From a virus, in IMG/VR virus record IMGVR_UViG_3300021085_000004, positions 1 to 32,018 of that record: DNA of 32,018 nt, one strand, 5' to 3'. Below are positions 1-32,018 of this stretch, piece by piece (within the stretch, counting starts at the first letter, position 1; each line of letters opens with the position of its first letter). The notes beneath the pieces are model-generated. The model saw only the letters and a list, made by a program, of their open reading frames with translations, did no database searches and was not told where the DNA came from. Made by a program: the position numbers and the translations under genes.

Positions 1-127
1 CTGAAGTATTAGATGCAAAGCTTGTTGCAGTTCTGTCTATTATTGTACCGTTTAAAATACTAGGTTCTGTTACATCCCCATCACTACTTACTGCAAAGTT
101 TAAAAGGTTAGCAGTTGTACAATCAAA
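1..127. repeat. Terminal direct repeat, left copy (contig closure)
   Basis: Bases 1-127 are identical to 31892-32018. The length, 127, equals a k-mer size commonly used by short-read assemblers, so this is most simply the overlap left when a circular or circularly permuted molecule is assembled. It is probably not a biological terminal repeat. An open reading frame continues through the join without a break, which supports closure to 31,891 bp. Confidence 0.95.
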
Positions 128-199
128 TATCCCTAACGATACAGTAGGTTCAACTGATTCTATAAAGAATGGACTTCGTGCATTTATTTTTGTACTCAT
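1..199 (-). CDS. Repeat-containing tail-associated protein, N-terminal part (gene spans contig ends)
   Basis: This is the start of a 493-residue protein whose gene crosses the circle junction. The ATG at 199-197 overlaps the stop of the upstream neck gene (TAATG). The frame stays open to base 1 and continues at 31891 down to 30609, giving 1,482 nt on the circle. The first 66 residues begin MSTKINARSPFF and enter the first of three imperfect Ig-like repeats, each opening near a Cys (FDCTTANL). The protein is not recognised by name. Its position between neck and tail genes suggests a tail-tip or tail-decoration role, which is an inference. Confidence 0.85.
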   Translation of the reverse strand, partial: MSTKINARSPFFIESVEPTVSLGIFDCTTANLLNFAVSSDGDVTEPSILNGTIIDRTATSFASNTS

Positions 200-705
200 T
201 ACTTTTTATTTAATGTAAACTTTAAAAATTCTTCTACGTCTAATCCGTATGCTTCTATAACTTGGTCTGGTAAGTTTTTAAATCCTTGTTCAAATGGTTT
301 AGTAAAAAACAAACTAGGTTTAATACCTTTCCTAAATATGCTTCTTGCAATTAAGAATCCTATTGTCTTGTAATTACCCTTTTGAAACTTACCTTGTTCG
401 TCTCTTAATCTAATGCCTTTTCTTTTTGCCCAATCTGACAATGGTTTAATAGGTGGCATTTTGCTTTTATAACTATAAGGTGTATCGTATTTCTTTTCTG
501 TACCACTTACCCCTTTGTCTTGAAAATTACCATAACCTAAATCCCAACTTAATTGGAATGAATTAGGACTTACCTTTAATACACCATCTAAACGTTTATA
601 AAGACCCTTAGTATCGTTCTTCTTTAGTCTAGTAAGGTTACGTCTTGCTTGACTAGAAACATACTTTCTAAAGTCTTCTAATGATTGTTTAGTATTTGTT
701 AGCAT
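199..705 (-). CDS. Putative neck/tail-completion protein (HK97 gp10-like)
   Basis: This 168-residue basic protein has a helical N-terminus rich in Lys and Arg, then a central segment with WDLGYGNFQDKGVSG and a PPIKPLSDWAKRKGI motif, and a C-terminus with an FFTKPFEQGF patch. That layout (basic helix, central GxxxxDKG-type loop, then P-x-LxxWAxxKG) recalls the HK97 gp10-like neck proteins that join head and tail. Its start overlaps the end of the preceding 151-residue gene by 7 nt, and its stop overlaps the next ATG. The family assignment is from pattern memory and moderate. Confidence 0.6.
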   Translation of the reverse strand: MLTNTKQSLEDFRKYVSSQARRNLTRLKKNDTKGLYKRLDGVLKVSPNSFQLSWDLGYGNFQDKGVSGTEKKYDTPYSYKSKMPPIKPLSDWAKRKGIRLRDEQGKFQKGNYKTIGFLIARSIFRKGIKPSLFFTKPFEQGFKNLPDQVIEAYGLDVEEFLKFTLNKK

Positions 706-1154
706 ACAGTCATATCGTTTTGTACAATTACGTCAAATGTTGCAACCCATCCTGCTAACTTGTTTTCAAATCTATCTACAAAAGGTTCACATCCTACTGC
801 TCCTTCTATTTGGAATAGGTCTGTATATAAGTCTCCCCTTTGTAATATTGCTATTAGTCTATTTACTATTGCTAGTTGTGTATTTAGTACGTCTTGTTCG
901 TTGTCGTTTCCTACAAATATATCTGTAACTTCATCTTTAGATTCGTCTACAATATCCATAGCTAAAACACTAATATTAAAAGTGAGTGTATTGTTTAATA
1001 CGTTGCAGTTATTTACTATGATATGTGATAATGGAAATATAGTTTGTTTGTTTAAATCTACATCGTCTAAACTACCATAAGAAACCGTATTTACAAAAGG
1101 CTCTGCATTTAGAGTATCTTTTATTTTATCCGTTACGTTGTAAAATCCTGTCAT
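699..1154 (-). CDS. Putative tail terminator/head-tail joining protein
   Basis: This 151-residue acidic protein starts MTGFYNVTDKIKD. It has an alternating strand/helix pattern with a middle section about a LNTQLAIVNRLIAIL helix and a C-terminal strand GWVATFDVIVQN. Size, fold pattern and position (after a tail-assembly chaperone, before a gp10-like gene) match tail-terminator or tail-completion proteins of siphoviruses. The ATG overlaps the stop of the upstream -1 frame (ATGA). This is evidence that ribosomes reach the end of that alternative frame. Confidence 0.55.
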   Translation of the reverse strand: MTGFYNVTDKIKDTLNAEPFVNTVSYGSLDDVDLNKQTIFPLSHIIVNNCNVLNNTLTFNISVLAMDIVDESKDEVTDIFVGNDNEQDVLNTQLAIVNRLIAILQRGDLYTDLFQIEGAVGCEPFVDRFENKLAGWVATFDVIVQNDMTVC

Positions 1155-1420
1155 CTGTTTTTAATTAATTGTGCTTCTAGTTGGTTCTTTTCTTTTTCAA
1201 ATGCTAAATACATTAAACACTCGTGAAAGTTTAGTTTAGTGATATGTTCAAACCTTGTAACATCTCCTTTAGCGATTCCATAGATTGATTGATACCATCC
1301 CCATTTTTTGCCAAAGTTTGCAGCTGCTCCGTAGTTAGTTCCTTCGGTACTTCCTGACTCAAATAGTTCAGGGTAGTTTTCAATAACTCGTTGTTTAAAT
1401 TGTAAAAAAAAAACATACAT
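1151..1420 (-). CDS. -1 frame extension of tail assembly chaperone (GT-like)
   Basis: This frame is -1 relative to the 1893-1231 gene and overlaps its last 190 nt. A shift on the T10 run would join residues 1-163 of the upstream frame to 84 residues read from here (LQFKQRVIENYPELF onward), giving a product of about 247 residues. The extension has well-formed protein features: a GKKWGWYQSIYGIAKGD segment, an LNFHECLMYLAFEKEKN helix and a charged tail. It ends in ATGA with the next gene. An ATG at 1420 could allow separate initiation, but it has no convincing start context. Expression by frameshifting is inferred. Confidence 0.7.
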   Translation of the reverse strand: MYVFFLQFKQRVIENYPELFESGSTEGTNYGAAANFGKKWGWYQSIYGIAKGDVTRFEHITKLNFHECLMYLAFEKEKNQLEAQLIKNR

Positions 1421-1893
1421 CCCATTACTACATCTAGTGGAATACCTTTCATTAGGTCAGCATTATCTAACCCATCGTACTCTTCTATTTGATATCTATC
1501 CCCTTTGTCTAATGTAATTGGTCTATAAAGAACTGTCATTGCTTTGTGCATTGTTTCCCAGTTCGTGAAGTTTTCGTCTAAGTCTACATACTCGCCTAAT
1601 GTCATATCGTCAAGTACAGGTATAAAACCATAAGTAATCCCTTTGTGTTTAAACTTAGGAATCAAATCTTGCTTCTTGTCAAACAAGTTGTTTATATCGT
1701 TTAGTATTTCCTGAACGTATATATATTTAATCTTTGCAATATCCTTTAAGTTAAGGTTACAAAATATCTCAACTGTTTTGTGCATCAAGAAACTACTATC
1801 CTGATTGTCATCTGTATTTATCTCTGCAAACTTTTGGTATTGCTCTAATGTTATTTCAGATAAACTACTTGGTACTTGTATTTCAACTTTCAT
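1231..1893 (-). CDS. Tail assembly chaperone, short form (G-like)
   Basis: This 220-residue protein begins MKVEIQVPSSLSEITLEQYQ. Its middle portion (FKHKGITYGFIPVLDDMTLGEYVDLD, then MHKAMTVLYRPIT) resembles a family found beside tail genes in flavobacterial phages. At residues 160-163 the gene runs through ten T residues (MFFFY). The last 57 codons overlap a second protein-like frame (1151-1420), as expected for a lambda G/GT-type chaperone made in two lengths. The reading frame shown is the unshifted product. A TATTGT promoter-like element sits 6 nt before the ATG. The role, holding tape measure and tube subunits during tail assembly, is inferred. Confidence 0.75.
   Translation of the reverse strand: MKVEIQVPSSLSEITLEQYQKFAEINTDDNQDSSFLMHKTVEIFCNLNLKDIAKIKYIYVQEILNDINNLFDKKQDLIPKFKHKGITYGFIPVLDDMTLGEYVDLDENFTNWETMHKAMTVLYRPITLDKGDRYQIEEYDGLDNADLMKGIPLDVVMGCMFFFYNLNNELLKTTLNYLSQEVPKELTTEQLQTLAKNGDGINQSMESLKEMLQGLNISLN
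1404..1413 (-). other. Programmed -1 frameshift slippery site (T10)
   Basis: Ten consecutive T residues on the coding strand, between ATG and TAC in the 0 frame, supply a T-TTT-TTT slippery heptamer. Both the 0-frame and -1-frame continuations look like real protein. Slippage would happen after Phe-163. Confidence 0.65.
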
Positions 1894-1899
1894 ATTATA

Positions 1900-1924
1900 A
1901 CAATAACAAAAAGCCTTATTTGTA
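1900..1924 (-). promoter_or_regulatory. Phage late promoter-like element (copy before chaperone)
   Basis: On the minus strand: TACAAA (1924-1919), 13 nt, TATTGT (1905-1900), then 6 nt to the ATG at 1893. It shares element sequence and spacing with six other late-region gaps. The -35-like half is one base off the AACAAA consensus. TATTGT occupies -12 to -7 if transcription began at the A of ATG. Confidence 0.65.
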
Positions 1925-1930
1925 TAAATA

Positions 1931-1962
1931 GAAAAAGGGTCACACTACTGCAACCCTTTAAC
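1931..1962 (-). terminator. Rho-independent terminator
   Basis: The stem AAAGGGT/ACCCTTT (arms 1953-1959 and 1934-1940) has partly paired inner bases and is followed by a T-run on the minus strand. It ends the small-gene unit at 2803-2017, just before the promoter-like element of the chaperone gene. Confidence 0.75.
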
Positions 1963-1980
1963 CAACTAATCTAAAAATGA

Positions 1981-2011
1981 AAAAATGTTAGCACCTTTAA
2001 GAAGGAGTGCC
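1981..2011 (-). terminator. Possible second hairpin terminator
   Basis: Directly after the stop at 2017, GCAC pairs with GTGC and CTT with AAG, with a 2-nt bulge, and six T residues follow on the minus strand. It is weaker than the hairpin at 1931-1962 and may act in tandem with it. Confidence 0.4.
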
Positions 2012-2016
2012 AGTCC

Positions 2017-2256
2017 TTATTTTATATTATGTTCATATAAGTATCTATACACTTCGTTTATCTTGTCTTCTAATTCCTTACTGTTTTGCTCGTAAGTTTC
2101 TTTACCTCTGCTAAATTGGTTCTTATAGTCTATTACTAATTTAACTGGATAACCACCTTTTTTATAACCTGTTTCTATTGGGTTCTGTATAACATACACT
2201 TCATTTTCCCAACATATCTTTTTAACCTCCCAGTCTTTTAACTCTTGAGCAACCAT
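2017..2256 (-). CDS. Small phage protein, unknown function
   Basis: This 79-residue protein starts MVAQELKDWEVKKICWENEV and ends with a Lys/Glu-rich helix (ELEDKINEVYRYLYEH). A longer version would need a TTG start at 2295 deep inside the upstream gene, so the ATG at 2256 is preferred. It overlaps the end of the 56-residue membrane ORF by 19 nt. A central segment (GYPVKLVIDYKNQFSRGKET) suggests strand then loop. I recognise no family. Two terminator-like hairpins follow it, making it the last gene of the terminase-proximal unit. Confidence 0.6.
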   Translation of the reverse strand: MVAQELKDWEVKKICWENEVYVIQNPIETGYKKGGYPVKLVIDYKNQFSRGKETYEQNSKELEDKINEVYRYLYEHNIK

Positions 2257-2408
2257 AAGAATCCATTTAAGAATGCGTGTAAACCTAAAATACAAAAGGT
2301 AATAAATAACAACCCTCTTTTAATCGTGTTCTTTACAGCTGCTCTATTTTCCTTTGCTGTTAATTGTTTCACTAATCTATATTCGTAACTATTTTTTAAA
2401 TCTTCCAT
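2238..2408 (-). CDS. Small single-pass membrane protein
   Basis: This 56-residue protein has a charged N-terminus (MEDLKNSYEYRLVKQ, about 1-31) and then one hydrophobic segment (GLLFITFCILGLHAFLNGFLWLL, about 32-54), followed by a short Lys-Ser end. The layout predicts an inner-membrane protein with its basic N-terminus in the cytoplasm. It overlaps the next gene by 19 nt in another frame. No family is recognised. Accessory lysis or superinfection exclusion are possibilities with no direct support. Confidence 0.55.
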   Translation of the reverse strand: MEDLKNSYEYRLVKQLTAKENRAAVKNTIKRGLLFITFCILGLHAFLNGFLWLLKS

Positions 2409-2441
2409 TGTGTTTGTTTTTGTAAATATATAAAATTAATT

Positions 2442-2573
2442 TTAAAGTAGTGAAGCGTTTAAGCAATCTGAACTGCATACATCGTCTTCACATTCTGCAC
2501 CACATACAAAACATTCATTGCTTTGTTGTAGACTTTCTAAGTATCTGTCATATTCTCTTTCTATATAACTCAT
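2442..2573 (-). CDS. Cysteine-rich microprotein, possible zinc-binding
   Basis: This 43-residue protein has a helical, charged first half (MSYIEREYDRYLESLQQSN) and a second half with five cysteines: C-x2-C-x4-C-x5-C-x3-C (CFVCGAEC, then DDVCSSDC). The spacing would suit a small zinc knuckle. The stop is followed by 33 nt before the membrane ORF. It is too short for a confident family call, but codon structure and tight packing between neighbours support a real gene. Confidence 0.5.
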   Translation of the reverse strand: MSYIEREYDRYLESLQQSNECFVCGAECEDDVCSSDCLNASLL

Positions 2574-2584
2574 ATCTGTTTGTT

Positions 2585-2803
2585 TTAAATCTCCTCTAGT
2601 TCAAAAGTTGATATTAGTTTATTAAGTTTAGTCTCCATAGACTTGAAAGTCTTAGAGCTATGAACAAGCTTAGCATTAAGAACTATCTTAAATCCACTAG
2701 CCCAAGTTCTAACTGAGTCATTAAAACTCACTTCAAGTGTACCTGTTTCACTATGGAACTCTACTACTTCTCCTTCTAATAATCTGTTTTTTAAAGTTGT
2801 CAT
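2585..2803 (-). CDS. Small phage protein, unknown function
   Basis: This 72-residue protein starts MTTLKNRLLEGEVVEFHSE. It has a strand-rich N-terminal half (GEVVEFHSETGTLEVSF, then TWASGFKIVLNAKLV) and a C-terminal helix (METKLNKLISTFELEE). I recognise no family. It is the first gene after the terminator that follows the large terminase, and an A-rich leader (AACAAAAACAATAAAAATT) precedes its ATG with no TATTGT box. The small strand-rich fold could be a DNA-mimic, SH3-like or regulatory protein; nothing here decides. Confidence 0.55.
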   Translation of the reverse strand: MTTLKNRLLEGEVVEFHSETGTLEVSFNDSVRTWASGFKIVLNAKLVHSSKTFKSMETKLNKLISTFELEEI

Positions 2804-2828
2804 AATTTTTATTGTTTTTGTTTGTTTT

Positions 2829-2875
2829 AAAAAAAAGGGGATAGAGTTGGTATTCGTTCATCGTTGTCCCCTTGT
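2829..2875 (-). terminator. Rho-independent terminator after terL
   Basis: The stem AAGGGGA/TCCCCTT (arms 2867-2873 and 2835-2841) closes a 25-nt loop and is followed by eight T residues on the minus strand. It lies 65-110 nt downstream of the large terminase stop and separates it from the next small genes. Confidence 0.7.
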
Positions 2876-2940
2876 TTGTTTTAATTACAGTGCTAATATA
2901 TAATTCTTTTTTAAATAAAAAAAATATTAACAAAAAACTT

Positions 2941-4110
2941 TTAATAAATGTAATAATTCCCTTTATTAGGATTCTCTAGTTGGTCTGTTAAAACGTACCT
3001 AGCTGCATCAATACAATCTGGGTGTTCTCCAGTTGGTTTCTGTAATGTGTTACCTTCTTTATCCTTTGCCCATACATAACCACCTAATTCTCTTTTAAGG
3101 TTCTTAGAACGGCTTGTAACAAATATTTCATTTTGGTTTATTAAGTTGATTCCATATACTACTGAATCCCTCCCTTTACTTACACCGTGTATATTGTTTC
3201 CATATTGTTGTAGTTCTGCAATAGACTTAGGTTCTGCTGAATCAGCTGTAATACTTTCTTTAATATTAGATGCTTCTAAGAATCTATGTATATCCCTGTT
3301 TAACATTCCCTTCTTATAAAGTACCTCATCAAATATATAAGAATCGTTCCATTTGTATAATGCTATTAATGTTGTTGGGTCTACACTATATCCAAAGTCC
3401 ATTCCATAACCTAATAACCTTGCTTCAAATGGTACAGTATCTATTTCTTTCCAGTCAGGAATACAAGCACCCTCTAAAGAGCCAATTTCTCCAAGTCCGT
3501 AGACTCGCCACCACGAAGCCCAGTAGGTTGATGTCTTTCCTTTCTCCTTTGCTTTCTCTATTTCGTTTACAATGCTTACAGGTAAACTATCGTTGTCTTT
3601 ATAAGTTAGTGTAATAAAGTCTGTGTCTTCTTTTCCTATCAATTCCTTATCTACCCAAAATACACTAGACGGATTGTAGTCTAACCATACGTTTCCACTT
3701 GTTCTTACTATTAGTTGTTGATAAGCATCAAATGGTATATTGTTGCACTCGTTAATATATAGGTCTGTTCTTCTTGCTCCTCTTAGTTTATCTGGTTGGT
3801 CAGTACTAAAGAACTCTATATAGCTTCCATTTGTAAATGTGTATTTTAAGGTACTCTTATTTAGTTGCACATCCTTATACCTATTCATTGACTTTAAAAT
3901 GCCTAAGAAGTCTTTATATGCACCTCTACGTAAATGTGGTACACTTTCACTTACTACACTTATTTCTTTATCCCTGTTCTTTATAGCATAATCAATTAAT
4001 ATAAGAAGTATGCAAATAGTTTTACCTGCACTAGTTCCACCCCTTACAATCTTAGTACGACTGTTTAGGCTTCTTAGTTTAGTAAGTGCTTTTGTTTTTT
4101 TAACCTGCAT
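2941..4110 (-). CDS. terL: Terminase large subunit
   Basis: This 389-residue DNA-packaging motor has an ATPase domain with Walker A GGTSAGKT (residues 24-31) and Walker B LYINE (about 117-121). The RNase H-like nuclease domain follows: GMDFG with Asp-238, ITADSAEPKS with Asp-290, and GEHPDCIDAARY with Asp-365. It docks on the portal, hydrolyses ATP to translocate DNA, and cuts concatemers. At 389 residues it is a compact member of the family, complete at both ends. It follows the putative small terminase by about 30 nt and precedes a terminator. The packaging mode (headful or cos) cannot be read from the sequence. Confidence 0.95.
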   Translation of the reverse strand: MQVKKTKALTKLRSLNSRTKIVRGGTSAGKTICILLILIDYAIKNRDKEISVVSESVPHLRRGAYKDFLGILKSMNRYKDVQLNKSTLKYTFTNGSYIEFFSTDQPDKLRGARRTDLYINECNNIPFDAYQQLIVRTSGNVWLDYNPSSVFWVDKELIGKEDTDFITLTYKDNDSLPVSIVNEIEKAKEKGKTSTYWASWWRVYGLGEIGSLEGACIPDWKEIDTVPFEARLLGYGMDFGYSVDPTTLIALYKWNDSYIFDEVLYKKGMLNRDIHRFLEASNIKESITADSAEPKSIAELQQYGNNIHGVSKGRDSVVYGINLINQNEIFVTSRSKNLKRELGGYVWAKDKEGNTLQKPTGEHPDCIDAARYVLTDQLENPNKGNYYIY

Positions 4111-4140
4111 AGATTATACAGACTAACGTTCTAGTTATCG

Positions 4141-4371
4141 CTAATCTATAAACAACGGAACATCTTCATTAATCGTGATGTCTTTAGTTTCTTTTGGTTT
4201 ACCTAAGTAGTAACTTAAATACAACTGTACCCATTTAATATCTCCAGACTCTACACCTTCTTTAAGTGCTGACAAAGCTGCATCTTCTAAAGGGCTTAAA
4301 CGTTCTACTAATTGTATTTCGTCTGCTTTAGATTTTCTTCCTGCTCCTGCTCTTTTACCACCGTGTGCCAT
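4141..4371 (-). CDS. Putative terminase small subunit
   Basis: This 76-residue protein begins MAHGGKRAGAGRKSKADE, a basic Gly-rich N-terminus typical of small phage DNA-binding terminase-associated proteins. A helical segment follows (LSPLEDAALSALKEGVESGD), then WVQLYLSYYLGKPKETKDI. It lies immediately upstream of the large terminase and is the first gene after a promoter-like element at 4399-4423. The likely role is DNA recognition at packaging start. It is shorter than most small terminases, so a terminase-associated DNA-binding protein is an alternative. Confidence 0.65.
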   Translation of the reverse strand: MAHGGKRAGAGRKSKADEIQLVERLSPLEDAALSALKEGVESGDIKWVQLYLSYYLGKPKETKDITINEDVPLFID

Positions 4372-4398
4372 CTTGAAATAAATTGATTATTCAATTAT

Positions 4399-4423
4399 AC
4401 AATAACTTTTTAATTCTTTTGTT
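4399..4423 (-). promoter_or_regulatory. Phage late promoter-like element before terminase genes
   Basis: AACAAA (4423-4418), 13 nt, TATTGT (4404-4399) on the minus strand, continuing ATAAT. Unlike the other copies it lies 27 nt upstream of the ATG at 4371. The element is therefore not simply part of a ribosome-binding context, which argues for a promoter. Confidence 0.7.
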
Positions 4424-4430
4424 AAATAGG

Positions 4431-4529
4431 TTAGTCTTTGTTTTTATAGTAATCTTCAAAGTAAACCCATATAGTTGCTAAGACTATTGCCCATCCTAAG
4501 AAGAACAATAATAAATAACTTCCCATCAT
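4431..4529 (-). CDS. Single-pass membrane microprotein
   Basis: This 32-residue protein is almost all one membrane segment (SYLLLFFLGWAIVLATIWVYF, with Trp-13 and Trp-22) followed by a charged EDYYKNKD end. Its ATG overlaps the stop of the DnaA-like gene (ATGA), so it is probably translationally coupled to it. It is the last gene of the early block before the late promoter-like element. Function is unknown. The coupling and clear hydrophobic design support expression despite the small size. Confidence 0.5.
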   Translation of the reverse strand: MMGSYLLLFFLGWAIVLATIWVYFEDYYKNKD

Positions 4530-5071
4530 ACTCTTTTTCTTTTTAAGTCCATTTGCATCATACTATATATTGCTTGAACTCTGGTTAATAAATCTTCTGC
4601 TTTTTCTTCTGGTGTTTTGTCTATTAGTATATGTAACTTGTTATAGACTTCGTTTATTCTTTTCATTGGTCTTTTAGGTGGTTCGTAAACTTGTTCAACC
4701 TCAACCGTTCTTTTAGTGTTCAGCTTTCTCTTTAGTTCTATTATCTCTTCGTCTTTTGACATATCATATACTTCTTTATAGTAGTTGCTTAAACAAGTAA
4801 TGTATTTTTGTGCAAACTCATAATCTTGTTCTATCCAAAAAGCAGCCTTCTTAAATCCGTGTAATACGGTTGCGTGGTTTAACTCTAAAGTTTTACCTAT
4901 CGTTTGTAAAGTCATACCCTCCTTTTCTCTTAGTATGTAGAAGTATATAAACCTAGCTTCTACTACTGGTTGTTGTCTTGTCTTTAATCCTATGTCAATA
5001 GATAGTGTTTGGCCTATAATGTCTTTTAATAGTTTTGGTTTGTTTATTAGTAGTTCTGTGTATTGTTTCAT
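4526..5071 (-). CDS. Free-standing DnaA domain IV-like DNA-binding protein
   Basis: In this 181-residue protein, residues 34-90 resemble the C-terminal DNA-binding domain of the initiator DnaA: EARFIYFYILREKEGMTLQTIGKTLELNHATVLHGF. NHATVLHG (65-72) aligns with the DnaA signature DHTTVLHA, which contacts the DnaA box. No AAA+ domain precedes it. The C-terminal half is a charged helical region. It may bind DnaA-box-like sites to start phage replication or to interfere with host initiation. It is encoded just downstream of the methyltransferase gene. DNA binding is well supported by similarity; the role is inferred. Confidence 0.8.
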   Translation of the reverse strand: MKQYTELLINKPKLLKDIIGQTLSIDIGLKTRQQPVVEARFIYFYILREKEGMTLQTIGKTLELNHATVLHGFKKAAFWIEQDYEFAQKYITCLSNYYKEVYDMSKDEEIIELKRKLNTKRTVEVEQVYEPPKRPMKRINEVYNKLHILIDKTPEEKAEDLLTRVQAIYSMMQMDLKRKRV

Positions 5072-5725
5072 TTAAAATAATCTTATTTGTTGTTTATGTT
5101 GTTCTATTCTTTTAATTGCTGCTTCGTAATATTCTTTGTCAAGTTCACAAGCTGTTAGGTCATATCCTAAGTTATGACAAGCAATAGCTATTGAGCCGCT
5201 TCCTAAGTGTGTATCTAATATCTTGTCTCCTTCTTTAGCGTAGTTCATTAAAAGCCATTCGTATAATGCCACAGGTTTTTGAGTTGGGTGTATTTTATTA
5301 CTTGATGAAGTATTACCTTCTAAATTTCCATAATACCTATAATAAAATTGCTTTGCCACTTTATTAAAACTTGTATAAGCCAATTCACCATCTGAAAAGT
5401 TTGGAACAGGATTCCCTTTATACCAAAAAATAAAACCCTTACAAGCATTAATCCATAATGAAGGAAAATAATTAGCACCCCAAACAATTTGATTTTTGCT
5501 TATTCTTTTTAATTCTATAAAATATTTATCCGTTGGAATTGAATCATCCCAATTACTATGCTTATACTTATTTGCTTTAACTCTTGTCCCATCACTTGTT
5601 TTATTGGTTCTGTTAAAATCTCCAAATCCAATACCATAAGGAGGGTCAACAATAGCTAGGTCAAAGTGATTATCTTCGTACCTAGCCATTAGCTGCATAT
5701 TGTCTTCGTTTGTTATATTAATCAT
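5072..5725 (-). CDS. DNA (N4-cytosine/N6-adenine) methyltransferase
   Basis: This 217-residue protein carries the catalytic motif IV DPPYG at residues 27-31 and the AdoMet-binding motif I late in the sequence (ILDTHLGSGSIAIA, about 168-181). That motif order marks the beta class of amino-methyltransferases. A central segment (WYKGNPVPNF, then NKIHPTQKPVALYEWL) fits the family. The enzyme would methylate adenine-N6 or cytosine-N4 in a short DNA site. No restriction endonuclease is adjacent, so it is an orphan methylase that may protect phage DNA from host restriction. The start overlaps the ParB-like gene by 8 nt. Confidence 0.92.
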   Translation of the reverse strand: MINITNEDNMQLMARYEDNHFDLAIVDPPYGIGFGDFNRTNKTSDGTRVKANKYKHSNWDDSIPTDKYFIELKRISKNQIVWGANYFPSLWINACKGFIFWYKGNPVPNFSDGELAYTSFNKVAKQFYYRYYGNLEGNTSSSNKIHPTQKPVALYEWLLMNYAKEGDKILDTHLGSGSIAIACHNLGYDLTACELDKEYYEAAIKRIEQHKQQIRLF

Positions 5726-6458
5726 TCTTTAGTTGTAAGTATTCTGATAAAACATCGTTTATGTGTAGTCTAAAATCTTTAATGGACGTTAATTTAGCGT
5801 GGTCGTTTTCCAACATATCTTTATATCGTTTTAATATATATTCACAAGCGTATAAAGAATTTGATTTGTAACTAACATTAACTATTTCACGAAGGCAGTA
5901 CGATTGTGCTTTACTTTTGCCGTATGTATCAACAAGGCTACTTAACTTATCTGCAAGGTAATCAGGCATCTTACCTGTTCTAAATACACAATCACCCGTA
6001 ATAAACTTAGTCTTACTGTAATCCATATACAACTTCAGTATAGTTCCTGTTGATAAATTAGTGTTATATTTATTATACTTACCAAGAGTATCATTGTAAG
6101 ATTGGTCTATTTCCGCATACTTCTCCAAGTAGTCTTCGTTTTTCCAATTTAGGTTACTTGCGTTATATTCAAGTATTATTTTAAGCCTTTCTTTTTCTGT
6201 TAAATTATCTAACCAAGTTACAACATAAACTGGCACTACTTCCTGACCTGCTTTAATAGCTGCATAATATCTGTGATGCCCTTCTAATATGTTATATTGG
6301 CAATCTACTTTTATCACATCCATCCATCCGAACTTTCTTAATTTAGCTTCAAACTTATTTACGTGTGAATCATCTATAGCTCTATTAATGGCTGATGGGT
6401 TAAGTTGTTTAATGTTTAAGATTTCTAACTTTCCTATTTTGAATTGTTTTGTTTTCAT
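5718..6458 (-). CDS. ParB/Srx-domain protein (phage ParB-like)
   Basis: In this 246-residue protein the N-terminal ParB/sulfiredoxin-type domain occupies about residues 8-85, with the nucleotide-binding motif EGHHRYYAAIKAG at 59-71 followed by PVYVV. The rest is helical and lacks a clear HTH. Phages often pair such domains with a DNA methyltransferase, as here (8-nt overlap with the downstream gene). Proposed roles in such pairs are DNA-site recognition, CTP/ATP-dependent nuclease activity or methylation control. No ParA partner is present, so plasmid-type partition is unlikely. Confidence 0.85.
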   Translation of the reverse strand: MKTKQFKIGKLEILNIKQLNPSAINRAIDDSHVNKFEAKLRKFGWMDVIKVDCQYNILEGHHRYYAAIKAGQEVVPVYVVTWLDNLTEKERLKIILEYNASNLNWKNEDYLEKYAEIDQSYNDTLGKYNKYNTNLSTGTILKLYMDYSKTKFITGDCVFRTGKMPDYLADKLSSLVDTYGKSKAQSYCLREIVNVSYKSNSLYACEYILKRYKDMLENDHAKLTSIKDFRLHINDVLSEYLQLKND

Positions 6459-6480
6459 AATGTTTGTTTGTTAATTCTTA

Positions 6481-6645
6481 TTAAAGGTTTGTTATTTCTT
6501 GCTGTTCGTGTTGTCTTTTAATTATTTCTAATCTACAACGTTTTGCATCGGAGTCTAAGTATTCCCCGTGATGTTTGTTTCTTGCTACAATGTGAAGTAG
6601 TTCTTCCATTGTGTACTGTGAGTAAATAAAATCTGTGTAATTCAT
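6481..6645 (-). CDS. Small charged phage protein
   Basis: This 54-residue protein starts at MNYTDFIYSQYTMEELL. An ATG nine codons further upstream exists, but the A-rich leader AAACAAATAATT just before 6645 fits the other starts better. It is largely helical, with HHGEYLDSDAKRCRLEIIKRQHEQQE in the centre and end. It sits between exonuclease and ParB-like genes. No family is recognised. The charged helix might bind nucleic acid or a host protein. Confidence 0.5.
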   Translation of the reverse strand: MNYTDFIYSQYTMEELLHIVARNKHHGEYLDSDAKRCRLEIIKRQHEQQEITNL

Positions 6646-6710
6646 AATTATTTGTTTTGAGTAAATGTACAAAAACTTTTTTAATTATAAACAAACTTTA
6701 TTTAATTATT

Positions 6711-7478
6711 TTACAAAATACCTCGTAACACGTATTGGTCTAGGTCGTTAGGTTCTTCAAAAAAATACTTATAATTCTCAACTGCTCTAAAAAACTTCTC
6801 CTTTCCACGTTCTATAAACTCTTCACTAACACCGTAAATACCTATGTCTGTACTTGCTTTGTCTACAACTAAAAACTTAAAGTTCTTTTTATTAAACAGC
6901 CTTAAATACATATAGCATTGTAAGTCGTAACCATACTTGTCAGCACTATAACGAAATGAAGATAAGTCGGCAGTAGTTTTAAGGTCTATAATAGTATCGC
7001 CTTGTATAATATCCGCCTTACCCCTAAAAGGTAGCCCCTCTAACATATCAATAGCAGGTACTTCAAACTCTGACTTGTTTAGTAATTGTATTGCTCCTTC
7101 GTTTCTTAATACTGCATCTGCAATTCTTTCAGCTGCTTTTCTTTCTTTATTTAAAAATACTTCTCCGTGCTTTAGTTTTGCTTCCTTGTATATCTTTGTT
7201 CCCTTTGTAGATGCTTCTATAAAATGTAAGTTATCTAATTTTTGTGGTTCTAGTACCATCCAATGAACTAACTTACCAGCTGCAAGTGCAGGACTATCTG
7301 AATTAGGGTCTCCATACTTAGTAACGTTTCTGTATGTCTTTGGGCTTTTAAGTATCATTTTTAGACTACTGCTACTTAAAGCGTGTTTACCTAGATGACC
7401 GTAATAAAAATTGTCATCGTACATTTGAGTTAGTATTTCTTCTTTACCCCAAGCTTCTCCGTTTAATAATTTTATCAT
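6711..7478 (-). CDS. RecE-type PD-(D/E)XK exonuclease
   Basis: This 255-residue protein has the core of the phage exonuclease VIII/RecB-like nuclease fold: GKLVHWMVLEP with His-73, FRGKADIIQGDTIIDLKTT with Asp-156, Asp-165 and Lys-167, and the YDLQCYMYLRL helix around Gln-187. These residues bind metal and cut DNA 5' to 3'. It would resect ends for the ERF annealing protein encoded further upstream, forming a two-component recombination system with the SSB-like protein. The N-terminus (SSSSLKMILKSPKTY) matches the family's opening motif. The gene is full length for the family. Confidence 0.92.
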   Translation of the reverse strand: MIKLLNGEAWGKEEILTQMYDDNFYYGHLGKHALSSSSLKMILKSPKTYRNVTKYGDPNSDSPALAAGKLVHWMVLEPQKLDNLHFIEASTKGTKIYKEAKLKHGEVFLNKERKAAERIADAVLRNEGAIQLLNKSEFEVPAIDMLEGLPFRGKADIIQGDTIIDLKTTADLSSFRYSADKYGYDLQCYMYLRLFNKKNFKFLVVDKASTDIGIYGVSEEFIERGKEKFFRAVENYKYFFEEPNDLDQYVLRGIL

Positions 7479-7492
7479 TTGTTTGTTTTAAA

Positions 7493-7612
7493 TTAATCTT
7501 CTTCTTTAAATAACGTCTCTTCTATCTTTTCTATTCTTTGTATCATTACCATTAATACTTTTTGCATTTGTTGGATTTCTTTTTGCATCCAAACTAACTT
7601 ACTTTCTTTCAT
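7493..7612 (-). CDS. Coiled-coil microprotein
   Basis: This 39-residue protein is nearly all one amphipathic helix with heptad spacing (VWMQKEIQQMQKVLMVMIQ, then RIEKIEETLFKEED). It overlaps the end of the preceding gene by 14 nt and ends 15 nt before the exonuclease ATG. It may oligomerise or be an antagonist or regulator. No family is recognised, and the call rests on open-frame structure and tight packing. Confidence 0.5.
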   Translation of the reverse strand: MKESKLVWMQKEIQQMQKVLMVMIQRIEKIEETLFKEED

Positions 7613-7907
7613 CTATTATTTGTTTTAGTTTCTGTATATATAAAGTTGCATCCATTAGTTCTTCTTGTAAATGCTCTAGGAACGTTTCTAAGCCATCTAA
7701 CGAGTCTTCTAGTGTAGTATTATATTTATTAATTCCTACTTCACTACGTGAATCGTATAGGTCTTTTACTTCTTGTACTATTAAATCCTGTGAAGTGTTT
7801 TCTATTGGTATTGTAGAGTTCATAGCCCATTGACTATTCATAAATTCATCATACAAGTTGTTATCCTTTTCCATTTTTTCAATGTAGTTTTTTACTGAAT
7901 CACTCAT
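7599..7907 (-). CDS. Helical phage protein, MazG-like pattern
   Basis: This 102-residue all-helical protein has a C-terminal half SEVGINKYNTTLEDSLDGLETFLEHLQEELMDATLYIQKLK. Phage proteins with KYxTTL, then HxxEELxDAxxYL, are common and have been compared with all-alpha NTP pyrophosphohydrolases (MazG-like). Here the acidic EEL-D cluster is present, but a full second acidic motif is not obvious, so enzymatic activity is uncertain. The ATG overlaps the stop of the upstream gene (ATGA). An alternative is a small structural or regulatory protein of the early module. Confidence 0.6.
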   Translation of the reverse strand: MSDSVKNYIEKMEKDNNLYDEFMNSQWAMNSTIPIENTSQDLIVQEVKDLYDSRSEVGINKYNTTLEDSLDGLETFLEHLQEELMDATLYIQKLKQIIDERK

Positions 7908-8218
7908 AAACCTAACTCTTCTTTCTTTTTATATTTATTCAATTCTTTTTCTAATAGTTTTTCTCTACGTTCAGATGCTGCTGCTCTATCTATTGCTCTT
8001 AGTTTGTCTCCTAACATTTGGCTCATAGCAATATGATAATTACCTTTTTCAATATTAAGTTTATTCACAAGCAATGCAATCTCTACAATAGCATCGCTAA
8101 CATCATTTAAATCTTTGTTGTCAGGTTTTACTTTTTTCCATTCACTAATTACAGAAGTAATTGTAACTATTGCTGAACTCATTTTTAAATCTTCAATAGC
8201 AGTAAACTTCTTATACAT
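7904..8218 (-). CDS. Helical early protein, unknown function
   Basis: This 104-residue protein read from the ATG at 8218 starts MYKKFTAIEDLKMSSAIVTI. A TTG at 8239 forms a TTGA junction with the upstream stop and would add seven residues, so either start is possible. The first part has an amphipathic helix (SSAIVTITSVISEWKKVKPD). The C-terminus is strongly charged (AASERREKLLEKELNKYKKKEEL) and likely forms a coiled coil. I recognise no family. It is translationally coupled to the next gene by ATGA. Confidence 0.6.
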   Translation of the reverse strand: MYKKFTAIEDLKMSSAIVTITSVISEWKKVKPDNKDLNDVSDAIVEIALLVNKLNIEKGNYHIAMSQMLGDKLRAIDRAAASERREKLLEKELNKYKKKEELGL

Positions 8219-8235
8219 ATATTCTTTTGCTTGTC

Positions 8236-8631
8236 TCAAAAATTACATTTTTTATTTTGGTAATATACACCTATTTTATTTAAAAAAGAAATTATTGGTT
8301 CAGTTCCATAATCAAAGTTTTTCCACTCTCCGTTTAAATATCGTCTTGTAACAAAACATTCTTTTAATGGTATGTCTGTATCTTCATCTTTATGTTGGTG
8401 TTCTACTTTTAAAACTAAACCGCCATCTCCCCATTTATCAACTATCCTAGTAAGTAGATATTCTTGACCTTTAGGTATTTTATTATATCTACGTTTTACT
8501 TCTCCCAGTATTAATATCTGGTTATCAAATTCAAAAACAAAGTCTACATCTGAAGGATGTATTTTACCATTTTGAATACCAGTAAAATCTACTGCTTGAT
8601 TGACCAATTTACTATTTCTAATTAAACTCAT
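8236..8631 (-). CDS. Putative PD-(D/E)XK-fold nuclease-like protein
   Basis: This 131-residue protein contains DFTGIQNGKIHPSDVDFVFEF (15-35) followed by ILILGEVKRRYNKIPKGQEYL. Asp-28/Asp-30, Glu-44-Val-Lys-46 and Gln-56 are arranged like the D...ExK...Q core of small Holliday-junction-resolvase or VRR-type nucleases. The rest (KECFVTRRYLNGEWKNF) is strand-rich. It lies in the replication/recombination block between a conserved helical gene and the DCGCDERK protein. The activity is an inference from the motif only. NinG elsewhere in the block would be a second junction nuclease. Confidence 0.6.
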   Translation of the reverse strand: MSLIRNSKLVNQAVDFTGIQNGKIHPSDVDFVFEFDNQILILGEVKRRYNKIPKGQEYLLTRIVDKWGDGGLVLKVEHQHKDEDTDIPLKECFVTRRYLNGEWKNFDYGTEPIISFLNKIGVYYQNKKCNF

Positions 8632-9042
8632 TTATATGTATTCGTTATAAATTCTTTCTAACTTTTTCCAAACTCCATTTAAGAAACAACTGTTACAAGA
8701 TGTTAATTCTCTTTTGTCATTAAAGACCCTATTGTATATTTTTAGTAATGCTTTTTGTTCGTCTACTGTTATAGTGTTTAGCTTACCTATTCTTTCAGAT
8801 AAGTAATCAAACTCTTCTTCTGTTAAACAATTTGGTTTGTAATGTGGGAATAAGTAATTTAATTTTTCTTTACGTTCATCACATCCGCAATCGTCTCCTG
8901 CTATAAACTTAACAACTTTCTTTATTCCAGTTGCTTCAGTAAACTTTTCAACTACATCGCCAATACCTTTGCTTTCTTTGTCGTAGTTCTTTTTCCACTC
9001 TTTGTACTCTTTGGTTCTTTTGTCCCCTTTAAATTCTGTCAT
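8632..9042 (-). CDS. Conserved phage protein with DCGCDERK motif
   Basis: This 136-residue protein is read from the ATG at 9042, which overlaps the sigma-like gene by 14 nt; an in-frame start at 9066 would add eight residues. It has a basic helical N-terminus (KGDKRTKEYKEWKKNYDKE), GIGDVVEKFTEATGIKKVVKF, then AGDDCGCDERKEKLNYLF at about 48-65, and a C-terminal CNSC pair at 116-119. I recall the GDDCGCDERK signature from flavobacterial phages but know no function. The four cysteines (52, 54, 116, 119) could bind a metal. It directly follows the sigma-like gene, so it may act with it. Confidence 0.65.
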   Translation of the reverse strand: MTEFKGDKRTKEYKEWKKNYDKESKGIGDVVEKFTEATGIKKVVKFIAGDDCGCDERKEKLNYLFPHYKPNCLTEEEFDYLSERIGKLNTITVDEQKALLKIYNRVFNDKRELTSCNSCFLNGVWKKLERIYNEYI

Positions 9043-9592
9043 AATCTTGGTTTTTATAGTCCTCATAAGTTTCGCCTAACTTACTACGAACATCTTGTTT
9101 ACAATTCTTTAAACTATTAAATATACTTACCCAACTTATATTAGTTTCTTTAGCAATTTTTCTAATACTTAAGTCAGTATCTCGGTACAACTTAAACAAC
9201 TTTCTATCGTACCAAGTCCATTCTTCAGCAACTTCATCAATAAGGCTGCATACTTTGTTAAATGCTTCGTGTTCTTCTAAATTAGTTTGGTCGGCTATTT
9301 GTAGAAAATTTTCGTCATCGTCAATACTAACTTTATTAACTTTTCTTTTAGAATTATAGTACTGAAAATATAATGAACGTAAAGTAAAAAACATATATCC
9401 CCTAGATACTTTATTATCCTTAATGATGTTTTGCGGTTGTGCATATTTTATTAATCTTATGTAGGCTTCTTGTACAATATCTTCGGCATAATTATACTCG
9501 CCAAAACCATTAACTATTTTAATCCAATCTTCGTGCTGATTAGCTACAATATTTAACCAATCAGTAAGTACTATTCTTTTTCCTCTACCCAT
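9029..9592 (-). CDS. RNA polymerase sigma-70/ECF-like factor
   Basis: This 187-residue protein has a region-2 core, EYNYAEDIVQEAYIRLIKY (about 32-50), matching the sigma-2 pattern that binds core polymerase, followed by an RGYMFFTLRSLYFQYYN helix (64-80). A C-terminal HTH (YDRKLFKLYRDTDLSIRKI, then AKETNISWVSIFNSLK, about 128-162) fits sigma region 4, which reads the -35 element. The linker is acidic (DDDENFLQIAD). It could redirect host RNA polymerase to phage late promoters, and a seven-copy bipartite element in the late block is a candidate target. Phage packaging or replication DNA-binding proteins with similar HTHs are an alternative. Confidence 0.8.
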   Translation of the reverse strand: MGRGKRIVLTDWLNIVANQHEDWIKIVNGFGEYNYAEDIVQEAYIRLIKYAQPQNIIKDNKVSRGYMFFTLRSLYFQYYNSKRKVNKVSIDDDENFLQIADQTNLEEHEAFNKVCSLIDEVAEEWTWYDRKLFKLYRDTDLSIRKIAKETNISWVSIFNSLKNCKQDVRSKLGETYEDYKNQDYDRI

Positions 9593-9801
9593 ATTATAGT
9601 TAGACTAATAAAACCAATACAACATTGACAAGTGTATTGCGTTATTTTATGTTCTTCAATATCTTCTTTAGAGTATAATGCACCAAACATTAATCCTATA
9701 ATTGGTTGTATGTATACATCTGCTTTAACTTGTTGTGCTATATAAAAAAGCACCGTTGCAATTAATAACAAAACTAAAACAATTTGGAAAAGTATAATCA
9801 T
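9571..9801 (-). CDS. Small membrane protein
   Basis: This 76-residue protein has a strongly hydrophobic N-terminal segment (MIILFQIVLVLLLIATVLFYI, 1-21). A middle part (IQPIIGLMFGALY) may form a second span or re-entrant helix. A short region with TQYTCQCCIGF and a final hydrophobic stretch (ISLTIIWVEEKE) follow. Three Cys close together are unusual for an early phage protein. It overlaps the sigma-like gene by 22 nt. Function is unknown. Confidence 0.6.
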   Translation of the reverse strand: MIILFQIVLVLLLIATVLFYIAQQVKADVYIQPIIGLMFGALYSKEDIEEHKITQYTCQCCIGFISLTIIWVEEKE

Positions 9802-9804
9802 AAC

Positions 9805-10722
9805 TTAAAATTTTAATATCTCGTTTACGTCTGACTTTTTACTATGCAAAATATCTTTATCCATAAACTCAAATCCTACATTATTTCTTGACATTCTTAA
9901 TTTTATTGGTTCATTGTATGGAGTACACCTTCCACCCGTTTCAGTTTCTTTTACCTTTAAAACGTGTATATGTGTATACATCCAATCAGTTCCAGAACCT
10001 GTATAACGATGGCAGCATATTACGTCATCACTACGGTTACCCCATTTACCTCCACCTTCTACACCTGCTAACCCTAAAGGTTGTGGAAGTTCTGCATACT
10101 CGTGGTCTTTTGGGTGTACCCTTCTTAAACTTTCTGTAACACCGTGAGCATTTAAATATACTGCTACATTTCTTTTTTTAGCAAATAATCTAAACTCACT
10201 TGCTACTTGGTAATCGTATTCGTGTTTACCTACACCTCTCATTATTTGAGTGTCTACCGCTAAACTATTATAAGGGTCAATTAGTATTGCATCATAATCC
10301 CAAGCATCTTTTATATCGTTTGCTTGTTTTAGTAATTGCTTATAAGTAACTAACTCTTCAACGTCTATTATTTTAAAATGTTTGTCACACCATTTAGTAG
10401 CTTCGTCTATTTGTGATTCAGATGCTGTTTGTATTGGTAAACCCATTTTAAATTCAATAATTTTTCTAACTAAGTTATGTGAACTGTTTTCACTAGACCA
10501 AATTAAAAACCTTAAATTATGTTTTATAGCCCATACCGTAAACAGGTAAGTTGTTAAACTTGTTTTCCCAACATTTGCGTGACCTATGATTAAATTAAAG
10601 TTACCTTGTTTAAACCGTAGGTATTCATCAATATCTTCAATACCTATTCTTAAACCTTCTTTTATTCTTCCATACTTTATATCTAGTATCTTACTCTTAA
10701 TATCTTTTGCTTGTGCTATCAT
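9805..10722 (-). CDS. RecA/DnaB-like replicative ATPase
   Basis: This 305-residue protein has Walker A GHANVGKT (47-54), a catalytic-type Glu in SSENS (78), and Walker B AILIDP (145-150). The C-terminal part has LNAHGVTESLRR and a region like motif H4 of DnaB (GGGKWGNRSDDVICCHR, about 223-239). This is the RecA-fold C-terminal domain of replicative helicases without the usual N-terminal primase-binding domain. It would unwind DNA at the fork or load another helicase. It is coupled by ATGA to the 46-residue upstream gene. No primase is visible, so host primase is likely used. Confidence 0.85.
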   Translation of the reverse strand: MIAQAKDIKSKILDIKYGRIKEGLRIGIEDIDEYLRFKQGNFNLIIGHANVGKTSLTTYLFTVWAIKHNLRFLIWSSENSSHNLVRKIIEFKMGLPIQTASESQIDEATKWCDKHFKIIDVEELVTYKQLLKQANDIKDAWDYDAILIDPYNSLAVDTQIMRGVGKHEYDYQVASEFRLFAKKRNVAVYLNAHGVTESLRRVHPKDHEYAELPQPLGLAGVEGGGKWGNRSDDVICCHRYTGSGTDWMYTHIHVLKVKETETGGRCTPYNEPIKLRMSRNNVGFEFMDKDILHSKKSDVNEILKF

Positions 10723-10859
10723 TGTTTGTTGTACTTTAATATATCCTTACTAGGAAAGTTCTTTATTTTGTACTCATATCCTAAAATTGGATTTACTTGG
10801 TAGTTCCAAAAATCGTGTGGTAATGGTTCTCCTTCTTTTAGTATTTTTAATTTTGCCAT
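10719..10859 (-). CDS. Small phage protein, unknown function
   Basis: This 46-residue protein starts MAKLKILKEGEPLPHDFWNY. The ATG at 10859 is preferred because a longer frame to 10997 would run back through the terminator and inside the SSB-like gene. It overlaps the ATPase start (ATGA) and is the first gene after the terminator at 10871-10896. The sequence has an HDFWNYQVNPILGYEYKIKN core. No family is recognised. Confidence 0.55.
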   Translation of the reverse strand: MAKLKILKEGEPLPHDFWNYQVNPILGYEYKIKNFPSKDILKYNKQ

Positions 10860-10870
10860 ATAAAGGTAAT

Positions 10871-10896
10871 AAAAAAGGGGGTTGTTACACCCCCAG
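10871..10896 (-). terminator. Rho-independent terminator after SSB-like gene
   Basis: A perfect 6-bp stem, GGGGGT/ACCCCC (arms 10889-10894 and 10877-10882), closes a 6-nt loop and is followed by six T residues on the minus strand. It begins within 7 nt of the SSB-like stop. Confidence 0.9.
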
Positions 10897-10900
10897 TTAA

Positions 10901-11203
10901 TTAAAACGGTAAATCTACTTCTCTTGCTTCGTTTTGTTGGGTGTTTGTTACTTCCTCCCTTTGTGCTACTACTATTGTAGTTTCTGGGTTTATCCACCTT
11001 ACACCTGCATTACCTAAAGAAATCTTTTTAGTCTTTGCTTCACGTTCTTCTTTACTTTGTGATTGTACCACCCAAGCATTATTATTATACTTGCTTTCAT
11101 CACTTAGCAAAATATCAAAGTTTAAATACTTTCCTTTGTTTAATTTGCTTTTGTCTATTGATTCTAAATCAATACTTCCTGAAATAATTCCTGTTGTTGC
11201 CAT
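10901..11203 (-). CDS. Putative single-stranded DNA-binding protein
   Basis: This 100-residue protein has a strand-rich body (GIISGSIDLESIDKSKL, KYLNFDILLSDES, NAWVVQSQSKEE, WINPETTIV) consistent with an OB-type fold. Its acidic, disordered tail ends EVDLPF, like the DDDIPF tip that bacterial SSBs use to recruit partner proteins. Its place right after the ERF gene fits coating of single strands for annealing. Overall similarity to classic SSBs is low and the tail carries most of the weight. A strong terminator follows at once. Confidence 0.75.
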   Translation of the reverse strand: MATTGIISGSIDLESIDKSKLNKGKYLNFDILLSDESKYNNNAWVVQSQSKEEREAKTKKISLGNAGVRWINPETTIVVAQREEVTNTQQNEAREVDLPF

Positions 11204-11256
11204 AAATTTTTACTTTAAAATGTTTATAATTGGTTATGTAATATACTCTTTTTATT

Positions 11257-11781
11257 TTACAATTTGCTGAGTTCATCTTGAACTTTTTTAGACACCTTGT
11301 ATTTACTTTTAATAATATCTATAGAACCACCTTCTTTAAGGTATTTTAATGCTCTACTAAATTCAGGTGTATTAGAATTTAACCAAGCTTTAGGTTGTTC
11401 TTCTACTGGTGTATTATTAGATGCAATATTACCATCGTCATCTACAGCTTGTAAACCTAATAAACTTGCTAATGTATAACGTCTATAATAAGTAATAGCA
11501 GAACCTAATTTTTGTGGGTCGTTTAGTTCTGGTAACTTTAAAGCACTTACTACACCACCTGTTCCACTAATACAAATTAACTTAGAATAAACCATATCTT
11601 CTTCAATAGGTTGCAATAAAAGTAATTTGTGCTTTTTTAATAATGGTTGCAGTTGTTTAATAAGTGAGTTGATGTCAAAATACTTTGACTTGTAAAATGG
11701 ATTCTTAGCATCCTTGCTAATAGTTCCAATCTCTTGCTGTAAATTAAACAGCTTTTCATTAATTTCAATTTGTTTGCTCAT
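11257..11781 (-). CDS. erf: ERF-family single-strand annealing recombinase
   Basis: This 174-residue protein matches the Erf family. An N-terminal helical segment is followed by KDAKNPFYKSKYFDINSLI, then PLLKKHKLLLLQPIEED, a strand-rich middle, and the hallmark GSAITYYRRYTLASLLGL with AVDDDGN. These proteins form rings that bind single-stranded DNA and pair complementary strands, circularising or recombining phage DNA. A RecE-like exonuclease and an SSB-like protein are encoded in the same block. The C-terminal 55 residues are a short domain (ALKYLKEGGSIDIIKSKYKV), probably helical. The gene is complete. Confidence 0.92.
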   Translation of the reverse strand: MSKQIEINEKLFNLQQEIGTISKDAKNPFYKSKYFDINSLIKQLQPLLKKHKLLLLQPIEEDMVYSKLICISGTGGVVSALKLPELNDPQKLGSAITYYRRYTLASLLGLQAVDDDGNIASNNTPVEEQPKAWLNSNTPEFSRALKYLKEGGSIDIIKSKYKVSKKVQDELSKL

Positions 11782-11823
11782 ATATATTTATTTTATTGCA
11801 ATATACAACAAATTTTTTAAATA

Positions 11824-11856
11824 TAAAAAAAGGGCTAGAAATGAATCCAACCCTTT
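11824..11856 (-). terminator. Rho-independent terminator between ninG and erf
   Basis: The stem GGGTTGGA/TCTAGCCC (two G-T pairs; arms 11846-11853 and 11832-11839) closes a 6-nt loop, is extended by AAA/TTT, and is followed by a T-run on the minus strand. No clear promoter follows it before erf at 11781, so partial read-through is likely. Confidence 0.8.
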
Positions 11857-11886
11857 AATAAACAAACAATTAATAAGAATTAAGTA

Positions 11887-12297
11887 CTAAAGAAGTTTTT
11901 TAACTTCATCAGAGTAGTGTTGAAACATTTCCTCTAATTCTATACTTGTAAATTTAGTTATTTTATTACTTTTTTGGTGTAAATTTTCAGAAAGTTGTTT
12001 ACCAAGATATAAACTATATTTGTATTGTTCTCCACTTCTAAACATATTACATCCTACACATTGTGGTTTTACATTATCTTCATCCCATCTAGTAGAGTAA
12101 TGTTTTCTACTCATAAAATGCCCTGCTTGTATTCCGCCTGTTTTCCAATGTCCTTTTTTACCACAAGTAACACAAGTGCAAATATCATTCTTAGAGTTTT
12201 TAAGTCTTATGTATTGACTAAATACAACATCTAATTTTTTAACTAGTTTGCTTCTTGTTGGTTTTTTAGAATTTTTTGGCATTGTTTTTCTAAGCAT
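11887..12297 (-). CDS. ninG: NinG/Rap-like recombination endonuclease
   Basis: This 136-residue protein fits the lambda NinG family. It has a basic N-terminus, a zinc-binding CVTCGKKGHW (Cys-42 and Cys-45), AGHFMSRKHYSTRWDEDNVKPQC (58-80) and QCVGCNMFRSG with Cys-80 and Cys-83. The His-60 region is HNH-like. Lambda NinG (Rap) is a structure-specific nuclease that resolves Holliday junctions in recombination. The gene overlaps the small upstream gene by 8 nt and is followed by a terminator. It is shorter than lambda NinG, with the conserved core complete. Confidence 0.88.
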   Translation of the reverse strand: MLRKTMPKNSKKPTRSKLVKKLDVVFSQYIRLKNSKNDICTCVTCGKKGHWKTGGIQAGHFMSRKHYSTRWDEDNVKPQCVGCNMFRSGEQYKYSLYLGKQLSENLHQKSNKITKFTSIELEEMFQHYSDEVKKLL

Positions 12298-12526
12298 CTA
12301 GTGATTTAAGTAATAAACTACCTGAATCTTCATCTATTCCTTTTATTTGCTTATATATGTATTTAGAGTTTTTTTTTACTTCTAACCTTTCTGCTTTTGT
12401 AGAATCGCTTCCTAAGTTAGTGTACATATTACAATCTAATTTTAGTAGTTTGTCAGTTCTTTCTTTAATGCTTAATGCAAAATCTTTAGCGTATTGTTCT
12501 GCTTTTTCTTTTATATCTGTTTTCAT
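12290..12526 (-). CDS. First early gene, helical, unknown function
   Basis: This 78-residue protein starts MKTDIKEKAEQYAKDFALSI. It is mostly charged helices with KKNSKYIYKQIKGIDED near the C-terminus. It is the first gene after the host-type promoter at 12569-12599 and is followed with an 8-nt overlap by ninG. An A/T-rich leader (TTTAAATAAATAAT) precedes the ATG. I recognise no family. As the first early gene it could be a host-takeover or regulatory factor, which is speculative. Confidence 0.6.
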   Translation of the reverse strand: MKTDIKEKAEQYAKDFALSIKERTDKLLKLDCNMYTNLGSDSTKAERLEVKKNSKYIYKQIKGIDEDSGSLLLKSLDA

Positions 12527-12568
12527 ATTATTTATTTAAAGATTAATTATTATTAAGCCTCCTCCCAC

Positions 12569-12599
12569 CAAAGGTACTTCGTTTATTTTTAACAAACAA
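12569..12599 (-). promoter_or_regulatory. Early promoter, Bacteroidetes type
   Basis: TTG (12599-12597), 20 nt, TACCTTTG (12576-12569) on the minus strand matches the Bacteroidetes housekeeping consensus TTG-N17-23-TAnnTTTG. It lies in the 105-base gap between the last lysis gene and the first early gene. It would be read by host RNA polymerase immediately after infection. Confidence 0.7.
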
Positions 12600-12631
12600 G
12601 TACGGTTATTAACAAAAAAGTAAAATGTAGT

Positions 12632-13048
12632 CTATTTATGTTTGTTGTTACCCATAACTTTCTCAAATCCACGAGAACCAAAGTAACCCATAAACACAAT
12701 CTGTAACAAGGACTTAACAGTATCTAAACCTTCTAACTGAAAGTACCATCCAACAACAAAAGATATTGTTAAAAAAATTAATGTTAAAGGTCTAACGTTA
12801 CTAGCTAACCAACTCCCACTTCTAGCATCGGCAACCCATCGTCTAGTTATTCCGTCAAATTCGTGTATTTCTTGTTCTAGTTTTTTAAGTGCTATTTCTT
12901 TGTCAGCACTACTCATTTCAGAACCACCTATGAGAGCCTTTACAACACTTCCTACAGGACTATCCCCAGCAAGTGAACCTACTACACTAGGTATCTTTTC
13001 CAGTAAGAACTGACCAACCTTAGTGTCTTTAAACTTCTTTTTACTCAT
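12632..13048 (-). CDS. Holin of the 3TM/GTA-holin-like type
   Basis: This 138-residue protein carries an N-terminal amphipathic region (VGQFLLEKIPSVVGSL), the conserved segment EFDGITRRWVADARSGSW (63-80) and NVRPLTLIFLTISFVVGWYF, followed by a second hydrophobic segment near 112-126. WVADARSGSWLASNVRP is the family signature of holins linked to gene-transfer agents and many phages. It would form membrane lesions that release the M15 enzyme. It follows the endolysin gene and is the last late gene before the early promoter. Confidence 0.85.
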   Translation of the reverse strand: MSKKKFKDTKVGQFLLEKIPSVVGSLAGDSPVGSVVKALIGGSEMSSADKEIALKKLEQEIHEFDGITRRWVADARSGSWLASNVRPLTLIFLTISFVVGWYFQLEGLDTVKSLLQIVFMGYFGSRGFEKVMGNNKHK

Positions 13049-13071
13049 AGGTTAAAGTATTTCCTGCAGTA

Positions 13072-13425
13072 TTAGTACATCCAAATAACTTTTTTGTCTT
13101 TATCTGGGTCGTTATCAACGTGGATAAATGATTTGGCAATACCAATGCGATTGAATCCTGCTTTAACAAGGGCATCAACAATAATAAATCTTTCTCTTGA
13201 ACCTGTACAGTGGATGTCTGCTGCGTATCCGTACAAATGACTGCTTTCTTTTTTTCCTCCAACATAAGCATTATGTGATTCACTTCTGTATCCACTATTG
13301 ATTTTAAAACTAATACCAGCAATACCACGAGCATCGTCAAGCATTTGTAAAAATGGGTTTTGCATATACTTACCACTTCCCAACTCATCAGGCGAATCAA
13401 ATTCAGATAATTCAAAATGTAACAT
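13072..13425 (-). CDS. Endolysin, peptidase M15 family
   Basis: This 117-residue protein is a compact M15 peptidase: INSGYRSESHNAYVGG, then SSHLYGYAADI with zinc ligands His-63 and Asp-70, and FIHVD with His-102 plus Asp-104. The enzyme cuts peptide bonds in the peptidoglycan stem (D-Ala-D-Ala or L-Ala-D-Glu type). It has no signal peptide and no binding domain, so release must depend on the neighbouring membrane proteins. A second frame (13041-13415) is open throughout but lacks any recognisable pattern. The gene is full length for this small family. Confidence 0.93.
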   Translation of the reverse strand: MLHFELSEFDSPDELGSGKYMQNPFLQMLDDARGIAGISFKINSGYRSESHNAYVGGKKESSHLYGYAADIHCTGSRERFIIVDALVKAGFNRIGIAKSFIHVDNDPDKDKKVIWMY

Positions 13426-13426
13426 A

Positions 13427-13840
13427 TTATTTTTTTAGGTTTTCTTTTACAGCATCTCTATCGTCAAAATCTAGTGCAGCCTTTAGAATAATTTTATCCA
13501 TTACATTGTCTTGATTTTCAAGCATCTGTTTTTGTAATTCAATTACCATACTTTCAAGATTGTCTTTTGCTGCAACTAATAACTCTATTTGGTTTTCTTT
13601 CTTTTCTAAACTAGACTTTAAGGCATTTACATCGTCAGGCTTTGCTCCTGTAATTGTACTAACAACAATACCAATACTTGCTGAGATAGTTCCAATTAAC
13701 ATCATTACAACCTCCTTGTTTGTATCTAATACAGGATATTGCATCAATATAAATATGATTGCCATTACTAATAGGAATATGAATAAACTCCCTATGTAGT
13801 GACGTAATTCTCTCGCTACTCCATTTTTTGGTAGATTCAT
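13427..13840 (-). CDS. Putative holin/spanin-like membrane protein with coiled coil
   Basis: This 137-residue protein has two hydrophobic segments, LRHYIGSLFIFLLVMAIIFIL (about 13-33) and VVMMLIGTISASIGIVVST (about 44-62). A long charged coiled coil follows from about 70 to 110 (ALKSSLEKKENQIELLVAAK). It lies immediately upstream of the endolysin and is coupled to the small membrane gene before it by ATGA. A second holin, antiholin or i-spanin-like function is plausible. No lipoprotein partner (o-spanin) is visible. Confidence 0.65.
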   Translation of the reverse strand: MNLPKNGVARELRHYIGSLFIFLLVMAIIFILMQYPVLDTNKEVVMMLIGTISASIGIVVSTITGAKPDDVNALKSSLEKKENQIELLVAAKDNLESMVIELQKQMLENQDNVMDKIILKAALDFDDRDAVKENLKK

Positions 13841-13983
13841 TTATTTAGTTGTTTATAGATGTTAATACCTGTGTAAAGTATTGTCATTATTAATACTATT
13901 GTTTGCAGTATTGGATTTATATCAGTTACAAAACTGAATGCTACTGCTCCTATATTGATACCATATATTTTTAAATCTTGCAT
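13837..13983 (-). CDS. Small membrane protein of lysis cassette
   Basis: This 48-residue protein begins MQDLKIYGINIGAVAFSFVTD and has a second hydrophobic segment (NPILQTIVLIMTILYTGINIY). Its ATG overlaps the stop of the long fibre gene (TAATG), and its stop overlaps the next ATG (ATGA), so it is coupled on both sides. Size and layout suit a small holin or antiholin. It is not recognised by name. Confidence 0.6.
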   Translation of the reverse strand: MQDLKIYGINIGAVAFSFVTDINPILQTIVLIMTILYTGINIYKQLNK

Positions 13984-16900
13984 TAGTGTCCTTCGCTATT
14001 TAAAGCAGTTATTTCTGCTTGGGTTAGAGCTTTGTTATAAGCCCTTACTTTACTTATTTTTCCTGCAAAATCATAAGTAGTTACATTTATGTTACTATAA
14101 TACCTGCCTATTAATGTATTTGCTGGAGCAGTATAAGGTGTTAATGTGGATGCAGTAGTAGATACAACACTCCCATTTTTGTAGAAAATTAAATTAGAAC
14201 CATCATAGGTAACTGCTAAATGAGTCCAAGTATTATTTGGCAAAGAAGCTGAACTACTACTACTACTGTTACCTGAAGAGTCATAAAATGTAAAACTAGC
14301 ATTTCCACTAGTTTGACTTAACACATAGCCAAAAGGTGATGTATTTACAACCCTTGTTATAATACCTTTATTACCAGTAGAGTTAGATGGATTAACCCAA
14401 ACCGATATTGAACTATCTTTAGAAAAATTTAAAGCTGCATCACTTCCTAAATTTATGTAATTACCACCACTTATATTAAAAGAACCTTCAGAGTTCCAAG
14501 AAGGAGTACCTACAATATCCCCGTGAAACTCATTAGGATATTTAGGCTTAGTGAAGTTAAAGTTTTGTCTTACTTGTTCTTGTGTTAGTGTAGAAGTATA
14601 TGCTCTTACTTGACCTATTTTACCATTCCAATGATAAATATTACTAGAATTGTAAACTCCAATCGTTGTGTCACCACTTGAATCGCTATAATTGTCATTA
14701 GTGCCTGTACCTATTGAATCTCCATTTACAAAGCACTCATAAGAACTTCCACTAACTGACACCGCTAAATGATACCAAGTATTTGAACTTATAGTAGTTG
14801 AGCTCCCTGCTGAACCTACAAGAAATGAAAGAGATTTGTTAGAATGGTTTAATTGAATGATTATTCTACCATAATTTAAAGATGATTGGTTCATTGAGAA
14901 AGGCATACCGAACCCACTAGATAAATCATCTGAATTAACCCACATTTCAAGAGTTTTATCAGATTGGTCAAAAGCAGTAGTAAATGAAGATTGCAAGGTA
15001 ACCTTATCACTACTACCATTAAACTCAAAGAAGTCTCCTAACTCATCATTATGAGTAGCACCTGTAATAGTTCCGTTGTTTCCATTACCGCTTGAATCTA
15101 ACCAGTCTCCAGAACCACTATAAGAGTCAGCTTCTAAATTAAGTTCTAAGTGTGGTTGTTCGTTGTTTGTGTTTTTAGCAAACGCTAGGTAAATGTGAGT
15201 TTGATTGCTAGTGTTAGCAGAACCTCCATTTAAAGTAAACCCATCTCGGTTAAAAGTTATTGAAGTAGATGAATTTGTTTCTGCATTACTGCCGTTTGCT
15301 CGTAAGTATGCGTTTTTATTTGTATCGGTATCTCTTTTATTGTCAAATATATTCCAGTTATCGCCTGATGTAGAGCTTCTTTTAATCATTAAAAAAGCAG
15401 GTTCAAACTCAGTGAATATCTTATTACCAGCTGCTCCTGTTCCTGTATAACTACCTACTTTACTTACACCTCTTTTAGAAGCGAAGCAGTAGGCAATCCA
15501 ATCCGCTGTTGCAGAATAGTCTTGTATAGAAAATGTATTCGTATTAGCAGTCCAATACTCACTAGTATTAGCAGCATCGGTAGTATTTAAGTGTAAATTT
15601 TTTGAAGTGCCTACGTCTTTATGAAATACATTCCAGTTTCTTGATACACTTGTAGATTTAAGTATTATCATTTCAGGGCTTTGTCCTAAACCGTGTGCTA
15701 CCGTATCTCCTATTAAAGCAGGGGAAGTCCATTTTACAATACTAAAACCTAAGTTTGTGTTTACGCTTAATTTATCAATAGCTTCTGTACCATCCGTTAA
15801 ACCTGCTATCGTCATAGTAGAGTAAGACGTTCCATCTATACTTACTTTATCAGAACCACTAGGAGCACCACCTGCTTTAAAACACCAAGAAACGAAATCT
15901 ACGCTAGACCTATTTATCTTATCTAAATCACCAGCATTGTTTCCGTAAAGTGTAAACCCATCAGTGTCAAAACTTGTAAATCTATTATAATTACTTTCAG
16001 AGTCTATTGAGTTATTTGAATTTAAGATGTCATCCGTACCCCTCAAAGAATCATATAAAACGTGATTGTAAGTGTCGTTTCTTGATTTAAACCAAACAAG
16101 GTCAGGTTGAAAACCTACTCCCGTAATAGGGTGTGACTGTACGCCTGTTCCTGTATAAATAACAGTATTAAAATGGTCTTCTGGGTCTATTGAAGGCTTA
16201 AAGCCCACAGTGTCTGCTAACTCAGTTTCATTAGTGTCTTTAGCTATTGCGTAGTAGATGTAAGTATCTCCGTTTCTGTTAAATTCGTTATCTAGTCCGT
16301 AGGTTAATCTAATCCCATCTCTCTCAAAGTCACAAGTCCAGTAAGCCGTTGTATTGTATTCTACAGCATTACTATTTGCTAGTATAGTTTTTGAGTTTTC
16401 ACCTCTGACATTATCTTTTATAAGCCACCCAGTATTGCCTCTGCTTGTGTTTTTAATCATAAAGAAAGCAGGTTCAAATCCAATATATATTTTATTATCT
16501 GTAGTCCCGTTTCCGATGTAACTATCTACTTTAGATACTCCTCTTTTGGATGTAAAACAGTAGTTAATATAATCTTGTGTGCTGTTTGATGAGTTATTTG
16601 TAATTGTTGTTGACGTTATTGAAGAGAAAGAACCTGAGTTTGTAGTTGTGGCATCTCTTGAATTCAATTTCAAATATTTACCAGTTCCTACATCTTTATG
16701 GTAAACTAACCAACTCCATCCGCTAGCATTATACCCTTTGTTTATTATCATCTCAGGAGCAGAGTCTAGCCCGTGTCCAAACGTTATCTCTCCACTTGTC
16801 CCAGTTGTTTTTACAACGCTAAATCCTAAATCATTGTTGGCTCTAACTGTTGAATCTACTGTTCCTTCTGTGTTAGTTTCTTCAACTCCTCCTGCTTTGA

Positions 16901-17363
16901 AACACCAAGCAACATAATCTTCTCCATTTGTGTTAGTTCTCCCACCTCCACCTGTTATGGTAAATCCATCTGATTGAACAGAAGTAGGCATATTAGGAGA
17001 AGTAAGTTGAGCATCAGTTCTATCTGAAGCTATGTAGGGAGCGGGCGATGTAATACCTCTAACTGAATCTACAATAGCGTGTGAATCTGTAGTGTCTCTA
17101 TTTTTTACCCAAATTAAATCTGGTTGAAATCCAACTCCAGTTATTGCGTTTGTTGTACCTGTTCCTGTATAAATTACAGTATTAAAATGTTCTGATACGT
17201 TTGTAGTGGGTTTAAATTCAAAGTCGTGTATATCGTACCAAACATCTCCATCACCATCATAAGAATCTACATCCCCTGCATTTAAGTCTAGCATTATATT
17301 TGGGTTTGCATCGCCTCCTGCTGCTGCTTCTTCTTGTACTATAAGTTTTTCAGTAATCGCCAT
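13983..17363 (-). CDS. Receptor-binding tail fibre with duplicated module and two LamG/ConA-like domains
   Basis: This is the largest protein (1,126 residues). Two related modules of about 330 residues cover about 59-377 and 397-731. Each opens with HFNTVIYTGTG, GVGFQPDL and W[VF]K[NS]R, continues with DGFT..G and FVSWCFKAGG-type strands, repeats GHGL.S[AS]PEMII and VFHKDVGT.K, and has CFTSKRGVSKV with FEPAF.MIK. Two laminin-G/concanavalin-type domains follow at 738-940 (TLEMWVNS, WYHLAVSV, GKIGQVRAY) and 948-1122 (SISVWVNP, WTHLAVTYDG, GKISKVRAY). This suits a glycan-binding adhesin at the tail end. The protein probably recognises host surface polysaccharide. Confidence 0.85.
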   Translation of the reverse strand: MAITEKLIVQEEAAAGGDANPNIMLDLNAGDVDSYDGDGDVWYDIHDFEFKPTTNVSEHFNTVIYTGTGTTNAITGVGFQPDLIWVKNRDTTDSHAIVDSVRGITSPAPYIASDRTDAQLTSPNMPTSVQSDGFTITGGGGRTNTNGEDYVAWCFKAGGVEETNTEGTVDSTVRANNDLGFSVVKTTGTSGEITFGHGLDSAPEMIINKGYNASGWSWLVYHKDVGTGKYLKLNSRDATTTNSGSFSSITSTTITNNSSNSTQDYINYCFTSKRGVSKVDSYIGNGTTDNKIYIGFEPAFFMIKNTSRGNTGWLIKDNVRGENSKTILANSNAVEYNTTAYWTCDFERDGIRLTYGLDNEFNRNGDTYIYYAIAKDTNETELADTVGFKPSIDPEDHFNTVIYTGTGVQSHPITGVGFQPDLVWFKSRNDTYNHVLYDSLRGTDDILNSNNSIDSESNYNRFTSFDTDGFTLYGNNAGDLDKINRSSVDFVSWCFKAGGAPSGSDKVSIDGTSYSTMTIAGLTDGTEAIDKLSVNTNLGFSIVKWTSPALIGDTVAHGLGQSPEMIILKSTSVSRNWNVFHKDVGTSKNLHLNTTDAANTSEYWTANTNTFSIQDYSATADWIAYCFASKRGVSKVGSYTGTGAAGNKIFTEFEPAFLMIKRSSTSGDNWNIFDNKRDTDTNKNAYLRANGSNAETNSSTSITFNRDGFTLNGGSANTSNQTHIYLAFAKNTNNEQPHLELNLEADSYSGSGDWLDSSGNGNNGTITGATHNDELGDFFEFNGSSDKVTLQSSFTTAFDQSDKTLEMWVNSDDLSSGFGMPFSMNQSSLNYGRIIIQLNHSNKSLSFLVGSAGSSTTISSNTWYHLAVSVSGSSYECFVNGDSIGTGTNDNYSDSSGDTTIGVYNSSNIYHWNGKIGQVRAYTSTLTQEQVRQNFNFTKPKYPNEFHGDIVGTPSWNSEGSFNISGGNYINLGSDAALNFSKDSSISVWVNPSNSTGNKGIITRVVNTSPFGYVLSQTSGNASFTFYDSSGNSSSSSSASLPNNTWTHLAVTYDGSNLIFYKNGSVVSTTASTLTPYTAPANTLIGRYYSNINVTTYDFAGKISKVRAYNKALTQAEITALNSEGH

Positions 17364-17373
17364 TTATAGGGAT

Positions 17374-17883
17374 TTAGAAGTTAATATCATACTTCAATAC
17401 AGAAGCTTTTGTTTTTAGAGCATTTATCTTTGCTTCTTTGGTTGATACATTTGTTCTTATTGCATCTCTTTCAGTTTGTATATCTGAAGGTATTTCAGTT
17501 CCGTTTTCAGCCTTTCTAATAGCGTACCAATCTGTAGATGATAGTTTATTATAGGCTAGAGATTTTAGCTCTTTAATACGTCTTGTTTTAAGTTCTGCAA
17601 CCGTTTCACTTATTGTCTTATCTTTTACATCGTAAGTAAATACTTCTCTTGTTGCATCATTGCCATCAATATCAGTATAAGCATAAGAACCTTCAAGGTG
17701 TAGGTTATGTATTACTTGAATTACTGGGTCATAATCAGGAACAATAACATCAAAGAAACCTTCTGCTTCTAGTTCTTCAGTTGTTGCATTGTGGAATCCA
17801 CCTATGTAATGCTTTGTTCCTTTCCATTCGCTAGGTATTCTTGAATACTTAACTACTTTTCCGCTTTCTAATCTTGCTTTCAT
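17374..17883 (-). CDS. Putative tail fibre assembly/accessory protein
   Basis: This 169-residue protein has an N-terminal strand-rich part (KVVKYSRIPSEWKG, HYIGGFHNATTEEL), a middle DGNDATREVFTYDVKDKT and a helical C-terminus (RIKELKSLAYNKLSSTDWYA, then IRKAENGTEIPSDIQTERDA). The C-terminal half resembles the conserved end of tail-fibre assembly proteins and related phage chaperones (Lxx-STDWYxIR and a pattern of P-x-IQxERDAIR). It lies directly between two fibre genes. A role in folding or attaching the long fibre is inferred. Confidence 0.6.
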   Translation of the reverse strand: MKARLESGKVVKYSRIPSEWKGTKHYIGGFHNATTEELEAEGFFDVIVPDYDPVIQVIHNLHLEGSYAYTDIDGNDATREVFTYDVKDKTISETVAELKTRRIKELKSLAYNKLSSTDWYAIRKAENGTEIPSDIQTERDAIRTNVSTKEAKINALKTKASVLKYDINF

Positions 17884-17884
17884 A

Positions 17885-18379
<495 letters not shown>

Positions 18380-18383
18380 TTAT

Positions 18384-18557
18384 TTAGTATTCGGTTGCAT
18401 CTGCTCTATATTGAGTCGTGTCTGCTAAAATTAAATTTGTATCTACGGTTAGTAACGAACCATCTGCATCAAAAGGATAAACCCCACCCCATCCATTTGC
18501 TTCGTTTACGTTACCAAACCAACTTACTGCATATATACTTCCCCAATTCATAAACAT
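18384..18557 (-). CDS. NWGxIY microprotein, longer paralogue
   Basis: This 57-residue protein begins MFMNWGSIYAVSWFGNVNEA and continues with NGWGGVYPFDADGSLLTVDT and LADTTQYRADATEY. The N-terminal NWG-x-IY-x3-SW-x-G motif matches that of the 34-residue gene before it, with which it overlaps by 10 nt. Pro and Trp contents and Gly turns suggest a short strand-rich structural protein. The two look like neighbouring paralogues. Position before the fibre genes suggests a virion role. Function is unknown. Confidence 0.6.
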   Translation of the reverse strand: MFMNWGSIYAVSWFGNVNEANGWGGVYPFDADGSLLTVDTNLILADTTQYRADATEY

Positions 18558-18652
18558 TGTGGTTTAGAGTCAATATTTATAGTAGACTGGTTAGAGTTAT
18601 CCCCCCACCAAGAACTACAATAAATTTCTCCCCAATTAATAACATTTGCCAT
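18548..18652 (-). CDS. NWGxIY microprotein, short paralogue
   Basis: This 34-residue protein begins MANVINWGEIYCSSWWGDNS and ends NIDSKPQCL. It shares the NWG-x-IY-x3-SW-x-G core with its downstream neighbour and has two Cys. It is the first gene after the promoter-like element at 18659-18683, whose TATTGT box is 6 nt before its ATG. Such placement and the 10-nt overlap with its paralogue support a real translated gene. Confidence 0.6.
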   Translation of the reverse strand: MANVINWGEIYCSSWWGDNSNQSTINIDSKPQCL

Positions 18653-18653
18653 A

Positions 18654-18773
18654 TTATAACAATATATTTTTTACCTTTTTGTTATTTATGTTTTTAAGGT
18701 ATTGAGTCAGTTTTTGCACATTCTCTTGTTTTGGTTTGTAACTACCTACTTTTTTTCTTTTTACAGTACCCAT
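18654..18773 (-). CDS. Small basic phage protein
   Basis: This 39-residue Lys-rich protein starts MGTVKRKKVGSYKPKQENVQ and ends with NINNKKVKNILL. It overlaps the connector gene stop by 13 nt in another frame and covers the TATTGT element region on its way to the stop. No family is recognised. The Lys content suggests binding to nucleic acid or to an acidic capsid protein. It might be a chance open frame; it is included because it fills the gap exactly. Confidence 0.45.
   Translation of the reverse strand: MGTVKRKKVGSYKPKQENVQKLTQYLKNINNKKVKNILL
18659..18683 (-). promoter_or_regulatory. Phage late promoter-like element before NWGxIY genes
   Basis: AACAAA (18683-18678), 13 nt, TATTGT (18664-18659), then TATAAT and ATG at 18652 on the minus strand. 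The core and the 6 nt to the ATG match the copy before the chaperone gene base for base from TATTGT to ATG. Confidence 0.7.
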
Positions 18774-19261
18774 CCACTAAAATTTGAATCTTTGTCAGGA
18801 TGTACGTCATCGTTTGTATTTGAATTGTATTCAGGAAACAAAGTATTATTAAAACTCATATAAGAAATAAAACGGTCTGTATAATATTGTGCAGTATCTC
18901 GTTCTTTTTCAATTAAAAAATCTACTTCTTCTTTTGATACATTTTCTGCATTCTCACTAGAGTGTTTAAATACCCCCTTATTTGCTATTGTATAAGCTGC
19001 GTAAGGCAAATATTCAACCATAGCCCAATGAATTAACATAGGCTTTACGTATACGTTTACAAGGCTTAAATAATCACCTGTTAAAGTACCTGCTATAATA
19101 TCGGCTTGTATCTTCTTAAATAGGTCTGTTCCTAAAAAGTTTTGTATGTGTATGTCTTGAGAGATTTTAATGTACTGAATAAACTTATCCGTGTCTACGT
19201 TTCCGTTCATTGCAGTAAATTTTACTACGTCTGCTCTTCCTATTAATAGTGCTTCTGCCAT
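18761..19261 (-). CDS. Putative head-tail connector/adaptor protein
   Basis: This 166-residue mainly helical protein has DTDKFIQYIKISQDIHIQNF, a GTDLFKKIQADIIAG helix, YVKPMLIHWAMVEYLPYAAY and a final helix-loop VSKEEVDFLIEKERDTAQYY. That composition and its place directly after the portal gene match the helical adaptor proteins (gp6/gp15-type) that sit on the portal ring. I recall related proteins from Bacteroidetes phages but no fixed family name. It starts 4 nt after the portal stop. The structural role is inferred from position and fold. Confidence 0.6.
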   Translation of the reverse strand: MAEALLIGRADVVKFTAMNGNVDTDKFIQYIKISQDIHIQNFLGTDLFKKIQADIIAGTLTGDYLSLVNVYVKPMLIHWAMVEYLPYAAYTIANKGVFKHSSENAENVSKEEVDFLIEKERDTAQYYTDRFISYMSFNNTLFPEYNSNTNDDVHPDKDSNFSGWVL

Positions 19262-19264
19262 TTT

Positions 19265-21040
19265 TTACTTATTTACAAATCCGTTGTTTGGCATATCCGT
19301 TGGTCGTTTAGCCACATTTGAATCATTCTTTTCAGGTGTAAACCCTTCCTTTTTTGCTTTGTTTACGCTTACCTCTGCTTTTGGGTTTTTTGCATCTGGT
19401 TCTACTCCTTTTGCCATATAAGTTTTACGCATCCAAAAATGATGGCACGAACCTCCACCTTTAAACTCCCAGATTGAGTACGTGTTTGCACCACCAAGTC
19501 CCCAACCTGCATTTACAGCTTGGCTTCCCATTTGAATTATATCTTCTTTGCGATATATCTTTTTTGCAGCTACCATTTTCTTACAAAATTCTCTACTATT
19601 TGCAGCTACTTTTAAAGGTGCATACTGATAACGTACCTTGAATTTTAAACCGTCAGCTTCTCCATCTTGTTCACTTTTTGCATTAGGTCTTGCAGCACCA
19701 GTTGAAGCCAAACCAATCATTTTATCTAAAGCTTCTTCTTGTTCGTAGTCTACTGCTCGTTCATCTACTAATTCCCATTCGTCAAGGTTTTCTTCTTCTC
19801 CAAATTCTTCTAACAAGTCAAATGCTTCGTCATCATTAAAAGATTCTTCTTTAGATAATTTAGTACTATCACAACAAGATAATTTAACACCAGTTTCTTC
19901 TTCTCTAGATTCGTCTGTTATTGCGTTATCTGTTTCAATGAATTCAAGCGGTTGTAAGGTCTTAAAATATAATTTAAGTGATATACCATTAAAAGATAAT
20001 ATATCGTCAATACAGTCTATTAAAAGGTCTTGATAAGGCTTTATAGTAACGTTGTTAAATAGTAGTGAAGCTGTTTTTATTTCGTCAGCATTATTTCCTA
20101 GTCCGTTGTTACCTGTTCTAATACCTAAAAGTAAAGGAGAAGTAATACGGTGTGCAACCATTAACTTATTAGAGCATTCAGTAGATAAATATTCGTAATG
20201 TGCAGGAGCATCATTTAAAGGTACATCGTCAATAGTAGTTTTACTTTCTGCATTGTTGTTAAATGCTATAATTACCTTTTCTCCACGTGAACCTGTAAGC
20301 TTGTGCATTACATCGTTCTTAATACTTAACTGTTGTTCTCTGTCAGGTATTCCGTTGTTGAAGTTTACTACCTTCGTACCACTAAAACCATTTTGCACAT
20401 CGTTAATTAAGTAGTCAGATACTTCTGATTCTAGTTCTGCATAGGCTAATGCACCTTGATAATCTACTGGACAATAATAATCGTAACCAGATACATATTT
20501 TTTAGCTATTTTTATTTCAGGTTCTGTACCATTACCATATCCAAAGGAAGCAATACGTTTAGGTTTGTCATTTGGTTTTATTTTAGACCAATCGTAATGA
20601 TAATAGTAAGCTTCTATTTTTCCATCTTCGTTGCATTTTTCTGCACGTAATGTTTGACGTGGAAAGTGTTCTGCTTTATATACTTTTTTGTCTTTGTAAA
20701 GTATTTGAAAACTTGCTTCTCCTAATAGTTTTAAATCTAATGCAGATTTACGTAAACAATCGTTAGAAAATATAGAACGCATTGCAGCGTATTCTTCTGT
20801 TTTACTACTACTATCTAAAGCATCTAAACCTTTTCCATATATCATAGAACTTACACCGTTAATAATGGCATTGTTAGTAGCACTATTGGTATAAAGGTCT
20901 ATTAAGTAGTTATAATAATTGTTATCGCTTCCGTAAGCTATCCAATCTTTTCTTTTGTCTTCTACTATTTCAGGTTTGTTGTAAGTAGATAAATTTAAAA
21001 CGTGTAATCCACCTTCTTTTTTGTGTTGATTTCTTGCCAT
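19265..21040 (-). CDS. Portal protein with extra C-terminal domain
   Basis: In this 591-residue protein, residues about 1-380 fit a phage portal: WIAYGSDNNYYNYLIDLYTN, NGVSSMIYGKGLDA, LDLKLLGEASFQILY, VNFNNGIPDREQQ, then a segment about AHRITSPLLLGIRTGNNG and NADEIKTASLLFNN. After an acidic linker (EEFGEEENLDEWELVDE) comes a separate domain at about 465-542, with FKVRYQYAPLKV, SREFCKKMVAAKKIYRKEDI, GWGLGGANTYSIW and SCHHFWMRKTYM. The portal forms the ring through which DNA enters and leaves. The added domain resembles parts of head-morphogenesis proteins in other Bacteroidetes phages. Its role is unknown. Confidence 0.88.
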   Translation of the reverse strand: MARNQHKKEGGLHVLNLSTYNKPEIVEDKRKDWIAYGSDNNYYNYLIDLYTNSATNNAIINGVSSMIYGKGLDALDSSSKTEEYAAMRSIFSNDCLRKSALDLKLLGEASFQILYKDKKVYKAEHFPRQTLRAEKCNEDGKIEAYYYHYDWSKIKPNDKPKRIASFGYGNGTEPEIKIAKKYVSGYDYYCPVDYQGALAYAELESEVSDYLINDVQNGFSGTKVVNFNNGIPDREQQLSIKNDVMHKLTGSRGEKVIIAFNNNAESKTTIDDVPLNDAPAHYEYLSTECSNKLMVAHRITSPLLLGIRTGNNGLGNNADEIKTASLLFNNVTIKPYQDLLIDCIDDILSFNGISLKLYFKTLQPLEFIETDNAITDESREEETGVKLSCCDSTKLSKEESFNDDEAFDLLEEFGEEENLDEWELVDERAVDYEQEEALDKMIGLASTGAARPNAKSEQDGEADGLKFKVRYQYAPLKVAANSREFCKKMVAAKKIYRKEDIIQMGSQAVNAGWGLGGANTYSIWEFKGGGSCHHFWMRKTYMAKGVEPDAKNPKAEVSVNKAKKEGFTPEKNDSNVAKRPTDMPNNGFVNK

Positions 21041-21381
21041 TATAAAACTATAAAGTCGTTAGCTACTGTATTTTCTGTAAATTCGTTCTTATGTACGTTG
21101 TACGTTGTAACGTTTTGGTTAGTACAGAAGATTTTATCCTTAAAAACTGTTTCTGAACTATTGTTAATTTCTAACATATACATAGTGTCTTCTACTAAAG
21201 TAAAAACAGAACTATATTGGTAGTAATAATCTAATGCGGTAAATGTTGTTGCAGTTGAACTAAATACTTCTGTATTTGTAGATTCGTTTTTTATCTTAAT
21301 TGTATATGTAGTTCCTTGCGTGTATTCTCTAGGTATAAAACTAAAGGTTTGACTGTTCGTAGAACTTTGTAATATTATCAT
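21040..21381 (-). CDS. Conserved strand-rich phage protein, unknown function
   Basis: This 113-residue protein starts MIILQSSTNSQTFSFIPREY. It is nearly all beta-strand, with TYTIKIKNESTNTEVFSSTA and KDKIFCTNQNVTTYNVHKNE. I recall similar proteins near structural genes in flavobacterial phages but know no function. It is the first gene after the TATTGT element at 21388-21412 and ends at the first base of the portal start (TAATG). The fold pattern would suit an Ig-like virion decoration protein or a connector subunit. Confidence 0.6.
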   Translation of the reverse strand: MIILQSSTNSQTFSFIPREYTQGTTYTIKIKNESTNTEVFSSTATTFTALDYYYQYSSVFTLVEDTMYMLEINNSSETVFKDKIFCTNQNVTTYNVHKNEFTENTVANDFIVL

Positions 21382-21387
21382 ATATAT

Positions 21388-21412
21388 ACAATAAAATAAA
21401 GTTAATTTTGTT
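21388..21412 (-). promoter_or_regulatory. Phage late promoter-like element before portal unit
   Basis: AACAAA (21412-21407), 13 nt, TATTGT (21393-21388), 6 nt, ATG at 21381 on the minus strand. It restarts transcription just after the terminator of the tail-tube gene, consistent with a promoter. Confidence 0.7.
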
Positions 21413-21427
21413 AATTTAAAGACATAA

Positions 21428-21454
21428 AAAAAGGGGCTAAATGCCCCCTTTAAT
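21428..21454 (-). terminator. Rho-independent terminator after tail tube gene
   Basis: The stem AAAGGGG/CCCCTTT (arms 21445-21451 and 21430-21436) closes an 8-nt loop and is followed by a T-run on the minus strand. It lies 17-43 nt downstream of the tail-tube stop. Confidence 0.88.
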
Positions 21455-21470
21455 ACCTAGTAAATAATTA

Positions 21471-22022
21471 CTATGAGTTTGTACCTACTGTAACCGTTAC
21501 AGTTGCACTTCCCATTCCTGCGTATGGGTCTGCACTTGTTGGTGAATCTACAAAGTTAGCAGGTTTTAATTCTTGTGCATTAAAAGTAAGCGTGTAACCT
21601 GAAAGGTCTGCCATTGCAGCACCTGTTACTATTGTTCCACCTGTTACTTCTGCACCGTGTTCTAATCCCATTACAAATACATTACCATTGTAATCTTCTA
21701 CCGCTATATGAGGTCTTCCGTATGCTAAAAGTTTTACCTCTTTGTTGTCCTCTTTTGATAGTTTCTTAAAAGTAATATTTAATGTTTGGTCAAAGAATGT
21801 TGTACCGTTTTCTCTTGAAGAAGTTATAGCTTGTTCAAAGCTACTATTCCCCTTTAATTCATATTTGAAAGCAGTAAAAGTTCCACTCAAATCAGTAATT
21901 TGGTCATCAGCATCTTGTGTTACTGTTCCTAAGTCTCCAAAGTCAGTAAAATAAATTGCTCTTAGTCCTCCAACTACATCTTTGCAAGGTTCTTTTCTAC
22001 CTCTAGTTAAATCACAAGCCAT
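21471..22022 (-). CDS. Major tail tube protein
   Basis: This 183-residue protein begins MACDLTRGRKEPCKDVVGGL. It continues with AIYFTDFGDLGTVTQDADD, FTAFKYELKGNSSFEQ, SSRENGTTFFDQTLNITFKK, and VKLLAYGRPHIAVEDYNGNVF and EHGAEVTGGTIVTGAAMADL. This is the sequence pattern of tail tube proteins in Bacteroidetes phages. Subunits stack as hexameric rings through which DNA is delivered. It is flanked by terminators on both sides (22036-22073 upstream and 21428-21454 downstream), so it forms its own unit after the capsid gene. The gene is complete and probably highly expressed. Confidence 0.85.
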   Translation of the reverse strand: MACDLTRGRKEPCKDVVGGLRAIYFTDFGDLGTVTQDADDQITDLSGTFTAFKYELKGNSSFEQAITSSRENGTTFFDQTLNITFKKLSKEDNKEVKLLAYGRPHIAVEDYNGNVFVMGLEHGAEVTGGTIVTGAAMADLSGYTLTFNAQELKPANFVDSPTSADPYAGMGSATVTVTVGTNS

Positions 22023-22035
22023 CTTTTTTTATATT

Positions 22036-22073
22036 AAAAAAGGGTAGGTAAGAAATCCCACCTACCCCTTTTG
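22036..22073 (-). terminator. Strong hairpin terminator between capsid and tail tube genes
   Basis: The 8-bp stem GGGTAGGT/ACCTACCC (arms 22060-22067 and 22042-22049) closes a 10-nt loop and is followed by TTTTTT on the minus strand. No TATTGT element lies between it and the tail-tube ATG at 22022, so the tail tube may depend on read-through. Confidence 0.92.
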
Positions 22074-22092
22074 GTTATTTAAAATTTATTTA

Positions 22093-23019
22093 TTAAGAAT
22101 ATAGTACGATGTCGCTTCCTATTCCGTAGTTTACTCCTGCAGTAAATCTCATTACTACTCTAACATTTTGTGAACCATCAATGTCAGCCATATCAATTAC
22201 TTTTACTTCATTTTGGTCTGATAATAAACCAGTTCCAAAGTATAAGTTAGATTTCTCTGCGGCTACCATAGTATCGTCTGCAAGTCCGTTAGCTACTGCG
22301 ATTTTTACGCCATCGTAAGAAAGACCCCCTCCGTTGTACCATTGAGTTCCTTTGTTGTCTGTACCTGCACCACCAATAGTTGCTTGGAATCCACCTAATG
22401 CTCTTGTGTATGCACGTGCTACGTTTTGAGATACATAAATTAACATATCTTCAGAAGTGTAAAGTGTAGAAGGAATTGCATCTACAACCAAACCAATTTT
22501 ATCAATTACGTTTGCTGCTGTTACTGCTGCTCCTGCTCCTACATCTATAATATCAGCATCTGCTAACATTAGTTCTTTGAATCCACCAAACTGACCATCT
22601 GTTGCAGCTGCTCCATTCCAAATTGATTGCTCAGTTCTTTGTGCTACTTTTGCAGCTACGTGACCGATTAAGAAGTCCGAAAATGACGGAGGAAGTGAAT
22701 CAAATGCTGAGTAGCCTTGACTTACAGCTTCCCAATCATTATGAAAATCTGCTTTACAAATCTGTAAATTTACTTGTTGGAAATCTGGTTGTAAGATTCT
22801 TTCAGTAAGTGTAAGTGTAGAAGTTGGTGCAAAGTCACATCCTGCATCTTTTACTAGACCATCAGTAGAAACCTTTTTTAATACTTCTTTAAATTTAATG
22901 TTTGGTTTAACAGTAATTAAACCGTTATCCAAAGTCGCTCCAGAGAGAAGAGCCGCCGAGATGTACTGTCCAGCTGATTCTCCTGCGTAAGTAGTTGTAA
23001 TACTTGTAGTTGTTGCCAT
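22093..23019 (-). CDS. Major capsid protein, HK97-type
   Basis: This 308-residue protein starts MATTTSITTTYAGESAGQYI. A region with TLDNGLITVKPNIKFKEVLK, KDAGCDFAPTSTLTLTERIL and NLQICKADFHNDWEAVSQGY leads to WNGAAATDGQFGGFKELM and YTRALGGFQATIG. The C-terminus is a strand-rich P-domain-like section (LYFGTGLLSDQNEVKVIDMA, MRFTAGVNYGIGSDIV). Its position after a scaffold gene and before the tail tube, and resemblance to capsid proteins of flavobacterial phages, support the call. The strong terminator after the stop suggests heavy transcription. No delta-domain is obvious within the protein because scaffolding is separate. Confidence 0.85.
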   Translation of the reverse strand: MATTTSITTTYAGESAGQYISAALLSGATLDNGLITVKPNIKFKEVLKKVSTDGLVKDAGCDFAPTSTLTLTERILQPDFQQVNLQICKADFHNDWEAVSQGYSAFDSLPPSFSDFLIGHVAAKVAQRTEQSIWNGAAATDGQFGGFKELMLADADIIDVGAGAAVTAANVIDKIGLVVDAIPSTLYTSEDMLIYVSQNVARAYTRALGGFQATIGGAGTDNKGTQWYNGGGLSYDGVKIAVANGLADDTMVAAEKSNLYFGTGLLSDQNEVKVIDMADIDGSQNVRVVMRFTAGVNYGIGSDIVLYS

Positions 23020-23025
23020 TTTGTT

Positions 23026-23616
23026 TTATTTTTTAATATTAGATATTTTTTGTAGAACTCTATCTATTGTAGAAGTTCCACGATTTTGTGAGTAAAGGTT
23101 TAGTGTTTTACTATCACTTGCTTCAGGATTATGGTTTACTTTTTCAACTTTTGAAAATTCTTCCTTAACTTCTTCCACAATTTCTTCAACAGTTTCTTCA
23201 ACTGATAATTCGTCTTTCTTGTCAATCATTGCTTTAATTTCGTCAATCATTGATTTAACTTCTGCTAAGTCTTCTTTTGTAGCATAAGCCATTTCTTCTT
23301 CGGCAGCTTCAACTTCTTCAGCTTCTACTTCTTCTTCTGCAGGTGCTTCTTCAGTTGCTTCTCCAATAGACTTAATAATACCTTCTTCTTCAATAATCAA
23401 TGCTTGACCATCTTCTAAAGTGTAGTCTCCTACTGGTAGTGCTACTTTTTCGTCTTCAGTTACAATAAAAACCTCTTTACCTTCTGCAAATTCTTCAGCT
23501 TCTATAATAGTTCCGTTTTCTAATGTAGCTTGAGCCAATTTAATTTCTTGGTTTTCTTCGGATAGTTCTAATCCGATAACCTCCTTTACTTTGTTTAACA
23601 TATCCGTTGCTTTCAT
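23026..23616 (-). CDS. Capsid scaffolding-like protein
   Basis: This 196-residue acidic protein has a strand-rich first half (ATLENGTIIEAEEFAEGKEV, VALPVGDYTLEDGQALIIEE). A long Glu/Ala-rich region follows (EEAPAEEEVEAEEVEAAEEE, about 88-107), then helical KEDLAEVKSMIDEIKAMIDK with a Val/Glu coiled coil. The basic C-terminus is DRVLQKISNIKK. It lies 6 nt upstream of the capsid gene. The composition, with an acidic helical middle and basic C-terminal tail, is that of scaffolds, which bind the capsid protein through a basic end and are lost on maturation. Confidence 0.8.
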   Translation of the reverse strand: MKATDMLNKVKEVIGLELSEENQEIKLAQATLENGTIIEAEEFAEGKEVFIVTEDEKVALPVGDYTLEDGQALIIEEEGIIKSIGEATEEAPAEEEVEAEEVEAAEEEMAYATKEDLAEVKSMIDEIKAMIDKKDELSVEETVEEIVEEVKEEFSKVEKVNHNPEASDSKTLNLYSQNRGTSTIDRVLQKISNIKK

Positions 23617-23623
23617 ATATATT

Positions 23624-23648
23624 ACAATAAATTAATATTTACTTTGTT
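23624..23648 (-). promoter_or_regulatory. Phage late promoter-like element before scaffold/capsid unit
   Basis: AACAAA (23648-23643), 13 nt, TATTGT (23629-23624), 7 nt, ATG at 23616 on the minus strand. The gap to the ATG is one base longer than in the other copies, while the 13-nt internal spacing is unchanged. Confidence 0.7.
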
Positions 23649-23661
23649 GTGTTTTTAATTT
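23643..23661 (-). repeat. 19-bp direct repeat overlapping promoter-like element, copy 1
   Basis: AAATTAAAAACACAACAAA on the minus strand is identical to 24409-24391. Each copy begins with the last Asn codon and stop of an upstream gene and ends with the AACAAA half of a TATTGT element. This suggests duplication of a promoter cassette. Confidence 0.8.
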
Positions 23662-24029
23662 CTACCAATATTAGAAAGGTCAGCTTTTGCTTTATTGGAT
23701 AATTTTTCTAATTCAGATAAATCCGACTTTAATGAAGATAATCTTGAGGGTTCGTCAACACCTAATTCTTCAAGTTCATCTTTAAGATATTCCATTTCAT
23801 CTTCAGCACTTCCAATATTATCTAAAAAATCAAAACGATAAATATCGTGTGCTTTTCCTACCAACTTTTGAGCATCTTCTAATGCTTCTTCCAACATTTC
23901 ATATGCTCCATAGGCGGATTGTATATATCCTTCTATTTGGTTCATAGCATTTAATTGTACAGGCATTAATCCTTTTTCACTTCTTTCTTTAGCTAACTTG
24001 GTAAATATTCTTTGTACACTTGGTTTCAT
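23655..24029 (-). CDS. Helical virion-associated protein, unknown
   Basis: This 124-residue protein is almost wholly helical: a basic N-terminus (MKPSVQRIFTKLAKERSEK), MNQIEGYIQSAYGAYEMLEE and an acidic helix around EDEMEYLKDELEELG, ending KSDLSELEKLSNKAKADLSN. It shares its transcription unit with a similar-sized helical gene. I recognise no family. Its position next to scaffold and capsid suggests a head-assembly or internal protein, an inference from context. Confidence 0.6.
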   Translation of the reverse strand: MKPSVQRIFTKLAKERSEKGLMPVQLNAMNQIEGYIQSAYGAYEMLEEALEDAQKLVGKAHDIYRFDFLDNIGSAEDEMEYLKDELEELGVDEPSRLSSLKSDLSELEKLSNKAKADLSNIGRN

Positions 24030-24032
24030 ATC

Positions 24033-24365
24033 TTATTTTAATACTTTTGTTAATGTTTTCTTTTGCTGTTCATAAGCATTTATAGCTTGTTTCAGCTGTT
24101 TTGCTTCGGGTATTTCTACACCTAATTTTTTAGCTTTAGCTATTGCATCACTAAGCATCTTTTTAGAAACACTATAAACCGAATCAACTCTATTCATTTC
24201 CCTAACACCCTTTGCTATTGCATCACGTGCATCAGTAGCAAACTGCATTAGGTCATCTCTACCTTTGTCTAATTCTTTTTCAAGTTTTTTTAATTCACTT
24301 GCAATGCTAAGTTCTACTTTCTGAGTAGAAAACTTTTGAAGTATCTCTTTTGTTTTATTATCCAT
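24033..24365 (-). CDS. Helical virion-associated protein, unknown
   Basis: This 110-residue charged helical protein has KFSTQKVELSIASELKKLEK, a middle section with RDDLMQFATDARDAIAKGVR and MNRVDSVYSVSKKMLSDAI, and a basic end (EQQKKTLTKVLK). It starts 6 nt after a TATTGT-like element (AATTGT variant) and ends 4 nt before the next gene. No family is recognised. Coiled-coil character and the neighbouring scaffold suggest head morphogenesis. Confidence 0.6.
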   Translation of the reverse strand: MDNKTKEILQKFSTQKVELSIASELKKLEKELDKGRDDLMQFATDARDAIAKGVREMNRVDSVYSVSKKMLSDAIAKAKKLGVEIPEAKQLKQAINAYEQQKKTLTKVLK

Positions 24366-24371
24366 ATTTAT

Positions 24372-24396
24372 ACAATTATATATTTAAAGTTTTGTT
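24372..24396 (-). promoter_or_regulatory. Phage late promoter-like element before helical gene pair
   Basis: AACAAA (24396-24391), 13 nt, AATTGT (24377-24372), 6 nt, ATG at 24365 on the minus strand. The -10-like box differs from TATTGT at its first base, the only such deviation among the seven copies. Confidence 0.65.
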
Positions 24397-24409
24397 GTGT
24401 TTTTAATTT
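24391..24409 (-). repeat. 19-bp direct repeat overlapping promoter-like element, copy 2
   Basis: Identical to 23661-23643 on the minus strand. It covers the last Asn codon and stop of the cysteine-rich gene and the AACAAA half of the element before the 110-residue gene. Confidence 0.8.
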
Positions 24410-24759
24410 GCTGCAATACAAGTATCACAATCTACATAAACTGTTTCAGAATCTATATGGTGTTCTCCACTTGATACTGTATTTAAAACAGTATAACAAT
24501 TAGAATGTCCTGTATTTTCAAAGTTAAGGTAGTAAACACTTCCTACTGTAAGAGTTCTATCGTGTACGTGTATTTCTTTGTGCATACTATGACCGCATCT
24601 TTGAACCTTATAGTAATTAACTACACCTGTATGAACCTCGCCAGTTATATTGCCAATTCCTTGAGCCTGAAAACTACCATCACAACATTTAGTAGAGTAC
24701 TTGCCATCTTTACAAAGGCATCCACGCTTGTCATTTTGTGGGCTTGGTATTCTACTCAT
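24403..24759 (-). CDS. Cysteine-rich conserved virion-region protein
   Basis: This 118-residue protein starts MSRIPSPQNDKRGCLCKDGK. It has GCLCKDGKYSTKCCDGSFQA and QGIGNITG near the start, HSMHKEIHVHD in the middle and DCDTC at the end. Together with QRCGH and HSNCYT this gives nine Cys and several His, enough to hold metal sites or to cross-link. I recall GCLCKDGxYSxxCCDGS from flavobacterial phages without a known role. It overlaps the protease gene by 8 nt and is probably a minor structural protein. Confidence 0.65.
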   Translation of the reverse strand: MSRIPSPQNDKRGCLCKDGKYSTKCCDGSFQAQGIGNITGEVHTGVVNYYKVQRCGHSMHKEIHVHDRTLTVGSVYYLNFENTGHSNCYTVLNTVSSGEHHIDSETVYVDCDTCIAAN

Positions 24760-25666
24760 TCTCTATGCTTTTAAGTTTTGATTCAGCCCAAGACTTTGCA
24801 CTTTTACCACCCCATAATAAATAAGATATATAACCACAGCTTTCGGTATCTCCTTTTTCGTAGTAAACTTCTGCTCTGCTTAAATAACTAAACATCCTTT
24901 TTATAGTTTCTACTGTTACTGGTTTACCTTGTGCTAATTGTTGAGCTCTTATTTTTCCTACTTGTGTAGCACATTTGTTATCTACCTTTTCGTTTAAGTC
25001 AATACCTCTTTTAGCATTGTTGCTAACTGATTCAGGATAGTCGGAATAGCTTTCTAAATCGTAGTCCTCTCCTTTTAAAAGTGCTGTTAGTTGTTCTATT
25101 ATGTGTTGGCTTTCTTCTTCTTCTATTTTTGCTAATTCGTTTGGTTCGTTAGGTCTTTCTAACTTGTCAGCAAAGTAGCCTTCAATACTAAATCCTTTTA
25201 CTTTTCCACTTTTAACGTAATCGTTCCAAACATCATCATTGTGTACTTTCATTGAAAGCATCCAAGTACCTATTGGTACATCTAAATCGTAGAACCTTGT
25301 TTTATCTTTTTCATCTTCTACTATCCAACTTTCAACTGCAGTTAAACCAGTTAAAGGCATTTGGTGTTCTAGTGTAGAATTGTTTTGGTTACCTCTTATA
25401 AAAAATAACTCTGAAGCTTTACGTACAGTTGCTTTAGAAAAATATATATAATATTCGTTGTCTTCGTTTTTTCTGTATATTGGTTTATTGGGAATCAAAG
25501 CAGCACCCATAAGAATCCGCTTCTCTTTGTTCACCTCTGCAAATTTAAACTCTTGGTTTTTTAATGCTATAAAGTCGCTTTCAATGGCAGGGGATTCTAC
25601 AATTGATACCGCTTCTATTCCTGATACTTCGTCTTCTTCGTCTATAAATAGTTCTACTATATCCAT
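24752..25666 (-). CDS. Prohead protease (XkdF-like) with C-terminal extension
   Basis: In this 304-residue protein, residues about 1-170 match the XkdF-type head maturation protease: VSIVESPAIESDFIAL, KRILMGAALIPNKPIYR, LEHQMPLTG with His-101 and VKGFSIEGYF with Ser-160, the likely catalytic pair. The C-terminal part (DLNEKVDNKCATQVGKIRAQ, FSYLSRAEVYYEKGDTESCG, YISYLLWGGKSAKSWAESK) is a separate domain also seen fused to head proteins. The protease would cleave scaffold and capsid during maturation. A TATTGT element lies 6 nt before the ATG. The gene is complete and precedes the helical and scaffold genes. Confidence 0.85.
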   Translation of the reverse strand: MDIVELFIDEEDEVSGIEAVSIVESPAIESDFIALKNQEFKFAEVNKEKRILMGAALIPNKPIYRKNEDNEYYIYFSKATVRKASELFFIRGNQNNSTLEHQMPLTGLTAVESWIVEDEKDKTRFYDLDVPIGTWMLSMKVHNDDVWNDYVKSGKVKGFSIEGYFADKLERPNEPNELAKIEEEESQHIIEQLTALLKGEDYDLESYSDYPESVSNNAKRGIDLNEKVDNKCATQVGKIRAQQLAQGKPVTVETIKRMFSYLSRAEVYYEKGDTESCGYISYLLWGGKSAKSWAESKLKSIENE

Positions 25667-25672
25667 ATTAAT

Positions 25673-25697
25673 ACAATACTTTTTTAGTGTTTTTGTT
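25673..25697 (-). promoter_or_regulatory. Phage late promoter-like element before protease unit
   Basis: AACAAA (25697-25692), 13 nt, TATTGT (25678-25673), 6 nt, ATG at 25666 on the minus strand. It lies in the 33-nt gap after the tape-measure stop. Confidence 0.7.
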
Positions 25698-25699
25698 AA

Positions 25700-27289
25700 T
25701 TATCCAATACTAGCTGTTTCAACTATATTTCTATCTAATGCTTGTGCGGTGCTTACATCGTTACTAACTACAAAAGCTTTTATAGGTTGTTTTTCGTCTT
25801 GTCCTATTGCTTGTGCTAATTGGTTTGTTTCAGATGCTCCTACTACGTTAAATGCTGGGGGTGCTGAAGACGGTACGCTTGGTCTACTACCTCCTCCACC
25901 ACCGCCACTTGAACCTGACAAGCTAGGTTTTTTAGTTGCAAGAATAGATTTTAGTTGTACCCCTGCAAATGCTGCTGCTAATCCTGCTTGAACTATTGGA
26001 TATGCAGGAAAAAAAGTTGTTATTGGTGAAGATTGAGCAGTCTTATAAGCGTTTTGTACACCTTCAATACCTGCAGTTGTTACTTGTGCTACTGCAGCTG
26101 CTTTTCCTATTGCAGAACCTTCCCCTGCAAGTTGTATAATACTACCTAAAGTTCTTTTGTCTTGTTCAATAGCGTTTGCAGTTGCAGCTTCTTTTGCTTT
26201 TTTCTTTTCTTCTTCTGACTTTATAGCTGCTTCGGCTGCTTCTGCATAATAATCTAAATCTTTTTCTTTAGCTTCTTCTATTAAGTCTTGTCTTTCTCTT
26301 TCTAAAGAATTTATATTGGTTAGTTGCTCTGAACGGAAACCTGCAATTTGTGCTTGTACTGCTTCCTTTTCGTTTTGTGCTTCTAATAAAGCTATGTAGT
26401 TTTCTTGGTTTTGGTTTTTATCGTATTGTGCTTGTGCAGATGCTAATTGTACGTCTACTTGTTTCAACATCGCAACTTCTTGTTCATCTAGTATTCTACC
26501 TAGTTCTACATTTGCTGCAATACGTTCTTCAATAGTTTTAGATTCGTCATCTCTTATTTGTCTTTGTAACTCTGCTTGTCTATCGTACTTTTCAATCAAT
26601 CCTTGTTGTTTAACCGCAGCCACTTCAGCTGACTTACTCAAATCTACATTTGACTTAGCTGCATCAACCGTACTTTTAACATAACTTTTTGTTGCAGTAA
26701 CAGCCTTAGTAACAGTGTCTGCTACTTTGTCTACCGTTCCATCTACACCAGTCAATACATCTATATATTCTTTTCCAGCCATTTTTGCAGATTCCATAGC
26801 ACCGTCAAAGTCTCCTTCAAATACTTGCTTAAATGCAGTAGATAAATAACCTAGCATTTCTAAAGTACTGTTAAACCTTTCTATGATATTATCCTTTATT
26901 GCTTGACCTAGATTTTTTATAGATTGAACAGGGTCATCAAAGATTGCTTTAAAATAATCAATTACATTACCTATGTTTCTATCTAAGAAATTAAAGAAAT
27001 CATTAAATCCTAAACTAAGAGCTTCAAATGTTGTGTTAAAGGCATCTGCTACTTTTTGGTTTTCATTAAAAACTTCTACAAGTTTACCAAAGGCTGCAAT
27101 AGCTAAACCAATACCTGCAGCTTTTAAAGCAGTACCAATACCTTTAATCCCTTTAGCAGCTACATTAGAAGAATCTTTTACATCTTCAAGATTTTTGTCT
27201 ATCTTCTGTACACTTTTTGCAACTCCCTCTAAGTCCTTTTCAGCTTTATCTACTCTAGCTTCTATTTCAATGGTCTTTGTTACCGACAT
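25700..27289 (-). CDS. Tape measure protein
   Basis: This 529-residue protein has an N-terminal coiled coil (TKTIEIEARVDKAEKDLEGV) followed by hydrophobic GIGTALKAAGIGLAIAAFGK (about 49-68). Next come AFNTTFEALSLGFNDFFNFL and long Ala/Glu/Lys/Gln-rich helices with ERQDLIEEAKEKDLDYY. Its C-terminus has a Gly/Ser/Pro-rich stretch (SGSSGGGGGGSRPSVPSS). This composition and its size in the tail block identify the protein that sets tail length and helps inject DNA. At about 0.15 nm per residue it predicts a tail near 80 nm, a rough estimate. The start overlaps the 48-residue gene by 10 nt. Confidence 0.88.
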   Translation of the reverse strand: MSVTKTIEIEARVDKAEKDLEGVAKSVQKIDKNLEDVKDSSNVAAKGIKGIGTALKAAGIGLAIAAFGKLVEVFNENQKVADAFNTTFEALSLGFNDFFNFLDRNIGNVIDYFKAIFDDPVQSIKNLGQAIKDNIIERFNSTLEMLGYLSTAFKQVFEGDFDGAMESAKMAGKEYIDVLTGVDGTVDKVADTVTKAVTATKSYVKSTVDAAKSNVDLSKSAEVAAVKQQGLIEKYDRQAELQRQIRDDESKTIEERIAANVELGRILDEQEVAMLKQVDVQLASAQAQYDKNQNQENYIALLEAQNEKEAVQAQIAGFRSEQLTNINSLERERQDLIEEAKEKDLDYYAEAAEAAIKSEEEKKKAKEAATANAIEQDKRTLGSIIQLAGEGSAIGKAAAVAQVTTAGIEGVQNAYKTAQSSPITTFFPAYPIVQAGLAAAFAGVQLKSILATKKPSLSGSSGGGGGGSRPSVPSSAPPAFNVVGASETNQLAQAIGQDEKQPIKAFVVSNDVSTAQALDRNIVETASIG

Positions 27290-27426
27290 AATTCAGTTTT
27301 AAATTGTTTATACGCTTCTTTAATACTATTAGGATATTTGTACTTACCTAAAGCTATATAAGTAAGTTCTCCTATTTCTTTTTGTTTCTTTGCTATCTCT
27401 AGCATTTGTAATGTGTTTTCTATCAT
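27280..27426 (-). CDS. Small coupled protein upstream of tape measure
   Basis: This 48-residue protein starts MIENTLQMLEIAKKQKEIGE and continues LTYIALGKYKYPNSIKEAYK. Its ATG overlaps the stop of the 727-residue tail gene (ATGA) and its stop lies inside the tape-measure start. Translation is therefore probably coupled on both sides. Small helical proteins before a tape measure are usually chaperones, but the usual frameshifted chaperone is elsewhere here. No family is recognised. Confidence 0.6.
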   Translation of the reverse strand: MIENTLQMLEIAKKQKEIGELTYIALGKYKYPNSIKEAYKQFKTELCR

Positions 27427-29606
27427 ATCGTAGTTTCTCCTGCATCTGCAGTTGTTCTTATACTATCAACGGTTGCTAATGAACTATCTGCGGTTCTTAT
27501 TAAGTTACCAACAACTTCGTCAAATTCAACTTCAAAGTTTATTACTTCGTTTAGTAATTCAAGTTCTGTTTTACCGTTTTCAAAGTTTGTTACAATCTTA
27601 TTTATCTTGTACAAGTCGTTAAATATTACAACCTTGTCTTGTAGTTTAATATTTAGTATAATGTTTAAAGGTAAGAAAGCAGTAAACTTAAATAACCTCC
27701 TAGAAGAGTTTACAGATTCGGTAATATACTTTTTGTAATACGTATTAAATAAAGAGTTATTAGCGTTTGTGTTTGTAAACTCATTTTTTTCTTGACCAAA
27801 ATGTATTGACTGACTTGTAGCGGTTGTAGGGTCGGCTAAATTACTAGGTATAAAGTATGTTGTTAAAACATCTTTAGTTCCGTTAGGACTATCTAAAACG
27901 TTTATAGGAGTGCCACTTGCTATCTTATGTCCGTAAAATAAAAATGGTTTACCTAAATGGGCTTCTTGGTCTTGGTTTACTGACCATCCCCATTGTACTG
28001 ATGGTGTTTCCGAACCTCCTGAATCTATTAATTTCTCAAATTTGTGATGTTCAAATGGAAGTTTAACAATATAATCTTCTCCTTCAGGAACATCTTCAAC
28101 AATTTCAGATATAGAACCCCACTTAGAACCAAATATTTGTTTATGAAAAGCTGAAAAGAAAGTTTCATTACCTTCGTATTCAAACGCTATTCTATTATAA
28201 GGTAGTACAGAACTAACTTCCGAAGTTGTTGTATCTATATGTTCGGTAATATCAAAGGTTTCTGTAGAACTTGCATAGAAGCTATCTAACGGTAGTATAT
28301 TTATTGTATCATTATCATAAAATGCTGTAAGGTTAAACGCTTTAAAAAGACCTGTAAGAAAGTCTAGTACACCAATGTCAGGCATTTCATTAACTACGGT
28401 AGTTCTATAATTAACATTTTGTGTATAAGTTCCAACTCTTGTAGCTTGTTTTATATTTACTGCTCCTGAAAACTCTATAACGCTTTGTGTCATTGTAAAG
28501 GTTGCAGCAGTATTTGAAATAATACTTATTCTATGTGGGTTACCTCTACCTGTTCCTTGATTTGCGGTAGGTGGTATTAATACTAATCTATCTGCTTGTG
28601 AAATAATAATATCGTTACCCCCAGTTGCAGTTTGTTCAGATTCAAAAAATGGGTCTTCGTAAGCACCATTAGAAGTAACCTTTAAAGTGTATTCAGTTCC
28701 TACAGGGGCTTGTACGCTTATAGTTATTATCCTATCTCCAAAATACCTTCCTTTATTATAGTATGCTTCTTCTTGAAAACCTCTTTGTAATTCTATATCT
28801 CCACCTTGTGAAGTAGTTGTAATGTACATTAAAGCAGGTCTGTTACCGTCTTCTTGTTCTAACTTTCCTTTTTGTTTACTAAGCCACAAATACAAATTGT
28901 AATAAGCAGGATTGTTAGAATTAAAAAAGTCAGTACTAAACTTTAAACCATATCTATCTTCTATTGCTTTTATAAGCAAGTGTATTCTTACTGCAGGTTT
29001 TAGTTCGTTTACTGGTAGACCGTGATTGTTTACACCGTTTGCAGATATATTATAAGTTGCTGCGGTGTCGTCAGTTGAATTGTATACCAATCTATTTGTA
29101 TGTGTTACTATTGGATATATAACCGCTTCTTGTACTGTAGTATCGCCTACACTTACTTGGTAACCAGTTTGCATCCTACTTTTAATAGTACTAGGTTGAT
29201 AAAGTAATATAGTTGTTATGTTAGTTAGGTCAGATAATTTATCTTTTCCTAGTATGTCTTTTAACTCTATTGTTTTACCAAAGAAAGTTATGCGGTAATT
29301 TATTGGACTATTGTTCTTCATTTGAACGTTTTCCAATTTTATTTTACCACTCTTAAAAGGTTTGTAGTTTAAATATAACTCACTTTCTTTTTTAGACCTT
29401 GCATCAAATCCTTGTATAGATGGATTGTAAAAGTGTTTAAATATTTTGTTATTTACTTTAGAAGCAGGTACGTTGAATGTTCTACTAAAGTCTGTAAATA
29501 TCTTTTGTAAATCTAAAACATCCTGTAAGCTTTGTGTAAGTGTTACACTTTCATTATCGTGTAACTCTACTTGCTCCCCTTCTATATATAATTGTAGTTG
29601 AATCAT
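27423..29606 (-). CDS. Large tail protein (probable tail-tip/hub component)
   Basis: This 727-residue protein begins MIQLQLYIEGEQVELHDNES. The N-terminal 130 residues contain TDFSRTFNVPASKVNNKIFK and FKSGKIKLENVQMKNNSPIN and IELKDILGKDKLSDL, a pattern I recall from flavobacterial tail proteins. The middle has strand-rich repeats (TISVQAPVGTEYTLKV, then DRLVLIPPTANQGTG), and MPDIGVLDFLTGLFKAFNLT resembles a hub or baseplate segment. The end (DKVVIFNDLYKINKIVTNFE) is hub-like. The likely role is tail tip or hub assembly near the tape measure, inferred from context. The start overlaps the upstream stop by one base. Confidence 0.65.
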   Translation of the reverse strand: MIQLQLYIEGEQVELHDNESVTLTQSLQDVLDLQKIFTDFSRTFNVPASKVNNKIFKHFYNPSIQGFDARSKKESELYLNYKPFKSGKIKLENVQMKNNSPINYRITFFGKTIELKDILGKDKLSDLTNITTILLYQPSTIKSRMQTGYQVSVGDTTVQEAVIYPIVTHTNRLVYNSTDDTAATYNISANGVNNHGLPVNELKPAVRIHLLIKAIEDRYGLKFSTDFFNSNNPAYYNLYLWLSKQKGKLEQEDGNRPALMYITTTSQGGDIELQRGFQEEAYYNKGRYFGDRIITISVQAPVGTEYTLKVTSNGAYEDPFFESEQTATGGNDIIISQADRLVLIPPTANQGTGRGNPHRISIISNTAATFTMTQSVIEFSGAVNIKQATRVGTYTQNVNYRTTVVNEMPDIGVLDFLTGLFKAFNLTAFYDNDTINILPLDSFYASSTETFDITEHIDTTTSEVSSVLPYNRIAFEYEGNETFFSAFHKQIFGSKWGSISEIVEDVPEGEDYIVKLPFEHHKFEKLIDSGGSETPSVQWGWSVNQDQEAHLGKPFLFYGHKIASGTPINVLDSPNGTKDVLTTYFIPSNLADPTTATSQSIHFGQEKNEFTNTNANNSLFNTYYKKYITESVNSSRRLFKFTAFLPLNIILNIKLQDKVVIFNDLYKINKIVTNFENGKTELELLNEVINFEVEFDEVVGNLIRTADSSLATVDSIRTTADAGETTI

Positions 29607-30598
29607 TAACGTACATTGTTTATCTTGTTAAATGCAAAATCAAAGTTTACTGTATGATTTATTAGTTTGTCATTCAATACTGTTTTATGAGTGAATGATT
29701 TACTCTTTGCAATTATAGGTAGTGTTTTGTTTTCAAATCTTATCCAAGCATTTTCAGATAAAAACAGTTCTTCAATAGCACTATTAAAATCTTCTCTTAC
29801 ATAACCTGTATTAAGTGATAGGCTTGTAGTACCGTTTACATTTTGTCTTTGTTGTTGTCCTGAATAAGTGTTATAGGATAAACTAGCTGTGTTTATATTA
29901 TTACGTCTGTATTTTTCATCTGTTACATTAAACGTTTCTGTAGCCTTTTTAAAGAAATACAAATCTTGTAATGCTCCTAGTTTATTTATAAATGTAATTT
30001 TGTAAGGTGTATATTTAGGTTCACATACGTTATTAACTGTAATCGTTTTTAAAAGTGTAGAATCGTCAGTATCGTAAACTTGTATAGTGCTACTATTAGC
30101 AGGAATAGTTAAGTACTGTATCTTTTGGTTTGAATCGCCTGAATCTGTTATTTCGGTTGTTGTTGAATCTATTATAACCTTTCCAACACCTTCTGCAAAT
30201 ATTGGAAACTTTCCTGCAACTCCTTCAGGCAAATACATATGATTAGATGTGTATAAAGCATTAGTACTTAGTTGTGGATTGATAGAATCTTCAAAGTAAC
30301 CATACCCATCAAGTGCTAAATAATTAGTTATTACAGGACTTCTATTTTGGTCGTACTCTAAACCTGTATCTGAATCGTATAAAGTTTGTGATACTGTAAC
30401 CCATTTTGTAGAACACACATAGTCATCGTTAAAAGTTGTATCTATGTAATCTCTTACTAGGTTAGCTATCTCTATTGTTATACTAGACTTTGTACTTATT
30501 CTATCTTTAGATATTGTATATTTTAAATCAGATGAAGTATAACTACCTTCAGTACCTGAATATATATATAGTTTTAATGTTACACTTTTTAAAGCCAT
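29606..30598 (-). CDS. Tail-associated structural protein
   Basis: This 330-residue protein begins MALKSVTLKLYIYSGTEGSY. It is strand-rich throughout: SITIEIANLVRDYIDTTFND, YVCSTKWVTVSQTLYD, NYLALDGYGYFEDSINPQLS, LTIPANSSTIQVYDTDD. The C-terminal half has DLYFFKKATETFNVTDEKYR and SLNTGYVREDFNSAIEELFL. I recall similar proteins adjacent to the large tail protein in flavobacterial phages. A distal-tail or baseplate role is plausible but not proven. The stop overlaps the next ATG (TAATG). Confidence 0.6.
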   Translation of the reverse strand: MALKSVTLKLYIYSGTEGSYTSSDLKYTISKDRISTKSSITIEIANLVRDYIDTTFNDDYVCSTKWVTVSQTLYDSDTGLEYDQNRSPVITNYLALDGYGYFEDSINPQLSTNALYTSNHMYLPEGVAGKFPIFAEGVGKVIIDSTTTEITDSGDSNQKIQYLTIPANSSTIQVYDTDDSTLLKTITVNNVCEPKYTPYKITFINKLGALQDLYFFKKATETFNVTDEKYRRNNINTASLSYNTYSGQQQRQNVNGTTSLSLNTGYVREDFNSAIEELFLSENAWIRFENKTLPIIAKSKSFTHKTVLNDKLINHTVNFDFAFNKINNVR

Positions 30599-30608
30599 TT
30601 GTTTTTAT

Positions 30609-32018
30609 TTAAAATTGTATGTCACCACCATCGTCTCCTTGACAGTTTGTAGTTAATATTCTTAAAATAGTACCTGAAGAATCTATCTGCATTACACTAA
30701 ACGAAGTTCCTATATTACCTGCACCGTTTTGACTTTGTGCTGAATTGTAAGCATAGAATAAACTGCTACCATTATAAGGACTACCTAAATAGCAAACAGT
30801 ATTACCAACCGCAGGAGTTCCGTTTACTTGTCTTAGTATTGAATATCTTGCACCACCATCACAAAAAGAATTAACCGCACTAAAACCTTGATGTGAAATA
30901 GCATAATCCCCACTTACAAAATCACAAGCGTTTTGACTTGGTGGCTGTGTTAGATTTACTGTACAGGTTATAGATTGTAAGTAATTTAACCAAGCTGTAT
31001 TTAATATTCTAAAAGTAACGCTAATAGTTCTTGAAGTAGAAGCCGATACTGGGTCATATTTATAGTCTCCACTTTCTGTAGTTATATTGTTAGGTGTTAC
31101 ACCTGTATTACCTAAATAGCTTACCGTACCTGCTATAATGTTTCCTTGACTTGTTATAGTAAATCCGCTAAATGTAGCATCACTACAAACTAAATTAACT
31201 TTAGGTGCTGTAGTTGGTTGTTGTGTAAAAGTTTTATCACACTCTAACTCTGCACCTGCATTAGTATAACCTGCAGGAACTGTAAATACGAAAGTCAAAG
31301 TAACAGGTATTGCAGAACTCCCATTATTTGCAGGAACTGAAGTTATTGTATTGTTTCCTGAATCTTCTATATGGTCTAAGTGTGCTATTGAATAACTAGG
31401 ATTTGATATAACACCAGTTGCAGATATATTACCACCAGTTAAATTTACGTCAGTACAAGTTAATGCAGCTGTACAAGCAGAAGAAACTGAAAATACATTA
31501 GACACCGCAGTACAAGCATCTGAACTATTAAAAGCAGTAACCCTAAGTGTAGTACTAGCACATACACTTGCTGTAGATATTGTTAATGTATCTCCACTTA
31601 TTGAAGTTGATATTGCAGCTGCTCCATAATTTTGTACACTATAACTACTAATTGTTGCACCTGAACCTGCAGTAAAGAATGAAGCTAAATTAACCGTAGT
31701 AGAAGTTAGATTAGTTATTGCAGAAATTGTACCTGAAAACGTTGGGCAATTATTATTTTGGTTTGGGTCTTCTGCAGATGTTTGTGTTGGTTGGTCTACT
31801 GTTTGTACACAATCAATAGTACCATCACTTGTATTAGAATAACCACTTGGTATTTGTATAGTATATGTAACACTTCTTGATATTGGACTGCCTGAAGTAT
31901 TAGATGCAAAGCTTGTTGCAGTTCTGTCTATTATTGTACCGTTTAAAATACTAGGTTCTGTTACATCCCCATCACTACTTACTGCAAAGTTTAAAAGGTT
32001 AGCAGTTGTACAATCAAA
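30609..32018 (-). CDS. Repeat-containing tail-associated protein, C-terminal part (gene spans contig ends)
   Basis: This is the 3' portion of the 493-residue protein that starts at 199, including the redundant 127 bases. The frame is open and contiguous to the terminus. Three imperfect Ig-like repeats of about 90-100 residues each open near a Cys (DCTTANL, TCTDVNL, VCSDATF), carry an SxTYTIQIP or VTLTFVFTVP strand, and close with a Cys and a Q-P-x-Q/T turn (VDQPTQT, TQQPTTA, TQPPSQ). The last about 100 residues are distinct (DGGARYSILRQVNG) and end GDDGGDIQF. A GTG at 31505 is internal, not a start. A virion surface or tail-tip role is inferred. Confidence 0.85.
   Translation of the reverse strand, partial: FDCTTANLLNFAVSSDGDVTEPSILNGTIIDRTATSFASNTSGSPISRSVTYTIQIPSGYSNTSDGTIDCVQTVDQPTQTSAEDPNQNNNCPTFSGTISAITNLTSTTVNLASFFTAGSGATISSYSVQNYGAAAISTSISGDTLTISTASVCASTTLRVTAFNSSDACTAVSNVFSVSSACTAALTCTDVNLTGGNISATGVISNPSYSIAHLDHIEDSGNNTITSVPANNGSSAIPVTLTFVFTVPAGYTNAGAELECDKTFTQQPTTAPKVNLVCSDATFSGFTITSQGNIIAGTVSYLGNTGVTPNNITTESGDYKYDPVSASTSRTISVTFRILNTAWLNYLQSITCTVNLTQPPSQNACDFVSGDYAISHQGFSAVNSFCDGGARYSILRQVNGTPAVGNTVCYLGSPYNGSSLFYAYNSAQSQNGAGNIGTSFSVMQIDSSGTILRILTTNCQGDDGGDIQF
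31892..32018. repeat. Terminal direct repeat, right copy (contig closure)
   Basis: This is the right-hand copy of the 127-base terminal identity. It lies inside the coding sequence of the tail protein that spans the contig ends and keeps its frame across the join. Confidence 0.95.

Follow-up and report, generated by a model that had tools for sequence, protein, structure and literature searches.

Recoding in tail chaperone genes is usually identified from a slip site located just before the stop codon of the upstream frame, whereas in the lineage described here the site lies 48 to 252 nt before it. The hallmark of tail chaperones is a gene of the tail module that yields two products through a -1 shift. 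The recoding of lambda G/GT is described as ribosomal frameshifting (PMC5009743). The mean distance from slip to stop is 26 nt among the SEA-PHAGES chaperones and 36 nt in the phages of Xu et al., and recall is poor at larger slip-to-stop distances (PMC10885494). Homopolymers of at least 8 nucleotides are typical of transcriptional slippage (PMC3711429). The locus presented here is best read as probable programmed -1 recoding of a tail-assembly-chaperone-like protein in a marine flavobacterial phage, following the logic of lambda G/GT.

The window analysed was the whole 32,018-nt record IMGVR_UViG_3300021085_000004, which has a GC content of 32% and whose late genes are encoded by the minus strand. 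The features of the locus and its surroundings were as follows.

1893-1231, minus strand: 0-frame gene of 220 aa in the ORF list, giving the unshifted and probably major product of the chaperone-like gene
1404-1413, minus strand: T10 slippery run (A10 on the plus strand), read TTT TTT TTT T at codons 161-163
1411-1405, minus strand: slip heptamer T_TTT_TTT within the T10 run
1154-1405, minus strand: -1 frame extension of 84 aa with a conserved (K)WGWYxSxYGxxKGD core, the C-terminal part of the predicted 247-aa fusion
1351-1404, minus strand: proximal dual-coded segment, the first 18 post-slip codons, with amino-acid selection in both frames
1234-1350, minus strand: distal overlap, 39 frame-0 codons kept free of stops without detectable frame-0 amino-acid selection, frame -1 dominating
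699-1154, minus strand: next gene, 151 aa, phrog_30964, its ATG overlapping the -1 stop
199-705, minus strand: tail completion/Neck1-like (HK97 gp10-like) protein of 168 aa, phrog_29822
2941-4110, minus strand: terminase large subunit (Pfam Terminase_3C, Terminase_3), upstream of the frameshift gene
25700-27289, minus strand: tape-measure-like protein of 529 aa, phrog_32985

A 127-nt direct terminal repeat (1-127 and 31892-32018) marks the record as a complete assembly, circularly permuted or circular, in which the gene at 2-199 runs on from 32018.

A -1 slip is predicted to join 163 residues of frame 0 to 84 residues of frame -1 in a 247-aa fusion, whose TGA stop at 1151-1153 shares an ATGA with the start codon of the following gene. 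The -1 frame ORF ends at 1151 and shares 190 nt (1231-1420) with the 0-frame gene as ORF overlap; 171 nt of these are coding codons after the slip, so that 57 codons are left in frame 0 past the slip site and 84 in frame -1. The initial annotation had given these coordinates and numbers correctly. Its proposal of a -1 slip at the T run, leading to a fusion that ends in ATGA, is supported by the architecture and by the relatives, and the unusually long overlap that it described, with 57 extra residues on the unshifted product, was borne out by a slip-to-stop distance of 171 nt in frame 0. The T10 run alone is unremarkable, given that 1.9 homopolymers of at least 10 nucleotides are expected in DNA of 32% GC. 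When the -1 protein was recoded synonymously, frame 0 remained open as far in only about 1% of cases, and in the reverse test frame -1 remained open as far in about 0.3% of synonymous recodings of the 0-frame protein. Since the arrangement is this rare among recodings and is kept in every full-length relative examined, it stands above chance. Elsewhere in the window, an A9 run on the minus strand (12369-12377) in the ORF at 12290-12526 (minus strand; codons GTA AAA AAA AAC) could also be a slippage site.

Relatives were sought by three routes, namely the 0-frame protein, the -1 frame protein and a DNA pattern. With the 0-frame protein as query, 80 close relatives of 61-100% identity were found in IMG/VR, and a wider 0-frame search returned at least 590 matches there, more than 500 of them beyond the 80 close relatives. 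Four loci were located in bacterial genome records, three of which were labelled Flavobacteriaceae, Bacteroidetes and Flagellimonas. The DNA pattern accepted any run of at least 7 Ts and would have shown T7, T8 and T11, but the 174 distinct loci that it recovered contained T9 (n = 155) or T10 (n = 19) and no other length. The -1 protein families gave 78 distinct loci, again with T9 (n = 66) or T10 (n = 12) only; the two sets overlap and share assembly technology. All complete loci that were read displayed T9 or T10 at the same place, and in each of them frame 0 was open over a long stretch and frame -1 measured about 81-92 aa. The few shorter -1 frames belonged to loci at contig ends or to a locus with a disrupted -1 frame (L229). 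In the latter (L229:174-) the -1 frame appears to be broken after WGWYSSI and to run into an unrelated continuation, perhaps in a rearranged or cut contig. Codon-sized indels within the overlap of relatives leave both frames intact, and a divergent locus (L086) has kept 9 Ts although the run is displaced by one base and the flanking residues are altered.

The arrangement is also present in cultured phages. The sequence of Nonlabens (Persicivirga) phage P12024L, read directly, contains a true homologue (ORF 40/41, 30% identity in frame 0) that shares a T9 run, a homologous -1 domain (LKWGWY) and the neighbouring genes, and P12024S gave a tblastn match in both frames. In P12024L frame 0 stops 25 residues past the slip, compared with 57 in the IMG/VR record. 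The gene pair is annotated there as two hypothetical proteins, with no frameshift annotated.

Homopolymer runs are error-prone, and the two frames could in principle represent a decayed gene or a single 247-aa gene in which one T was miscounted by sequencing or assembly. The initial annotation had pointed to relatives carrying one uninterrupted gene as the sign of such an error. No single fused ORF was found in more than 250 places, drawn from the overlapping pattern-derived and -1-derived sets, in searches able to show T7, T8 or T11. The two frames recur with T9 or T10 only, in independent assemblies and in a cultured isolate, and both evolve under selection. The explanation by error, already refuted on the evidence of the relatives, was rejected and now has next to no probability.

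Selection on the two frames was tested in 126 distinct sequences. Substitutions were taken from independent sister pairs, isolated from other changes, and scored against the same nucleotide change placed at random. Among changes synonymous in frame -1, those in post-slip codons 1-18 were strongly conservative in frame 0, with a mean BLOSUM62 score of 2.09 versus 0.00 expected (z 4.6), and those at codons 18-36 (z 0.6) and 36-52 (z 0.9) were not. The same test applied to the -1-only tail and to five blocks of the upstream gene gave z values from -1.0 to 0.5, and these null controls indicate that the substitution test is calibrated. In the converse test, changes synonymous in frame 0 were conservative in frame -1 (P 0.006). 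Stop codons gave a different picture of the distal part. Where a stop was available within the overlap, none of 20 inferred synonymous Leu/Ile/Val changes created a 0-frame stop (10.3 expected), and the distal overlap alone had 0 of 10 against 7.1 expected. Past the 0-frame stop, 40 of 56 such changes did create a stop (Fisher P ~7e-9 versus the overlap). Among the sister pairs, -1-synonymous changes touching a stop of the other frame numbered 0 of 105 in the overlap and 89 of 715 upstream.

Selection thus acts on both frames, although unevenly. Selection on frame-0 amino acids is detectable only near the slip, where it is clear for approximately the first 18 of the 57 codons; past codon ~18, the substitutions indicate that only stops are avoided and that frame 0 is held open through the overlap. 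Both continuations had been taken as genuine protein, which holds fully for frame -1, but in frame 0 amino-acid selection covers only ~18 of the 57 codons and the rest is merely stop-free. The codon-substitution analysis suggested along with that claim accordingly found selection in both frames, confined in frame 0 to the proximal ~18 codons.

The 0-frame tail after the slip varies across the family from 16 to 84 residues, equivalent to a slip site 48-252 nt before the stop. Most loci have 53-64 residues; L144 has 16, P12024L with its 25 is also near the lower end, other branches have 27-28 or 39, and one branch reaches 84. The AlphaFold model of the 220-aa protein had a mean pLDDT of 80.8 and was confident to about residue 181, and a predicted helix at 153-181 spans the slip site (residue 163), with low confidence beyond. 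The split into a proximal and a distal part agrees with this helix running through the slip and with the variable tail length in the family. Modelled alone, the 84-aa -1 domain gave a poor fold (pLDDT 65). If only the -1 frame mattered, the long unshifted tail would be an incidental open frame, as might be expected from the variable tail length and from the want of frame-0 amino-acid selection beyond codon 18. The clear frame-0 selection on the first 18 codons (z 4.6), however, already refutes this for the proximal part, and stops are avoided across the whole overlap, which leaves an incidental tail highly improbable.

The frameshift gene is surrounded by genes of a tail module. Both in the IMG/VR record and in a Flagellimonas contig (L085), the order is terminase, frameshift gene, phrog_30964, Neck1/gp10-like gene, further tail genes and tape measure. 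The phrog_30964 neighbour is also present in L167, where the counterpart of the 199-705 gene matches phrog_5 (tail completion/Neck1); the 199-705 protein itself weakly matches a protein annotated as HK97 gp10-like. The tape-measure-like protein has a short match to the annotated tape measure of P2559Y, and its L085 counterpart matches phrog_32985 as well as phrog_339, tail length tape measure (9e-9). The frameshift gene is positioned five genes upstream of the tape-measure-like gene, and in L085 four genes lie between them. The late order at 19265-30598 is unusual, with the tape measure followed by further genes, the major capsid protein and, last, the portal; the tail block has terminase and frameshift gene at its far end.

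The sequences themselves establish the architecture, the universal T9-T10 run and the selection on both frames, and the two-product architecture together with the tail-module context suggests a chaperone role by analogy. Most translation would stay in frame and produce the 220-aa protein, whose last long helix spans the slip site and is followed by a loosely ordered tail. A minority of ribosomes would slip one base back on T_TTT_TTT, whereby the 84-residue -1 domain with its KWGWY core would replace the last 57 residues and the 247-aa fusion would end at the start codon of the following gene. If the gene works as lambda gpG/gpGT do, the N-terminal part common to both products would coat the tape measure protein, the -1 domain would bring in the tail tube protein, and the product ratio would be set by the slip rate.

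Two overlapping ORFs with a slippery heptamer at which a -1 shift could link them were detected in all full-length relatives examined, and the tail module contains a tape measure gene, but the frameshift gene is not flanked by the major tail gene on one side and the tape measure gene on the other. No chaperone family in Pfam, NCBIfam or PHROG matched it, its best PHROG match being a family of unknown function. A fold search of the PDB and a second look with VIA gave no meaningful match, and the viral-fold matches to named chaperones in Foldseek were very weak (E 0.25 and 1.0). The fold predicted for the 0-frame product recurs in BFVD among many uncharacterised proteins from uncultured Caudovirales (35 hits, E up to 1e-3). 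On account of the missing tape-measure adjacency, chaperone-family match and solved fold, the gene is best read as one that may work like G/GT without being filed as a member of that family. The designation as a tail chaperone is therefore retained for the two-product architecture and the tail-module context, and qualified by the lack of a family match and the position five genes upstream of the tape measure. The -1 recoding might also be real in a different structural protein, of the head-tail or of the tail, with a minority of its copies ending in an alternative C-terminus. Such a protein would fit the absence of a chaperone family or fold match and a gene that follows the terminase and precedes neck/terminator-like genes rather than the tape measure gene. 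We consider it rather unlikely, however, given the two-product -1 architecture within a tail module and given that no other candidate was noticed beside the tape measure gene, in an inspection that was not systematic.

Programmed -1 recoding at the T run is well supported by the sequences compared; we infer the occurrence of the slip, its frequency and its ribosomal nature. The heptamer T_TTT_TTT is suited to tandem ribosomal slippage. Downstream RNA folded no better than shuffled sequences (z -0.03), and no covarying pair was found that would indicate a conserved stimulator nearby. The only conserved pairing, of 8 bp (ACUACCCU with the WGWY codons) and starting ~27 nt downstream, was rejected, showing no two-sided covariation and having both arms explained by coding. 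A stimulatory structure is not required at all known -1 frameshift sites. Alternatively, RNA polymerase could add one U or drop two at the T9-T10 run, so that a fraction of the mRNAs would encode the fusion. A conserved A/T homopolymer of at least 8 nucleotides is present at the frame junction, as T9 or T10 in all loci, whereas a ribosomal heptamer needs only 7; the divergent L086 retains its 9 Ts despite the one-base displacement and changed flanks, no downstream structure was found, and third-position diversity just upstream of the run is not reduced. Yet the residues V/L/I/F-F-F-W/Y (NTT TTT TTT T) alone can fix 9 Ts, and run length does not discriminate between the two mechanisms, since coding already forces nine Ts in most relatives. 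The lambda G/GT slip is, moreover, described as ribosomal frameshifting (PMC5009743). We regard transcriptional slippage as a possible, though doubtful, alternative. The slip at the T run claimed by the initial annotation stands, but its translational nature does not follow, T9-T10 being also a classical site of transcriptional slippage. A bolder version, which we regard as speculative and unlikely, is that a widespread phage lineage sets the ratio of its two tail-assembly proteins by RNA polymerase slippage at the invariant T9-T10 and not by ribosomal frameshifting, that frame 0 stays open over tens of codons to let unshifted ribosomes reach near the next gene, and that only the first 18 codons serve as protein.

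Programmed -1 recoding of a chaperone-like protein, which we prefer, follows a known principle, but a long version with unequal dual coding, as in this phage lineage, seems not to have been described in the open literature; among open-licence papers, this arrangement was not found for flavobacterial phages. Two selected proteins would be encoded in the same DNA, a natural and deeply sampled case of unequal dual coding. In marine flavobacterial phages generally, the arrangement has probably been mis-annotated as a pair of hypothetical genes. The invariant T9-T10, the breadth of conservation and the proximal/distal split should be informative to specialists, and the mechanism is directly testable because cultured relatives exist.

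No sequence similarity to lambda gpG/gpGT was found. The likeness to that pair, here predicted from sequence, consists of a shared N-terminus, a -1 shift, a minority longer product and a gene in the tail module. Lambda, however, keeps 5 frame-0 codons after the slip compared with 57 here, and its G/GT genes are immediately flanked by the major tail and tape measure genes, whereas five genes separate the present gene from the tape measure gene. Phage P2 E/E+E' likewise has a -1 site and an alternative C-terminus, and its heptamer T_TTT_TTG is of the same kind as T_TTT_TTT, but P2 E ends ~6 codons past the annotated shift site. The P2 and HK97 genes adjoin the tape measure gene, unlike the frameshift gene described here. 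Genes using transcriptional slippage (dnaX of some bacteria, Shigella type III secretion, IS elements) similarly have a long A/T homopolymer between frames, but they are not phage tail genes. With 171 nt from slip to stop, the present locus is well outside the averages of 26-36 nt (PMC10885494).
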